From assembly GCF_000317535.1 (NCBI RefSeq), contig NC_019757.1:5855501-5919500 (forward strand): DNA of 64,000 nt, given 5' to 3'. The position numbers and the translations under genes are program-made. The notes under the pieces are model-generated. The model had not been told where the DNA came from and searched no databases. It saw only the letters and a list, made by a program, of their open reading frames with translations. This stretch comes from Cylindrospermum stagnale PCC 7417. GTDB lineage: Bacteria; Cyanobacteriota; Cyanobacteriia; Cyanobacteriales; Nostocaceae. Shown here piece by piece: positions 1 through 64,000 of the stretch (the first letter of the stretch is position 1; every line of letters begins with the position of its first letter).

Positions 1-3000
1 TAGCCAGTACCCGCCGGAATCAACCGCCCAATAATCACGTTTTCTTTTAACCCCCGCAGCCAGTCAGATTTACCTTCAATGGCGGCTTCAGTTAGCACCC
101 TGGTGGTTTCTTGGAACGATGCAGCAGATATAAAGCTGTCGGTGTTGAGCGATGCCTTGGTGATACCCAGCAACACGGGGGTATATTGGGCCCTCGCACC
201 GCCGGTAATCGCCATCGCTTCGTTCACTTGCTCAACTTGGCGCAATTCCACCAACTCCCCAGGCAGCATGGTGGTGTCACCACCATCATCAATCCGCACC
301 TTGTTGGTCATCTGGCGAACAATTACTTCAATGTGCTTGTCAGAAATATCAATGCCTTGAGACTGATAAACCATCTGCACTTCGTTCACCAAAAAGGTCT
401 GCACTTTTTGCAGGGCATGGCTGGCACAGGCATAGATTCCATCCTCAGAACCCAGGCTAAAGAAGATTTCCAAAATTTCGTGGGGGTTAGAGGGGCCATC
501 ACTCAGGGGTTGTCCGGCTAAGATATGGGCACCATCGGGCACCATTAAGTTTTGTCCAGGTCCAAGGGGATAATCGGTGACTACTCCATTAGATTCTATA
601 ACCTTAATGGCGATCGCTTCATCGCCATCACCATAAACCGTTTTCAGTTCTCCAGCCCGACGAGCCAAAATACAGGCTTCTTTCGGTTTCCGGGCTTCTA
701 GCAGTTCTTCAATTCGGGGCAAACCTTGAATAATGTCTCCAGTTTTCGCCCGTTCAAACACCAACAGCACCAAGTTATCGCCCCGTTGCACCAAGTCTCC
801 ATCTTCTATTTGCAACACAGCCCCAGGGCTGACTCGATAAGGGCGACCAACCCGCAGAGTCACAGTGTAAGGAGAAGAGCTAGAGGCTAAAGTTCCATCA
901 TCAGCGCCTGTTGACTCGGAGGTCTGCAAGATTGCCTTTTTCACTTCCACCACCTGCCCAGACTCTGGTGCAAACACCCCAGGGGCAATTTCTGCACTTT
1001 CTACCAGCAAGTCACCCTTCTTCACCTTCGGTTGGCCTTGGGTGGGGATAGAAATCATGTCGCTGTGACGCAGCACCAAACAGCGGCGGACGTTTTCAGC
1101 AGCTCGATTCACACCCCTAACAATACCCCCCTCTTTACACAAGATTTGCGTCCGCGCTACCACTGAGCCAGGGGCAATGGTCAGCCCGTCTTCTACTTCT
1201 AGAGTTGTTTGGGTGCTACCTTGAGTGGCGTCGGCTGAGATGTCGCGACGAATGACTAAAGATTCTAAAATCACCAACTGCAAACGCTGCACTTGGTCAT
1301 CTTCGGTGTCGGGTACTAATTCAATATCCGCAGCCAGAGGTGAGGCGTTGTGGTCTTGTTCCCCCTCTTGCTCAATTTCTAACACCAGTTGAGTCCGCAG
1401 CAGTTCCACCGATTCCACAGACTTGACTCGCTCAGAGTCTTTGTAAGGCAACCGTTGCACTGCCCGCAACTGAATAGAACGCCCGGTTTGTTGACTAATT
1501 GAGGTAGTGGAAGGCACATCTGGGTTGCTGGGTACGGCAAACTCCACAACTGGACGACTTAACAGCGCCGGACCTTCTGGTGACTCTATATATTGGATAT
1601 AGCGCAACTCTGTAGCCACTGACCCCTGAAATTCTTCACCGGGTTGAATAAAGGTGCCATCTTGCCCCATCACTGCTTCTGGGTCATCTACCATCAGCAG
1701 TACACCTGGCTTAATCACCACTTCTCGCAAAATGTCGTTTTTCTGGGTGACTTCTACCACGCCGCTGGTTTGGCAGAAAATATCTTTGACAACTTCAGTG
1801 CCGGCTTCTACAAACTGCCCATCTTCTACCAACAGCAAAGAGATATCTTTGTTGACTTCGTGGGTTTCTTCAGGAATCCACAACAAAGTACCGCCCTGGA
1901 CTACTTCATAGCCTAGCTTGGCTTTGCCTTTTTTCTGGACTTCCACCCCAGCAAATTTCAAAAAGCCGCCGGTGGTGGTGCGGTAGCGGTCGTCAATTAA
2001 CTCAGCAACTACTTGCCCATTTTGCACTTTTGTGCCTGGGGTGGCTCTGAGGTTAAATACCTGATTATTCCCTGTGGAAACTAAATAATTATTCCGACCT
2101 TGAGAGCTTTGGACTGTGACTGAGGCTTTGTCTAAAACTACAGAGGCGGTGATAATTTCAATTTCGCGCGTGCTCTTGCCGGGGGTCGCTTCTGGCAACC
2201 GCACTACACCACCGTGGACTGTGGTTAATTTGGTTTCTGCTAACACGCCATTGAAGACTATCGCATCTCCATTGTGCACTACCAACTCAGCCCCTGGTGG
2301 CAAGTTATAAACTTCCCCAGAGAGAATCCAAATCAAACCCCCCCTAGCGGCAGTGATGGTGGTGTTGCCTTGGCGGTCGGTTTTTTGTTCTGGCACCACT
2401 TCGGCAAACTGCACTTCTCCCGCCAAGTCGGTGGCTACATCCTTCACCGCCTTCTCTGTATTAGCGCGGGTGGTACGTCCCCCCAGAGCCACCTCTGCCA
2501 GCAACTGACCGATTTTTACCTGCTGCCCATCTACTATATAAAGTGTAGAACCTTGGGTCACATGAATTTCTTGGTTGGCTGGGGTCTCACCGCCTTCTTT
2601 TTTCGGCTCCAACACAATCACGCCGTTGGCTTCTACATACATGGCGTCTTCACCATGACGGGTGCGGTAAGGACGAGTCCGCAATTTGCGCGGCAGACGA
2701 ATTGTGCCATCGGTTTTCGAGCGTACCTGCTGGGCGACTTCCCCGGTGAACACACCCCCGGTGTGGAATGTCCGCATCGTTAGCTGGGTACCAGGTTCAC
2801 CGATACTTTGGGCGGCAATAATCCCCACTGCTTCCCCTAAATCTACCATTTTCGCATGGGCCAAACTCCAGCCATAGCAGTGTTGGCACACAGAACGAGC
2901 AGCTTCGCAGGTGAGGGGGCTGCGAACTACAACTTCTACTACATTAGATTTGTGAATTTTGATCGCCAATTCATCAGAAATCGGCGTATTTCGGGTAGCA

Positions 3001-3782
3001 ATAATTTCCTTGGTGGTGGGGTGTAGCACATCTTCTGCCAATACCCTGCCCATCAACCGATTTCCCAAGGGAATCAACACCTTAGCCCCCTCGGTCATTG
3101 ACCGCACCGGCACACCCCTAGTGGTGCCGCAGTCAAATTCGCGAATAATCACATCCTGGGAGACATCCACCAACCGCCGGGTGAGATAACCAGAGTCCGC
3201 AGTCCGCAAGGCGGTATCCACCAACCCTTTGCGGGCACCATAAGAAGAAATAATATATTCTGTAACTGTCAACCCTTCCCGAAAGTTGGTTTTAATTGGT
3301 AAGTCAATAATTTCCCCTTGGGGGTCTGCCATCAGTCCCCGCATCCCCACCAACTGCCGCACCTGAGAGATATTACCCCGGGCCCCAGAGAATGCCATCA
3401 TATACACAGAGTTCAGGGGGTTGGTCTTTTTAAAGTAGACCACCACCTCATCTTTCAGCAGTTCCGAAGTTCCATTCCAGGTGTCAATTACCTTTTGGAA
3501 CCGTTCCACTTCAGTAATTTCTCCCCGCTGATAACGAGTCTCTGTAGCGCGAATTTCTTCTTCGGCTGCTTCCAACAATCGGCGCTTGGTGGGCGGCACC
3601 ATCAAGTCATCTACACTGATAGAAACCCCGGCTTTGGTGGCATAGCGAAAGCCCAGGTCCTTCAACTTATCCGCCATCACCGCTGTGCGTGCAGTCCCGT
3701 AATGGGTAAACGCCCAGGAAATTAAATTTCTCAGTTGACCCTTGTCAACCACACGATTGCGAAAAATCATTTTTTCTGTCAT
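1..3782 (-). CDS. rpoC2: RNA polymerase subunit beta-prime' (RpoC2), partial
   Basis: Encodes the C-terminal half of the split cyanobacterial beta-prime subunit of RNA polymerase, which acts with RpoA, RpoB and RpoC1 in transcription. The frame is open from ATG at 3782 ([16 protein letters not shown]) to the left edge, about 1260 codons. The last visible block, [16 protein letters not shown], is a conserved near-C-terminal motif of RpoC2, so roughly the last 100 residues lie outside the window. I checked that the frame at position 38 is the same as at the start codon, so no net frameshift is present. It follows rpoC1 after a 253-bp repeat-filled gap and is presumably in the same operon. Confidence 0.96.
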
Positions 3783-3793
3783 TTGTCAATCAA

Positions 3794-4035
3794 TTGTTAG
3801 TTGTGAGTCTTGGTAAGAGGCAGAAGGCAAGAGGCAAGAGGCAATGAGGCAAGAGAGTTTTAGACTGTTCAACAGAATTCAAAACAATAGTTATTTGTTA
3901 GTTGTGAGTCTTGCCTTGAGGCAAGAGGCAAGGGGCAAGAGGGTTTTAGACTGTTCAACAGAATTCAAAACAATAGTTATTTTTATTTACGCCTTTCTAC
4001 TTATTGCCCATTACCCATTACCCATTACCCATTAC
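3794..4035. repeat. Tandem duplication and heptamer repeats between rpoC1 and rpoC2
   Basis: The gap holds two copies of an approximately 90-100 bp unit. Each starts with TTGTTAGTTGTGAGTCTTG (3794 and 3895), passes through a GGCAAGA-type heptamer array, and ends in an identical 40-bp block (3857-3896 and 3943-3982). After these, 4004-4035 is a TTACCCA heptamer array. Short tandemly repeated sequences of this kind are typical of heterocystous cyanobacteria. Any role in rpo transcript processing is speculation. Confidence 0.9.
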
Positions 4036-5913
4036 CTAACTTGCAAGTGCTTCTTGAATCGCTTTGTTGTAAATCACTCGACCAGGGGTCGTGCGGATAT
4101 ACTGAGAAAGTAAATTTCCTTTGGCGTCTTGACGGACACGGCGGAATTTATAAAGCAAAGTCCGGCTACCATCAGAGTTTTCAGTCACCTCTACAGGTTC
4201 TGTGTCTGGTTGGTCTGTCTCCATTTCGCCATCAAAGCGGACATATATATAGGCGTGGAGGTCTACTTGCTCCTGCTGGTATGCCATAATCACATCATCC
4301 AGGGAGAAATAATATCCGCCCGCGCCTTTGGTCGCACCGGGATTTTCCGCCGTTAGATAATACGCCCCCAAAACCATGTCTTGGCTGGGAGTAATAATCG
4401 GTTTACCTGTGGCAGGGGAGAGGATATTGTTAGAAGCCAGCATCAACAGCCTGGCCTCTGCCTGACTCTCTAACGACAGGGGCACATGCACCGCCATTTG
4501 GTCGCCATCAAAGTCGGCGTTAAAAGCCGGACAAACTAGGGGATGAAGTTGAATCGCTCTCCCCTCAACTAAAATCGGTTCAAAAGACTGAATGCCTAAG
4601 CGGTGCAGAGTCGGGGCGCGGTTGAGTAATACTGGATGCCCCTCAATCACTTCTTCCAACACATCCCACACGCTGGGGTCATTGCGCGATATCAGCTTTT
4701 TAGCCGCCTTGATGTTGTTCACCATGCCGCTTCTAATTAGGCGGTTGATGACAAAAGGTTGAAATAGCTCAATTGCCATCTCTCTCGGCAACCCGCACTG
4801 GTGAATCTTCAGCTTTGGACCCACGACAATTACCGAACGTCCCGAATAGTCCACCCGTTTACCCAACAGGTTTTGCCGGAACCGTCCTTGCTTACCTTCA
4901 ATAATGTCTGAGAGCGACTTCAGCGGGCGGTTATTAGCCCCCACCACAGTCCGACCCCGGCGACCGTTGTCAATTAAGGCATCAACCGCTTCTTGCAGCA
5001 TCCGCTTCTCGTTGCGGACGATGATTTCTGGTGCCAAAATTTCTTGTAGTCTTGCCAAGCGGTTGTTGCGGTTAATTACCCGGCGATATAAATCATTTAA
5101 GTCGCTGGTGGCAAACCGACCGCCATCTAGCTGCACCATTGGGCGCAAATCGGGGGGAATCACGGGGATAACTGCCATCACCATCCATTCTGGTTTGGAG
5201 CCGGTGGCAATGAAGTTGTCAATCACTCGTAGTCGCTTAATTAGCTTCGCCCGTTTTTGTCCCTTGGCGTTGCCAATTTCTTCTCGCAGGCTCTCTGCCT
5301 CTTGCTCTAGATTAATATCTGCCAGCAACCGCAGCAGGGCCTCCGCCCCAATGCCCACTTCCACACCCACCAAGAGTGAGTCTTCGCTATAAATTTGGTC
5401 TTCAATTTCTAGCCACTGGTCTTCGCTCAGTAACTGCTTGTAGCTAAGAGTCTCGGCATTGCCCGGGCCGAGAACTACATAAGAGTTGAAATAGACAATT
5501 TGCTCCACATCCCGCAGGGGCATATCGAGCAAAATCGCAATGTAGCTAGGGATGCCCTTGAGATACCACACATGGGCCACTGGCGCAGCGAGCTTAATAA
5601 AGCCCATGCGGTGACGCCGCACCCGTGACTCGGTGACTTCCACACCGCAGCGCTCGCAGACTATGCCACGGTGGCGCACCCGTTTGTATTTGCCGCAGTG
5701 GCATTCCCAATCTTTTGCTGGTCCAAAGATTCTCTCGCAGAACAAGCCATCCATCTCTGGCTTCAGGGTGCGGTAGTTTATCGTCTCTGGCTTGGTCACC
5801 TCACCAACTACCTGACCATTAGGCAAAGTACGCTCGCCCCACTGGCGGATGCGTTCAGGGGAAGCTAAACCGATTTTGACGTAGTCAAACTGATTAGTTT
5901 GGGCGTGTCTCAT
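4036..5913 (-). CDS. rpoC1: RNA polymerase subunit gamma (RpoC1)
   Basis: N-terminal half of the split beta-prime subunit, 625 residues, the usual cyanobacterial length. It starts [23 protein letters not shown] zinc-binding region with CHCG and CERC pairs lies near residues 70-90. The catalytic magnesium motif NADFDGDQ is near residue 460, so the active-centre segment is intact. The C-terminus ends in [13 protein letters not shown]. It sits between rpoB and rpoC2 in the conserved order; both gaps are filled with heptamer repeats rather than promoters I could recognise. Confidence 0.98.
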
Positions 5914-5917
5914 AATT

Positions 5918-6113
5918 ATTAGTCATTAGTCATTAGTCATTAGTCATTGGTCATTGGTCAAAAAGTCATTAGTCATTGGTCAAAAAGTCATTAGTCGTCA
6001 GGTAGAAGTTTTTTTCTATTAGGGGGAACATTTGCTTCCTACTAACAAGCTAGTTTTCGTCTTCATTCATCATTAAATTGCTAATGACTAATGACTAATG
6101 ACTAATGACTAAT
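5918..6113. repeat. Inverted heptamer repeat arrays between rpoB and rpoC1
   Basis: The left arm (5918-5948) is an ATTAGTC heptamer array and the right arm (6083-6113) is its exact reverse complement (GACTAAT units). Together they give a 31-bp perfect stem enclosing about 134 nt. ATTGGTC variants follow the left arm. In the rpo transcript this could fold into a long hairpin between rpoB and rpoC1. The repeats are of the heptamer class common in Nostocales; a function is not shown by the sequence. Confidence 0.9.
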
Positions 6114-6115
6114 TC

Positions 6116-8161
6116 TTACTCGTCTTCTTCCAGTGACTCACGGGAGAGTGATTCGTAGGTGGGTCGCGGCGGTGTGCGCCTAATTGATTGGTCTGCCATC
6201 AAATCGACTTCTACATCTAAAGAACTGCCATCTGCCTGGGTTTCTACCTTGTGGACGGCAATATCTAAGCCTAAAGATTGCAGTTCTCGCATCAACACCT
6301 TAAAGGACTCAGGAGTACCGGGTCGGGGAATTGACTTGCCTTTAACAATGGCATTGAGCGCTTCATTCCGCCCTTGCATATCATCAGACTTCACCGTCAG
6401 TAACTCCTGCAAGGTGTAAGCTGCCCCAAAGGCTTCCAGCGCCCACACTTCCATTTCTCCAAACCGCTGACCGCCTTGCTGGGCCTTACCACCCAAGGGT
6501 TGCTGTGTAACCAGCGAGTAGGGGCCTGTTGACCGGGCGTGGATTTTGTCATCGACTAAATGCACCAGCTTCAGCATATAAGCTACGCCGATGGTGATTG
6601 GTCGGTCAAAGGGTTCGCCGGTGCGACCGTCAAAGACCATAATTTTGCCGGGGTCATCGGGGTTATATACCCAGAGTTTGCTGGTTTCGTCTCTAGCTTC
6701 TTGCAATTTGCCGTGGACAATGCGGCGAGAAGATTCCTCACCATACATTTCGTCAAAGGGTGTAATTTTAAACCGCACGCCTAAGTTATGACCCGCCCAG
6801 CCCAAGAGGCACTCAAACACCTGGCCGACATTCATCCGGCTGGGTACACCCAAGGGATTGAGCACTATATCTACTGGGGAGCCGTCGGGCAAGTAGGGCA
6901 TATCTTCAGCCGGCAAAATTCGCGAGATAATGCCTTTGTTGCCGTGGCGTCCTGCCATTTTGTCGCCAACTTGGATTTTTCTCTTTTGGGCGACATACAC
7001 CCGGACTACCATGTTGGCTCCTGGTGGCAGTTCATCACCTTGTTCGCGGGTAAACAGGCGCACATCGACGACCCTTCCTTTTTCGCCGTTGGGCACTCGC
7101 AGGGAGTTGTCGCGCACATCTCTCGCTTTTTCGCCGAAGATAGCCCGCAGGAGTTTTTCTTCTGGGGGTTGGTCAGATTCACCTTTGGGGGTGACTTTGC
7201 CGACTAAGATATCCCCAGCTTCTACCCAGGCACCAATGCGGATGATGCCCTGTTCGTCTAGTTGTCGCAGGGCATCTTCACCGACGTTGGGAATTTCTCT
7301 AGTGATTTCTTCTGGGCCTAGTTTGGTTTGTCTGGCCTCAATTTCATATTTTTCGATGTGAATTGAGGTGTAGACATCGTCTTGCACTAGGCGCTCAGAA
7401 ATTAAGATGGCGTCTTCGTAGTTGTAGCCTTCCCAAGGCATGTAGGCGACTACGATGTTTTGCCCTAGGGCTAATTCTCCGCCTTCGGTAGAGGAGCCAT
7501 CTGCCAGCACTTGCCCAGCAACTACTCGCTCTCCGGTGCGGACTAGGGGTTTTTGGTTGAGACAGGTGTCTTGGTTAGAGCGCTGATATTTAGAAAGGGT
7601 GTATCTAATTTCTTGAACTTTGTCGGTTGTCTGTGATGCTTTATCAGTTGTTTTGCCACTGGTGATTGACGATTGATTACGGACTCTGACGCGAATTTCG
7701 GCAGCATCGACGTAGGTGACATCGCCGTCGGTGCGGGAGACTATCACCATGCCGGAGTCTCTTGCTCCCTGTGCTTCTAAGCCGGTGCCGACTAAAGGGC
7801 GCTCTGGCTTGAGTAGGGGCACTGCCTGCCGTTGCATGTTAGAACCCATGAGTGCCCGGTTGGCATCGTCATGTTCTAAGAAGGGAATCATGCTAGTAGC
7901 CACAGAGACTATCTGCACTGGAGAAACTGCCACGTAATCCACCTGCTCTGGTGTGGTGGTGGAGAACTCTTGGCGATAGCGCACGGGCACTTGGGGTCCT
8001 ATGATGTAGCCGTTGTCGTCTACTGGCACATCTCCCGGTGCTACCCGCAAATCGTCTTCTTCGTCGGCAGTCATGTAAACCGGTGCGAGGTCAAACCGCA
8101 CGCGGGCGTTTTCTACTGGTCTAAAGGGTGTTTCTAAAAATCCATAGAGGTTAACGCGGGT
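6116..8161 (-). CDS. rpoB: RNA polymerase subunit beta (RpoB), C-terminal part only
   Basis: The frame encodes about 680 residues of RpoB, from [20 protein letters not shown] to the C-terminus [11 protein letters not shown], including the conserved [11 protein letters not shown] active-site region. Cyanobacterial RpoB is normally about 1100 or more residues, so the N-terminal portion (lobes, rifampicin pocket, fork loop) is absent. Homology stops at about 8160: the codon before TRVNLYGF is an in-frame TGA (8162-8164) and the DNA beyond encodes unrelated plasmid-type genes. No ATG start precedes the fragment; the first possible internal start is GTG at 8101, without a clear ribosome-binding site. 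It could be a gene split by an inserted element, a genuinely split subunit, or an assembly join. Confidence 0.93.
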
Positions 8162-8195
8162 TCAACAAGCTGATGTGCGAACTTTGAACACTAAA

Positions 8196-8381
8196 TTACT
8201 CAAGTTCTGCCAGTGCTTTAGCGATCGCTTCCCTAATAAAGTCATTTTTATTAGGCAATTCTTTTAATTTGGACATCATACTTTGCTTAATCCACAAAGC
8301 CAGCTTGACGTTATTAGGCTCTTCATCACCACTCTGAAATTGAAATTTAGCTAGATCTGGGTTTCCCCCTGGTCTGGACAT
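8196..8381 (-). CDS. Small ribbon-helix-helix-like protein
   Basis: A 61-residue basic protein starting MSRPGGNPDLAKFQFQS. I chose ATG 8381 rather than the upstream start at 8408 because GGAG sequences lie about 7-15 nt before it. The second half (NVKLALWIKQSMMSKLKELPNKNDFIREAIAKALAELE) has the strand-helix-helix pattern of small MetJ/Arc or CopG-like DNA-binding proteins common on cyanobacterial plasmids. That family assignment is inferred from pattern only. It is the first gene beyond the rpoB break and points toward it; it might be an autoregulator or copy-control protein. Confidence 0.65.
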   Translation of the reverse strand: MSRPGGNPDLAKFQFQSGDEEPNNVKLALWIKQSMMSKLKELPNKNDFIREAIAKALAELE

Positions 8382-8454
8382 CTTCTCATCTCCTACTCCT
8401 ACCGCCAATATAGCACGGGGTCTAGCTAATCAATTGTAACGAAGTGTGATAATA

Positions 8455-8485
8455 TTGCTTGTATTGCGTGGGGTCGCGCTATAAT
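8455..8485 (+). promoter_or_regulatory. Candidate sigma-70-type promoter for the 8600 gene
   Basis: A perfect TATAAT lies at 8480-8485. TTGCTT at 8455-8460 is a plausible -35 with a long 19-bp spacer. It faces the 8600-8857 gene and leaves a leader of about 110 nt. The spacing is not ideal, so the -35 assignment is weak. Confidence 0.4.
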
Positions 8486-8520
8486 AGAAGGGTAAACCGA
8501 ACAGGAGCTTCCCTCCCTTC

Positions 8521-8583
8521 ATTTCCCCTAAGAATAACCCCTATTAGGGATGCACCGTTTTAACTAAATGCCTCTTGGTGCAT
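8521..8583 (+). promoter_or_regulatory. Structured leader upstream of the 8600 gene
   Basis: The leader contains the repeated motif ATTTCCCCTAAGAAT (8521-8535), a small palindrome CCCTATTAGGG (8539-8549), and a 7-bp inverted repeat ATGCACC (8550-8556) / GGTGCAT (8577-8583) about 16 nt before the start codon. The last could form a hairpin that affects ribosome access. I recognise no known riboswitch class. Confidence 0.35.
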
Positions 8584-8599
8584 AGGCGCAACAGGGAAA

Positions 8600-8857
8600 A
8601 TGGATAAAAAGATCACTGAAAAGTTTGTAAATGATATGGGAAAAGAAATGACTGCTAGCATTTCAATCTCAGACCCCGAAGAAGGAAATGATGTAAAAGT
8701 TACTGTTCGTATGGATGAAGGACAATTTAATAAAGATCATTACAGCGGATACTGCACAGATTTTCAGTACAGTGCAGAGTCATCTGATCCTAATGACTGG
8801 GAAAATGAAGCTATAGAAGCAGCTAAGAGAGCCGGCGACGGGTGGTATTTGGAATAA
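8600..8857 (+). CDS. Small acidic hypothetical protein
   Basis: An 85-residue soluble, acidic protein (MDKKITEKFVNDMGKEMTAS...) with no membrane segment or recognised domain. ATG 8600 is preceded by a GGGA-type ribosome-binding sequence. It ends with a short Ala/Gly segment and WYLE. A candidate promoter and structured leader precede it. I do not recognise a family; it is kept as a gene because of its start context and codon pattern. Confidence 0.6.
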   Translation: MDKKITEKFVNDMGKEMTASISISDPEEGNDVKVTVRMDEGQFNKDHYSGYCTDFQYSAESSDPNDWENEAIEAAKRAGDGWYLE

Positions 8858-9159
8858 GATTTTGATTTTTAGCGATCGCTCATCACAGGCGATCGCTTCA
8901 CTGGGCTTTGTACTAGGAAAAGGGTGCCTTCTCCAATTTTTCCACCTTTTCTGCGATCGCTTCTCTGAGTACAGCAGGCGAAATTCTCCCCCCCCGCAGA
9001 CATCTACCAAGCGATCGCATTAGTGGACTGGCAACTAATCTAGGTATTACTAGAGAAATTTTAGAAAATTTCGCACAAACAAACGAAAAATAGGGTTTTT
9101 TGTTAACCCTGGCTTTTTTACTAATTAATCGGGGAGGCATCCGACCAAAGAGTATAAAG
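8858..9159. repeat. Gap with a HIP1 cluster
   Basis: No gene is supported here. Four copies of the palindromic octamer GCGATCGC occur within about 150 bp (8872, 8889, 8953, 9011). HIP1 is strongly over-represented in many cyanobacterial genomes, and the cluster is consistent with that background. Confidence 0.8.
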
Positions 9160-9606
9160 ATGAAAAGAGACTTTGCGGACTTTTGGAGCATCAACCACTG
9201 GCTGTGCCAATACAGATTTTTTATTGAGGATGATAATAGCACGTGGATTGACGAAGAAATTATTGTGACTCCTACAAGCGATACCCCATACCACGTAACT
9301 GATTATCTCAAATACAAAACTGTAGAAAAAGCTAATAAATATCTGAGAGTGCTAGACGAAAATACATTTACTGTATGTACTTTTGAGCAAAAGCTACAAG
9401 GAAGGAGAACAATCCCAGCAATGGAGATTGTAGTTTTTCCATGCCCGGATAAAAGCTGGTACGCTGGCTATCCAGCCCTAAACCCGCAGCACTACGTTAG
9501 GGTTTGTGATTTCTACTCTGGGGATAAAGACTGGTTAGAAAATGGTCAGTACGATCTAGCCTTTGCTAGTAGGCGTATATGGTCATCAGTACTAAGAGAG
9601 TCCTAG
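9160..9606 (+). CDS. Hypothetical protein
   Basis: A 148-residue soluble protein starting MKRDFADFWSINHWLCQYRFF. I prefer ATG 9160 over the TTG at 9100, whose extra 20 residues look like untranslated leader. It is rich in Trp and Tyr and has no signal peptide or recognised motif. It stands alone between two gene-poor stretches. Function unknown. Confidence 0.6.
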   Translation: MKRDFADFWSINHWLCQYRFFIEDDNSTWIDEEIIVTPTSDTPYHVTDYLKYKTVEKANKYLRVLDENTFTVCTFEQKLQGRRTIPAMEIVVFPCPDKSWYAGYPALNPQHYVRVCDFYSGDKDWLENGQYDLAFASRRIWSSVLRES

Positions 9607-10027
9607 TTTCTAGATGTAAAAAGGTACGTGAACACGCTTGAAAAAAGTGGTGAGCGACTGCCCCCCTTGGGGTAGTTTTTGCACTCCTTTGTCTATTTTA
9701 ACATTTTCACAACATGGTTTTGATGTACGCTCGGAGGTTTGGAGAATGATGTCTGAATCATGTTCTGGGTTAAAACTATCAAATTTTAGTATTTTAATGT
9801 GTCTTGATTCAGACTTATATTCAGAGCTTTCTGCCGCTGCTGGTTTTTGTTTCTGGCTCTAAAGATGTGATTTTGAAATCATACTTATAAACACATTTTC
9901 ACAGAATATTCCACCCCCAACCGACACCTTCGTCTATACAATTAGCTTCTTCTTGCAACAAACTCATCGAGTAAAGGTAAAATAACTAAGAGGCGAACGA
10001 AAATCTACTAAATCTTCTATCTTCAGC
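9607..10027. other. Gene-poor stretch
   Basis: About 420 bp without a convincing gene. A TTG-started frame at 9638-9862 has no ribosome-binding site and an unlikely Ser/Cys-rich composition, so I left it out. I see no clear repeat or RNA. Confidence 0.5.
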
Positions 10028-10855
10028 ATGAAAGAGTTTAAATGGTGGGGGTCGGAAAACGAACCTCCCAGCTATTTAAAAACTAAAAAACAACTATCAG
10101 ATATGGGGTTGTCTCCTATCAATCCCGTCGGCTTTATTAATACAAAAAAATACACCTTATACCTTTATGATCCAAACGATATTAATTCTGTGCGACCTAA
10201 ACGCAAACCATCTGAGAAACAGTTAAACAATCTTAAAAAAGGTAGGGCAGCCCAAAAGCTCCAAAGCTGGCGCAAGCACAGCGGCTTTATTGAAGAAGAC
10301 AGAGCAGAAGTTGTCGCATGGGCGCTAGAACTAACCAGCCATGACAACTGGGTAATTCTTGACACTGAAACCACAGGACTAGAAAGCGATGCTGAAGCAA
10401 TAGAGATAGCAGTAATAAACCACTGTGGCGATACATTAGTTAATACCCTGGTAAAATCCACAGTTGCTATTACCAAAGAAGCAACTGAGGTACACGGGAT
10501 CACCAATGAAATGCTTGCCACTGCCCCATCGTTTCCAGACATTTATCCCACGTTAAAAGAAGCGATCGCAAACAAACGAGTTTTAGTATACAATGCAGAC
10601 TTCGATATTAAGGTTCTCGACCACTGCTGTAGCTTGCACCAATTGCAAAAACTAAAAATCAGAGAGCCAATCTGCTTGATGAACTGGTACTCTAAGTGGT
10701 GCGGCGAATACAGCACCTACTGGGAGGACTATAAATACCAGCCCTTACCACACGCAGATCATAGGGCGGTAAATGACTGTGTGGCAGCCTTAAAACTTCT
10801 AAAAGAGATAGCATCTGATAATCCAAACCCGCAGTACCCGGATTTTATGCAGTAG
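10028..10855 (+). CDS. DEDDh-family 3'-5' exonuclease (DnaQ-like)
   Basis: A 275-residue protein. Residues about 108-262 form a DnaQ/epsilon-type exonuclease fold. Exo I is DTETTG at 112-117, Exo II is YNADFD at about 188-193, and Exo III is HADHRAVND, with His245 and Asp250 as the catalytic pair. These acidic residues bind the two metal ions that cleave 3' nucleotides. The first 105 residues are an extension of unknown role (FKWWGSENEPPSYLKTKKQL...) followed by a basic segment. It may proofread or process DNA or RNA on this element. It stands alone, downstream of a 420-bp gap and tail to tail with the decayed thermonuclease. Confidence 0.88.
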   Translation: MKEFKWWGSENEPPSYLKTKKQLSDMGLSPINPVGFINTKKYTLYLYDPNDINSVRPKRKPSEKQLNNLKKGRAAQKLQSWRKHSGFIEEDRAEVVAWALELTSHDNWVILDTETTGLESDAEAIEIAVINHCGDTLVNTLVKSTVAITKEATEVHGITNEMLATAPSFPDIYPTLKEAIANKRVLVYNADFDIKVLDHCCSLHQLQKLKIREPICLMNWYSKWCGEYSTYWEDYKYQPLPHADHRAVNDCVAALKLLKEIASDNPNPQYPDFMQ

Positions 10856-10859
10856 CCCA

Positions 10860-11516
10860 TTACTTGCGCCTCACTGACGAGCGATAATCCCAAGGCTTCT
10901 GGTAATCCCCTGACCATACACCGAGTTTTTTGTCCTTTGCGTTGGCGCAGTCTACCGCAGGTAATCGCTTCCCCGTTCTCAATAGCTGTTTTATTGGGAC
11001 AATTAAGAGAATACCGAGCGTAGTGGTAAGCCATACCACTGCTGGCCATCTCTTCATTAATGAATTTCTCGCCACCAGGGACAATTACAAATATCTCACC
11101 AATTGCCCTGTTGTATTTATCCCTGCCAACAATTGATAGTTGGATTTTCTTAGTGGAAAGAAGCGATGTACCATCCCCTAAGAGTGATTACCTACGGTAC
11201 ACTCCGTGAACGCAACTTATCCCGCGACTCAATACCAAAGCGGCTGTGATAACTCTGGTGCGTCTATGCCGCAAAGCCTAATCTTTTCCACCTGACCGCT
11301 TTTTTGCGCCTTAACAGTATCGCCATCATGTACACTCAAAACCTGCCATTCTTCAGTTATTAGCACAGTTGAACCGGACAAAGTACTCTGTATATTCTGA
11401 GTAATACGGTGATTACAACCGGATAATCCACCGGATACTAATAATAAGATAAGCAGACAATCTTTTAAAGAATTTATGTTAAATAAAGCCTTTACATTTA
11501 CCCAATTAAACATCAT
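10860..11516 (-). pseudogene. Thermonuclease-like lipoprotein gene, disrupted
   Basis: A staphylococcal-nuclease-type gene broken into three frames. The N-terminus has a lipoprotein-like signal (LLILLLVSGGLSGC) and VHDGDTVKA...RLCGIDAPELSQPL. A single extra T near 11232 then shifts the frame; without it the reading continues GIESRDKLRS. Around 11140-11200 about 60 bp of unrelated palindromic repeat DNA introduces stops. The frame resumes GRDKYNRAIGEIF...MASSGMAYHYARYSLNCPNKTAIENGEAI, is broken again near 10945-10965 by a similar repeat, and ends LGVWSGDYQKPWDYR. Active-site residues survive, but no continuous protein can be made. Confidence 0.85.
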
Positions 11517-11545
11517 AATAACTTCCAAACTGCTCAAGGATAGAG

Positions 11546-12175
11546 ATGAAAAAGATTATTGCATTATTGGGAATAGTTGGGGGAGCGATCGCGCTTTCAG
11601 CACCAGTGATGGCTCTCCCTTACGGGACAAACACGGTCTACAAAACTGTCAGCGATAGCAATGTAACAACTGTGTACATCTCCGCCGCAGCAAATAGTCG
11701 TGTGCAAGTAGACATGGGTAGTGCTGATCGATCTACTGCGAGAATCGTCGGCGCTTGCGGTGAGCTAAGAATTTCAATACCTTCTAGCGGCTCATTCGAG
11801 GGGTTAAAGGTAGATGGTACAGCAATTGATGCATCTACATTACCAACTCAAATATTGCCAGCCTGCAACGGTGGTACTTTTGTAGAGCCGCGCTCTGCCA
11901 ACTTTAAAACCCCCAATGGACAAGTGGTAATTGTTGGCAAGAATCCCAACAGTGCAGTCGCCATTACCTTACCAACTGAAACAACAAGAAACGTATCAAT
12001 TAATGGCTGTGGTTTCGGTATTCTTCGCGCTGCAAGCGGCTCATCACTGCCAAGTACCTTTGAGATTGGCACAAACTCCTATACTTTGGCGACTCTACCA
12101 GATGCGGGTGAGCCACCAGTTTGCCGAACAACTAACGGTGTAAGTACTGGCTATGTACCGTCAGGTTGGCCTTAA
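11546..12175 (+). CDS. Secreted hypothetical protein
   Basis: A 209-residue protein with a clear signal peptide (MKKIIALLGIVGGAIALSAP, cleavage probably after VMA). The mature part is Ser/Thr/Gly-rich and probably beta-sheet-rich, with four cysteines that could form disulfides (GACGEL, PACNGG, NGCGFG, VCRTTN). The start is supported by AAGGAT upstream. It diverges from the broken thermonuclease across 29 bp and its stop overlaps that of the convergent TolC-like gene by 4 nt. Family not recognised; probably periplasmic or extracellular. Confidence 0.75.
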   Translation: MKKIIALLGIVGGAIALSAPVMALPYGTNTVYKTVSDSNVTTVYISAAANSRVQVDMGSADRSTARIVGACGELRISIPSSGSFEGLKVDGTAIDASTLPTQILPACNGGTFVEPRSANFKTPNGQVVIVGKNPNSAVAITLPTETTRNVSINGCGFGILRAASGSSLPSTFEIGTNSYTLATLPDAGEPPVCRTTNGVSTGYVPSGWP

Positions 12176-13221
12176 TTTTCGGCTTCCTTAACACCCAAGC
12201 ACAGAAGCTTTAAATTAAATATCTCACGCCGCATAGATGCCCAAGCTCGATACCCTTGGGCTTTTTCATTATCTAATTGGTTCTGCTTTAGTAGATAGTC
12301 TTCAGTGGTGGAATTACCCCTGATGTACCTCAATTCGTAAACCTTGAACCGCTGTACGGAACGGGTAAGAACAATTTGTTGAGTTTGATAACCAACCCGC
12401 AGTTCATCAAATTTTGACAAGGACAATGCAACTTCCTTTTTAGTCAGATCGGCAAGGCTGGCTCTGCCTCTCTGTAGTTCAGCGACCTTAATTTGCAGAT
12501 CGCCGATTGCGATCGCGCTCCTCTGAGCATCAGCATTACCACCCTGAGTACCTTGCAAGAAGGGTACACCTACTACATTTAAAAGCCCATTAATAAGCCC
12601 AGTATCACCACGAATAATTTTTAAAACGTTGTCAATCAAGCCATTACCCTGCGATTGCGCTTGCCCCGCTTGGGGAGTAGGGCCCAGAAGGTACTGTAGG
12701 CCAGGCGTGAAAATTGACAGCTGAATGCTCCTCCTATTCCTAGCTTGCGCTTGGGCAATCCTTTCATTAGCCTCACCTATCCGAGCATCCATTTCTTTGA
12801 GCAACGGCGATTGGGCGATCGCTTTTTCTTGCAACTGTGCCAAACAAACAGCAGAGTTTTCCAGGCATGGAAGCCCACCCTTGAGGAGCTTCCATAAATC
12901 ATCATTAAACTCTGACTGGAGAATTTTATCTATATCAGGCAACTTAAACGGATTCGGCTCATTTTTGGGGATAGACTGATCAGCCTCTTGATCAATCTGC
13001 TGCGCCTCCTCAGCATCGCCGCTATCTTCTGGTGTTTGTTCCTCCTCCTCCTGTTGTTGTGGGGGTTTTTGGGATGGTTGGGGAACTTTGGGTAGTGTTA
13101 CTGGCGGCGGAACCTGTGGAGTTTGCGCCGATATTCTTAGTGGAAAAAGAGGCAATGGTGACAGTAGTGCTGTACTTGCCATTGTTACCAACAAAAGGTT
13201 TAACTTTCCTAACAACACCAT
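12172..13221 (-). CDS. TolC-like outer-membrane channel candidate
   Basis: About 349 residues from ATG 13221, which gives a good signal peptide (MVLLGKLNLLLVTMASTALL...ISAQ). Alternative starts are 13263 or 13182. A Pro/Gln/Glu-rich linker follows, then a long helical part with TolC-like patterns (AIAQSPLLKEMDARIGEANERIAQAQARNRRS; later YELRYIRGNSTTEDYLLKQNQLDNEKA). Its N-terminal coding region overlaps the 3' end of the upstream membrane-fusion-like gene by about 200 nt in another frame. The pairing suggests an envelope export or transfer channel. The family call is inferred from heptad pattern and context. Confidence 0.55.
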   Translation of the reverse strand: MVLLGKLNLLLVTMASTALLSPLPLFPLRISAQTPQVPPPVTLPKVPQPSQKPPQQQEEEEQTPEDSGDAEEAQQIDQEADQSIPKNEPNPFKLPDIDKILQSEFNDDLWKLLKGGLPCLENSAVCLAQLQEKAIAQSPLLKEMDARIGEANERIAQAQARNRRSIQLSIFTPGLQYLLGPTPQAGQAQSQGNGLIDNVLKIIRGDTGLINGLLNVVGVPFLQGTQGGNADAQRSAIAIGDLQIKVAELQRGRASLADLTKKEVALSLSKFDELRVGYQTQQIVLTRSVQRFKVYELRYIRGNSTTEDYLLKQNQLDNEKAQGYRAWASMRREIFNLKLLCLGVKEAEN

Positions 13222-14242
13222 TTCTAGGCGATCGCACTGCGGGAATTTGAGCAATTTTATCATCAATATTGCTCAGGGATATTTCCAATTGTGCTAACTG
13301 ATAGTCTCTTTCTCTCAAAGATTGTTGGTACTGAGCCTGCTGTTTTTCAAATTCTTGCCTGGACCCAATTATAGATTGCTCACGCTTGGCGAATTCCACA
13401 GATGCCTCATACTCCTGCACATGCCGCCTACTTTGAGCTGCCACTAATCGAGAGTTTGCAGACTGTAGCTCTGATTCTGCCAACTGCACATTTATCTGCA
13501 ACTGCTGCAACTCCTGACTCTGGCTAGTAGCAGAAGCATCAAGCTTTGCCCTAGCTCTATCAACCCCTGATTGAGCCTCATCTACACCAGATTGTAACTG
13601 TTTTAATAAAGCCTCCTCATGTTGAATGACAACTGGTTCCATCCCTAAATCTTTCATAGATTGGAGCATTTGACCCTGCTCTTCTAACTTCTGCTGTGCT
13701 GATTGCAGAGCGGAACCAGAGCGCTCAAATTCAGCCCGCTGCTCTGGGTTATCAGTATTAAGTAGCGTCTTGCGGGTTTGTAAAACACTCTTCGCTTGTT
13801 GCAGCTTTAACTCAGCTTGAGCGATCGCCGCTTGCTCCTCACTGAAAATAGCCGGGGGGAGCGATCGCAGTTCTGGGGTAGGTGGCGGTGGTGTGGGTTC
13901 CACTAGGAGCTTGTTTTTAATATTCTCGGTTTGCAGTAATATCCCCCTCTTCTGTCGTTCTAAACGTTCCCTCTCTGTGGAGTTATCAGAGATGATGTCC
14001 CCGGTTCTAATTTCATCGCCCTCCTTCACCTTTAAAAAATTGGGATTGTCAACTGTTATTGACATCTTGAGCGGCCTGTTTTGCTGCACTGGAGAGGTAG
14101 CCAGAGTTTCCGAGTTAACAGCTATTACAGGAGTAGTCACTGTGTTGGCGGTTACTTTACTTTGAAAAGAATTTTTAACAAATGTAAGCCCCAATAAACC
14201 AATGCAAATAAACGTAATTAAATTATTTCTAGATTCTTTCAT
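13022..14242 (-). CDS. HlyD-type membrane fusion (periplasmic adaptor) protein
   Basis: A 406-residue protein with one N-terminal membrane segment (LITFICIGLLGLTFV). It then has the first half of a lipoyl-like domain (MSITVDNPNFLKVKEGDEIRTGDIISDN), a long coiled-coil hairpin (about residues 125-320, Gln/Ala/Glu-rich), and the second lipoyl half (AVRSPRNGVVRKVKPFVGNNGKYSTTVTIA). This order is that of HlyD/MacA adaptors, which bridge an inner-membrane pump and a TolC-like channel. The C-terminal Ser/Thr/Gly/Asn tail is low-complexity and coincides with the overlap with the next gene. No ABC transporter is adjacent. Confidence 0.75.
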   Translation of the reverse strand: MKESRNNLITFICIGLLGLTFVKNSFQSKVTANTVTTPVIAVNSETLATSPVQQNRPLKMSITVDNPNFLKVKEGDEIRTGDIISDNSTERERLERQKRGILLQTENIKNKLLVEPTPPPPTPELRSLPPAIFSEEQAAIAQAELKLQQAKSVLQTRKTLLNTDNPEQRAEFERSGSALQSAQQKLEEQGQMLQSMKDLGMEPVVIQHEEALLKQLQSGVDEAQSGVDRARAKLDASATSQSQELQQLQINVQLAESELQSANSRLVAAQSRRHVQEYEASVEFAKREQSIIGSRQEFEKQQAQYQQSLRERDYQLAQLEISLSNIDDKIAQIPAVRSPRNGVVRKVKPFVGNNGKYSTTVTIASFSTKNIGANSTGSAASNTTQSSPTIPKTPTTTGGGGTNTRR

Positions 14243-14528
14243 AAAAGGGATATACTCATTTTCAAAGGAGGATTTCTTTATAAAACTGAACTGGGTAATT
14301 CTTCATCCTCATTCTCAGACTCTGTTAACTGTTGAGTAATTAGGTTTTTAGCTATAGGGCTTTCTCCTTAGTTCTGGATTTGCCCCAAAAACAAGGAATA
14401 GAGCAATTTAGTAATAATTCTTTATCCTTAGTAGCGTTCATATAGTGGAAACGTAGAATAAGGGATATGTAGACACAAAGAAGCAGAGAATCTGAAAGAT
14501 ACTCTACCTTATTTTACACCAAGATTAA

Positions 14529-15176
14529 TTAAAGCAGTGGTATTTGAGTATAATTTGATTCATTCTTTCCTAAAATCTTGAGGATCTGTTTCCACCGCTT
14601 AGACGAGTAAAAATCTTGAGACTTATACCACTCCATTGGATCATTATCTGATTTGCTTCTGTTGCATTTCCAGCAGCTTAATACAAAATTACCTATACAA
14701 TCTGAACCACCTTTAGAGACTGGGATAAAATGATCAATTTGAAGCTTAATTTTTGACCCACAATAAGCACATTCATTGCAAAATATCTCTTTAGCTTTAA
14801 AAAGCTCATTTTTGGAATAATTTACCGCATGATTATTTGCTTTTCTTGCTCGCCTACGTCTTGATAGATTTGCATTAGTAAGTTTTCCTGCCTGAGACAT
14901 TCTATATTTATCCTGACTTATTTTAACTTTATCAGGATTTTCAGTACGCCATTTTTTAACATTGTCTTTGATAGCATCTTTTTTCTGTTGATAGCGCTTT
15001 TTGTAATATTCGGTTCTGCTTCTTGATTCTTTCCTATGACACTCTACACATGGGCCAGATCGTCTATTGCCAAATGGTTTGTATCTTAAGCTTTTTCCAG
15101 TTTCTTGATATTCATGACCACAATTACAAAGCTTACCTAAGTAAAACTCTTTACCATTGATAAGTATAAATTTCAT
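14529..15176 (-). CDS. HNH endonuclease
   Basis: A 215-residue protein with a C-terminal HNH domain: CAYCGSK, then LQIDHFIPVSKGGSDCIGNFVLSCWKCNRSKSD. The two CxxC pairs bind structural zinc, and the DH pair plus the later Asn are the catalytic signature. The N-terminal part carries another cysteine pattern (CNCGHEY...CVECHRK), possibly a second zinc site, and a basic helical linker. It lies 8 bp after the 122-residue gene and is probably co-transcribed with it. It could be a free-standing homing-type or defence nuclease. Confidence 0.85.
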   Translation of the reverse strand: MKFILINGKEFYLGKLCNCGHEYQETGKSLRYKPFGNRRSGPCVECHRKESRSRTEYYKKRYQQKKDAIKDNVKKWRTENPDKVKISQDKYRMSQAGKLTNANLSRRRRARKANNHAVNYSKNELFKAKEIFCNECAYCGSKIKLQIDHFIPVSKGGSDCIGNFVLSCWKCNRSKSDNDPMEWYKSQDFYSSKRWKQILKILGKNESNYTQIPLL

Positions 15177-15184
15177 TGTTTAAA

Positions 15185-15553
15185 TCACTTAACTATTTGA
15201 AGAATAGCTACTAAGATGGTAAAAGCTTGGTAGTCTTTATCAGTTGGTTGTTGAATTTGAATAAATTCAGAATTTTGAATGTTTAGTGAAAACCCAGTAT
15301 TAATCGAAACGAATGAACCACTAACTAAAATTTCATTCTTGGTGAACTGAGATGGGTTAGCAGTTGAATCACCAGTATTCTGTTTAGAGCCAAAATCAGG
15401 ATAATTAACAGTGATGTTTGACTGATTAAATCCATCTAAAAAGCTTGATAATTCCGCTCTTTCCTGGGCATTAAAGCTTTTGACAGTTTCTTTAACTACT
15501 GCTAGTTTCTGCGCTACTTGTAAATTTTCAAGTGCTGCCAATACTTCTTCCAT
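15185..15553 (-). CDS. Hypothetical protein, partner of the HNH gene
   Basis: A 122-residue protein. The first half is helical (MEEVLAALENLQVAQKLAVVKETVKSF) and the second looks beta-rich (EILVSGSFVSINTGFSLNIQNSEFIQIQQ). No signal peptide and no recognised motif. It precedes the HNH nuclease with an 8-bp gap, so the two form a small operon. A regulatory or immunity role is possible but only from context. Confidence 0.6.
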   Translation of the reverse strand: MEEVLAALENLQVAQKLAVVKETVKSFNAQERAELSSFLDGFNQSNITVNYPDFGSKQNTGDSTANPSQFTKNEILVSGSFVSINTGFSLNIQNSEFIQIQQPTDKDYQAFTILVAILQIVK

Positions 15554-15629
15554 TTGACTTCCCTAAAATGCTTTTGAGATAACTGGACTCTTGATTGATA
15601 AGAGTCCAAATAATCGAATCCGCTTTTAC

Positions 15630-15908
15630 CTACACTGCTATTGCTGTAACAGCCTCAACATCAGTTACCCAAGCCTCGCTCTTTGAGGTGTGGAAAGCTT
15701 GAGAAACCCAAAAGCCATCAAGTCTGCGGTAAAAAGTGCCAAGCAACTGCATACCGCGCCAAACACGGTATAAACTACCAAAGTCTGCATCAATCACTGA
15801 GTCAATTTCAATTTCAGGAAAGATTGGAGAAACAGCAGCCACCTGCTCTTCTAGCTCTGTGAAAAGTTCTAAATGAGCTAGGGTGAATTCGTCTGTTAAA
15901 TGTGTCAT
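15630..15908 (-). CDS. Small hypothetical protein
   Basis: A 92-residue acidic protein (MTHLTDEFTLAHLELFTELEEQVAAV...) with an aromatic-rich middle (SLYRVWRGMQLLGTFYRRLDGFWVSQAFH). No family recognised. It diverges from the XRE regulator gene across a region with inverted repeats, so it may be controlled by that regulator. Confidence 0.6.
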   Translation of the reverse strand: MTHLTDEFTLAHLELFTELEEQVAAVSPIFPEIEIDSVIDADFGSLYRVWRGMQLLGTFYRRLDGFWVSQAFHTSKSEAWVTDVEAVTAIAV

Positions 15909-15932
15909 GATTGGTTTGCCTCTATTTGGGGT

Positions 15933-16037
15933 AGGCGATCACCTCCAGTTGTCCAGACCTAAGTGATCGCCTTATTTATACTTACAACTGTAAACTGTAT
16001 GCAGACACTTGTCAACTGTCTACAGACAAAATACAAT
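15933..16037 (+). promoter_or_regulatory. Divergent regulatory region with operator-like repeats and promoter
   Basis: A 10-bp inverted repeat AGGCGATCAC (15933-15942) / GTGATCGCCT (15963-15972) lies between the divergent genes. Two direct repeats AACTGTATGCAGACA (15993-16007) and AACTGTCTACAGACA (16014-16028) match at 13 of 15 positions. A promoter TTGTCA (16009-16014), 17-bp spacer, TACAAT (16032-16037) leads to the XRE gene, and the second repeat sits in its spacer. That placement suggests autorepression by the XRE protein. Confidence 0.6.
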
Positions 16038-16061
16038 AGAATTAGTTATAAAGGATTGGCT

Positions 16062-16310
16062 ATGAAATTTGTGCAAGTAAAGCGCGTTGTTGAGAAAATT
16101 AAAGACTTTCCAGAACTAGGAGAAAGAATAAGGCAGGCCAGAGAACGTGATGGAAGGCCATTGACGATCATTTGCAAAGAGTGCGGGGTTAGTCGTTCTT
16201 ACTGGTATCAGCTAGAGAATGAAAACCTGTTAGCACCAGCAACAGAAGGAATAATCCGCAAAATAGAAAATTTTTTGGGTGTTGACTTGGGGGTAAATTT
16301 CAATGATTAA
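16062..16310 (+). CDS. XRE-family helix-turn-helix regulator
   Basis: An 82-residue protein from ATG 16062 (AAGGA 6-10 nt upstream); the longer upstream frame runs through the promoter and is not used. The core LGERIRQARERDGRPLTIICKECGVSRSYWYQLENE fits a Cro/C1-type helix-turn-helix. An ideal promoter with repeated operator-like boxes lies directly upstream. Likely a local repressor of itself and perhaps of the divergent 92-residue gene. Confidence 0.8.
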   Translation: MKFVQVKRVVEKIKDFPELGERIRQARERDGRPLTIICKECGVSRSYWYQLENENLLAPATEGIIRKIENFLGVDLGVNFND

Positions 16311-16537
16311 CCCAACAAAGATTGACCCCTTGACTTTGCCTTCTATGGAAATGTCAAAAGTGGGAAGGCGTAGGAGAAAAAGGAGTTAGTGGAGAATGCG
16401 ATTCCTACGGAGCGCTGAGTGCAAGGCATCCCGTCAGGGATACGCTATCGCTTGCAGAAAGTTCCCAATAGAGATTGAGCCACAATAATTAAGGGTAGTG
16501 GGTGAGGGGGCGATCGCATTTTGGACAAATCACGTTG

Positions 16538-19500
16538 TTAAGATACGCCAGTAATAAGTATATCCAGTAAAGAATGTACAACTGGTCGCATGCCTCCACT
16601 TATCCAATCGATACCAATTTCAGGGGTTTTTATACTGCTTAATTGATAGTTTGCTTCCTCTATACACCAATCTCTAAGTTCAGGAGAAAGATTTCTAGCA
16701 GATGCAATTATTTTGGGAATTGTTGCTTTTGATGACGGAGTTGGATTAGCTTGCAAGTGACTAAAGAGCATTTCTAGCAACGAATCATCCTTTCGCAACC
16801 GTTGAATAATTGAACTTTGATCAAGCAAGCGATTATAGTAATTAGTCCGTGATATGACTTGGATAATAGCATGAAACACTAAATCACTTTCTTGCTTACG
16901 ACAGATAATTTTAAAATATGCAGCATAAGTGAGTTTTGACGGATCTCTACTCACTCTCTCAAAAATGAAAGCAAATTCTTGACTTTCTGTCCACCCCTCA
17001 CAAAGAGCAACAATTATCTTGTCACTGACATCTTCTAGATCAGCACCGGCTATGATGCGGTTTAAAACTTCTTGATCACCGCCAAAATTTTCTCCTAAAA
17101 GTTGTGCTGCAACTATCTCTTCCTGCCCTAGTCTACCAGAGTATTTTGCTCTAGTATCCAATGTATTTAAACAATATTCGAGAAGTAAAGAACTTTTTGG
17201 ACATACTTTATCGAGAAAACGTAATATATTTGAGTTAGTGTTTCGCTCAGTTTGATGCTCCAGAAATTGAAGTAATTCATTACGAGGGCTAGGATATTCG
17301 TGAGCAAAGATGCTGAGTCTATCCCAAATATCCAATTGACTTGTTGTTTTATTCCTGGAAAATCTAGACCATAACTCATTTCCCAAAGCAGCCTTAATAG
17401 CATCCCAGTTTTGTATAATATGCTTCAACAAAGGAGCATTCAAGGATATGGCATTATTAATAGAAATAGTACACAGTTGCCCGTTGTATTCTTTAGCATT
17501 AACCACAATGTCCAAACGCCCCAACAATACTAAGCCACAAAATGCAGCTTGTCGTCGTTCATATTTGCGAATCCCAGAATCAACAATATTTTTAGATAAA
17601 ATTTCCAATGCAGGTGCTAAATCTTGATCTGATGCTTTCAACAGAGTATGATAGCTAATTGATGCTTGCGTTTTGACTTCTAGATCATGATCGTGGTCAT
17701 AGAATTTGAGCAAAGACATTGCAAAGTTTTGGTCGTTTCCTCCTTCACCCAAGTATTTAGCAATAATCCAGCGAAGACGAACAGGTAAAGGAGAAGTAAC
17801 CTCAATTATTTTTTGCCGTATCTCCAAACTACTACCATAAGCTAATACTACAGTCTCATGAATACTATAAATGTCATTGCCTTCCAATAACTCTCGCTTT
17901 GCTAGTTCCCTCACACGCTCGTCTGATGAGTAATCCAAAAACAAGTTCTTAATTACTAATTCATGAATTGTATTATTGCGGTTTAGTTTTGATATCAAAT
18001 TCAAAACGATGTCAACAACTTCAGTATCACCTTGGGTGCTACCCAAAATTGCCAAGCCTGACATTACTATGTCAGGACGCTCACAGTTAGGGTTTTGAAG
18101 CACTTCCAGTAGTCTATTTCGACATACAGTTTTATCCTCAATAATTTGTGGCAATAAATGACCAATCTTGGACGCTTCAGCAGCAGAACTAAATGCAATT
18201 TGTCTAAGTCTTTGGGCAACTTCAGTGTCTTGTATTCCCCAGCCTTCGATTAAAGCTTCTGCACTCCAATGAGGAAACTGTGAATCAAGTGATGATAGAA
18301 GTTTAGCTTTAGCTGTTGGTGTACGTCCTACCATAGCTACTATAGCTACTTCAGGCTCGTGGTATGTTTGCTTAAGTATCCACTCATCAATTACCGCAAC
18401 TAGCTGAGGATGATCTTTAAAGTTCTGGGCTAGTAAAATCCAGATTTGATACCCTATAGATGCTTCGAGAAAAGGATAATTTTCATGGCGAAACTGCTCT
18501 ACACAAAATTGAGCGACATCCGCATCTTGTGGATAATCTTCCAACAAAATCCTCAATGCGATTTCTCCATCTAGCTTTGACCGACTAATATTATCTTTTT
18601 GTAAAGCGTCAAAACAAGCTTCCTTCGTGATAGAGGACTGTGGCCATCCGTTCATCAATGCCTTGGCTACTTCACTGGGCCACTCGTAATTTAACTGTCC
18701 TTCCCTAGAACCAAGTCTGAGCAATTCTTCTTGGTCTTCCTCTGTCTGATTATGCTGCTGTATTCTTCCTAAAATTGCGACTAAACGCAGTTCTGGACTG
18801 ATTGAGTAGCGGGTTTCTCCTAAAATACGTTCAAGACTTTCATGATTTGGCCAACCGTACAATAAAGATTCAACAGCAACCGCTCTAGTTTTGGGATCAG
18901 ATGGACTACACGCGAGACAAGCAAGACGATTACCAATTTCCACATTACCCGCTGCTAAATTAGCTAATGTCTTTGCCGCAGCACGCTGATTATCTATTTC
19001 TTCATCATGAATACCTCTCCAAAGGTATGTAATAACTTCATCAGTCAGAGGCCAGTTTGTCATTGCGTAGAAAATATTAGATCGCCATCTTCTTCTGCTA
19101 GGAAACCAACTTTGCAACTTTGATTTTACTAACTCTTTCACTGGTGCTGAACGTAAGCCATCTAAAACATGATGAAGGAGACGCTCTCTGTGAGGCATCC
19201 AAAATCCAAGTTCAATATTCTCAAAAACTTCAGAAGCAATTTTTTTAGCAAGACTTGCAGAACAGTTAAATTCACCAAAAGCAGTCTCACTCAGAAGAAG
19301 TTCAACAGCGTATTTATCTACCTGACTAATATTGTTAATTTTTTTCTGGATACAACCTACTAACTGTTTAATATCTTCTGAACGGTTAGTAATTTGAAAT
19401 AATCCTAGAATAACCTCACGCCATTGCGGATCTGCACAATAAGTTTCAACCATTGTTACCTGCTTCTGCAAAGATAGCCGTGACAGATGATAGGCTGCCA

Positions 19501-21499
19501 AATACTCCAGAAACGCACGATGAAAAAGACCAATCTCCTTAGGAGACTGTTTTACCAAAAGACCTATAGTATTTTCACCAACATTCAAAAATGCTCTACT
19601 GAATTTGCGAGCATCCGGCTGTTCAAATCCAAAGCTCCCGTCAGGGTCTTTTAAATAGGTTTCTACCGTCTTTATGGCTTCTTCCTGCTCTATTACTCCC
19701 TCTCTAAAATTTTCTTGTATGTGATAAGCAAGTTGGGCAATTATTTTTTTAAAATCCTCATCTGATAAATCTAAAAATGTTTCATTGATAACAGCAGCAG
19801 ATGTTTTCCTCTTCTGTGGATGAGTAGAAATTAGATATTCAACCAGAGCATCGTAAGCTTTGAATCGATTCTGGGGAAGAACAGCATTGCGAAACTTTAA
19901 AGAGATTAGCAAGCAAAGAAGAAGAGGAACTTTTGATAAGTCCCGAATATCCACTGACTTATTTAACTCAATTATAAAATTCTCTGTATCTAATTCAGAA
20001 GTTCTTTTAATATCATCATCTTCATTTGGCTTTGAGCCTGACAATAGACTTCTATTCCTGAATGTAAACCAAATTTGGGATAATTTTTGTTGTTGGGAAG
20101 GTGAAAAATCACTAAGGAATCCTATTTGCCACGCGGTCTTTTGGATTCCTAAACGGTCAAAACCATGAGGTCTACTTGTAACTATTGCTGGAATGTTCCG
20201 CTGCTCAACAAAAACTTGCAGTCTCTCTAACGCAATCCTTGCAGATGCCTCATTTTTCCATTCATCGAGTCCATCGACTAATAATAAAAGTCTTTCATCT
20301 GCTAGAGCCTGTTCGACCAAAGGCCAAAGCCGTTTTTCCTCCCAACTATTCAACCATCCCTGAACCACATCGCTCAATGAACAAGTATGTGAGTCATGGA
20401 TCATCTTAGTCCACAAGGCAAATGGTATCCATATTGGGAGACAATCGCTCCATTTTTCTGCCAGCAAACTCAATTGTGGTGATTCTTGCAATAAGTCAAT
20501 AGCCAAGAAACGCAGAAGTGTGCTTTTACCACTACCTGGCCCTCCCAAAACAATACTACATGGTTTTGCTGCTAGCCACTTTGTGATAGATTGTCGCTGC
20601 TCATAAGCTACATATGAGCGTACCGAACTAACTTCCCGTTTACTGTCTTCAAATTGACTGTTTTCAGTAGTTGTGAGGTTGAATGCTCTACTATTCTCCA
20701 AAGATACGGGTTCAGATTCTTGAGGCTTAACCTCCGGAAAAAACGGGATGTTAACAGAGTAGCGTTCATTAATATCAGGTAGTACATATCTGTCTTCTAA
20801 TGATAAGGGACTGCTTATATCTAGAGTAATTATCGGTATTCCGGGATCATGGGTATTAAATACACGTTTATAAAAGACTGCCAACTTACTTCTAAATTCG
20901 CCAATATTTTTATTATCTAGTCTTTTACCTAAATTTTCTGCTTGCTCTTCACCACAAAATTTAGCTACCCAGGCTCTGCCAAAAAAGTCATCCACTAGCT
21001 TAGGCTTTTTTTTCAGCTTTTCAGATAGTTCATCACTGTCCCAACGCAGTAGTGTTATGCCTTGCTCTCTAAGAAGTGTTTCTTGAGTCTCAAACTCGTC
21101 AGTTCGTACCTGTGACCTGAGACTTTCTTGAGTGCATAATACAAATGTATTTGTTTTATTAACCCAATTTCCCTCAAGAAATTTTAAAATAGCACTTTTG
21201 ATTTTTGCTGGCCCAAATTCTTTTTCACGCTTACATTGATAGACTGTATATATCGCTGAAAGCTGTTTGCGAGCAAAGATATCAATCCCTTGTTGATTGT
21301 CACCACGCTCACCATATAAATAGCAGGATTCCACATTAGCTTCTAGACGAGCTAAACGCAGACATAGTTTTTCAAAATTTTCCCAGGTTAGTTCTCCAAA
21401 TGGAAGTTCTTGCTGCCGTGTCTCTACTGGGGGTGAGGTTTCTCCCAAAGGTGGTGTTTCAAGCCAGGAGGGGATGGAAATCTTAGAATCTATAGCCAT
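16538..21499 (-). CDS. Mrr-like nuclease-NACHT NTPase with HEAT-type repeats (defence candidate)
   Basis: A 1653-residue protein. Residues about 30-170 form a PD-(D/E)XK/Mrr-like nuclease: LPFGELTWENFEKLCLRLA, then GERGDNQQGIDIFARK and YTVYQCKRE supply the D...QxK pattern. A NACHT STAND NTPase follows, with Walker A GGPGSGKST (about 318-326) and Walker B LLLLVDGLDE (about 403-412). From about residue 750 to the end there are leucine-rich helical repeats resembling HEAT/ARM units, the usual sensor part. This effector-NTPase-sensor order is that of Avs and bacterial NACHT anti-phage proteins, which activate their nuclease on sensing a phage product. It has no close partner gene. Confidence 0.85.
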   Translation of the reverse strand: MAIDSKISIPSWLETPPLGETSPPVETRQQELPFGELTWENFEKLCLRLARLEANVESCYLYGERGDNQQGIDIFARKQLSAIYTVYQCKREKEFGPAKIKSAILKFLEGNWVNKTNTFVLCTQESLRSQVRTDEFETQETLLREQGITLLRWDSDELSEKLKKKPKLVDDFFGRAWVAKFCGEEQAENLGKRLDNKNIGEFRSKLAVFYKRVFNTHDPGIPIITLDISSPLSLEDRYVLPDINERYSVNIPFFPEVKPQESEPVSLENSRAFNLTTTENSQFEDSKREVSSVRSYVAYEQRQSITKWLAAKPCSIVLGGPGSGKSTLLRFLAIDLLQESPQLSLLAEKWSDCLPIWIPFALWTKMIHDSHTCSLSDVVQGWLNSWEEKRLWPLVEQALADERLLLLVDGLDEWKNEASARIALERLQVFVEQRNIPAIVTSRPHGFDRLGIQKTAWQIGFLSDFSPSQQQKLSQIWFTFRNRSLLSGSKPNEDDDIKRTSELDTENFIIELNKSVDIRDLSKVPLLLCLLISLKFRNAVLPQNRFKAYDALVEYLISTHPQKRKTSAAVINETFLDLSDEDFKKIIAQLAYHIQENFREGVIEQEEAIKTVETYLKDPDGSFGFEQPDARKFSRAFLNVGENTIGLLVKQSPKEIGLFHRAFLEYLAAYHLSRLSLQKQVTMVETYCADPQWREVILGLFQITNRSEDIKQLVGCIQKKINNISQVDKYAVELLLSETAFGEFNCSASLAKKIASEVFENIELGFWMPHRERLLHHVLDGLRSAPVKELVKSKLQSWFPSRRRWRSNIFYAMTNWPLTDEVITYLWRGIHDEEIDNQRAAAKTLANLAAGNVEIGNRLACLACSPSDPKTRAVAVESLLYGWPNHESLERILGETRYSISPELRLVAILGRIQQHNQTEEDQEELLRLGSREGQLNYEWPSEVAKALMNGWPQSSITKEACFDALQKDNISRSKLDGEIALRILLEDYPQDADVAQFCVEQFRHENYPFLEASIGYQIWILLAQNFKDHPQLVAVIDEWILKQTYHEPEVAIVAMVGRTPTAKAKLLSSLDSQFPHWSAEALIEGWGIQDTEVAQRLRQIAFSSAAEASKIGHLLPQIIEDKTVCRNRLLEVLQNPNCERPDIVMSGLAILGSTQGDTEVVDIVLNLISKLNRNNTIHELVIKNLFLDYSSDERVRELAKRELLEGNDIYSIHETVVLAYGSSLEIRQKIIEVTSPLPVRLRWIIAKYLGEGGNDQNFAMSLLKFYDHDHDLEVKTQASISYHTLLKASDQDLAPALEILSKNIVDSGIRKYERRQAAFCGLVLLGRLDIVVNAKEYNGQLCTISINNAISLNAPLLKHIIQNWDAIKAALGNELWSRFSRNKTTSQLDIWDRLSIFAHEYPSPRNELLQFLEHQTERNTNSNILRFLDKVCPKSSLLLEYCLNTLDTRAKYSGRLGQEEIVAAQLLGENFGGDQEVLNRIIAGADLEDVSDKIIVALCEGWTESQEFAFIFERVSRDPSKLTYAAYFKIICRKQESDLVFHAIIQVISRTNYYNRLLDQSSIIQRLRKDDSLLEMLFSHLQANPTPSSKATIPKIIASARNLSPELRDWCIEEANYQLSSIKTPEIGIDWISGGMRPVVHSLLDILITGVS

Positions 21500-21778
21500 G
21501 AGTTAATAATTTCAGAACTGTCAATCATAAATCTGTGTTAAATAATATACTAGCAGATTCTAAGAGAAAAGCGTTTTCTAAATTGCAAAAATACTAAATC
21601 AGTTCCTAGAAATAAGGTGTTTTTTTCTCTCAAGGAAAAATATTTAAAAGAAATTACTCAATACTAGCAGTAGGAACCGTAAATCCAATTAGTATTAGCA
21701 CTTAAAGTGTTTTAAGCTCATACTACAAATATTTATAGTTGTACTTAACTGCTTGGGCTTAAAAACCAAGTACTTTCA

Positions 21779-22867
21779 CTACTTCACCCTTTGGTAATAG
21801 GGAACAATTTCAGTTTTTACTCCATCATTATCCATCCGAACTAAAGCTTCTAAAGGCTCTAGCGAAGTTATCAAAGATTCAGAAAATCTAAACCGTTTTT
21901 TAACAGCAGCTACTTCCACATTATCAATTGGTAATAAAATCTTAGTTGATGAGTTAGCTAAAACTTCCCCGGAAATATGGGCGTCGCGTTGACTCGCAAC
22001 AATCAAAGCTAAACCAAACTTCCTCGCTTCACTGGAGATTCTAGCAAGAGTATCTGATGACTTAACTTCCTTGCATTCATCGATTACAACATAACAGCGC
22101 GGGATTTTTCCCTCAATTTCACCTTGTAACTTATGAGAATCTAGCAATTGTTTTAAAAGCGTTTCTGCTGCTATAGCAGACAATCCAGGTACTTTAGCTA
22201 AAGATGATAAGTCAAATCTAACCAGAGGAAAATTGATTGATGGCTGTAGCTTGCTAAAAATACCATACTTGAAAGTAGCAGCTAACTTGAGCAGTAACTT
22301 CTCAGAATCCTTACAACCATCCTCGACACGGTTGTGTAATTCAACTTCTAAATCAGCAAAAGTTGGAGGCTCCTTTGTCCATGTTGACCGCTCTTTCTGA
22401 AATATACCCCTATTTTCATAACAACTTATAAAGGCGTTCAGTGTCAAACCTTGCTGGTTATCGCCCATTTTTAGGGACTTCCTGAGAATCGCCGAAACTG
22501 CGATCGCTTGCAAGTCCGGGCCGCCGCCTTTAGGATCTAAGTCAAGCACCAGGGGGTTAAGTCCGTGGGCTGACTCAGCATCTAATCTGTAGCAAGCCTC
22601 ACCAGGCAAGTTTAAATCGCCGTGAAAGTCACACAGAACGATTTTGATCTCTGGAAACAGTGAGGGCAACTCATAAGCAAGGGATTTTAAAGTTTGCGTC
22701 TTCCCGCTGCCGCTGGTTCCCAAAAGCACGACATGACCGTTTCGGAGTTTGGCGGGATTCCACCAGCACTTTTCCCCTAAGAAAATGCCGGAGTGCGATC
22801 CCTCCCCTTCTCCCCTTTTAGCTTGGTTAGGTTTAAGTGTTGCTTGTGGTAAGGGTCGGTTAGACAC
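21779..22867 (-). CDS. HerA/TraG-like DNA-translocating ATPase
   Basis: A 362-residue P-loop ATPase: Walker A GTSGSGKT at 50-57 and Walker B CYVVIDEC near 260, followed by a sensor-like IVASQRDAHISGEVLANSSTKILLP. This layout matches the HerA/FtsK/VirD4 superfamily of hexameric DNA pumps. No membrane segment is seen, so it may work with the membrane proteins encoded just upstream. It overlaps the YdjM-like gene by 8 nt and is last in a four-gene operon. A role in plasmid transfer or partition is inferred. The repeated motif TTTCCCCTAAGAAAAT (22771-22786) lies inside it, coding IFLGEK. Confidence 0.75.
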   Translation of the reverse strand: MSNRPLPQATLKPNQAKRGEGEGSHSGIFLGEKCWWNPAKLRNGHVVLLGTSGSGKTQTLKSLAYELPSLFPEIKIVLCDFHGDLNLPGEACYRLDAESAHGLNPLVLDLDPKGGGPDLQAIAVSAILRKSLKMGDNQQGLTLNAFISCYENRGIFQKERSTWTKEPPTFADLEVELHNRVEDGCKDSEKLLLKLAATFKYGIFSKLQPSINFPLVRFDLSSLAKVPGLSAIAAETLLKQLLDSHKLQGEIEGKIPRCYVVIDECKEVKSSDTLARISSEARKFGLALIVASQRDAHISGEVLANSSTKILLPIDNVEVAAVKKRFRFSESLITSLEPLEALVRMDNDGVKTEIVPYYQRVK

Positions 22868-23903
22868 TGCTGGTAATACTCCTCACTTGTAAATTACCTG
22901 ATGCAAACTCTTCGCCTACTAATCTTTGCACAATTACCAATGGCGCAGCTTCTAAAGTAATGGTGCTTGGTGCTGCTTTGATGTAGGGAAATTGGTAAGG
23001 GTCGAGTTGTACCGCTGAGGTGTCAAAATCATCTACAAAAATTTGACCTGAGACGAACACCATCGCCCCGGCGCGGTTAAACTTCGCCAAAGTTGCCCCC
23101 ACAGGTTCATCATTCAAGGTAATTGCTTCAATATTAGTAATGGCAGCTGCACCCACATCTGCGGTAATAAATTCGGTGATTATTTGCGAATCTGGGTCAT
23201 TACCAGCTTTGTACAATTTCCCTGTGGACTCTTCCAACACAATGAAGCCAGTTCCTTGCTGCTGTATAAGCAAGTATTTACCCTGAATTTTTGCTCTATC
23301 ACTCACCCTCACACCCGTAATATTGGCAACGATTTTGTGAGCCGAACCGGACTCATTATAAATGTGAGTCACGCCACTGGGGGATGCTATCAAGCGGTTA
23401 AAGTTGGTGAAAATCCCACCGCTGCTGTTAACGCTAAATGCGGACAGAGCGATCGCTACTAAAATTACTAGTACAAAGTATTCTGCATTGCTACCAGTTC
23501 TCAATCTTAAATTTCTGTTTCCCGGACATACGCACCTTATGGGTGAAGGCCAGAACATCTCCACACCGCCCCTAGTGAAACAATCGGCAAACCAGCCAAA
23601 GAAGTAGCCCACATTGAGGGCATGGGCAAAGGTAACGAATTGGGGAAAGAAGAATACAACAATGTAACTCGCACAAGCTAACGCTGCACTAGAGGCTAGC
23701 GAGTGGGTGCAGCTGCGGTGGGGCATTCTCTCCTCAAGGTATCCACTTACCCAAGGCAAAACTCGCCCCGCTGGTGAAGTACTCACATCAACATCAGGTA
23801 AAAGTCCAGCGATCGCACCCACGGCAATTACAGCAGGGTCAGCCGTGCCGAGCAACAAGCTTGCAGATGTACCGCTGATTAATAGGTGAGATATCCCCAA
23901 CAT
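22860..23903 (-). CDS. YdjM-like membrane metal-dependent hydrolase with C-terminal extension
   Basis: A 347-residue protein. Residues 1-170 have the DUF457/YdjM pattern: HLLISG, LLPDVD, HRSCTHS and FADCFTRGGVEMFWP, whose His and Asp residues would bind metal inside a membrane bundle. The E. coli homologue is LexA-regulated. From about residue 190 there is a soluble beta-rich extension not usual for the family. Its stop overlaps the HerA-like start by 8 nt, and its start directly abuts the AAA ATPase gene. Role in this operon unknown. Confidence 0.75.
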   Translation of the reverse strand: MLGISHLLISGTSASLLLGTADPAVIAVGAIAGLLPDVDVSTSPAGRVLPWVSGYLEERMPHRSCTHSLASSAALACASYIVVFFFPQFVTFAHALNVGYFFGWFADCFTRGGVEMFWPSPIRCVCPGNRNLRLRTGSNAEYFVLVILVAIALSAFSVNSSGGIFTNFNRLIASPSGVTHIYNESGSAHKIVANITGVRVSDRAKIQGKYLLIQQQGTGFIVLEESTGKLYKAGNDPDSQIITEFITADVGAAAITNIEAITLNDEPVGATLAKFNRAGAMVFVSGQIFVDDFDTSAVQLDPYQFPYIKAAPSTITLEAAPLVIVQRLVGEEFASGNLQVRSITSSV

Positions 23904-24860
23904 CTAAATCCTCCTACTTTCACGGGGAAGGGTATAGAGAATTCGAGAGATTCCCAGCATAACAGTCCCCCCAATACCAGCAAAGATATAAAGTGCCTGG
24001 TCATTCGTCCCGAGACCGATAAAGCGCATGATCACAAAAACCATCGCGCCTATCAATATTAATGGGGTGATATCGAAGTACCTTCGATGATCTCCCGCCT
24101 CGATGTCTAGTCCAAAAAATTCCTCCTCAATTGCTCTAATGGCAAGCATCGGGTTGCCGCCAGCCCTTTCTTGTAGTTTGGCAAGGTCAGCAGCTGATAG
24201 ATTTATCTGTCGCTGATGTGCTGCTTGCTTCATAATTTCCCTAATTGCTTTTTCAGGCAGGGGCTTGAGTTCAATTCTGGGAATGTTGATAAAAACATCA
24301 CTACGCGGTGGGTCAGTTGCCAGCAGCAGCATGGGGACTGTTGACTTTCGGCGCAGTTGTTTGAGCCACACCCTGAACTTTCCATCACAGTGGTGAGCAT
24401 CATCAACTACTACAATTGCTGTGTTTTGTACTAGGAATTGAGCGATCGCAACCTTCAACTTGTCCGTTGTTAATGCCTTTCCTTCTAAATTCTCAGTTGC
24501 AATTCCCAAGTCCTCAGCAATCTGCAAGCACATCTGTTTGGGGGTAGATGGTTCAATTGAGGCGACTAAAAAACCATCTTCCCTCAACTTTTTCACAATT
24601 GCGTCCCCTAATATAGATTTGCCACTACCCTCTTCCCCACAAATGAGGATAGCACCACCAGCTAATAAGGCGGCTGTGGCGCGGTCTAGCTCTGGCTTTC
24701 TATACACGAATTCGTCTGATGCTGGTGACAACTCTTGCTCTTCATCAAGAGTGGAAACTTTGGGGACAGCAGCAATCATCCGCCACACTCCATAGACAGC
24801 AGCACCTAACCACAGCAGAGGATTAAAACTGCCAAGCGCCAGAGTAACCCCAGCCAACAT
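23904..24860 (-). CDS. AAA ATPase with C-terminal membrane segments
   Basis: A 318-residue protein with Walker A GEEGSGKS (75-82) and Walker B TAIVVVDDAHH (about 147-156). It resembles ATPases of the ExeA/TniB type that load or regulate other proteins. A short hydrophobic stretch occurs at the N-terminus and two near the C-terminus (LILIGAMVFVIMRFIGLG and YIFAGIGGTVMLGISRIL), so it is probably anchored in the inner membrane. It is second in the operon, 14 bp after the DNA-binding gene. It may couple DNA recognition to the HerA-like motor. Confidence 0.7.
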   Translation of the reverse strand: MLAGVTLALGSFNPLLWLGAAVYGVWRMIAAVPKVSTLDEEQELSPASDEFVYRKPELDRATAALLAGGAILICGEEGSGKSILGDAIVKKLREDGFLVASIEPSTPKQMCLQIAEDLGIATENLEGKALTTDKLKVAIAQFLVQNTAIVVVDDAHHCDGKFRVWLKQLRRKSTVPMLLLATDPPRSDVFINIPRIELKPLPEKAIREIMKQAAHQRQINLSAADLAKLQERAGGNPMLAIRAIEEEFFGLDIEAGDHRRYFDITPLILIGAMVFVIMRFIGLGTNDQALYIFAGIGGTVMLGISRILYTLPRESRRI

Positions 24861-24874
24861 CGTGCCAAAAAACT

Positions 24875-25501
24875 TTATCCCCCTCCAGCGCCCCTGGCTA
24901 AGTTTACCAATTTGTTGGCGTATTCTAAAGGGTCAACAGGCCCAACCTCCCCGACCTGCTGAATTTGCTCTTGTAAATGCTGAGGGAGAAGATCAGGATT
25001 TTCAATATATTGTTTTGCCAGGATTCTTTCAGCCATTAACACCCCGGCTGCCATATTCTGCGCGGAAACAATTATAGGGTTAACATCAGTTTTCGCAGTA
25101 GACTGACTCTCTGCTTTTAGTTGCTGAGTTTCAGTTTCAACTTCGATCAAATCAGAAGACTCAGCTTTTGCTAACTTTCCTCCTGGCTGCTCCTCTGCTG
25201 GACCAGATGGTTCTGGCACCGGATAGCCTTCCATCGTTCTGTGCTTTTGGATGTATTCGTGTAGTCCGTCCATCTGGGTTATCTGGTCGGCATCCAGATA
25301 AGCCTTACCCATGTACTTGTGCGTTGTTATCTGTAGATAATTCAATCGCTTGTAGAGCGCATCCTGCTTAACCGAATATTTTTCTTTTAATTTTGCTATG
25401 GAAAATTTTTCAAAATCTGGAGTTTCTACCAGATTATCTGGATGATCTAGCTCTGTAACCGCCAGATTATCTGGATGATTGTCTGGATGATTGTCTGCCA
25501 T
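24875..25501 (-). CDS. Putative DNA-binding protein heading the HerA/YdjM operon
   Basis: A 208-residue protein. The N-terminus has HPDN/PDNL repeats (residues 4-27), followed by a predicted helix-turn-helix (SIAKLKEKYSVKQDALYKRLNYLQI) and a low-complexity linker; the C-terminal half is helical. The DNA encoding the HPDN repeats contains two copies of the perfect 13-bp palindrome CCAGATTATCTGG, and a third near-copy lies upstream. The protein may bind these sites and control its own operon. Family not recognised. Confidence 0.6.
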   Translation of the reverse strand: MADNHPDNHPDNLAVTELDHPDNLVETPDFEKFSIAKLKEKYSVKQDALYKRLNYLQITTHKYMGKAYLDADQITQMDGLHEYIQKHRTMEGYPVPEPSGPAEEQPGGKLAKAESSDLIEVETETQQLKAESQSTAKTDVNPIIVSAQNMAAGVLMAERILAKQYIENPDLLPQHLQEQIQQVGEVGPVDPLEYANKLVNLARGAGGG

Positions 25502-25562
25502 TTTTGCTCTACATACTACACACTCACACCATATTATCTGGTACTACCTACCGGATGGTAGG
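25429..25562. promoter_or_regulatory. Palindromic operator-like sites at the start of the 25501 operon
   Basis: CCAGATTATCTGG occurs at 25429-25441 and 25462-25474. A variant CCATATTATCTGG lies at 25529-25541, and another inverted repeat CCTACC-GGAT-GGTAGG at 25547-25562. They straddle the start codon (25501). Partial CTGGATGATT copies lie between. They look like binding sites for a dimeric regulator, or centromere-like sites. Confidence 0.55.
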
Positions 25563-25915
25563 GTCGATAGTTTTTAATCTTTACAAAAAAATACGCGGTG
25601 CTGTGAAGCGCTACGCAGTTAGCAGTTATTAGTGCGGGTCGCCCGCTTTAAAAGCGATCGCAGGTGGCACAAATTAAGGCTGGTGGTGGGTACTCAGATC
25701 AGGGGGTAAATGAGCAAGTGCGACCTGAACTGGTCGTTTAGAACGCGGAACCTACTCATTTAACCCCTTGGAGGAGAAATCAGAGGATCATTACCTGTTG
25801 TAGTGGGCATAAAGGGAGCAATCGTACGTGCGACTTCGGGTCGCACGTATGACTTCTCGACAGCGGCAATCTTATCGTCCCACCAACACTTATTTCACCC
25901 CGTTCCAATAGGCGT
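25563..25915. other. Intergenic region with strong RNA-like secondary structure
   Basis: No gene is supported. Three helices are visible. TAAATGAG (25707-25714) pairs with CTCATTTA (25755-25762), extended by GGGG/CCCC past one bulge. Inside it, CGACC (25721-25725) pairs with GGTCG (25732-25736). Separately, a 10-bp hairpin TACGTGCGAC / GTCGCACGTA (25825-25849) has a TTCGG loop. It could be a small RNA, an attenuator, or a rho-independent end lacking a T-run. Confidence 0.4.
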
Positions 25916-26629
25916 CTATTGTAAAAACTTTAGATTTTGTTTTGAGCTATTAACTCTGCCTGATCGTTTAACTCCATTTTTTCCTGTTTCAGTTTCATTT
26001 GTACGCAAACTGGGTTTACAGTCAAATAAGCTGGCAGAAAGGTCACTACATGGTGGTGTTGGCATTGGTTCACAAAATTCTTTCTCCTTACAAGGATCTG
26101 CAAAGTCTTTTGGCCCATGCTCCCAAGGATTATAGTGTGGAATTGGTGGAATTGGTTCATAATGAGAATCTAGCCACTCTATATCCGTAGGATCTGCTTG
26201 TATAACTAGTACTTCTGCTTTTTCTGGCGCATTACCATCTGGAGTTGCTGGAGTAGTAAAAATTGGAGGCGATTGTTTACATCCTTCGTATGGCCCTGTA
26301 AATTTCAATTGTTCAGTTTTTATTCCATTTCCGGGTAATTCTGCTTGTGTCATTGCTGTATTTCCATTCTTTGCCCAGTACCATAATGCTTCTGGGTCTT
26401 TTGGGTCTTGTATTGGGTAGTGTATTATGACTCCGCAAGCTTTGTGCGGAAACTGATTACCTTTATATGGTGAGTCTGTATGGTATATAACTGTACCAGC
26501 ATCAGGCCCAGCAACATAGATTCTAAAAGTATGGTAATAAGGCTCTGCTGATGCTGTTGAAGAAGCAAGTATCGTAAGCAAAGATGCTAGAGAAAGCACT
26601 TTTAGTTTTTTAAGTGACAAGTTAATCAC
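25916..26629 (-). CDS. Secreted hypothetical protein
   Basis: A 237-residue protein with a signal peptide (VLSLASLLTILASSTASA). The mature part is Pro-rich with several cysteines (KACGV, EGCKQ, DPCKEKEFCEP, PCSDL, DCKPS), suggesting a disulfide-stabilised exported protein. The last 30 residues are polar. It is the first gene upstream of the structured gap and points the same way as the HerA operon. Family not recognised. Confidence 0.65.
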   Translation of the reverse strand: MINLSLKKLKVLSLASLLTILASSTASAEPYYHTFRIYVAGPDAGTVIYHTDSPYKGNQFPHKACGVIIHYPIQDPKDPEALWYWAKNGNTAMTQAELPGNGIKTEQLKFTGPYEGCKQSPPIFTTPATPDGNAPEKAEVLVIQADPTDIEWLDSHYEPIPPIPHYNPWEHGPKDFADPCKEKEFCEPMPTPPCSDLSASLFDCKPSLRTNETETGKNGVKRSGRVNSSKQNLKFLQ

Positions 26630-26800
26630 AGTTTCAATCCTTTGCTTTTTTAAGCAATTTTATTTTTACTCTTCCTTAGTTGTTTAATAGGTATGGTTTT
26701 GAGGTTTATGCAGCAAAATGGACTAAAGAGCCGATTTAATTAGATAAATGTGTTTTTGGTAAAAAATTTGAAATAAATTTTTTTTAAAATCTTATAAATA

Positions 26801-26965
26801 CTAAGATATTAAAGTCCTGACAAGTTCAGCTGTAAATTTATCCAGCGCTAAAGAAATACGCTCTTTAGTCCCAGCACGCTTGGCAGCCTTCCAGGCATTG
26901 AGCTGAGATACCGCTAAAACGGAAATAGAGGCTGAAAAGCCTTGCTTATTATAGGTATCAAAGAT
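26801..26965 (-). pseudogene. Gene remnant, related to the group II intron target
   Basis: A 55-codon open stretch without a start codon reads DTYNKQGFSASISVLAVSQL then NAWKAAKRAGTKERISLALDKFTAELVRTLIS and stops at 26801. The composition is protein-like, so it is probably the 3' end of a decayed gene. A diverged inverted copy of its first part (AFSASIS) lies at about 27298-27325, and further similarity resumes at 29871-29894, on the two sides of the group II intron. Family not recognised. Confidence 0.4.
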
Positions 26966-27040
26966 TTAGGTACTTACATGAATTGCAGCTTCAAAAGGAA
27001 TTGAGACTAACCTTAACGCGATGAAAATGTGTTCTTTTGA

Positions 27041-27283
27041 CCAAACAGCATACCTCTATCCCTGATTTTTGAGGAGAATTACGATTTGGTTGATAGTGCT
27101 ATGGTTTTACAGAATACTGTGGATATGTCGTTGGCAATTCAGACTTTAGTGGCACAAGGATATCCAGTCAATCATCGCTATCTCACCAGACATATCAAGC
27201 GGTATGGCGATTATGTGGTGAATCTACAAAATATTCCCCAACATGAAGGAAGCCGCTACGCCTCTCCCTCTCGAAATTTTTGA
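27041..27283 (+). pseudogene. Tn3-family transposase fragment (C-terminal end)
   Basis: The frame reads IPLSLIFEENYDLVDSAM, VLQNTVDMSLAIQTLVAQGYPV and LTRHIKRYGDYVVNLQNIP. This is the C-terminal signature of Tn3-type transposases (N-x-V-D-M, then HI-R-G-Y). Only about 60-70 residues remain of a roughly 1000-residue protein. It is a transposon relic lying just outside the 3' end of the group II intron. Confidence 0.7.
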
Positions 27284-27330
27284 AACCTAGAACTGGTAAG
27301 CTTTTTCAGCTTCTATTTCCGCTTGAGAGG

Positions 27331-29870
27331 GTCGAGGGGAACATTACTGTTCCACCCCTCCCGTCCGAAACCGTGCTTGCCAGTTTCCCAGCACACGGCT
27401 ACTCAATGTGTTTCCATTTGTCAATATGGGACTTCAAGCTGCCATCATTGGCAGTTTTATCATCGTGGCAATGACGATGTAGTAATTGGAGATTTTGCCA
27501 TTCCTTCTTACCTCCACAAGAAATGGGTTTAATATGATCAATTTCCAATAAATCGCCTTCTTGAAAATGCAAATTACACCAAGCACATTTACCCTTTTGT
27601 TGTTTGAGAAGCTTCGCTTTAGTAGTAGGCATCTCAGGGTGTTTGCTTAGTCTTAAACTCCAGTAAATTAAGTCACCATCAAAAGGACTTTTATCACCGC
27701 GAACTTTAACATAATCATTCACACTAGAGTGAAATTCGATATGTGTTAGTAACCGTAAAGGATTACTTTCTGACCTGGTGGTAAATACCCAATGGTTATC
27801 GCCTATGGTGTGCCAGTATTTTTGATGACCTAAATTAATGCTTCCAGTTTGTCTTTTAGCCCATCTTCTCAACCGAAGATAGGTGATTCTATCTAAGTGG
27901 GAGAAGTCCCCAGTAGTTCCAGCATCTGAGACTCTATAATATGAAGTCCATCCCCTGATAATAGGATTAAGGTCTTTAATTAATTCCGCTTGGGAACGAG
28001 ACCTGTGTTTTGTGATGATACTTTTCATCTCATATTTATGAGCCTCAATTGCCTTCTTAGAAGGGGTAATGAGGGTGATGAAACCAAGCTTTTTACCTTG
28101 ACTATTTTTATTGTCTCGGTATTTACCCACTTTTATCTGTTGAATATGATGTCCCAGAAAATCAAATCCTGGTTTACCATCTTCACTTAGGTGTGGATAT
28201 AGCGTATGTGCTATTCGCGTCTTTTCTGGTTTCAACTCTAAGCCAATACCTTTGAGCCAATCTTTGATTAATTCCTCACACCTCTTAATGACCGCTAAAG
28301 ATTCATTTAAAACTACAAAATCGTCCGCGTACCTAATACAGGTTACTTGAGATATTTCGCAGCCAAATTTGCTTTTAGCCCCTCTGATTTTCCCGGCTGA
28401 GTTGACAGGAAATTCTTGGTTTATCAGGCTTTCTAATCCATGTAAAGCGATGGATGCCAATAATGGCGAAATTACACCGCCTTGTGGTGTTCCAGCCGTA
28501 GTAGCTGCAAATTTTCCTGAATCTATCACTCCCGATTTGAGCCAAGCTTTAATTTGTTGCCTGACTGAACCGTTCATGTTTAATTTCAGAAGTAATGCTT
28601 CCTGATTTATTCGGTCAAAACATTGCGAGATATCTGCATCTAAAACAAATTTAGATTTTGATACTATGCAGTTTTTGATGTGTTTAATAGCATCATGGCA
28701 TGACCTACCGGGTCGAAAACCGTAGCTTGATGGTTCAAAACGAGCCTCCCATTCCGGTTCAAGGGTAGCTTTCACTACTGCTTGTAAGGCACGGTCAAAA
28801 ATAGTGGGTATCGAGAGCGGTCTAAATTCGGTTTTCCCTGGTTTTGGTATCCATATTCTCCTTGTAGGTTTGGATTTACCGTTAATGAATAGACCTTTCA
28901 CCAAGTCAAGGCGTGCTGCTGGGGATAGTGATTTAATACCATCCACTCCTGCGGTCTTTTTTCCCTGGTTGTCTTGTGTTACCCTTCTGACTGCTAATGC
29001 CCTATTCGACCAAGACCTCATTAGGGTTTTCTGGAGGAAAGCGAACTCGTTGAATATCACCACAACGTGAAGCGGCATAGATGCGTTTTTGCAATTTGAA
29101 AACATATCGCTCGACTTGTCGCCAGTTGATAGTTTTCCATCCCTCAGTATTCAATGTTGAATCTGATTTAGGCTTATTCATTGCTATTTACACCCCTATA
29201 TACAGACACATTGCGGGTTACGTCTGCTTATCCCGGACATTACTCCATCCCTTTTCAGGCTTTGACCGTTATTTCGGTCTAGGCTTTTGCTTCTTAACCC
29301 ATCCCTCCCAAATAAGCTTTTAGCTTGACTGCTTACCTACATATCGACCACTATAGGAACTATAATTTGGGTTATTTCGTTCCTGATATCCATTATTTTG
29401 AGTCTTTAGAGGGTGTCTATCCACCGGGGGTCTAGGAGGTACGCTGCTTCGGTAGCAAGATCCTAACAGTCCAAAACCCCATGCCAGTTATTTCCAACCC
29501 AAGGTGTGTCCGAAACACAAGCTTATATCCCTTGGCGAGATTTGACGATGGCTCAACGACACTTCGTTTACTCTCCCCATAAACTCTTGCTTGCAGTTGG
29601 TGCTTTCAGCAATTACCACCATTAACCGCTTTCATCCCCGCTTTACAGATTTGATAGTCAGTCTTCTCCGTAGGGGCTACCATTATTGGTAGTTTATGTG
29701 CTTTTAACCCCGCACCAGGGCAGTAAGAATTGATTCTTTGAGAACCTCACTTACATGGATATCAAGTTGTCATTAGTAGAGGATTAAAGTGCGGACTCAG
29801 CCCCATAAGGGTTACTCTACTAAAGCCTGGAATCCCCCCAGAAACTGGGTTTCTCCAGAACGAATCGCAC
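27331..29870 (-). mobile_element. Group II intron, about 2.5 kb
   Basis: On the minus strand the intron begins near 29870 with GTGCGATTCGTTCTGGAG, a typical 5' end. It carries about 690 nt of ribozyme RNA before the protein gene. Domain V lies at about 27367-27401: AGCCGTGTGCTGG, a GAAA loop, then CTGGCAAGCACGGTTT, with the catalytic AGC. Domain VI follows (27329-27366) and the 3' end is near 27331. It is inserted antisense to flanking exon-like DNA and ends 104 bp before parA. The encoded maturase is frameshifted, so mobility is doubtful unless helped in trans. Boundaries are accurate to a few bases. Confidence 0.85.
27399..29181 (-). pseudogene. Group II intron reverse transcriptase/maturase-HNH, frameshifted
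   Basis: The natural start is ATG 29181, reading MNKPKSDSTLNTEGWKTINW...GDIQRVRF. There an extra C in the coding strand (about 29033-29037) shifts the frame; the protein should continue LQKTLMRSWSNRALAVRRVTQ in the 568-codon frame. Downstream everything is intact: reverse transcriptase blocks with the RYADDFVVL catalytic motif, the maturase domain, and a C-terminal HNH domain (CAWC...LEIDHIKPISCGGKKEWQNLQLLHRHCH). The family normally makes a 590-600 residue protein for splicing and retrohoming. It could be a sequencing error. Confidence 0.85.
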
Positions 29871-29974
29871 TCGCCCTTATCTCGGCTCAATGCCATTACA
29901 GCATCTACCTTCTCTGGTTCAATGTTGCACTACTCCATTTAAGATAGACTTTCACCATGAACTAGTGAAGACCT

Positions 29975-30730
29975 GTGGCTAAAATTATTTCAATTTTTAA
30001 CCAAGCTGGTGGGGTAATGAAAACTACCCTGACTATGAATCTGGGGTATCACTTACACCTAAACAACTTCAAGGTGCTACTAGTTGATATAGACCCCCAA
30101 GCATCTCTAACAACGTTTATGGGACTAGAACCCCACGAGTTAGAGGAAACAGTGGGAGGTGCAATTTTGGCAGAAGAACCAACTGCACCACTAATTCACC
30201 ACAATTTACACAGTGTAGACTTGGCACCAGCCAACATCACCCTCAGCGCTGTAGAGTTGCAGTTAGCGTCAGCAATGGGTAGAGAATATAGGCTCAAGCA
30301 AGCTTTGGAGTCTGTTGTTGAGCAGTACGACTTTATTCTGATAGACTGCCCTCCGTCCTTGGGCATTCTCAGCATTTTAGGACTGAGTGCGGCAACTCAC
30401 GTACTTGTTCCCACTCAAACCCACTTCAAGGCGTTTAAAGGAACTGAGTTATTGCTGCAAACCATCAAGCAGGTGAAAAAGCACGTTAACCCAGGACTAG
30501 CGATCGCTGGTTTTGTACCTACTCTATTCAGTAATGCTAATCAAGATAAAGTCATTCTCCAAGCATTACAGGAGCAGTTGTCATCCCTAGCAAGGGTATA
30601 CCCAGCAATTCCCCGCGCCACTGCTTTTGCTGATGCTGCTATGAATCGCGAGCCATTAGCCGTTTATCAGCCGAAGCACCCAGCTATAGAAGTCCTCAAT
30701 CAAATTGCTGAAGGGATGGAAAAATTGTAA
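29975..30730 (+). CDS. parA: ParA-type partition ATPase
   Basis: A 251-residue ParA/MinD-family ATPase starting at GTG 29975 (MAKIISIFNQAGG). It moves plasmid copies apart by ATP-driven binding to the nucleoid together with ParB. The deviant Walker A reads NQAGGVMKTTL instead of the usual KGGVGKTT, so the signature lysine is Ala and a Gly is Met. The later motifs VDIDPQAS and FILIDCPPSLG are normal. It overlaps parB by 1 nt. The group II intron ends only 104 bp upstream, so the promoter must be in that gap or in the intron end. Confidence 0.92.
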   Translation: MAKIISIFNQAGGVMKTTLTMNLGYHLHLNNFKVLLVDIDPQASLTTFMGLEPHELEETVGGAILAEEPTAPLIHHNLHSVDLAPANITLSAVELQLASAMGREYRLKQALESVVEQYDFILIDCPPSLGILSILGLSAATHVLVPTQTHFKAFKGTELLLQTIKQVKKHVNPGLAIAGFVPTLFSNANQDKVILQALQEQLSSLARVYPAIPRATAFADAAMNREPLAVYQPKHPAIEVLNQIAEGMEKL

Positions 30731-31662
30731 TGGTTAAAAAGAAACTCGGTGAAGTGCCACAAATGAAAGGGGTAGAAGATTTACTGTCTATGAGTATGAG
30801 TCCAGTAGAAACAACCACCCCATCGGCTACAGTTCCCATAGAAAAAATTAGAGTTAATCCGAGGCAACCCCGCCGCTACTTTGACCCTGATAAGTTGGCT
30901 CAACTGGTTGAGTCAGTGAAGCAACACGGTATTTTAGAGCCTTTGCTGGTTCGCCCTTTAGAAGGTGGAGAATATGAGTTGGTAGCGGGGGAAAGACGTT
31001 TGAGGGCAGCTACAGAAGCTCAACTAACTGAAGTCCCCATCATTAGCAAAGACCTGGACGATAAACAAGCAAGACAAATTGCACTGATTGAAAACTTACA
31101 GCGGGAAGATTTAAACCCGATTGATGAAACTGAGGGGATTCTGGAACTGTTGGCAACGGAATTGGGAATTGATGCCAATGAAATCGCCCCAATCCTTAAC
31201 CAAGCCGCTAATGCCAAAAGACGGGGGTTAGAACTGACGGAAAACGTTTCCCGTCAACTGGAAACTATTGAATCTCTACTAGCTACTGTCGGCAGGTTTA
31301 CTGCTGAAAGCTTTCGTACCAGCCGTTTACCCCTGCTTAATCTTCCTGATGATGTGCTAGAGGCATTAAGGCTAGGGAAACTAGAATACACTAAAGCAAG
31401 AGCGATCGCTAAGGTGAAGCAAGAGAGCGATCGCAAGTACTTGGTGAATGTGGCAATTAGCCAAAATCTCTCACTCAGCGAGATTAAGGAAATGATTCAA
31501 AGTCTACAACCCAAAAAAACACCGACGACATCAAAAGAAACTTTAAAGGCTAAATACTCAGACATTGGCAAGCAGCTAAAAACTACCCAGGTGTGGGAAA
31601 ATCCAGAAAAGGTAAAAAAGCTAGAGAAACTTTTAACCGAGTTAGACCAGTTATTAAATTAA
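30730..31662 (+). CDS. parB: ParB-type partition protein
   Basis: A 310-residue protein. The N-terminal ParB/Sulfiredoxin domain has RVNPRQPRRYFD, HGILEPLLVRP, ELVAGERRLRAA and LIENLQREDLNPIDE, the motifs that bind CTP and make the clamp. A central helix-turn-helix region follows and a C-terminal helical tail probably dimerises it. It binds parS sites and stimulates ParA. Translationally coupled to parA (overlapping TAATG). Two identical 24-bp palindromes 2-3 kb downstream are candidate binding sites. Confidence 0.93.
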   Translation: MVKKKLGEVPQMKGVEDLLSMSMSPVETTTPSATVPIEKIRVNPRQPRRYFDPDKLAQLVESVKQHGILEPLLVRPLEGGEYELVAGERRLRAATEAQLTEVPIISKDLDDKQARQIALIENLQREDLNPIDETEGILELLATELGIDANEIAPILNQAANAKRRGLELTENVSRQLETIESLLATVGRFTAESFRTSRLPLLNLPDDVLEALRLGKLEYTKARAIAKVKQESDRKYLVNVAISQNLSLSEIKEMIQSLQPKKTPTTSKETLKAKYSDIGKQLKTTQVWENPEKVKKLEKLLTELDQLLN

Positions 31663-31680
31663 GTTAAATTTTATACATTG

Positions 31681-31965
31681 ATGAGCAGATATCCAGAAAA
31701 CTGGAAAGAAATAGCCGTAGGAATTAAAGAAGCCTCTGGGTGGTGCTGCCAAAGGTGCGGTAAAATTTGCCTGCGTCCTGGTGAGAAGCATGATTTGTCT
31801 ACATCAGAGCGCAAAGCCTACGCGCTACAGGTACACCATTGGAATTGTGACCCATCAGACAATAGGCGGGAAAACTTAGTATGCTTGTGTACTGGATGTC
31901 ATCTCAGTTACCATCGGTGGCGGCGAGGTAACGTTTCACCGGGGCAATTGTCACTTCCGATTTGA
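31681..31965 (+). CDS. Small HNH-like protein
   Basis: A 94-residue protein, MSRYPENWKEIAVGIKEASG, with ATG 31681 preferred over TTG 31678. It has CCQRCGK, then VHHWNCDPSDNRRENLVCLCTGCHLSYH: two cysteine pairs with a HH and an Asn, the compact HNH fold. It lies 18 bp after parB and is probably in the same transcript. It could be a nicking or defence nuclease on the element. Confidence 0.75.
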   Translation: MSRYPENWKEIAVGIKEASGWCCQRCGKICLRPGEKHDLSTSERKAYALQVHHWNCDPSDNRRENLVCLCTGCHLSYHRWRRGNVSPGQLSLPI

Positions 31966-32481
31966 ATGCGCTGCCCCAAACCAATCTGCATAGCGAACAG
32001 TAGGGGTTTGAAGCTCCTAAATTATATTCCCTTCAATTGGTACAGGTTTCCCCCTGCTTGACAGGATGTTACCAGCAGGTCATCAAAAGTTGTCCCCACA
32101 TCCCCAAGTTACCTTGCCCCTACTTGCTTTACATTTCCTGATAAAAGAATCTTCAAAAACTTCACGATATTCTTAAACGCAATTATCTCTTTTTATGCGT
32201 CAAAGCTTCTTTAATTATATAATTAAAGATTTGATAAACTTAAGTAGGCAAGGTATTTTATTTAACAGTAAATAGATTATTCTTCTTTAAAGAAAAGGTA
32301 AGGTAAAAATACTCACTTATTATTTAGTTTTATCGGATGGTCATTGCAATTTGTAATTAACCATTCAAGCCCCACGACTAATTCGTGAGATTCTTCCTTT
32401 TCGTTCTTACTACGTATATACAAACCCTGGCTTAAACCACCTTTTGTGTAAATAACGCAGTTTTTCAAACACTTGGAGAAA
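31966..32481. other. Non-coding stretch between parB operon and PEP-CTERM gene
   Basis: About 515 bp with no convincing gene. It becomes AT-rich from about 32150. A small inverted repeat CACGA-CTAAT-TCGTG lies at 32373-32387. I see no iterons or ribosomal or transfer RNA. Confidence 0.5.
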
Positions 32482-33138
32482 ATGATGAGGATGAAATCCA
32501 GTCTAAATATAGTAAAATTTACTGCTGGTTTTTTAACTGTTGGTTCTATTATTTTTCAAAGTCAAATATCAATGGCTGTAACAGTTAAAGGCAGTTACAT
32601 CACAAAAACACTTCTGGGCTACAATTCTCAACAAATCAATTACGAATATGAGAATAGTTTAGGTGTAGCACAACAACCTGTGTATACAGTTTGGCAGCAA
32701 ACAAACGACAGTAATTCAGCTATTACAAGGCAAAATTCTGATACACGAACTATTTCTCTAACTGCTGGAGCCGAATGGAATGTTGCAAAAATTTCTTTTA
32801 CAGACTCGTACTCTAAAACAGATACTGCAACATACACCATTAGTCCTAAAAGTGTTGGAACATTAACATTTCAATGGTTAGCAGATTTAATAGTATCAGG
32901 AAAGACAAGGGCACAGGATTGTAGTAATTACACAGGTTCATGTAGCCCATCTGGATCTATATCTGAAAATCAGATTGGAACTGGCCCATATAATTATGCT
33001 CCTAGTTGGAGGTACAGCGAAGTTCCTGTTCCCGAACCTCTTAGCATTTTTGGCACAATTACAGCATTAGGATTTGGGGCTATTTTAAAAAAAAGAGAAC
33101 TATCTAAAAGGCAGAAGATAGAAGCTACCAAAGCCTAA
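32482..33138 (+). CDS. PEP-CTERM exported protein
   Basis: A 218-residue protein from ATG 32482 (GGAG just upstream; 32485 also possible). It has an N-terminal signal peptide (FTAGFLTVGSIIFQSQISMAV), a Ser/Thr-rich beta-type body, and a C-terminal PEP-CTERM anchor: VPEPLSIFGTITALGFGAILKKR, that is a Pro-Glu-Pro motif, a membrane helix, then a basic tail. Such tails are processed by exosortase and are common in filamentous cyanobacteria. No exosortase is in the window. Function of the mature part unknown. Confidence 0.85.
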   Translation: MMRMKSSLNIVKFTAGFLTVGSIIFQSQISMAVTVKGSYITKTLLGYNSQQINYEYENSLGVAQQPVYTVWQQTNDSNSAITRQNSDTRTISLTAGAEWNVAKISFTDSYSKTDTATYTISPKSVGTLTFQWLADLIVSGKTRAQDCSNYTGSCSPSGSISENQIGTGPYNYAPSWRYSEVPVPEPLSIFGTITALGFGAILKKRELSKRQKIEATKA

Positions 33139-33710
33139 TTTAAACGACTTAGTTCATCAACATTTGGATGCGGGGAACCAGAAGCTTGTCCAAACATTAC
33201 TCGTTACCAGCGTCCTCTTTCCAAAACAAAACTTGTTAACAAGTTCCCTCACTCCAGAAATGAAGTACAATTAGAGTTTACAGAAAACTAAAACGCAATT
33301 TGACACTGATATCGTGTAACCTATACTTAGTGGTATTGGTTATTTATTTTATACTATATAAGTTTTTTCACAGTCGTTACACTGTTGTCTACCCTTACCT
33401 TTAGCGACACCAGGGGAACAGATCAATTGCCCTCTTTGTACTAAGAATGTTGTAATGCCAACCGCCTAATAAAGAAGTAATCACCACATCAAGCGATCGC
33501 ACTAACTAATTCCCCGCAAGAGGATTAAAACTCGCAAAGAGCGATCGCAAGAAGGCGAGCCGAGTGCCCATCGCTTTTTTGTTGGGCAGTTAGGAGAGGG
33601 GCGATCACTTACTGTAGGCTGCACGGTTTTACCCCTATTTGGCTTTCCGCTAACCATTACTATGACTTGAACCCTTATATTGACAAGCTGTGAAAGATTA
33701 GGAGCGCCTA

Positions 33711-33768
33711 TTGCGACATGATTAACCTTGAAATGAATTTAGGAGAAACGTTTCTCCTAAACCTGATT
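33711..33768. repeat. 58-bp direct repeat, copy 1, with 24-bp perfect palindrome
   Basis: Identical over 58 bp to 34595-34652. It contains the palindrome TTTAGGAGAAAC plus its reverse complement (33738-33761). The surrounding gap 33139-33824 has HIP1 sites and the motif TTGTACTAAGAAT (about 33437) but no other gene. Candidate parS or recombination site. Confidence 0.9.
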
Positions 33769-33824
33769 ATTCTTGCTATTTGTCTAGTTTACTAGGTTCC
33801 CGTTTCAAAACTAGGAGTGATGTT

Positions 33825-34235
33825 ATGAGTACGAGTTTCTGGAAGGTTCCGGCTTGGGACGTTCCGATTGATAAAGCAGTTAAGGTTGAGTTGCTCAGGC
33901 TACATAACCAAGATATTATTCCGCAAAACGGCTGGCCAGAGTCCTTCTGGAACTATATACAAGACCGTCGATTGCTTGATGGCAATGAAGCGCAACACAT
34001 CGTCCAACTGTTTCAAGGTCTCTGTGCGGGTGAATCGGCACGGTGTCACAACCCACCCTGGGGATTAGCATTCTACGATAAGGAGAAGCTTTTATTTACA
34101 ACTACGCTTTGCTTTGAATGTTCTAATGCAAAAGTGTACACAGAACTTGGCTCTGATCTGCGTGCATTCAATGTTTCTGAGTTTCATGCAAAGAAGTTAT
34201 TAGCTATCCTTCAGCATGAATTACCTCTCCAGTAA
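33825..34235 (+). CDS. Hypothetical protein between 58-bp direct repeats
   Basis: A 136-residue soluble protein. ATG 33825 is preceded by AGGAG at a good distance; the upstream TTG at 33780 is not supported. It has a Trp-rich N-terminus (FWKVPAWDVPIDKAVKVELL) and the pattern CHNPPWGLAFYD...CFECSN, possibly a zinc site. It is the only gene between the two 58-bp repeats, like a cassette. Family not recognised. Confidence 0.65.
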   Translation: MSTSFWKVPAWDVPIDKAVKVELLRLHNQDIIPQNGWPESFWNYIQDRRLLDGNEAQHIVQLFQGLCAGESARCHNPPWGLAFYDKEKLLFTTTLCFECSNAKVYTELGSDLRAFNVSEFHAKKLLAILQHELPLQ

Positions 34236-34594
34236 AAATGCATGGATATTGAAGCACGTGATACATGAGTTGTCTAGGAGTAAGTTCGGTTTATGCCGAG
34301 ATGCATAACAACCGCAATACACCGGAACTTTGAAGTAGGGTAGCCTTAGACCGATTGCCGTTGAAGTCTTGCATTGAAGGGATTACAGCCATATTCGCAT
34401 TAATCTCATTTTGAACACCTACCCACCCGCGCAACCAACAAGCTTTACAGTGTTTTTATTAAGTCATTCGATACATCTGCCTCTTAATTCTACCAGTCAC
34501 CAAACCCCTGCCAGCAATCACTTATTGAGTGTGTTTTCTCTTGCTACCTTCATGTCTGGGAGCGTTCGCTGCTAACGCTTCCTGTCTCGCTCCT

Positions 34595-34652
34595 TTGCGA
34601 CATGATTAACCTTGAAATGAATTTAGGAGAAACGTTTCTCCTAAACCTGATT
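34595..34652. repeat. 58-bp direct repeat, copy 2, with 24-bp perfect palindrome
   Basis: Second identical copy, 884 bp from the first, with the palindrome at 34622-34645. The gap 34236-34829 holds this repeat and the long palindrome at 34746 but no supported gene. Confidence 0.9.
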
Positions 34653-34745
34653 CAGCACAACTGAAATACATTGTTCAGGGCATTATCCTCAAGCATCATT
34701 ACCGTTACGTTCCAGTGTTTGCTAATTTTTGCGATCGCTTTCTAC

Positions 34746-34780
34746 CTCATATAGGGTTGGTGACACCAACCCTATATGAG
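34746..34780. repeat. 35-bp near-perfect palindrome (17-bp arms)
   Basis: CTCATATAGGGTTGGTG, one central A, then the exact reverse complement. It could form a very stable hairpin or cruciform. It lies about 50 bp past the 3' end of the minus-strand 34830 gene, so it may end that transcript, although no T-run follows. Confidence 0.9.
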
Positions 34781-34829
34781 TCCGAACCAAGCTTGCCTCC
34801 ACTAAAAGCACTGTGCTGATTTACCTTGA

Positions 34830-35210
34830 TTAGTCAACGTTTTGTGGCAATGTTCCATTCCAAGCTCTTGCTGTTTTCTGCCCTAGAACTTTTGGAAAAA
34901 CAGTTAATGGATCTATAGCTTCCATTGGACATCCTTCCCTATAAGTTCCATCAGGCTCATAAAAGCGATCATGCTTTGCAAGCCAAAATATCCGCCGAGC
35001 AAAACACCCACTTCTACCAGTGTTAGGAGCGTTGTCTTCTAGTTCTGCATAGCCAATGATCTCATGGTCTTGATATTTAACCTTTCCCTTTCTTCTTGTA
35101 CAACAAGTATCAAAATGCTCTCTAACATAAGGAATAGCATCGATATTCTTTAACCAAACAATCTTTGATTCAGACTGAATATCAGAGGCAGTTTGAGCTT
35201 TTTGACTCAT
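34830..35210 (-). CDS. Hypothetical protein
   Basis: A 126-residue soluble protein (MSQKAQTASDIQSESKIVWLKNIDAIPYVREHF). It contains several cysteines (DTCCTRRKGK, GCFARR, GCPME), perhaps metal-binding, and a conserved-looking RSGCFARRIFWLAKHDRF block. No signal peptide. Family not recognised. It is monocistronic and ends near the 35-bp palindrome. Confidence 0.65.
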   Translation of the reverse strand: MSQKAQTASDIQSESKIVWLKNIDAIPYVREHFDTCCTRRKGKVKYQDHEIIGYAELEDNAPNTGRSGCFARRIFWLAKHDRFYEPDGTYREGCPMEAIDPLTVFPKVLGQKTARAWNGTLPQNVD

Positions 35211-35493
35211 AGTAAAACTTCCTTGTCTAGCGAAGCTGTTTATATAATTAAACCAGAAAAAGAATACATTAGTTATAGTATATTTACTTATAAATCTTTT
35301 TCTTAGCTGATTTTCTTACTTAGTCAACTAACCATAAGTACAGCTTTATAAATAGGGCTATTGCATTGATTTAACTCTATGCAGTAGCTCTACTGTGTGA
35401 GTACATCAAAGAAACGTTTTTATAATGTACCGTTACTGCTACTTATGGCATTAGCACAGTAAAAAAACTGTAATTAGCATCAAATATAAATGT

Positions 35494-35694
35494 GTGTTTC
35501 ATGTAACAGGAATAACCAAAACTGACTCAATTGCTATCGAAGCAGCTGCAAAAGTAGCAGCAAATTTCCGTAAAATAGGAGTGAAGGTAATATTTTTAAA
35601 TGAATCTAATATTGAGCTCCCAGAGATTGGTGCAGCTTTATTAATAGCTGGGCTAGTGATGGGAGCGATCGCCGCCATAATATTCATCCACTAA
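35494..35694 (+). CDS. Small single-span membrane protein
   Basis: A 66-residue protein (start uncertain: GTG 35494, though the frame is open further upstream). It has an amphipathic N-terminal part (SIAIEAAAKVAANFRKIGVKVIFLNES) and a C-terminal membrane helix (GAALLIAGLVMGAIAAIIFIH). It lies 12 bp before the 35707 gene, so the two may share a transcript. Function unknown. Confidence 0.45.
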   Translation: MFHVTGITKTDSIAIEAAAKVAANFRKIGVKVIFLNESNIELPEIGAALLIAGLVMGAIAAIIFIH

Positions 35695-35706
35695 GAATTG
35701 TGAAAC

Positions 35707-35901
35707 ATGAACATACACACACAGAATCTAAAACTATCACCCCAGCTTATTAAGGCAGCCAAAGAGTGGATAGCTGATTGCACTTGGCGCGATATTACTG
35801 AAGATGACATAGAACTACTAAGCGACGAAGAAATAGAGAGAGGAATTCAGCGCCACTACAGCGGCGGTATAGAAGCTTTCAAACAAGCCTGTAGTGAGTG
35901 A
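35707..35901 (+). CDS. Small hypothetical protein
   Basis: A 64-residue acidic protein, MNIHTQNLKLSPQLIKAAKE then WIADCTWRDITEDDIELLSDEEIERGIQRHY. The helical, acidic pattern suggests a small cytoplasmic protein of plasmid or phage type. It follows the small membrane protein closely. Family not recognised. Confidence 0.6.
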   Translation: MNIHTQNLKLSPQLIKAAKEWIADCTWRDITEDDIELLSDEEIERGIQRHYSGGIEAFKQACSE

Positions 35902-35959
35902 GAGCAGCAACAAAAACGCCATCACTACTCTAACAACTTTGTACTAGGAAAGTAAAACA

Positions 35960-36145
35960 GTGATAAAACTCTATGACTTCGTAAGGTATGAAAACTCAGA
36001 TCCTAACGCTGTGTGGAGAGTAATTAGTATTTGCGATATGAAGAAACAACGGATCATAATAGCTGAAAAAAGACAAAACCATCTCACAAGAGAATCAATT
36101 AGAGTAAGAGATGTTGAATCAAATTTCGTTAGTCTTGAAGAGTAG
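35960..36145 (+). CDS. Small hypothetical protein
   Basis: A 61-residue basic protein starting at GTG 35960 (MIKLYDFVRYENSDPNAVWR), probably a small beta-barrel by alternation of hydrophobic residues. It follows the 35707 gene by 58 bp and precedes a clear terminator. Function unknown. Confidence 0.5.
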   Translation: MIKLYDFVRYENSDPNAVWRVISICDMKKQRIIIAEKRQNHLTRESIRVRDVESNFVSLEE

Positions 36146-36199
36146 ATAGATTATAATGGTTACAAACATGACAATTTTGTATTATAAAAAATATTATAA

Positions 36200-36234
36200 A
36201 AAAAGGAGGATAAACTAATTAGTCCTCCTTTTTT
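36200..36234. terminator. Bidirectional rho-independent terminator
   Basis: AAAAAGGAGGA (36200-36210), a 12-nt loop, TCCTCCTTTTT (36223-36233). It has a run of A on one side and T on the other, so it can end both the rightward small-gene transcript and the leftward 36267 gene. Confidence 0.85.
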
Positions 36235-36266
36235 CCAAGTGTTTACCTATTAAATAAATTTATTAC

Positions 36267-36488
36267 TTAAATTAACTCCTTACCAAGAGTAATTCTGGCA
36301 GATTGCAACTGTGCAATCACAAAGTCCAGTTTTTTAACTAATTGTGCATCGCTCTCTGGCGTAGCATCTTCTACAGATGCCATCTCCTTAATCAAATCAT
36401 CAAAGCCAGAGCTTAAAATAATGCCGTAAACACTAGAGTAATCCCAGTTTGGATCTGCATAATTTGCTAGTTTTTTTAAATTAGTCAT
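36267..36488 (-). CDS. Small hypothetical protein
   Basis: A 73-residue acidic helical protein (MTNLKKLANYADPNWDYSSV...). No motif recognised. It follows the replication operon after an 85-bp gap and ends at the shared terminator, so it may be its last member. Confidence 0.55.
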   Translation of the reverse strand: MTNLKKLANYADPNWDYSSVYGIILSSGFDDLIKEMASVEDATPESDAQLVKKLDFVIAQLQSARITLGKELI

Positions 36489-36573
36489 TTCCCCTCCTTA
36501 TAGTAATGCTAATGGCGTTGTCTCAGCTATTTTTTTTGCTCTCATTTACTCCTCATTCAAGGATTTTAGCACA

Positions 36574-36927
36574 TTAATCCTCAGAATAAATCTCCTCAAT
36601 ACCCGCATCAATTGCCTCATCTGGAGAGTTAAAGCAACCTTTTAAGCGAGGATATTCAGGATAATCTGGATTTTCCCATTCAAGAGGAAATGAATTTCCA
36701 TACCTCAAAGAAAATGAGTACTTTTGAGAATCAGTAGGGCACAGACAAACATCAACATGATGTCTGCCCTTGTAAGGATTTTTAGATTTCCAAAAACTGT
36801 GTTGTTTCAATGGACGCAGAGTTTGATTGTCTTGCCAAGAGTTGCCACACATATCGCACCACAAAACTAAATCACTGGGGTGCTTTCTATAAACCTCTTT
36901 ACTACCGCACTTAGAGCAAATTGTCAT
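36574..36927 (-). CDS. Zinc-ribbon hypothetical protein
   Basis: A 117-residue protein with an N-terminal zinc ribbon, CSKCGS...LWCDMCGN (two CxxC pairs at about 4-7 and 24-27), and an acidic C-terminus. It begins in a 4-nt ATGA overlap with the large 1028-codon frame, so it is translationally coupled to it. Likely a small nucleic-acid-associated protein of the replication operon. Confidence 0.65.
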   Translation of the reverse strand: MTICSKCGSKEVYRKHPSDLVLWCDMCGNSWQDNQTLRPLKQHSFWKSKNPYKGRHHVDVCLCPTDSQKYSFSLRYGNSFPLEWENPDYPEYPRLKGCFNSPDEAIDAGIEEIYSED

Positions 36928-39900
36928 ACTTTCTCTTTAGCCTTTTTCGGCTTTGAAGATTCAATAAATTCCCTAATTTTAACCACTGGATGGTTGCGTT
37001 CAATCATCTGTTTAACTAGTGGAACTAGACTAACTGGGCAAGCAATAGATTTGTTGCGCCACCTACCATCTTCGTCTTTGTATTCCCATTGGTAACCCCA
37101 CCGCCAATGAGTAATATTATCAGAATCGCGAATTTCAACTTTAGGATAAGAAACAATACAGCCATCCTTGAGTTTCTTATTTTCAATGTATTTGTAAAGG
37201 TGTCCAGATGCTTTTGATTTATCTAGGGTGGAAATTAAAGAGGGGAGCTTATTTTCTTTTTGAATGGCGACAATAGGAACACTAATACACTCGGCTTCGT
37301 TATGAAGTTTAATTAAAGCTTCTTTGGTAGCTCCATTGTAGCTAAAAAAAATAGCCAGTTTATCTTGGTAAGAAATGCGATCGCCACTCTGAAAGTTTGG
37401 CTGCATTTCCCCTAAGAATTCCACCTCATCAGGAAATACCCGAAGGGATTTGTTGTGGTTATCCAATTTTACCCAAAGTTCAGAGCTGTCCGCTGTGTGA
37501 TAACCACAAACATAACCCTGCTGATTTTTGTATTTTTGATGGCTACTAGTTGGCAGTATTCTGCATCGGGTACGCAGGTCAGGTTTTTGTACTCTTGATG
37601 AAGAGCGATCAGCTTCCCTATCACCTAAAAATGCTTGGGGTGCGATGGTGCCCGTATCCAGAGGAGCAGTAGGTTTGGACTCACCAGCTTGTATTTCTAC
37701 CGAGTAAGCAGAAGCTTCAGCCGGGAGATCAATCTTTTCAACATCGCCAAACTGAAACCCGATGTTGTAAAAGCATCCGTCAAACTTGACAAGCACTTCT
37801 CTTTTAGCTTGAAAGACTTTGGTAATAGTCCCAAACTTGCCCTTCAGTTTCCCCCTCTTTTTAACTCTGATTGGGTCACCCTCAGAAAAAGGAGAAGGTT
37901 TATTAGTACAAGCTGATGTTAATTTTTGCGCTAAATCAGACGGGGCGATCGCTAACTCTTGGATCAGAGTTTCATCTCTTTCCCATCTATAAGAATCAAT
38001 CTCACCATCAGCCCAAACAAGGGAAAATAAATTTGGCGAGTGGTGCTGTACTCTACCAATCTGCTCTTGAGGATTAATAATAAACTCTGCGGTTTTGAGG
38101 CTTTCTTGAGTTACAGGCTGAAGGGCTAGCCGGTAAGCGGGAATTTCCAAATTCCACATCCCCTCCTTACCAGCAGCGAAAACTGGTACTGAAAGAATTT
38201 GAACATTTTCTAGCTTCCACGCATACATACCAACTTGCCAATCTCCACACCTGATTTCTAACTCTGACTGTTGAGCAATAAGCTCTGGAGTTATCGGCAA
38301 GCAATCAACTAAGTTCGCAACAGCTACTACTGCTTTAAATGGCAGCTTTTCAAGTGGTGGTAGCAAATCAGCAAATTTTTGATAAAGCTTTTTTGTGTCT
38401 GAGTACTTAGCCCCGGCGTGAATTAATATTTTTCCCCGGTAATTAGTTGGTTTAGATCGGCACTCGAAAAACTTGTGGATACCTATCAGTGAAGCGCGAG
38501 GTTGGCGGACAGTAACAGCTCTAAACCGCTGCTTGTTCTCTAGCTGCGGCGATTGAGTTAAGATACTGGACTCTGGCAACGGCGACGGCTGCGACTCTTG
38601 GATCGAGAAGATTTCCAAGTGCTTGTCTCTGCTTTCTAATAATTCCGTTGCGGCTCTTGACTCCGAGGGGTCGCACCAGGTCTCCGGGAGACTGTACCAC
38701 CCTGAGAGGATAACCGGGTTTAACACCTCTCCTTTCTGAAGCAATTTGCAATTCTTTAAGTCTACCTCTAGCTTGGTCTGCCCAGGAGGCCGCCCTTTCC
38801 CACTCGATGATAAGGCGCTGGGAGACGGCAACCAAAAGTAATCTTTCTCTAAGGAAGGGGGCGCTAAAGTGTCCGCTGGTGATAGTAATCCATTCCGCAT
38901 CGTACCCGCTGAGGGCAAGCTGCCTGAGTAGGTAAGAAAAATAGAGGTTGTTTGTGTCTGGCCTGTAGGGACAGTTAAGAAGCCCTGAGACGTTTTCAAA
39001 GACTGCGAATCTTGGCTGCAATTCTCTAAAAGTTTCGAGGATTGCGGGGAAACAGTCTCGCTCGTCAGATGCTCCGAGTCTTTGACCGTTAATTGAGAAT
39101 GGGGGGCATGGAGGTGAGGCGGTGATAACGTCGATTTCTCTTCCAACAATTGGCTGCCGTCCAACTCTGATTTGTTCTGCAAGCGATCGCACGTCTCCAT
39201 AGTTGTGGATGCTGGGGAATCGTTTTGAGAGAATGTCTGAGCAGAACTCGTTGTTGTCTGCAACTCCAACAAGTTCCCATCCAGCTTGCATTCCTGCAAG
39301 GCAGAATCCGCCGCCAACTCCTGAGCAGAGGTCAAGTTGTTGCATAAGAGTTTTTCCTCTTTAACCAGTTTTAAGTCTTTAACTTGGGCAAAACTATAGG
39401 GAACCTTTAGCCAGCCATCCCACTGCATTGAAAATCCCGATTTACCGACGCTTACAACAGTGCCGCTTCGGTTTTCGCTTTCAGAAAATAGGCGTTCATC
39501 TATGGTGAGGCGTAGCTCATCGCTTTCTTGAATTTCCCCTAAGAAAATGAGGTGAACTTTTTTACTCTTCTCAGAGAAATAATTAATCGAAGTGCCCAAA
39601 TCCACTGCATCGCAGACTTGCGATCGCTTTATTGCTAAAGCAGAGGCTAATTCACTTTTGCTTAAATTTGAGCCATCTGCTAAAAATAGCGCGATCGCTT
39701 GTATATGCAGCCAACTATCATTAAGCAGGTGCAGATACCACATGGGGTTTAGGTACTCTTTTTTGATTTTGGGAGTAGCTAGTATTTCTTTATCGCCCCA
39801 AAATATTGTGTTGCCATCATAGGAGCAATTAACCCCCTCAATCTGCCACTGCTGCGGGTAAATATCCCAAGGGTTGTTACTATGGTTACGAACAACACTG

Positions 39901-40010
39901 TGATTGCTCTCCATATTTTCAGCGGGCCGTAGCTTATCGCTTTCCTCATCAAGGGTGGAAATTTTTACAGCCTTTTTTAAACCCTCACGTTTATTCATCT
40001 TCACCACCAC
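36924..40010 (-). CDS. Large multidomain protein (winged helix-like, ASCH, KOW-like) spanning a nested gene
   Basis: The frame is open for 1028 codons. Residues about 1-220 include a winged-helix-like segment (IAL-FLADGSNLSKSELASALAIKRSQVCDAVD). Residues about 222-497 are Ser/Gln/Pro/Leu-rich and correspond exactly to the DNA of the out-of-frame methyltransferase gene. From about 497 there is an ASCH domain (FRAVTVRQPRASLI...PTNYRGKILIHA). A KOW-like stretch (GDPIRVKKRGKLKGKFGTITKV) is near 715, followed by a C-terminal domain. ASCH domains bind RNA or modified bases. Either one giant protein is made, or an N-terminal protein and a separately started ASCH protein flank the methyltransferase. 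It overlaps its neighbours by 20 and 4 nt. Confidence 0.65.
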   Translation of the reverse strand: MVVKMNKREGLKKAVKISTLDEESDKLRPAENMESNHSVVRNHSNNPWDIYPQQWQIEGVNCSYDGNTIFWGDKEILATPKIKKEYLNPMWYLHLLNDSWLHIQAIALFLADGSNLSKSELASALAIKRSQVCDAVDLGTSINYFSEKSKKVHLIFLGEIQESDELRLTIDERLFSESENRSGTVVSVGKSGFSMQWDGWLKVPYSFAQVKDLKLVKEEKLLCNNLTSAQELAADSALQECKLDGNLLELQTTTSSAQTFSQNDSPASTTMETCDRLQNKSELDGSQLLEEKSTLSPPHLHAPHSQLTVKDSEHLTSETVSPQSSKLLENCSQDSQSLKTSQGFLTVPTGQTQTTSIFLTYSGSLPSAGTMRNGLLSPADTLAPPSLEKDYFWLPSPSALSSSGKGRPPGQTKLEVDLKNCKLLQKGEVLNPVILSGWYSLPETWCDPSESRAATELLESRDKHLEIFSIQESQPSPLPESSILTQSPQLENKQRFRAVTVRQPRASLIGIHKFFECRSKPTNYRGKILIHAGAKYSDTKKLYQKFADLLPPLEKLPFKAVVAVANLVDCLPITPELIAQQSELEIRCGDWQVGMYAWKLENVQILSVPVFAAGKEGMWNLEIPAYRLALQPVTQESLKTAEFIINPQEQIGRVQHHSPNLFSLVWADGEIDSYRWERDETLIQELAIAPSDLAQKLTSACTNKPSPFSEGDPIRVKKRGKLKGKFGTITKVFQAKREVLVKFDGCFYNIGFQFGDVEKIDLPAEASAYSVEIQAGESKPTAPLDTGTIAPQAFLGDREADRSSSRVQKPDLRTRCRILPTSSHQKYKNQQGYVCGYHTADSSELWVKLDNHNKSLRVFPDEVEFLGEMQPNFQSGDRISYQDKLAIFFSYNGATKEALIKLHNEAECISVPIVAIQKENKLPSLISTLDKSKASGHLYKYIENKKLKDGCIVSYPKVEIRDSDNITHWRWGYQWEYKDEDGRWRNKSIACPVSLVPLVKQMIERNHPVVKIREFIESSKPKKAKEKV
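38521..39345 (-). CDS. C5-cytosine DNA methyltransferase, nested out of frame
   Basis: A 274-residue DNA (cytosine-5) methyltransferase that transfers a methyl group from S-adenosylmethionine. Motif I is LDLCSGVGGG (4-13), motif IV ASPPCPPFS with catalytic Cys80, motif VI ENVSG (117-121), motif VIII SAPFLRERLLLVA, and motif X-like ALGNLLDP at the C-terminus. All key motifs are present; the target-recognition region is short. It starts with its own GAGG site and lies wholly inside the 1028-codon frame, offset by two bases. Its DNA seems more GC-rich than its flanks, suggesting transfer. It may protect the element from host restriction. Confidence 0.93.
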   Translation of the reverse strand: MQQLDLCSGVGGGFCLAGMQAGWELVGVADNNEFCSDILSKRFPSIHNYGDVRSLAEQIRVGRQPIVGREIDVITASPPCPPFSINGQRLGASDERDCFPAILETFRELQPRFAVFENVSGLLNCPYRPDTNNLYFSYLLRQLALSGYDAEWITITSGHFSAPFLRERLLLVAVSQRLIIEWERAASWADQARGRLKELQIASERRGVKPGYPLRVVQSPGDLVRPLGVKSRNGIIRKQRQALGNLLDPRVAAVAVARVQYLNSIAAAREQAAV

Positions 40011-40473
40011 CTAAATAAGCTGTTGATGCGGCTGCCCAGTTGTAAGCTTCAGCATTTTGCTTGCGCTGCTGTACTTCTGCTGCATCGTTGGCAGTGCGAT
40101 CGCTCACCCCAGGCATGGCCATATTTTTGGCTAGAGCCTTAATATCAATTTGCCGCTGCACAGTTTCTTTCCAGTCGTTGCGGCTAATCAGGTCTAATTT
40201 TTGGCAAACTCTGAGGTTAAAGCGGGTATCAAAGTTTTGTAACCCCGCGCCACTCCAGCGCTCGTTAAAAGCACCGCAGTTTTGGCAGGCAGGCCATTTG
40301 TCGCGATTTGAGCAATACTTGGGCATTATTAGCCGCGCTAGATGCTGCTGCACAATTCCTGAATCATGACAGCAAAAGCATTGCCAACTAGGGTAGAAAA
40401 TCTCTTTATCTTCCCCTTCCGACTCTGGATTTAGGGGTAAAGGCTCTAATTGGGGTAAATCTTCAAAATTCAT
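39991..40473 (-). CDS. Cys-rich hypothetical protein of the replication operon
   Basis: A 160-residue protein from ATG 40473 (MNFEDLPQLEPLPLNPESEG), chosen because it gives the 4-nt ATGA overlap with the initiator gene; the 40488 start would overlap by 19 nt. Cysteines CFCCHDSG and PACQNCGAFNERW look like a zinc-binding site. The C-terminus is Ala/Gln-rich. It may be a replication accessory factor by position between initiator and the large frame. Family not recognised. Confidence 0.65.
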   Translation of the reverse strand: MNFEDLPQLEPLPLNPESEGEDKEIFYPSWQCFCCHDSGIVQQHLARLIMPKYCSNRDKWPACQNCGAFNERWSGAGLQNFDTRFNLRVCQKLDLISRNDWKETVQRQIDIKALAKNMAMPGVSDRTANDAAEVQQRKQNAEAYNWAAASTAYLGGGEDE

Positions 40474-41237
40474 GAATCTGCCCCCCAAATTAAGTTATTA
40501 GCCTCGGCCCACTTGACAAACTCAAATCTCAGTTTCTCGTTAGGCATATCCTCAGACCGAAATCCAAGGGGCCCAAGCTGCCTAATCTTCTCTAACCATT
40601 CTTCCCGCAGCGGGTGATTTTCCCACTTCTGCGACTGACTGGCAGGAATCTTGCCCCGTGACTTCTCCCACTGCGATCGCAGCTCCTCGAAGTGTGACTC
40701 AATCCACTTCAGGGGAAGTTCTGGAACTCTAGGAAGCTGATTTGCCTTTTTATTGCCAAATTCTAAAAAACTCTCTCTATCGCTGTCTGAGAGAGAGTCT
40801 ATATAGTCTGTATAAGTCTGAATATTCTTAGGGTTTTGAGATGCTTGCTGTGTAAAGGTTTCAGCGTTCTTTGGCGACATCTGTGTCGTTTCGGCGACAT
40901 CTGTGTCGTTTCGGCGACATTGATGACGTTTCGGCGACATTGATGACGTTTCGGCGACATCTGTGTCGTTAGGCGACATCTGTGTCGTTTTTCTTCTGAC
41001 CTTGGCTTTGGTAAATTCAACATCGAAGATTTCATTTTCCTGAATTGTCTTCAAAGCCCTTTGGACGCTGCGGCGGCTGATTCCAATTTCTTCAGCTAAT
41101 TGCGATGTATCAATCTCTAAATCCTTACTGTTATTAAAAGGTAGATGCACACTCAACCAACACCAAACCTTAATCTCTGACTCGTTAAGAGAGAAAATTA
41201 GAGGTAGATCAGATTCTGATAACTTGTAAAATTTCAT
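40470..41237 (-). CDS. Winged-helix replication initiator containing its own iterons
   Basis: A 255-residue protein. The N-terminal domain has a winged helix (EIDTSQLAEEIGISRRSVQRALKTIQENEIF), as in plasmid Rep and phage O-type initiators. The middle (about residues 83-122) is translated from six 20-bp DNA iterons; because 20 is not a multiple of three the repeat is read in changing frames, which shows the DNA and not the protein is conserved. The C-terminal domain has LPLKWIESHFEELRSQWEKSRG and GFRSEDMPNEKLRFEFVKWAEANN. This is the lambda-O arrangement: origin inside the initiator gene. It overlaps the next gene by 4 nt on each side. Confidence 0.75.
   Translation of the reverse strand: MKFYKLSESDLPLIFSLNESEIKVWCWLSVHLPFNNSKDLEIDTSQLAEEIGISRRSVQRALKTIQENEIFDVEFTKAKVRRKTTQMSPNDTDVAETSSMSPKRHQCRRNDTDVAETTQMSPKNAETFTQQASQNPKNIQTYTDYIDSLSDSDRESFLEFGNKKANQLPRVPELPLKWIESHFEELRSQWEKSRGKIPASQSQKWENHPLREEWLEKIRQLGPLGFRSEDMPNEKLRFEFVKWAEANNLIWGADS
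40873..40991. other. Iteron array, probable replication origin
   Basis: Six repeats, five of them directly abutting at 20-bp spacing: GGCGACATCTGTGTCGTTTC at 40873 and 40893, GGCGACATTGATGACGTTTC at 40913 and 40933, a 19-bp copy at 40953 and a last one at 40972. Each contains the dyad CGACA/TGTCG or CGACAT/TGACG. Spacing of about two helical turns puts all sites on one face of the DNA. Confidence 0.8.
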
Positions 41238-41767
41238 GATTCCACCTCTTCAAAAGTTGCAACAACACCAAAGCTTGAAACAGTTGAGCAAATAACCTCT
41301 TGTTTCTCTGGTGTACAGTCACCAAAAAGATGAATTCGTTTAGTATGCTCTGGGAAAAATGCTGAGTATGTAAGAACTTGGCCTAGTGCAGCTTTCCAGT
41401 CAGAAATTTGTTTGACCTCAATAATTTCTGTATCAGTCAGTAAATCAATTCTGCCAATAGTTGTTACAACCTCAGTTTCTCCACCTAATTTAAGCTGAAG
41501 CTGCTTAACTACTTGGCGTTCAGAATTTTCATAAATATCTCGTTTGTATGAATCAGGTAATAATCCAGCACTATCAAGCTTTATAATTGCTGCATAAAAA
41601 GCTGATTTTTTGATGCCTAATTCTTGGCAAATTTCTTTTTGAGACTTAACTGGAAAGTTTGGGAAAATTTTAAAGTAAAAACCGAGCAGTTCTGTTGTCG
41701 TAATCCATCCAGCTTGATAGTGTGCAATGGCTTCATCAAGCGTAATTCTATAGTGCTGCTCAGTCAT
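41234..41767 (-). CDS. PD-(D/E)XK nuclease-like protein with N-terminal helix-turn-helix
   Basis: A 177-residue protein from ATG 41767 (GGAGG 7 nt upstream); the longer frame to 41911 runs through the promoter region. The N-terminal part has a winged-helix pattern (KSQKEICQELGIKKSAFYAAIIKLDSAGLL). The C-terminal part has a restriction-nuclease-like core: IGRIDLLTDTEIIEVKQI (Asp, then E-x-K), then AALGQVLTYSAFFP. It overlaps the initiator by 4 nt and is the first gene of the operon. It may nick or process the origin, or be a free nuclease. Confidence 0.65.
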   Translation of the reverse strand: MTEQHYRITLDEAIAHYQAGWITTTELLGFYFKIFPNFPVKSQKEICQELGIKKSAFYAAIIKLDSAGLLPDSYKRDIYENSERQVVKQLQLKLGGETEVVTTIGRIDLLTDTEIIEVKQISDWKAALGQVLTYSAFFPEHTKRIHLFGDCTPEKQEVICSTVSSFGVVATFEEVES

Positions 41768-41916
41768 GCACCCTCCAAATTTAGAGGAGGGGATGGGGAA
41801 ACGGTTTTTTGTGACATAATATAAAGACAAACGCAAAAGTTCCGCCCCCAATATGCCTAAATAGTGGGGGTGTGATTTATTAGAGAGTCCTGCACCATTG
41901 CAGCCAGTCAAAAACT

Positions 41917-41945
41917 TTGATATAAATAAGATATTACACTAAACT
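41917..41945 (+). promoter_or_regulatory. Candidate promoter of the 41959 regulator
   Basis: TTGATA (41917-41922), 17-bp spacer, TAAACT (41940-41945), 13 bp before the start codon. The leftward operon must be read from the same 190-bp gap, which also holds a CCCCCA/TGGGGG inverted repeat around 41847-41874. Confidence 0.45.
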
Positions 41946-41958
41946 CTTACATAAATCA

Positions 41959-42339
41959 ATGGTTGATCACAGAAAAATCCTAGTGGAAAGTCTCAAGAAG
42001 GCGATCGCTGCTGGAAAATCTGCGGCGCAGATATCGAGAGAAAGTGGCGTGAACGATGCTGTAATTTCCAAGCTTATTTCGGGCAAGCAGCAAGATCTTA
42101 TGACCAGCCACTACTTCAACCTGATTAACTGCCTAGAAGAACCTATCAAACAAGAAGCAATGCGGCGGCTAGGCATCGAAAAAGTAGAAGCCAATGAAAT
42201 AGCAATTTACCTTACAGGCGATGAAATTGCACAGATTGTGCCGCACCTCTCTGGAAACGATAAAGCCAAGATACTAGAGGCGATCGCTCACTCTATGTTG
42301 CTCCAAAAGGCAGAAACAAAGTTAAAAGTACCCGCTTAA
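41959..42339 (+). CDS. Helix-turn-helix regulator divergent from the replication operon
   Basis: A 126-residue protein. KAIAAGKSAAQISRESGVNDAVISKLISGKQQDLM is a Cro/C1-type helix-turn-helix. The C-terminal half is helical and may dimerise it. Being divergent from the initiator operon, it probably controls copy number or lysogeny-like maintenance. Confidence 0.75.
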   Translation: MVDHRKILVESLKKAIAAGKSAAQISRESGVNDAVISKLISGKQQDLMTSHYFNLINCLEEPIKQEAMRRLGIEKVEANEIAIYLTGDEIAQIVPHLSGNDKAKILEAIAHSMLLQKAETKLKVPA

Positions 42340-42428
42340 GTATAAATATTTGTAAATTTCTGCATAAGTACTTTTATCTGAAGGGAGAAAAATAAAAAGC
42401 ACTTTGTAATAGGGTAGGGTATTTTAAA

Positions 42429-42728
42429 TTGACTATCGGGTGGGAAGCCTTGACTACTGAAGAGAAGACTGCACTCTTGCAGCAAATATTCCAGAGTTTG
42501 GATGCAGAGCTAAAGGCCACGGTTATTGCGGAAATGACCAAGTGCATGGACTTAGACACAAAGGCAAAGCTAGTGGCAAAGCTGCTGGGTGGTGAAAATA
42601 CAACCCAAATAGTAATAGGCCAGAATCAAACCACAGCCAAAAACGCCTTTCTATTTAATCTCTCTTCAAAAGAGCAAATGGCAGAGGCGCTAATAGTTGT
42701 CGCTAATGTTCTAAAAGAAGATTCCTAG
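42429..42728 (+). CDS. Small helical hypothetical protein
   Basis: A 99-residue protein starting at TTG 42429 (MTIGWEALTTEEKTALLQQIFQSL). It is mostly amphipathic helix with repeated EEK/AKL segments. It follows the HTH regulator by 89 bp in the same direction. No family recognised. Confidence 0.55.
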   Translation: MTIGWEALTTEEKTALLQQIFQSLDAELKATVIAEMTKCMDLDTKAKLVAKLLGGENTTQIVIGQNQTTAKNAFLFNLSSKEQMAEALIVVANVLKEDS

Positions 42729-42781
42729 CAGAAAATCTAGGATGCCATTACCTATGGTGGGCCTCCTTTTCCATCGCTATA

Positions 42782-42848
42782 TTTCCCTGATTGTATTGGT
42801 GGGAGCGTTTCCCCAAGGAACACTGCAATAATTTTCTTAGGGGAAATG
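42782..42848. repeat. Modular intergenic repeat, copy A
   Basis: About 67 bp starting TTTCCCTGATTGTATTGG and ending TTTTCTTAGGGGAAATG. It is closely similar to 45987-46053 and partly to 45886-45925. It lies in the 274-bp gap before the DUF4157 gene. Confidence 0.85.
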
Positions 42849-43002
42849 AGAAAGGATATTTGACAAGATATTTGGTGGTTTACGCCGTAGGGCACCTGAT
42901 GATTGGTTCGGTGCATTACCTTGTTAACTCACCCTACAATAGGAGGCGATGGCGAAAAGCTCTTGTCGTAGCTGATCGCACTATAAGAGTGGCTATCACT
43001 CT

Positions 43003-44538
43003 TTATTCTCTTTTCCTTTTTCCCAGGGGCTGTAGTTCTTCTCCCTTTCCCTTGGACTCCGTAGGATTCACCTTCTCAATTAGGGCATTGATCACATCCC
43101 AGTTAAGGAAGATGAATTGGCTCACTTGTGCTTGATTTTTTTCTTCTTCCGTTACACCTGTCCCCATTCCCACATCGAGATCCACTCCGTACATTTTAAA
43201 GTACAACAACAATTTGTTATACATCACACCGCCTTGATTGAATCCCTCTTCATTAAAACCCGATGCCAGTATTTCATCATTCTGTGATATTTTCACACCC
43301 TCTTTCATTATCTCCTTCCCTGCCTGTGCCTGCACCGCGTGCGCTTGTAGTTCACTCATGATCTTGTCGTACCACGGGCCACTCCCTCTCACCCTTCCTT
43401 CCTGTGGGCTGCCAACCTTTAAATCATCTATCGCATGTTGCATTTCATGGCACATGGCGATGATCTTACTTTTCGCTACACTTTGCTTTGTCTCTTCGTC
43501 GTAGTTTTCGTCTAATACTCCCACTTTGATTATTCCTTTTTGTCTATCCTCGTCGTAACTGTAACTCGCCGATCCACTTCCTGGTTGCTCGGCAATAACC
43601 AATACTTCTTTCTCCAATTTGGACACCTCCGATAATTGCTGCCTATAGATATCGGGTACTTTCAATCCAAATACTTTTTGGTCACTTCCCTCGGTGTTTA
43701 GGTACTCCGTACCTTTCTCAAACATGATCTTTCTCTGTAGCAACGCTTTTCCTTGCCCATCTCCCTCCGTCCCTTTTCCCTTCTGCTGCACCACATGAGT
43801 CAACTCATGGGCTAACAACTCCTGCCCCCCTCGACTCCCAGGATTATATTCCCCCTGGCGAAAGAACACATCCTCACCTGTGGTAAACGCCTTTGCCTGA
43901 ATCGATTGGTTCAACTGGTCAGATTGAGTATCTGTGTGAACCTTCACTCCACTGAAATCAGCCCCAAACGCCCGTTCCATCGGTTCTTTGATATTTTCTG
44001 TCAGTGGCTGTCCGCTACCCTTTGCCCCCTGGATGGATTCTTCAATATCTGGTGTGGCATCTGTCCCACCTCCAACAGACAGACGTTGCACCATTGACTT
44101 CATTTGCACTCCTTCTTCAGGTATTTCCTGACGCCCAAGAGTACCAGACAGCGGTTTCATTCGCAGTTCTTCTTCAGGTGTTTCCTGACGCTGAACACTT
44201 TCACTCTGAGGGGCATTAATTCGCTGCACCACATCCTGCGCCATCTGATCTGCCTCTTGTTCATACTTATCCCCAGGCTGACCGATGGTGAGCTTCATCT
44301 GAATTCTTGGTGTCCGGGCTGGAGTTGTACGGGGTGTAAGTTTTGAGCCATCTATAAGGCCGCTTTTATACTCATTTACGTCTGACTTTTGAGTCTGTAA
44401 GTTTGGCGTTTGCTGTTGTTGGGGTGTCGCTTCGCTTGGAGGGTAAGCGGCAAAGGGACGCGGTGCAAATTGACTCTTTGCTGGTTTGTCTGAGGAATTG
44501 GAAGAATTTTTAAAAGTTCTGTGCTGTCTGCTATACAT
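43003..44538 (-). CDS. DUF4157 protein with C-terminal zinc metallopeptidase-like domain
   Basis: A 511-residue protein. A disordered Gln/Thr-rich N-terminus carries two RQE-[IT]-PEE repeats. A DUF4157 domain follows (ERAFGADFSGVKVHTDTQS...HELTHVVQQK), whose HExxH zinc motif is near 243. A second zinc-type motif CHEMQHAIDDL near residue 362 marks a C-terminal domain resembling effector-type metallopeptidases. DUF4157 is known to be enriched in cargo of extracellular contractile injection systems, sometimes as a self-cleaving N-terminal module. No injection-system structural genes are in the window. Possible toxin effector. Confidence 0.7.
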   Translation of the reverse strand: MYSRQHRTFKNSSNSSDKPAKSQFAPRPFAAYPPSEATPQQQQTPNLQTQKSDVNEYKSGLIDGSKLTPRTTPARTPRIQMKLTIGQPGDKYEQEADQMAQDVVQRINAPQSESVQRQETPEEELRMKPLSGTLGRQEIPEEGVQMKSMVQRLSVGGGTDATPDIEESIQGAKGSGQPLTENIKEPMERAFGADFSGVKVHTDTQSDQLNQSIQAKAFTTGEDVFFRQGEYNPGSRGGQELLAHELTHVVQQKGKGTEGDGQGKALLQRKIMFEKGTEYLNTEGSDQKVFGLKVPDIYRQQLSEVSKLEKEVLVIAEQPGSGSASYSYDEDRQKGIIKVGVLDENYDEETKQSVAKSKIIAMCHEMQHAIDDLKVGSPQEGRVRGSGPWYDKIMSELQAHAVQAQAGKEIMKEGVKISQNDEILASGFNEEGFNQGGVMYNKLLLYFKMYGVDLDVGMGTGVTEEEKNQAQVSQFIFLNWDVINALIEKVNPTESKGKGEELQPLGKRKRE

Positions 44539-44678
44539 TTACTCAATCCTTGAAGTAGAAGTGTTTACGAGTTATTGCCAGATATTACTGATGATGACTT
44601 CTGCCGCATCTTCACCCAATTTACTGGTACCAACAACCACAGCCGAGTTATCACTTTTCAACAAGAAAACATGAAAGC

Positions 44679-45023
44679 CTATTTTCTTGCCCTTAGTGCC
44701 TGCTGACTCAGTTTCACTACTACCTCTTGGGGTAATGGGTCAATTAGCGCGTCTGAGGGCAGCGATTTAATAAATGCTGTTACCTCCTCCCCACTTTGGT
44801 ACTTCCCCTCAGTCCAGGCATCAGCGATCGCTTTTGCTACTTTATCAGCATCATCCCGTTGGTTGTGGGCGGTGATGCACTGAATGTCTAACCCGGTAAA
44901 GGTAATCCAGGTCTGCCAGCGTCCCGTGACTGGATGCTGCACTATACCTGTGCTAATTTCGTTCTCTTCAAGTGCTTGCTTCCGGCTGCGACCAAATTCT
45001 TTATTAAATAATTTCTTAACCAT
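44679..45023 (-). CDS. Hypothetical protein
   Basis: A 114-residue basic protein (MVKKLFNKEFGRSRKQALEENEISTGIVQHPVTGRWQTWITFTGL). No signal peptide and no recognised domain. It lies upstream of the DUF4157 gene on the same strand with a 140-bp gap; a chaperone or immunity partner is possible but unsupported. Confidence 0.6.
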   Translation of the reverse strand: MVKKLFNKEFGRSRKQALEENEISTGIVQHPVTGRWQTWITFTGLDIQCITAHNQRDDADKVAKAIADAWTEGKYQSGEEVTAFIKSLPSDALIDPLPQEVVVKLSQQALRARK

Positions 45024-45129
45024 AGTTTTGAACAGTAGGTGCTGTTCTATTATTCCACTAAGAATTGCGGGAGAAGGAGATAATACTCCCCCTCGACCTA
45101 ACTGTACCCCGTATTGGGTTTTTTGACTG

Positions 45130-45363
45130 CTAGGTTAAATTATTTGCTTTCTCAACTGCTTCCTTTAACTCTTCAAAGGTAATACTACCGTCTTCGTCTG
45201 AATCATACCGTATTAGTAACTCCTGGGGGCTACTGGTATTTGTTTCTGATGAGATGATTGCACTTAAGCCAGGACTTAAAAAAAGCTCATTAATGGACAC
45301 TTTACCGTCTTGATCGCGATCTAAGGTATTAAAAAGAGATTGAAGCTCTTGCTCGGTTGTCAT
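45130..45363 (-). CDS. EF-hand calcium-binding protein
   Basis: A 77-residue calmodulin-like protein with two EF-hand loops: DRDQDGKVSINE (about 15-26) and DSDEDGSITFEE (about 54-65). All calcium-coordinating positions are filled. Probably a cytoplasmic calcium buffer or sensor, a known type in heterocystous cyanobacteria. Monocistronic. Confidence 0.88.
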   Translation of the reverse strand: MTTEQELQSLFNTLDRDQDGKVSINELFLSPGLSAIISSETNTSSPQELLIRYDSDEDGSITFEELKEAVEKANNLT

Positions 45364-46100
45364 AAGTTTCTATCTGAATTAGGTTTTCAACTTAATATCT
45401 CATTAATCTCTTAAAATTAAATAAACTTGTATCCTTAGACGTAGAAATGGGTATCGCTGGGGCTTAGATGGGGTATAGCAAAGATTGATGAAAAATTCCG
45501 CCATTTGGCGTGAAATGCTTGTCTAGGAAGCTTTTCACTCATAACAGGTTGCGCTCATCTGCGGTGCGCCAAAAGTGATCACTGCCAGTGGTCTATTTCT
45601 TTGAGAGAGTTATTCATTGCCTAAAACGGAAGCTGATACCTCATCAGAGAAACGCCCAAAACCTTGATGATTGCAAAGAGTAATTATTAAACATTGCCTA
45701 AATTGGCTCAAACCAGGCAATGTTTTGGATGTTAAATGAGAGAGGAATTCTAAAATCACTGGAATGCTCTCTGGATAAGTGTTTTAAGCGATATGGCGGA
45801 ATTTTTCGTGAATCGTTGCAATACCCCGTGCAGCCTACCGTAGGCGATCGCCTCTTTTGTACTAAGAATTGGGTGGGGCGATCGCTCAAGGGACACTACG
45901 ATAATTTCTTGAGGGAAATGGTGGAAAAGCGATTGTGCAGCCTACCGCAGGCGATGGGCTACGCCCCGCTGGAAGCGATCGCATGGTTTCCCTGATTGTG
46001 TTGGGGGAGGGTTTGCCCCAAGGAACACTTTGATAATTTTCTTAAGGGAAATGGTGGGGTTCCCTGCTATACAAGCGTAATAGCTTAGTTATCAGAGTTG
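45364..46100. repeat. Intergenic stretch of modular repeats
   Basis: No gene is supported. It contains GTGCAGCCTACCGTAGG (about 45828) and GTGCAGCCTACCGCAGG (about 45935), TTTTGTACTAAGAATT (about 45855), two HIP1 sites close to these, the partial module 45886-45925 and the full 67-bp module 45987-46053. A 91-codon frame over these repeats is an artefact of the repeats. Confidence 0.75.
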
Positions 46101-47273
46101 TTAGGTGATAGTTGTGATTGCTCGACCATTACTTATTTGCAGATTATTTAGAGATTGTTGACTTTGAATAATACCAATCAATTGTTCAGAACCATTACCA
46201 TCAAAGCGATCAGCATCAAAGAAAATGCCTAGACCAGAAACACCATTTGGTAGACTTACTTTTTCTAGCTCATACTCGATTGCTCCTTTAAGCTGAATAA
46301 TATCTTTCCCTGGCTCAAAGTCAGCAATTAAAGCATAGCTTGGTGGTGGTTCATTTGGAGGGGGCGCGATGATGAACCTAATCTGACTATCATCGTAATA
46401 AAGCTTGAAAGGCTCTCCCAGAACAAAGGTATCTCTGCCCGCACCGCCAATGAGTGTATCCCGCTCTAACTGACCTGGTTGTTCCTCGGAAGAATCCACA
46501 CCAATCAGAATATCATCACCCGCGCCACCGATTAAAGTGTCATTACCGCCATTACCAATTAAGGTATCTGCACCGCCATCTCCAAAGAGGACATCAGCAG
46601 CAAAACCACCACGAAGGGTGTCTTTTCCAGCACCACCATTGAGAGTATTATTGCCAGATGAGAATTCCGCAGACAGGGAATCATTGCCAATCCCACCAAA
46701 TAGCAGGTTATCGCCTGTTGCATATTCAACACTCAAGTAATCGTCGCCAGCACCACCATTGAGAGTATTATTGCCAGATGAGAATTCCGCAGACAGAGAA
46801 TCATTTCCAATTCCACCAAATAGCAGGTTATCGCCTGTTGAATTGCTAACATCTAAGAAATCGTCACCAGCCCCACCAATGAGGGTGTTATTGCCAGACG
46901 GCTTAGGGCCGTTGAAATCTAAAGCTATCAGAAAGGTGGAGGCAGAAAGAAAATCATTGCCATCGCCACCAAAAAGTAGATTATTGCCTGCTGAAAAGTC
47001 AACATACAAATTATCATCTCCAGTGCCACCATAAAGGGTGTTATCGCCCAAGGTGTTAGTAGCAAAGAGATTATCATTGTCAGCGCCACCAAAAAGCAGA
47101 CTATCGCCTGTTGAATTGCTAACATCTAAGAAATCGTCACCAGTCCCACCTTCGAGGGTATCGCTGCCCCCGTTACCAAATAAAATATCATCACCCGCCA
47201 AGCCTCTAATCAAATCATTGCTTGTCGTGCCATTGAGGAAGTCGTTATCACTAGTACCATTGATCTTTGCCAT
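46101..47273 (-). CDS. RTX-like calcium-binding repeat protein
   Basis: A 390-residue protein built mainly of glycine/aspartate nonapeptide repeats (GGAGDDFLD, GGTGDDNLY, GGAGKDTLRG types) from residue 8 to about 290. A non-repeat end (YYDDSQIRFIIAPPPNEPPPSYALIADFEPGKDIIQLKG) is the usual close of hemolysin-type blocks. Such repeats form a calcium-loaded beta-roll after secretion by a type I system. No N-terminal signal peptide, as expected. Some repeat blocks are nearly identical in DNA (46629-46726 and 46749-46846), showing recent duplication. Confidence 0.88.
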   Translation of the reverse strand: MAKINGTSDNDFLNGTTSNDLIRGLAGDDILFGNGGSDTLEGGTGDDFLDVSNSTGDSLLFGGADNDNLFATNTLGDNTLYGGTGDDNLYVDFSAGNNLLFGGDGNDFLSASTFLIALDFNGPKPSGNNTLIGGAGDDFLDVSNSTGDNLLFGGIGNDSLSAEFSSGNNTLNGGAGDDYLSVEYATGDNLLFGGIGNDSLSAEFSSGNNTLNGGAGKDTLRGGFAADVLFGDGGADTLIGNGGNDTLIGGAGDDILIGVDSSEEQPGQLERDTLIGGAGRDTFVLGEPFKLYYDDSQIRFIIAPPPNEPPPSYALIADFEPGKDIIQLKGAIEYELEKVSLPNGVSGLGIFFDADRFDGNGSEQLIGIIQSQQSLNNLQISNGRAITTIT

Positions 47274-47574
47274 GCTTTTACCTAGTTGAATTATTTTTTT
47301 CAGATTCCTATAGCTTTCAAAAAGCAGTTAGTACTCTTTAAATTATCCTAGCAAAGGTTTATATGGTAATACTGAACTCTAAGCAATTTTTACTCAAGAA
47401 AGACAAGCGGTGGTTGTTGATATTTTTCTCTGAGTAACGGAAAAAAGCTTCATTATCTATCTTTCTTAACAGCAGTTTGACCCGGCATTTGAGGTGGTGC
47501 TGGAGGCTGTGTTCTGGGTGAGGGTGGTGAATACCGAGAGGTGAACTACTCTCTACTCACTTCTACCTTATGCT
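47274..47574. other. Gap without features
   Basis: About 300 bp, AT-rich near 47274-47460 and then ordinary. I see no gene, hairpin with T-run, or repeat here. Confidence 0.4.
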
Positions 47575-47775
47575 TTAATGTTCGGGTTTAGCCTGACTGA
47601 AGCCAAACATGGTCAATAGCCAGTGATGCCATTCTTGATGAGTTATCAGCACCTTTAAAGCTGACTCTAAACTCACATCTAAGTCTCGATTTTGAATATC
47701 GATAATTAATTGATAAACTAATTCTAAATAGATTCTGTCGTTTTTATTCAAAAAGCGAAACTTGCCATTTGACAT
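47575..47775 (-). CDS. Small hypothetical protein
   Basis: A 66-residue helical protein (MSNGKFRFLNKNDRIYLELVYQLIIDIQ...). No recognised motif; it ends in a His/Trp-rich EWHHWLLTMFG. It stands alone. Confidence 0.5.
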   Translation of the reverse strand: MSNGKFRFLNKNDRIYLELVYQLIIDIQNRDLDVSLESALKVLITHQEWHHWLLTMFGFSQAKPEH

Positions 47776-48087
47776 ATTATTTAGCTTACTTATTTCTTCT
47801 CAACTAACTTTACCTTTGTATCGACAACTACAAAATCCATATCACTCTGGCTATAGTTAGTTTGTATTGTGGTTTCCACGCTTGTATTGGATAGAAGGGC
47901 GATTCCAGGGCGTAGCGCTTCGCGATCGCTATATTTCCCCTAAGAATTTTGTAGAGGTGCGTTGGCGCAGCCTACCGTAGGTAATCGCAAAAACCTAACT
48001 CTACTCAAGAGAGATTCCCAATTCCAGTATTGCTAATTGCTGTTTTGCACATTTGCGGGAATTATAACTAATCAACCGGACTTGATA
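47776..48087. repeat. Gap with dispersed repeats
   Basis: Contains CGTAGCGCTTCGCGATCGC, the motif ATTTCCCCTAAGAATTTTG (about 47933-47951), and GGCGCAGCCTACCGTAGG (about 47964). No gene supported. Confidence 0.7.
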
Positions 48088-49029
48088 TTACTTGGGCAAC
48101 CAGCGGTTTAAAGATTCTTTCCGTTGTTGATTTTTCTCTCCTGGACTCATTTCTAAAGGACTTTGTTTTTTAAATGCTTGCGGGTTATACATTCCTGTTT
48201 CCCAGTTTCCATACATAGGATTAGGAATGGCAATGTAAGCAGGTTCAATCACCCCATTTGGTATGGCATCAAGCACACCATAAAAATTGCGATTCTTGTC
48301 TACATGGTCACGACGTTGTTGATTTTTCTTACCTGCTGTTTCATCAAAGTCGTTGAGGTTATCCCCAATTAAAGCGATTACTGTATACTTTTTTCCGTCG
48401 GCACTACCATTCTTTACTGCTTCTATTCGCCATTGTTTAGAAGTATTTTCTTTACCATCAATTATTTTACTAAACTTTCCTTTTAGCAAAACTGTCTGTT
48501 CATTTACTCCTGTGAATCCAACTGATTTTAAATTACTGATAGTGGCTGTTTCTACAGCGCTTTTTTGATATTTATTAACTCTCTTTCCGTCTCGGTCTGA
48601 AATAAAAAATACCTTCCCTCCATTGCTATTTACATAATTAACAAATTCAAGTGCTCCTGGAATAGATTTGTTCTTTGCTTCCTTGACCCATTGATTCCAA
48701 GTATCGGGTTGAAAAACATTATCACTATCAAATAACCCAGCTTGATAAGGGCTATTATCAAGAACCGTTTCGTCAATATCAACAATAATAGCTGGGCGGG
48801 AAATGTCTTTTGATTTAGCTTGGTCAAAGGTGAGTTTGGCTATATTGAATGCTTGATAAGCTAAAGCTCTGTATTCTCCAGATTGTTGCACCCAATTAAC
48901 TGCTATCATTGATTGATCATTTAATTGTTGGTTGGTAATGCCTTCTTGTGTGCCTTGTTGTAATTGTGACAGTAATAGCACTGGTGCTAATGCAGTAATG
49001 GTCAGGAATTGAGATGGTAATTTGGACAT
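48088..49029 (-). CDS. Class C acid phosphatase / e(P4)-type 5'-nucleotidase
   Basis: A 313-residue exported HAD-superfamily phosphatase. A signal peptide (FLTITALAPVLLLSQ) is present, but no lipobox cysteine, unlike the e(P4) lipoprotein. Catalytic motifs: VDIDETVLDNSPY (DxDxT, about 82-94), FFISDRDG, and the C-terminal IGDNLNDF. It would remove phosphate from nucleotides in the periplasm. It is the last of three tightly spaced genes (15 bp after the PhnD-nuclease gene). Together they could convert extracellular nucleic acid to nucleosides and phosphate. Confidence 0.88.
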   Translation of the reverse strand: MSKLPSQFLTITALAPVLLLSQLQQGTQEGITNQQLNDQSMIAVNWVQQSGEYRALAYQAFNIAKLTFDQAKSKDISRPAIIVDIDETVLDNSPYQAGLFDSDNVFQPDTWNQWVKEAKNKSIPGALEFVNYVNSNGGKVFFISDRDGKRVNKYQKSAVETATISNLKSVGFTGVNEQTVLLKGKFSKIIDGKENTSKQWRIEAVKNGSADGKKYTVIALIGDNLNDFDETAGKKNQQRRDHVDKNRNFYGVLDAIPNGVIEPAYIAIPNPMYGNWETGMYNPQAFKKQSPLEMSPGEKNQQRKESLNRWLPK

Positions 49030-49043
49030 TTTTCCTGTGGTGG

Positions 49044-50813
49044 TTACAGTGTTTTTAATTTAGGTTTGTTTGATGATTTTTTCTGTGATCGCCAATCCCA
49101 AGGAGCGATAAATTGTGAGTCCCCCCAAATATTTAAACTTTGTTGTTTAGCCTCAGCTTCAGCCTGTTCTACAATAGTGGCACTAGGGCAGCTTTTCAGG
49201 TATTTTCGATAAACCATAGCTAATCCTTCTTTAACTAATATCTGTTGAGTAAAAGTACCATCTGGTAAACGTACTTCAGCAACTTTACGACCATAGCGGT
49301 CAGTATCTACTATATTTAGTGTTACCTGAGTATCTGGTTTTATTAGTGATTCTAATCGTTCTTTGGCTTTATTGCCCCATAGAAACTGATTTTTATTAGC
49401 AGGAGCGGTACTGTTTTTTTCCGCATCAGAATGAGGTATCTCTGCGGTATCTATACAAGCAAATCGCACTCTAATTTCTTCACCAGATTTATCAGTGACA
49501 GTTATTGTATCGCCGTCATCAACTTGCTTGACCTGATAACTTGACTGAGAGGGAGAATTAGATATAACTCGTTTTACTTGAACGCTTGATTGAGTAGGAG
49601 AATTGGACACATTTTCTAATAAATTCAATTGATTAGGCTGTGTAATTTTTAATTCTAAGATTCCTCGTTGTGTTTTTTGAGGTACAACATTTATTATCTT
49701 GACTTCTTTACCCTGTAAAGCGATTGGATTAGAAGCACCGGGAACTTGATTGAGAATTTTTCGAGGTATGACTATTTGGTAAACTTTATTATCTTTTCCC
49801 GATAAATTGAAAGTTTCAGTTTCACTATCTCTGCGACTCCATCCATTAATTTGCCCTAACATTTCTGTATTAGAAGTATTTAATGGTTGAACTGGAGTAT
49901 TTTTAGATTTAGAGCAAAAAAAGTTAACAGGGTTTATCTGAAAATTGGCACATCGTAAAACTTCTTCTGCCTTGCGAGAAATATGTATCAACTGTGAGTA
50001 ATTAGGTTCTTCGCCACTACCATAATTAGCTTGTTTTTTAATATTATCAGGTGCATCAAGCATAAGTTTTTTAATAATCTCACGGTCAGATTCAGAAAGT
50101 TTAGGTGATAGGTAAACACTAGAACCAGGAACTTGCTTGCTTAGGTGAATAATTTTGAAAGCTTTATCATTTTTAACTGTGTCATAAGCGGCTGCTCCTA
50201 AATCAGCTTTTCCAGTTTTGACTAAATCTTTAATATCTTTTCCTCGATGCCCCATGTTTACCTTTAGACTTTTACCAAATAAGTCATAAGCAGGTATGTA
50301 GAAGCTGGATGCTGAATTAAAATCTCCCATAGCAATAGTATTTGTAGATTTTAAATCACTGAGTGATTGAATACTACTGTTAGATTTGGCAAATAAAGCT
50401 GCTTGGTAATATGGAGGATTATTAGGAAACATTCGGGCTGCAAAACGATAATCGTTATTTTTAGCAGCTATAGAAAGTATTGGTGATAAAGTAAAGGCAA
50501 TATCCCACTCTTTATTTATAAGCCTTTTTCGGACTTCTTCATAAGAAATAGATTCATCACCATCAAGGACTATTTGAACTTTATTACCAAATTGAGAACG
50601 TAAGTAAGTAGTTAGTTCTTGATAGTAACCAGGCTTGCTCAAAATTCCTATGGTTAAAGAACTTGTTTGTAAGCCTTGCTGCTTATTTTCAATGACAGTA
50701 TAAGGTGAGGAAACTGGGGGTTTGGGTAGATTAGGCTTACAACCTGATAAACTCAAAACTCCAGCAAATGCTATAAACTTTATAAAAGTATGATTGTTTT
50801 TAGAATTAGACAC
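49044..50813 (-). CDS. PhnD-like binding domain fused to thermonuclease, lipoprotein
   Basis: A 589-residue lipoprotein: signal FIKFIAFAGVLSLSGC with a lipobox. Residues about 50-290 match phosphate/phosphonate substrate-binding proteins (SLTIGILSKPGYYQELTTYL...IAFTLSPILSIAAKN...DFNSASSFYIPAYDL). A Cys-containing linker and a repeated VQVKRV/YQVKQV segment lead to a staphylococcal-nuclease domain from about 430: DDGDTITV, VRFACIDTAE, DTDRYGRKVAEV, with both acidic residues and Arg kept. Fusion of a PhnD-type domain with this nuclease is unusual. Gene spacing is 24 bp upstream and 14 bp downstream. Confidence 0.85.
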   Translation of the reverse strand: MSNSKNNHTFIKFIAFAGVLSLSGCKPNLPKPPVSSPYTVIENKQQGLQTSSLTIGILSKPGYYQELTTYLRSQFGNKVQIVLDGDESISYEEVRKRLINKEWDIAFTLSPILSIAAKNNDYRFAARMFPNNPPYYQAALFAKSNSSIQSLSDLKSTNTIAMGDFNSASSFYIPAYDLFGKSLKVNMGHRGKDIKDLVKTGKADLGAAAYDTVKNDKAFKIIHLSKQVPGSSVYLSPKLSESDREIIKKLMLDAPDNIKKQANYGSGEEPNYSQLIHISRKAEEVLRCANFQINPVNFFCSKSKNTPVQPLNTSNTEMLGQINGWSRRDSETETFNLSGKDNKVYQIVIPRKILNQVPGASNPIALQGKEVKIINVVPQKTQRGILELKITQPNQLNLLENVSNSPTQSSVQVKRVISNSPSQSSYQVKQVDDGDTITVTDKSGEEIRVRFACIDTAEIPHSDAEKNSTAPANKNQFLWGNKAKERLESLIKPDTQVTLNIVDTDRYGRKVAEVRLPDGTFTQQILVKEGLAMVYRKYLKSCPSATIVEQAEAEAKQQSLNIWGDSQFIAPWDWRSQKKSSNKPKLKTL

Positions 50814-50837
50814 TAGATACCACCTGTATTTTTACGA

Positions 50838-52784
50838 TTAAGCTGCTTGTTGATTAGGTACACCATTAAGTCTTTGCAAAATTTGTTGATAAGTTCTTGC
50901 ATTTTGTAAATGAGATTGGTTGTCTAATTGTTCAATAACAGTAATCAAATTATTCAGTGTGGTCACTCTGTAAAAACCACCTATATTAGATTCAATGTCA
51001 TTATCAATATCCGAGTTCGCCGGAAATACAACAACACCATATACAGGAAATCTATTCCGATTTGACGATTTGACATATTGGTACAAAGAATCGGCATAAG
51101 TTTTAACTTGCTGATAAGGGTTTTCTCCCCAACAAGCATAAATATACAGTTTTCTAGTTCCTGTATTACAAGTCCATCCAGTATTACGCGGATTACCAAC
51201 AGATGTAATTGTTCCCTGATAAGATTTAGCTTCTATAACGATACAGCACTTATTCATAACAATTATGAAATCAGTAAACTTACTCCCTTGCTTTCCAGTA
51301 CCTACATCAAATTGTGTCAATACTCTTTCTGAAGAAAAATGCTGCTCTAAGGTATTTTTAATGGACACTTCAAAATTATTTAAAGGGTGCCGACCTTCAT
51401 CCTCTTTTATACGTTCAATTTCTTCGCCTAAAATCTCTAATTCAGCTTGTGTCTGCTTTTCACGCTGTGCTAATTCTTGTTCTCGCTGTTGAGATTCTAA
51501 TAAAGAATTTTGCAAAAGCTCTAGTTGAGTGTTAAGTTGTTCTTGTACCAATATTTGATTATATAATTTTTGTTCTAATACAGTAATAATTTTTTGGGAA
51601 CCTTTTTCATTACTTCGGAGTTCTTCTAATTCAGATTCAGCCAAGGAACGAGAATTTTCAATATCCTGTATTTGTTTTTGGAGTTGAGCTAATTCATTTT
51701 CTTTAATTTCATTTGATTCAGTAGCTTCTAGTTGTTTCTTCTGAGCAAGCCGCAAACGCTCATTTAATTGTCCAATATTTTGTTGGTATTGTTTCTGTTT
51801 ATTTAGATTTTGTTCAGCTTCTAATCTAGTTTTTTCTAGTTCGGCTTGCAGAGGCATTAAATCTTCTGCATTTTTTGGCAACCTATTGAGCGATTCCTTC
51901 AGTTGAGAAATTTCCTGATAAAGCTTATTATTCTGATTACGAACTTTATTAGTATCCCTAATTAATTCACTTTTTTCTCGTTCTCTTTGATTTTGGGATA
52001 ATGTTAGTTCATTTATTCTCTCAGCTAATTGAATTGCTAAGGCTTTATTGTAATCTTTTAATGTCTGTTCTCTTTCTTTAGCTTTAGCTTCAGATACCCG
52101 TTTTTTGTAAAGAATGTATTCTAAAAAAGTCCAAATAGCCAAGCCACCTGTGACACAGGCCAGTAAGGTCATTGTGTAAGTTTGAATGCGACTACTTTCA
52201 GATAGGGGATTACTCAACCAGTTTGAAAAATCATCCTGGAAGGTTGGTCTTACACCCCTAACATAGTAAACTCTGCCAATAACTCGACCTTTATTTGTTA
52301 AATTAGTAGCGGTACGGTTAATAGCATGAGAATTACTATAAGTCCACTGAGAGAAGACAGGAGGAGGGTCAAGCAACAAATCGTAAGAATGATTTTTTAA
52401 TTTTTCTGGATTGAGAGCAGCTTTCCAAGAGGAAGAACGGTCAGAATTTTTACCAGAGTAGGCAATAATTTTTTGTCCACTAGAATCTGTCACAATTAAC
52501 CCAAACAGACTGTAATTACTATCTAAGGTGCGTTGTACTTCTTCAGGTTGGTTTTGAGTTATTGCATAAGAGAGTTTCGTTGGTAAAGTGTGAGATAAGA
52601 TGTTAAAATCAACAGTTTGGACACGAAATATTGTTTTGTCCCAATAGTTGTTATAGCGGTCTAAACTTGTAAATGCCCCAACCGTAAAAGTGATTATTCC
52701 AGCTAAAGTTAATCTACCTATACTCTTTGCGGCTTGTATTTTATTTGATGGGCGTCTTTTATCATTCTCTTGTCTGTTTATCAT
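50838..52784 (-). CDS. Membrane sensor-coiled coil-NERD nuclease protein
   Basis: A 648-residue protein. Two membrane segments (about 25-43 and 205-225) enclose a periplasmic sensor-like domain. A long coiled coil follows (about 230-470). The C-terminus is a NERD nuclease-related domain: TDFIIVMNKCCIVIEAKSYQG gives Asp and ExK of the PD-(D/E)XK core, with GRHPLNNFEVSIKNTLEQHF before it. The topology puts a sensor outside and a nuclease in the cytoplasm. It is first in the three-gene operon and lies next to the type I restriction operon, so defence is possible; nucleic-acid uptake is the alternative. Confidence 0.75.
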   Translation of the reverse strand: MINRQENDKRRPSNKIQAAKSIGRLTLAGIITFTVGAFTSLDRYNNYWDKTIFRVQTVDFNILSHTLPTKLSYAITQNQPEEVQRTLDSNYSLFGLIVTDSSGQKIIAYSGKNSDRSSSWKAALNPEKLKNHSYDLLLDPPPVFSQWTYSNSHAINRTATNLTNKGRVIGRVYYVRGVRPTFQDDFSNWLSNPLSESSRIQTYTMTLLACVTGGLAIWTFLEYILYKKRVSEAKAKEREQTLKDYNKALAIQLAERINELTLSQNQREREKSELIRDTNKVRNQNNKLYQEISQLKESLNRLPKNAEDLMPLQAELEKTRLEAEQNLNKQKQYQQNIGQLNERLRLAQKKQLEATESNEIKENELAQLQKQIQDIENSRSLAESELEELRSNEKGSQKIITVLEQKLYNQILVQEQLNTQLELLQNSLLESQQREQELAQREKQTQAELEILGEEIERIKEDEGRHPLNNFEVSIKNTLEQHFSSERVLTQFDVGTGKQGSKFTDFIIVMNKCCIVIEAKSYQGTITSVGNPRNTGWTCNTGTRKLYIYACWGENPYQQVKTYADSLYQYVKSSNRNRFPVYGVVVFPANSDIDNDIESNIGGFYRVTTLNNLITVIEQLDNQSHLQNARTYQQILQRLNGVPNQQAA

Positions 52785-52948
52785 ATAACACTCTTTTAAA
52801 ATTATTTAACTGAGGTGACAGGCACAAATTTAGGACGATGTTTACTTAATTGCTGGATCTAGAGGAGCGCGATCGCTTCCAGGGGGCGGGTACACCATCG
52901 CACCTTTGAATTCCCAAGAGTGACATTTCCCCGCTTGTATGCCGTCAT

Positions 52949-55900
52949 CTAAGCTACCCAGTCTTTGCATAACAACTCCGCTTGTTCCAACACTGTTGCC
53001 GTTGCCTTCTCCTGTTTATCGGGTGGATAGCCATATTTTTTGAGTAATCGTTTAACTGTCACACGTAACTTAGCCCGGACATTTTCCTTCACAGTCCAAT
53101 CAATGGTTAAATTAGAGCGGATGGCTTTTACCAAATCACGAGCGATCGCTTTGAGGGTGTTGTCTCCCAAGCTGATAACCGCGCTGTCATTCACCTCCAG
53201 GGCATCATAAAAAGCAGTTTCGTCTTCAGTTAGTCCTAAGTTTTCACCCCGTTTCTGTGCCTCCCTCATGGCTTTTACTAGTTCAATGAATTCGTTGATG
53301 ACTTGGGCGGTTTCTATAGCACGATTTTGGTATCTTTTGATGGTGTTTTCTAACATTTCTCGAAAAGAGCGAGATTGAATCAAATTTTTGCGGGAACTAA
53401 CTTTGATTTGGTCATTGATTAATTTTTGTAAGGCTTCTAGGGCCACATTCCGGTAGGGTAAACCCCGCACTTCTTCGAGAAATTCATCAGACAGGACAGC
53501 GATATTTGGTTTGTTCAGTCCAGCAGATGCAAAGATGTCTATTACTTGGTCACTAGCGATCGCTTTCGAGACAATCTGGCGAACTGCTGCATCAACATCT
53601 TCTGGACTTTTGCCGTTAATTGTGGTATGCTTCACCATCGCTGCTTTGATAGCTTGAAAAAATCCCACTTCATCCCGAATAGCGATCGCCTCATCAGTGC
53701 TGCTAACTAGGGCAAAAGCCTGGGATAATTCAGTCACAGCCTTGATATAGCGTTGTTTACCGTCCTCTAGTCCCAAGATATGATTCAGGGCAGCGGGAAT
53801 CATTGATACTCGTTCTGTGGGTTTACCTGTAAAGAACTTCTGGTAGTTGAAGCCGTGATACATCCCTTGCACCACTTCATATTTTTCTTGCAACACAGCT
53901 AAAGCAAGTTCTGTAGGAATACCTGTTTCCCCTCTATCGCTTTCGGTGTAGTCTTTCAGTGCCTCCTTGAGTTGTTCAGCGATACCCAGGTAATCAACCA
54001 CCAACCCCCCTGGCTTGTCTTTAAAGACGCGATTTACCCTAGCGATCGCTTGCATCAAATTGTGTCCCTGCATCGGTTTATCTACATACAGACTATGCAG
54101 ACTTGGGGCATCAAAGCCGGTTAACCACATATCCCGGACTATGACTAATTTAAAAGGATCATCTGCTTTTTTGAAGCGTTTAGCTAAATCTTTGCGGCGT
54201 TTTTTATTGCGGATGTGGGGTTGCATTTTCTCTTCATCAGCAGCGGAACCAGTCATCACCACTTTGAGAAAACCTTGGCTATCGTCTTCACTGTGCCATT
54301 CTGGTTTAAGTTGGGTGATGGCGTTGTACAAGTCTGCACAAATCCTGCGACTCATGCAAACAATCATCCCCTTACCATCTCTGAGTTCCGGTGCTGCGGT
54401 GCGATTCTCGAAATGTGCGACAATATCTTTAGCAATTTGAGCAATGCGTTTTTCTGCACCCACCAAAGCTTCTAATCTTGCCCATCTGCTTTTGAGCTTT
54501 TCCTTGCTGGTGAGTTCTTCGTCCTCGGTGATTTCTTCAAATTCCGGGTCAATTTTCGGACGTTCTGAAGGTTCCAAATCTAGTTTAGCCAGTCGTCCCT
54601 CATAATAAATTTTGACCGTGGCTTCATCTTCCACAGCGCGTTGAATGTCGTAAATGTCGATATAATTACCAAACAGGGCAGCAGTATTTTTATCAGTTTG
54701 GCTAATGGGTGTACCTGTGAACCCCACAAAGGAAGCGTTAGGGATGGCGTCTCTTAAATATTTAGCGTAACCGTATTTAATATAAGCCGCATCATCTTTT
54801 TGAACGACTTTCGCTTTTAAACCGTATTGGCTTCTGTGTGCTTCATCGGCTATTAAAACAATATTGCGTCTGGGGGAAAGTTCCGGGTATTCGTTACCCG
54901 TCTCTGGGGCAAATTTTTGGATGGTGGTAAAAACAATTCCCCCCGCTGCAACTTGGAGTAATGCTGTTAAACTTTCCCTATTTTCTGCTTGAACTGGGGT
55001 TTGGCGTAATAAATCAGCGCAGGATGAGAAGGTATTAAATAATTGGTCGTCAAGGTCGTTTCTATCGGTGAGGATAACTAGAGTGGGGTTTCTCATGTCT
55101 GGTTCTTGAATGAGTTTCCCCGCATAGAAGGCCATAGTTAGGCTTTTACCGCTGCCTTGAGTATGCCAAACTACGCCAACTTTTTGATCACCATTAAGAC
55201 GGGTGGCTTTGATGGTAGCAGTAATGGCTTTATTAACAGCGTGGTATTGGTGATAGCCGGCGATTTTTTTAATAATCGTGTCTTGGTCTACTTCAAAAAC
55301 GATAAAGTATTGGAGAATATCTAATATAGTAGTTTTATTAAAGATGCCTTTGATAATTGTTTCTAGTTCTGATTGTCCTTTAGGAAAGATATTTTCACCA
55401 TCTACAGAACGCCAAGGCATAAACCGTTCCCAATCTGCGGTTAAGGTTCCCACTCTGGCATTAACAACGTCTGATATTACGAGGATTTCGTTATAGGAAA
55501 ATAAACAGGGGATATCTTTTTTATAAGTTTGCAGTTGATTAAATGCACCTTTGATGGTGGCGTATTCTTTAACAGCGTTTTTGAGTTCAATTACAGCGAT
55601 GGGTAAACCATTAATAAAGATGATGACATCAGGGCGGCGATTATTTTTATTTTCAATGACGGTAAATTGATTAACTGCTAACCAATCGTTGTTATCAATT
55701 TCATCAAAATCAATTAACCAAAGTTTTTTATATTGAGTTTGTCCGTGTTGTTGGTATTCAACATCTACCCCTTCTGTGAGGTATTGATGAAAGCGGCGGT
55801 TATTTTCTTCTAAAACGGGGGTTTCGGTGCGGGTAATTTTTTTGATGGTGTCTTGGATTGCGTCAAAGGGAATCTGGGGGTTAATAATTTCTAAGGCGGT

Positions 55901-56059
55901 TTGCAAGCGGTTAATAAGGACGACATCGTTATATTCTTGGCGTTCGCTGTGGGGTATGTCGGGGGCGATTTCAGCACCATTAAGGGGGGTGTATCCGAGT
56001 TCTTCTAGCCAGTCTAGGGTGGCTTGTTCAACTGTGGATTCGGTGAATGTAGCGCTCAT
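52949..56059 (-). CDS. hsdR: Type I restriction enzyme R subunit (HsdR)
   Basis: A 1036-residue motor-nuclease subunit. The nuclease core is [19 protein letters not shown] (Asp144, Glu158, Lys160). The superfamily 2 helicase has Walker A HTQGSGKS (about 295) and [11 protein letters not shown] (about 400), then [25 protein letters not shown] and QAIARVNR. With HsdM and HsdS it cuts DNA unmethylated at its target after translocation. It overlaps the upstream nuclease-like gene by 4 nt. Length and motifs are complete. Confidence 0.96.
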
Positions 56060-57276
56060 TTAGTAGGCACATCAAAAGCTAGAGTTGTCAGGATAAATTC
56101 GCGGTTCACATCGTCGCGGTTATGAAGCATACACCGAAAACCAGTTTCAAAATTACAAGAAAGCTCCCTTTTAAAGTTTGAATGAGACTTTATTATTGTT
56201 GGAATTTGCTGAACTACTGCTGTGAAGTCTTTGTTACGGTTAAATATTATGAGTGCAGTTTTTGTATCTCTCCACTTTGTATAGCCTAGTAATTGCTCTA
56301 TAGTTTCTTGAAATCCCTTATCTCCCCTCCAAAATTTGCATTCTGCTATAAAAATATTCCGACCATTAACGCGGATTAATATATCTGTTTTTCCGTCACC
56401 ATTAAAAGTCTCTCCGGTAGCTTGTCCCTCATAGTGTCCATTAAGCTGAACGAGAAAATGTTGTCGGAGGTGTTCTTCTTCCATTGTTTGAAATGCCTTG
56501 GGACTCCTTTCCATCACCATTACCATATTGGTAATTACAGATAATATATGCTCATACTCCTTCATCTCTAAGTCAGGTTCGGGAACAAAAGAGGTCGTAT
56601 TTGCAGAGGGTCTGGTAACAATGAGTTTTCTCTGAACTGTTGGTACAATATAAGTCTGTGGCATATTATCTCTTTGTTTCAAGGGATAACCTAAAGCTGT
56701 TACTAGCTCCTGAGCTTTTAAAAGTTTTTGGCGACGATTTTCAATTTTAGGCTTTACTTTCGCGCGAATTGAGTTATTAAAAGTTAAAATGTCTCTGTTA
56801 ATAAAATTTATATGTTCTTGAATGTTAGACAAATCATGTTTAAATCTTGATTGAATTATCGTAACTTCTGGTTGCCATTCAGGATATTCGAGTATAAGCT
56901 CACCATTATATATTTTTGCTGTCAATGGATTAGCAAAATCACCAATATATACAGATGGCTGGTATCTGAATAGCTCTTGCTCACCCTCAAATGAAATAAA
57001 ATAAATAAACTTAGTTCCTTGTTCGTGGGTCAAGCCTCGATAAAAATTTGTTACAGGTACTAATGCTTCTTCTTGATCAACACGAATTTCATTATCTTTG
57101 AGTTGCAGTATTTCAAATTTACAATGATTCTCATAGTAATCACACCAGTCTTCTACACTTGTGTTGAGCAAAGTATTACTATCAGTTTCTTCTATATCTT
57201 GAGAAATTTGCTGTTCTCGTTCTAGTAGAACAGATCCGAGTTGTCTACCTGAAAACAAAGGTACTCTATCTTCCAT
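56056..57276 (-). CDS. PD-(D/E)XK nuclease-like protein embedded in the type I operon
   Basis: A 406-residue protein between hsdS and hsdR, overlapping them by 1 and 4 nt. Residues about 285-345 form a restriction-nuclease core: [25 protein letters not shown], then [25 protein letters not shown] (Asp, E-x-K and a following helix). The N-terminal 250 residues are unrecognised, with a helical region before the core. It is not a normal HsdR/M/S subunit. It may extend the restriction response or act as a second defence nuclease expressed with the operon. Confidence 0.75.
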
Positions 57277-58649
57277 TACGCTGCTATAGCCTCTAATAGT
57301 TTTTCTACTTGATTAACTCGGATTTGTCCTGACATCAATTTTGGTAATAGGGTGTCTCGGATAGTAGTAAGTGTATGCGATTCTCTTTGATTGCTCTTAA
57401 TTCTTGCAAATATGTTAGCTACTTGATTTGTGAATTTTTCCATCAATCTGCTATCAGTAGTCAAGATAGGCATAGCTTTTATAATTTTTGAATTAACAGC
57501 TTCTGCAATAGATGAGGTACTCCCTAACTGGTTATAATCAAATGTTTTCAAATATAGGTACAGGTACTCACTCGATAATTCTACTTTGTTACCTAATTTG
57601 AAATGTGCAATCGCTTCATTTGTACTCATTTCTCCATCAGTTATAGCAACCCGGCCAATGGTTAACTTAAAACTTAAAAGAACTGTATGGTCTGGAACGA
57701 CCCGCACATTAAACCGAGCTATGGCTTCTGAAACTAAATATTCCTTCGTGTCGGAAATAAATGTTCCACTCTCTCCCATATCACGGATCGATACCCAGCG
57801 AATATCATTGCAACTGGTAGAAAACCATTCTGATTCTTTTCTTGGTGGAGTTTTCCCAATTCCAATGCTGCAAATAGTGTCCGCAGGTTGATACGACCAC
57901 CCCTTCGGAATTAAACCCAAAGACGACTCCTCAAACTCATCAGGGAATAAATCCGCTGTTGCTGCGTCCATACCTGCGGGTTGTCTCCCTTCCATCTTGG
58001 CGCGTACAGGGTCAAAATCTACAAACCACGACTTAAACATTGCCCTAGCCATTGCTTCTAGGGTTTCGTTCATCTGTTGGTTCAGTTCGATTTTGTCATC
58101 CAGAGAGGAGAGGATTTGTGCGATCGCTTTTTGTTCAGGGAGGGGGGGTAACAAAATTGGAAATGTGCGGAGATATGTAAGGTTTGTTTTAGGGACTCCA
58201 GTTGCTTCTGAATCTCGAATAATCTTTTCTCGACTCGCAGCAGATGAAAGGTAATAGTAGACAAAAAGTGGAGATGCAATATCCTGATCTACAGATAACT
58301 TCATCTGATTCGATGAAATGAGAAATTTTTTATATCGATGTGTTTGCGGTATTATTCCTAACTGACCAAGTGTGCCTTTTTTTGTAAAAATTATGTCGTC
58401 AAAACTGCATAAACTTCTTTCCAGACGTTTTGCAGTTTCATCAGATATAAAAGCAAATTCCTCGCCTTTGAAGCGAACATCTCCAAGCGAAAGGTTTGCA
58501 CCTCTAATGACTGGTATACCTACAGGTACATATTCGGAAGCAGGTAAATTTGAACCAAACGGGCCATCCACTAAACCACGACCATCTTTTCGGGCAATGA
58601 CGGATAATGTTGTCATTTCCCATCCGTTGGGAAAGTAGTTAGATTCCAT
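57276..58649 (-). CDS. hsdS: Type I restriction specificity subunit (HsdS)
   Basis: A 457-residue specificity subunit with two target-recognition domains. The first is [20 protein letters not shown]...[14 protein letters not shown] and the second is [21 protein letters not shown]...[18 protein letters not shown]. Each is followed by a conserved helical spacer ([26 protein letters not shown]). It fixes the split DNA target of methylation and cutting. It overlaps hsdM by 11 nt. Target sequence cannot be read from the protein. Confidence 0.95.
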
Positions 58650-60261
58650 ATCCCAACCCCCGTAAATTCTGTTTAATCTTCCTCTCCAAATCTGCCGACT
58701 TCCTAAACTGCTCCTCTAACTTCTGCGTCAACCGTTCCATCTTTTCCTCAAACGGCTCATCATCCTCTTCCACCTCCTCAGCCCCCACATACCGCCCCGG
58801 CGTTAACACATAACCATGTCCCTGAATTTCCTCAAAACTTGCACCCTTACAAAAACCAGGAACATCTATATATTTTTCCTTCCCAGTACCCCGCCAATTA
58901 TGATAAGTTTGGGCAATTCTTTTTATCTCCTCCTCCGTCAAATCCCGATGAACCCTATCAATTAAAACCCCCAATTTGCGCCCATCAATAAATAAAGTTT
59001 CTCCTCGGCGCTTGCGGAACTTACCCCCTGATTTATTCCGAGTCAAAAACCATAAACAAGCGGGAATTTGGGTGTTATAAAATAACTGCCCTGGTAACGC
59101 CACCATGCAATCAACCAAGTCAGCATCAATTAAAGCCTTTCTAATCTCCCCTTCCCCTGATTGATTAGAACTCATGGAACCATTAGCCAACACAAACCCC
59201 GCATAACCATGAGGTGCAAGATGGCTGATGATATGTTGAATCCAAGCATAATTGGCATTACCAGCCGAGGGTGTGCCGTAAATCCAACGCCCATCTTCTC
59301 GTAATCCTTCCCCTCCCCAATCGCTCATATTAAAAGGGGGATTCGCCAGAATATAATCTGCTTTTAAATCTTTATGTAAATCATTGCGAAAACTATCAGC
59401 ATTTTTTGCCCCCAAATTGCCATCAATACCCCTAATGGCTAAATTTATTTTGCACAACTTCCAAGTCGTGGGGTTAGACTCTTGACCATAAATAGAAATA
59501 TCCCCAATCTTGCCTTCATGTGCTTTAATAAACTTCTCCGACTGTACAAACATTCCCCCAGAACCACAGCAGGGGTCATAAACTCGCCCTTTGTAGGGTT
59601 CCAACATTTCTACTAACACCTTCACCACCGCCGGAGGAGTGTAAAACTGTCCCCCCTTCTTCCCCTCTGCATTGGCAAATTGTCCTAAAAAATACTCATA
59701 AACTCTTCCGAGAACATCATTTTTGCGACTTTCGGCATCTCCTAACCCAATAGTCCCAATTAGGTCTATCAACTCCCCCAGCAACCGTTTATCTAAAGCA
59801 GGTTTACCATATTCTTTCGGTAATACCCCCTTCAAAGAAGCGTTTTCTTTCTCGATTGCATCCATCCCCTCATCAATTAACTGCCCAATCAGTGGGTTTT
59901 TGGCGTGACTCTGGAAATGCAACCACCGCGCAACCTTGGGAACATAAAAGATATTCTCAGCGCTATATTCGTCCCTGTCTTCAGGTTCTGCGTATTCGTC
60001 CTGGGACAATTTCTCGTAGAGTTCGTTAAAAGCGTCTGATATGTATTTAAGAAATATCAACCCCAAAACCACGTGTTTATATTCAGCAGCATCTAAGTGA
60101 CCCCGCAACTTATCGGCAGTTTGCCATAATTTCTCCTCAAACCCCAACTTGCTACCATTACCGTTTGCCTTAGAACTGAGCGAAGCCGAAGTTTTAGCAG
60201 TTCGGTTTCGTTCACTGCTAGAACTGACCGCAGCCGAAGTTTTAGTTTCTTTTGTTGCCAC
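58639..60261 (-). CDS. hsdM: Type I DNA methyltransferase subunit (HsdM)
   Basis: A 540-residue N6-adenine methyltransferase. A Ser/Ala-rich N-terminus (partly encoded by a duplicated GCCGAAGTTTTAG-type segment) precedes the HsdM N-terminal helical domain ([21 protein letters not shown]). The S-adenosylmethionine motif is [13 protein letters not shown] (near 230) and the catalytic motif NPPFNMSDW (near 308). It modifies the site chosen by HsdS and starts the operon below the XRE gene. Confidence 0.97.
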
Positions 60262-60327
60262 TTAGTTACTCCACTTTTACCAACGGTTAGCAGTTTGCAA
60301 ACATACCCGCCACAGATTTACCCCCAA

Positions 60328-60570
60328 TTAATTGAGGTACTTCTGCTGCAAATTCTCTCCCTGTTCTCCCAAGTCCCGCAGCTTTTTTTCAATCTTCTCC
60401 ATAGCCAGGGGTGACGGCTGAAAATGCCCATTTTCCCAACGGTTAATTGTGGGATAAGTGACACCTATATGTGCTGCAAACTGTTCTTGTGTAAGTCCCG
60501 TCAGCAGCCGCATTTCTCGAATCATTCGCCCAATCTTCGGCTGTTTGACTACCAAAATTTGGTTTGTCAT
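60328..60570 (-). CDS. XRE-family regulator upstream of the type I operon
   Basis: An 80-residue protein from ATG 60570 (TTG 60579 less likely). It has a clear helix-turn-helix: IGRMIREMRLLTGLTQEQFA then HIGVTYPTINRWENG. It lies 66 bp before hsdM in the same direction, as a controller protein would, and may delay restriction until methylation is established. Confidence 0.85.
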   Translation of the reverse strand: MTNQILVVKQPKIGRMIREMRLLTGLTQEQFAAHIGVTYPTINRWENGHFQPSPLAMEKIEKKLRDLGEQGENLQQKYLN

Positions 60571-61044
60571 CTGCCCCAAGGCTTAATTTAATAGGTGATA
60601 TATCACACCAAACAATAGTTGTAATAACGACCAATTGCAATAAAAATGTTACTAAATTTTACAGCAATTTTGATTTTTACTCAGTAAATACCCCTCAGTA
60701 AATACCGCATAATTATAAATTTTAGATAAACAAATAACTGCTTTTCAATAATAAAAATTACCCATAGATAGCACAAAATTGACCGTCGTCTATTAAGCTG
60801 TTTAATCTTTTTCCAGAGAAAAACATTTAACCGCCGAAAGAGAGGCCACAACTTGCTATGAAGAAAGTTGTCTGTATACTTATCAGGGCTAAATCAACTC
60901 TTTATGCAAATTCTTGAAAATAGATTTTAGTAGTTTTTTTGTACTATCAATAAGTTAGACATTCCCACAAGAAAGCAAATTAAATTGGTAATATTAGGCA
61001 GTCTGTGCCATCGCGCATGCCACAGTACAATTTGTATAGTTTGT
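60571..61044. other. AT-rich divergent intergenic region
   Basis: About 470 bp between the type I operon and a PEP-CTERM gene. Very AT-rich (60640-60780). Two short direct repeats CTCAGTAAATACC occur at about 60680-60706. It must hold both promoters, but I could not pick them with confidence. Confidence 0.45.
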
Positions 61045-61881
61045 ATGGAGAAAAATTTTGTGAAAATTAAATGGCTCTATTTCTTACCGTTTTTTTGTTT
61101 AACAGCTGTAGCTTCGCCATCAGCATCTTCTGCACAAGTCGTTGATTTTGAAGATTTAACCCTTTCATCAGAATCTTTCTACAATGGTGCTGATGGTGCT
61201 GGCGGTTTCACAAGTCAAGGTGCATTTTTCAACAACAATTACAACCCAACCTTTCAAAGCTGGTCTGGGTGGTCTTATTCCAACACTACTGATACAACCA
61301 CACCAGGATTCCTTAACCAATATAGTGCTTATACTGGAGGTGGCTTTAATGGTTCTAGTAACTATGGAGTTGCTTTTACCTTCGCTCCTGGCAGTGCTTA
61401 TATCGATTTACCAACAGGTTTTAGTGCCAAGTCGGCTCAAATTACCAATACAACTTATGCCGCCTTATCAATACTTAACGGAGACCAGTTTGCTAAAAAA
61501 TTTGGTGGTGCTAGCGGCAACGACCCTGACTTTTTTCTATTGAAGATTACGGGTCTTGATGCTGCAAATCAACAAACAGGTAGCGTCGATTTTTATCTAG
61601 CAGATTACCGTTTTACAGATAATTCACAAGACTATCTTGTTGATACATGGAATTTGGTGGATCTATCGAGTTTGGGAGGCGCCACAAAGCTTTCCTTCGC
61701 AGTCACTTCTTCAGATATTGGGCCATTTGGTCTAAATACTCCAGCATATTTTGCCTTAGACAACCTTACTTTGGAACCCTCAAATGTGGCAACAGTTCCT
61801 GAACCGTTTGTTGTGCCTAGTTTATTAGGTTTTGCCGCTTTCGGTATTGGTTCACTCAAGCGCAAGCTGAAACAGAGTTAA
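61045..61881 (+). CDS. DUF4465 PEP-CTERM exported protein
   Basis: A 278-residue protein from ATG 61045; the 20 extra upstream codons have no support. Signal peptide FLPFFCLTAVASPSASSA. The body matches the DUF4465 pattern (VVDFEDLTLSSESFYNGADG...WSGWSYSN...GFLNQYSAYTGGG). The C-terminus VPEPFVVPSLLGFAAFGIGSLKRKLKQS is a PEP-CTERM anchor. Likely displayed or released at the cell surface. Function unknown. Confidence 0.88.
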   Translation: MEKNFVKIKWLYFLPFFCLTAVASPSASSAQVVDFEDLTLSSESFYNGADGAGGFTSQGAFFNNNYNPTFQSWSGWSYSNTTDTTTPGFLNQYSAYTGGGFNGSSNYGVAFTFAPGSAYIDLPTGFSAKSAQITNTTYAALSILNGDQFAKKFGGASGNDPDFFLLKITGLDAANQQTGSVDFYLADYRFTDNSQDYLVDTWNLVDLSSLGGATKLSFAVTSSDIGPFGLNTPAYFALDNLTLEPSNVATVPEPFVVPSLLGFAAFGIGSLKRKLKQS

Positions 61882-61949
61882 TTGCAACAGGCATGGGGTG
61901 GAGCCATTGACTTTCAGCAGATTCAATTTGCTGCAAGTCCAACCATTTT

Positions 61950-62047
61950 AGGCGATCGCCTCCTCCAGGTGCGCTCCGCGCCATCGCCTACAGTAGGCTG
62001 CACGGCTCCCCGAACAAACAGCCCCATTTATCCCCTAAGAATGAGCC
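61950..62047. repeat. Dispersed repeats upstream of the 62097 gene
   Basis: Contains GGCGATCGCC (61951), the inverted form of the CTACAGTAGG/GCAGCC repeat (about 61985-62004) and ATCCCCTAAGAAT (about 62030-62042). These are members of the dispersed families seen elsewhere in the window. Confidence 0.65.
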
Positions 62048-62096
62048 ACAGTCACAGACACTTTGGTAAAATTCCCATACTGATGAGGTAGAGGTC

Positions 62097-62579
62097 ATGA
62101 CTGGGGGATTTGGTAAAGGCAGTAAATCAAAATTAGATATATTAGCTGAGTCAGCTGTCGGGTATTGCCAGCAGCGTAACCCAGAAAGCCTAGATAAAAT
62201 CTTTGATAATCAACCTGTCCAACTCAATCAGCAGTTGTTACCAAAACTCATTGCTGCACTAAAACCAGATGCTGATGCCCTATCTTGGTTGTGCGGCTAT
62301 TTCTGCTCAGAAATCAACTGCACTGAGGACAACCAAAAACTCCATCACCCCATCACCAAATTATCACGGCTGCTCATCAGTGCTGGAATGGAACCCTTTG
62401 AAGACTTCACACCTTACCCCGGTTGTCGGCTTGTAGTTAATGCTGAAAAGTTCCAATCCCTACCAGCAGACATTCAGCAACAGGTACACCAGTTTTTTGA
62501 CATTAATGAAACCACTGGGGAAGAAGCCCAACGAATTAATCAAGCAATGCTGCAAGAATTGATGGTTGTGCCAAAGTAG
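62097..62579 (+). CDS. Hypothetical protein
   Basis: A 160-residue soluble protein (MTGGFGKGSKSKLDILAESA) with a GAGGT ribosome-binding site. It is largely helical, with a Cys pair (WLCGYFCSEINC). No recognised domain. It precedes the thermonuclease-like gene by 117 bp, and the gap carries the motif ATTTCCCCTAAGAAA. Confidence 0.6.
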   Translation: MTGGFGKGSKSKLDILAESAVGYCQQRNPESLDKIFDNQPVQLNQQLLPKLIAALKPDADALSWLCGYFCSEINCTEDNQKLHHPITKLSRLLISAGMEPFEDFTPYPGCRLVVNAEKFQSLPADIQQQVHQFFDINETTGEEAQRINQAMLQELMVVPK

Positions 62580-62696
62580 TGCAAGATATCGCCTGAACTC
62601 AAGTTCATTTCCCCTAAGAAAGTTTTCCCATTTCTAAAATCCTGGTCAAATGCTAAAAAGCCCATTAAAATAACGTCGGAGTTCAAAACCTAAAAA

Positions 62697-63263
62697 ATGA
62701 AGCCACTGTTCATCAACTTGTTGATTACCTTGAGTGTAATTGGTGCAGCGGCGGCACTTTACCCCAGAACTAAATTACTTGTGGAAGAAGTGGCTGATTC
62801 CACATTACCCCGCTTAATGCCAGTATCCGAGGACTGGACAGCAACGAGTGTTGCAGATGGAGACACCATCACCGTAAAGCGCGGGAATGAAACCAAAAAA
62901 ATTCGACTTTGTGGGATCAATGCCCCAGAAGGAAAGCACGGTAAAGCGACAGGGCAACCTCATGGTGACGAAGCTAAGGAGAAACTGCGATCGCTGGTGG
63001 CGTTGGCAAAGAACCAAGTAATTATCATACCTATCGAAACAGACCGTTACGGGCGAACTGTGGCTGAGGTAGTGGCTGAGGTTTCCGGAGCGTGGGGAAT
63101 TGAGTTGAGTTTTCAAGAAGAAATGCTCAAGTCTGGTAATGCTTACTTCGATAGCAATGCTCTTAATTGCCCCAACCACGATGCTTTTGAAAAGGCTGAA
63201 CAGATAGCGAAGGCCAATGGTGCTGGTGTATGGGGAAAAAGAAAAAGGGAAAACCTGGAATAA
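62697..63263 (+). CDS. Thermonuclease-like exported protein with an active-site substitution
   Basis: A 188-residue protein with a membrane or signal segment (FINLLITLSVIGAAAALYP) and a staphylococcal-nuclease domain: VADGDTITVKRGN, IRLCGINAPEG, IETDRYGRTVAEV, and the end GAGVWGKRK. In the family the metal-binding Asp sits where this protein has Asn (GIDAPE in relatives, GINAPE here). The other acidic residues and the Arg of DRYGR are kept. Activity may be reduced or changed. Confidence 0.85.
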   Translation: MKPLFINLLITLSVIGAAAALYPRTKLLVEEVADSTLPRLMPVSEDWTATSVADGDTITVKRGNETKKIRLCGINAPEGKHGKATGQPHGDEAKEKLRSLVALAKNQVIIIPIETDRYGRTVAEVVAEVSGAWGIELSFQEEMLKSGNAYFDSNALNCPNHDAFEKAEQIAKANGAGVWGKRKRENLE

Positions 63264-63329
63264 AGTTTCAACTGGTAACAACTGCTGATTACTGCTAAAG
63301 TTCGTTTCCCCTAAGAAAATTTTACCCAA

Positions 63330-63707
63330 ATGCCCAAAATTCCAGAGTGCGATCGCTGCCTTTTCTACTGCCACAATCCCCACTTGGTTTGTGCCGTTCA
63401 TCCTGGTGGGGTAGAGGGAAATAATTGCATGGATTTTAGGAAAGATCCCAACGCTGACAAGGAACAGTGGGAACCGGAAGGGGCAAGATATATAAATGAT
63501 GAATTGGTGCCGAACCGCAGTTTTTACAACGGTGAAGAAATAATTCAACCGCACGGGCGATGGACGCCTCAAGAACAATTAGAACTGATTGATTGGCATC
63601 CAATATTTACCGGGAAGTGCCCCCAGTGTGGTACTGCCTTTAACCGTGATTATGTTTCACGGGTGCACTGGGATTGTGAATGTGGCTGGATGGATGATAC
63701 GTTGTAG
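63330..63707 (+). CDS. Cys-rich zinc-binding hypothetical protein
   Basis: A 125-residue protein with an N-terminal CDRCLFYCHNPHLVCAVHPGG...NCMDF cluster and a C-terminal zinc ribbon GKCPQCGTAF...WDCECGW. Both look like zinc sites. The motif GTTTCCCCTAAGAAAA lies in the short leader. Likely a cytoplasmic nucleic-acid or regulatory protein; the exact role is unknown. Confidence 0.65.
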   Translation: MPKIPECDRCLFYCHNPHLVCAVHPGGVEGNNCMDFRKDPNADKEQWEPEGARYINDELVPNRSFYNGEEIIQPHGRWTPQEQLELIDWHPIFTGKCPQCGTAFNRDYVSRVHWDCECGWMDDTL

Positions 63708-64000
63708 TGTAAGCCAATTTGATTTTAACTGGCATTCGTGTTAAGAGTGCGGTGGGGTAGATTTCTTAGTACAAAAGAAAAAGAGAAGCGATGGACACTC
63801 GGCCTAGTAAAGGCGAAGCTGTGCAGCCTACGAGAAAGGCGATCGCTTTTAGTAATCGCCCTACGCCATCGCGCAGTGTGCTGTTAAACTGATCGCCGCT
63901 TACCTACTAAAGAAGCATGAATCAAAAATATAGGCGTGATAAATTGTAGACGTTGCCAACAGCCAATAACTAATGACTACTGAAATTATCCAAAAACTGG
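63708..64000. other. Right-edge non-coding DNA with dispersed repeats
   Basis: Holds TTTCTTAGTACAAAAG (63763-63778, inverse of the TTTTGTACTAAGAA motif), GTGCAGCCTACGAGAAAGGC (about 63821) next to a HIP1 site, and a heptamer TAATGACTA near 63970. No gene supported. Confidence 0.6.

Follow-up and report, generated by a model that had tools for sequence, protein, structure and literature searches.

How does an rpoB gene, part of an essential transcription operon, come to be cut in half where plasmid-type DNA begins? The question is raised by a locus in the window, by which we mean the whole stretch of 64,000 nucleotides analyzed here (C2:5855501-5919500). The window belongs to C2, a contig of 7,003,560 bases and one of four in a host genome of 7.61 Mb. 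Features are located in window numbering, which is carried past 64000 (and below 1) into the neighboring DNA as extended coordinates (Table 1). We refer to the rpo copy within the window as copy B and to a second rpo copy, beyond the window on its right side, as copy A; the rpo genes of both copies are all on the minus strand.

The anatomy of the contig shows a plasmid-chromosome cointegrate formed through captured rpo arms. That a plasmid of about 72 kb did join the chromosome by way of its rpo pieces, and that the cointegrate exists in cells, is in our estimation fairly probable.

Table 1. Features of the interrupted rpo locus, in window and extended coordinates
Feature	Position	Strand	Description
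Copy B rpoC2	1..3782, continuing to about -303 left of the window	-	Whole gene, 1361 aa
Copy B rpoC1	4036..5913	-	Whole gene, 625 aa
Copy B rpoB, 3' part	6116..8160	-	Codon 459 to native C terminus; without 5' part
Native-operon stretch without copy A counterpart	5233..6268	-	rpoC1 5' part, intergenic repeats, rpoB 3' end; copy A has X
Junction J1	8160..8161	.	rpoB codon 459 / plasmid element E
Plasmid element E	8161..64000 in window, to 71953 (extended)	.	63.8 kb
70-aa ORF, edge of E	8196..8408	-	No family/HMM match
Motif GCRYGGGGTCRYGCTATAATAG	8466..8488	+	About 22 bases
parA	29975-30730	+	In E
parB	30730-31662	+	In E
Rep-like HTH protein	40470..41237	-	20-bp direct repeats at 40870-41009, inside gene
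Type I RM genes of E	52949..60261	-	R 52949-56059, S 57276-58649, M 58639-60261
XerC/D-like tyrosine recombinase of E	68203-69159 (extended)	+	Below XerC and XerD cut-offs
Plasmid piece X	77407-78544 (extended)		1,138 bp, between copy A rpoB and rpoC1; two divergent ORFs
Copy A rpoB	78521-81811 (extended)	-	True start, 1096 aa, last seven residues foreign (KTKVVQS)
rpoB arm	6269..8160 with 78545-80436 (extended)	-	1,892 bp, 98.4%, 30 differences
rpoC arm	-220 to 5232 with 71954-77406 (extended)	-	5,453 bp, 99.7%, 16 differences

Anatomy of the interrupted operon

A sequence-only reading of the window had described rpoB as halved exactly where plasmid-type DNA starts, and the comparison of the two rpoB copies bears this out: their match stops at 8160, within codon 459, and beyond it lies plasmid-type DNA with parAB and a Rep-like gene to the right. 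What remains of rpoB in copy B, the 3' 60% of the gene, includes an open frame running from 8101 to 6116 on the minus strand, with a GTG start and 661 aa. The same reading had placed an in-frame TGA immediately before the residues RVNLYGF; the TGA is present, but an ACC intervenes and the stop lies one codon farther. It had also argued that the missing half of RpoB must be somewhere in the cell, and the N-terminal half is indeed present once in the genome, 72 kb rightward: the host has two rpoB matches and a single RpoB N-terminal domain (PF04563), at C2:5936181-5937140. A group II intron or intein at J1 was considered and dropped, as nothing of the kind was seen by eye at 8161-8200 and a group II intron reverse transcriptase is 19 kb off. 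J1 itself was absent from the viral contigs searched.

The rpo genes of copy A are also broken. Its rpoC1 begins at codon 230, and its rpoC2 is identical to that of copy B through residue 1334, after which foreign sequence follows. Among the matches listed, and short repeats aside, copy B alone carries the first 229 codons of rpoC1 and the native end of rpoB. This search gave 178 genome matches, nearly all of which, among the matches listed, came from TTAGTCATTAGTCA-type repeats. Such repeats lie at 5918-6112, between rpoB and rpoC1, and the genome holds many similar sites.

Direct repeats of shared homology are present at both borders of E. The sequence-only reading had advised looking for a short direct repeat at the junction; instead, 1.9 kb of rpoB and 5.4 kb of rpoC1-rpoC2 are duplicated there. 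Duplicated edges of this kind speak for homologous recombination rather than for the action of a Xis-type recombinase. Of the earlier proposal of a plasmid-like element inserted in rpoB and excised or tolerated, the element is borne out, and site-specific excision is not supported.

The pattern of divergence between the arms bears on their history. The rpoB copies differ at 28 codons, 27 of them silently, and RpoC1 and RpoC2 show no residue difference where the copies overlap. With changes so largely silent, the divergence would have arisen mostly while both versions worked as genes, and a related strain is suggested as the donor of the plasmid's rpo pieces. The 46 differences between copies A and B cluster toward the ends of the homologous stretches (mean distance, 530 versus 782 in shuffles; p = 0.0005), and a gap of 3,084 bp without any difference was matched in 0 of 20,000 shuffles. 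Such clustering would fit gene conversion between coexisting copies; repeat collapse or polishing during assembly might be another source of it. The two relatives described below were also used in an attempt to tell native from plasmid alleles, and no consistent match emerged.

A plasmid between the copies

The DNA between the repeats is that of a plasmid, with ParAB, a Rep-like gene containing direct repeats, and gene blocks of pANSO36C (Nostoc cf. commune SO-36, NZ_AP025735.1). ORFs of E match this free circle of 69.9 kb in collinear blocks and share its backbone gene order, the annotations in common including an ATP-binding protein, a metal-dependent hydrolase, DUF87, HlyD, TolC, an HTH protein, and an endonuclease. 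pANSO36C has no rpo match, and the cargo of E differs from it in type I RM genes, a NACHT protein, and a group II intron reverse transcriptase. The parAB genes of E have about 70% DNA identity to Anabaena and Dolichospermum plasmids of 76-85 kb. The NACHT-domain protein, of 1653 aa, is encoded at 16538-21499 and had no PADLOC match at 1e-5, and the reverse transcriptase/maturase, which has an HNH domain, lies inside E at 27399-29105.

The genes to the right of the junction had earlier been described as a small ribbon-helix-helix-like protein followed by parAB and an iteron initiator, with no recombinase visible. ParA, ParB, and a Rep-like HTH ORF with direct repeats were recovered. The 70-aa ORF at the edge of E is without a family match, and we presume it, by eye, to be ribbon-helix-helix-like; SWIM-like and SLOG/YpsA-like are likewise labels that we assigned by eye to small ORFs, with no HMM support above cut-off. 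No recombinase was seen in the window, but a XerC/D-like tyrosine recombinase is encoded just beyond its right edge.

Piece X, which takes the place of the native rpoB-rpoC1 boundary in copy A, is judged to come from the same plasmid as E, because the motif GCRYGGGGTCRYGCTATAATAG has just two matches of two or fewer mismatches in the 7.6-Mb genome, one in E and one in X, and because 32% of X can be aligned with pANSO36C DNA, at 68% identity. Homologues of the second ORF of X were found in pANSO36C (51%) and in two genomes, G021 (47%) and G050 (a 51-residue match). In G050 the match directly adjoins a homologue of the 70-aa ORF, on a 5.3-kb contig (C199) without an rpo match, while in the 72,276-bp circle reconstructed below these two neighbors are separated by the rpoB piece. 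It is likely, from such comparisons, that the plasmid acquired rpo pieces that flank X on either side. A hairpin across the rpoB insertion point in the plasmid was tried as a candidate and rejected, the folded stem lying wholly on the X side.

The plasmid was not found in free form: the first 8 kb of E has a single occurrence in the assembly, within the joined contig. A near-identity search of PLSDB plasmids with positions 1-8160 of the window found none; two chromosomal flanks used as controls (19.9 and 19.0 kb) gave one short match each, in DNA mode, which is uninformative on the rate at which other host genes are captured at the protein level.

Joining through the rpoB arm

We propose that a pANSO36C-type plasmid of about 72 kb would carry two captured, broken pieces of host rpo DNA on either side of X, its own gene pair: codons 459-1089 of rpoB on one side and, on the other, rpoC1 from codon 230 together with rpoC2 to residue 1334. 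The whole plasmid would enter the operon when its rpoB piece underwent homologous recombination with the rpoB of the chromosome. Copy A would then consist of the chromosomal 5' rpoB and the plasmid's broken 3' end, and copy B of the rpoB piece that came with the plasmid, lacking its 5' part, and the chromosomal 3' rpoB-rpoC1-rpoC2. The reverse crossover would return an intact operon and a freed circle.

In silico, a single crossover between the rpoB arms yielded RpoB of 1139 aa, RpoC1 of 625 aa, RpoC2 of 1361 aa, and a circle of 72,276 bp, restoring the uninterrupted operon found in relatives. Were the crossover in the rpoC arm, the product would, as follows from the anatomy, be rpoB-X-truncated rpoC1, with no whole rpoC1; the harmless path is therefore through the rpoB arm.

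Two genomes of the same genus, G001 and G002, each have one unbroken rpoB-rpoC1-rpoC2. The operon of G002 is collinear with the host chromosome on both flanks of the insert, and that of G001 is collinear on the right flank, its left match stopping just past rpoC2. Because the operon of the relatives is uninterrupted and G002 is collinear on both sides, the insert would most simply be a derived state in the host genome.

The state of copy A suggests what else the cells contain. Residue 1070 of its RpoB is Ser, where 69 of 71 matched loci have Pro and 2 have Val (89 loci were scanned, of which 71 fitted the pattern and 18 did not). Copy A also lacks the segment that follows QSL(G/C), whose first residue in the 71 loci is Leu or Met and whose second is Asp, Asn, or Ser, and it lacks the tail common to the cyanobacteria examined. 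Judged by conservation alone, this rpoB end looks decayed, as expected of a drifting plasmid-borne fragment. With the serine present and the segment and tail lost, copy A would serve poorly as the only source of RpoB, so that intact rpo operons are to be expected in the cells and probably exist there. Cyanobacteria are polyploid, and we infer that the cointegrate would occupy some chromosome copies beside intact ones; we also infer the history by which the rpo pieces were captured. Polyploidy is stated for two other cyanobacterial genera in a published account (PMC12417791). The intact operon is not in the assembly, though it is the form that an assembler might be expected to produce from a mixture.

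Alternative explanations

The strongest alternative, rather unlikely but to be taken seriously, is an assembly misjoin, in which the cells have the chromosomal rpoB-rpoC1-rpoC2 intact and, as a second molecule, a 72.3-kb plasmid with the rpo pieces, and paths were swapped in the shared rpoB arm during assembly, so that two circles became one. The same contig would result if these repeats had misled the assembler. The swap requires only the rpoB arm, which includes an identical block of 620 bp; its reversal gives a complete operon and a circle near pANSO36C in size; and the end of copy A rpoB seems decayed (Ser1070, lost C-terminal segment). Set against this are the four contigs, the 7.0-Mb chromosome, and the lack of any N in the 121.9 kb inspected around the locus, which suggest, without proving, the use of long reads, such as would span the 1.9-kb arm, and the differences far from the edges of the rpoC arm (3213-3282 and 3656), which oppose a collapsed repeat. 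The sequence-only reading had held that a second intact rpoB in the genome would mark the locus as an artefact or a duplicate; the second copy comes close, being complete save for its C-terminal end. If the contig is a misjoin, it serves as a warning that plasmid-borne homology can make near-closed genomes show a broken essential operon.

Taken literally, the assembly holds one rpoB N terminus and one whole rpoC1 in a genome 99.99% complete (genome-level completeness), as would be the case if the cointegrate were the sole, working state, with RpoB made from copy A, its C terminus swapped, and RpoC1 and RpoC2 made from copy B, 72 kb apart, under a plasmid promoter. We regard this as improbable, given the serine at position 1070 of copy A and its lack of both the segment after QSL(G/C) and the cyanobacterial tail; moreover, no sigma70-like promoter was found at 7900-8900, in what was a weak test.

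An interruption element of the nifD/fdxN/hupL type, put in rpoB by a site-specific recombinase and excised during development, is highly improbable. The host family is heterocystous and E has a XerC/D-like tyrosine recombinase, but rpoB is required in vegetative cells, and the borders are kilobases of duplicated coding sequence, with a short direct repeat absent. The main text of a survey of heterocyst interruption elements (PMC4874684), where lengths up to 80 kb are recorded, contains neither "rpoB" nor "RNA polymerase". As treated there, such elements likewise place large DNA inside a gene in cyanobacteria of heterocystous family, but E differs from them in having long homologous arms, not short direct repeats, and in interrupting a gene needed in all cells.

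A beta subunit naturally made as two proteins, as in some archaea, had also been suggested and can be set aside almost entirely: copy B has its 661-aa open frame, but copy A covers nearly the whole gene, the relatives examined have one ordinary gene, and a single RpoB match was found in 207 of the 216 matching Nostocaceae genomes (217 searched).

Relation to known systems

Campbell-type cointegrates and prime plasmids (F-prime or R-prime) involve a circular plasmid carrying host DNA that recombines with its chromosomal counterpart, and as at the host locus, direct repeats then stand on both sides of the integrated plasmid. Here, in contrast, the captured DNA comes from the RNA polymerase operon and is present as two pieces with plasmid genes between them, and the operon split by the integration is an essential one. 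Among the matches listed in a literature search of titles and abstract openings, no report of a plasmid joined into a cyanobacterial rpoB was found.

If the cointegrate proposed here is real, a large plasmid has in nature become integrated into a transcription operon that is essential, which cells could tolerate only with coexisting intact copies or with a working, tail-swapped beta subunit. It would then be possible to measure directly, in a polyploid bacterium, how the alleles of such an operon are mixed, and plasmids would be seen to have a way of borrowing host genes as docking sites.

Another Nostocales plasmid with part of an RNA polymerase gene is plasmid2 of Calothrix sp. NIES-4105 (AP018292.1), in which an rpoC2 fragment (residues 161-1214, 78.5%) annotated as beta' subunit lies at 147987-151115 (L142). 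Unlike the pieces described here, it is a fragment of rpoC2. A second Calothrix plasmid record also matched in PLSDB.

Extra rpo copies in other genomes

An RpoB search of 217 Nostocaceae genomes, the host included, matched 216, nine of them more than once. Besides the host, partial extra rpoB copies were found in G031, G095, and perhaps G221 (2-3 of the 216 others), and in a PF00562 scan of 192 genomes, 5 had multiple matches (the host, G031, G088, G095, and G113). Several candidates were discarded. In G130, G093, and G198 the apparent extra rpoB is a single gene split into two adjoining reported pieces, and the second rpoB of G113 (contig C37, 43-69%) and that of G088 (contig C286, 52%) are foreign, probably contamination. 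The possible second copy in G221, of rpoB residues 83-178, is at a contig end (C266:2-311).

In G031, 191 bp of rpoB, 97.4% identical to the genome's own, lie at the end of contig C21 (L126:8689-8879), 3-6 kb from two homologues of the first ORF of X (47% and 39%), and a weaker match to the second ORF of X lies about 19 kb away on that contig. Because just 4 of 60 genomes searched, host included, yielded members of the first ORF's family, the position of this rpoB piece beside X homologues is suggestive. The native rpoB of G031 is broken over contig ends (C36/C39), as a repeat would cause. On a 5.2-kb contig of G095 (C224; L127:3807-5238), part of rpoB, spread over two frames, is fused to pieces of rpoC2, the longer pieces being 95-100% identical to the genome's own operon; compared with E, this contig showed no similarity except in rpo sequence.

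A broader proposal would be that Nostocaceae plasmids of this lineage repeatedly capture host rpoB-rpoC pieces as reversible homology addresses, and that polyploid cells hold a standing mixture of intact and split operons. We consider this doubtful. The notion of recurrent capture is weakened because the G095 contig has only rpo sequence in common with E and because carriers of X-gene homologues, namely, pANSO36C, contig C457 of G021 (20.0 of 24.0 kb), and the G050 contig, are without an rpo match.

At the protein level, the 3' part of rpoB matched no PLSDB plasmid at 80% identity or more, among 66 records with a match. Twelve Clostridioides difficile records that are catalogued as plasmids in PLSDB have rpoB and rpoC matches.
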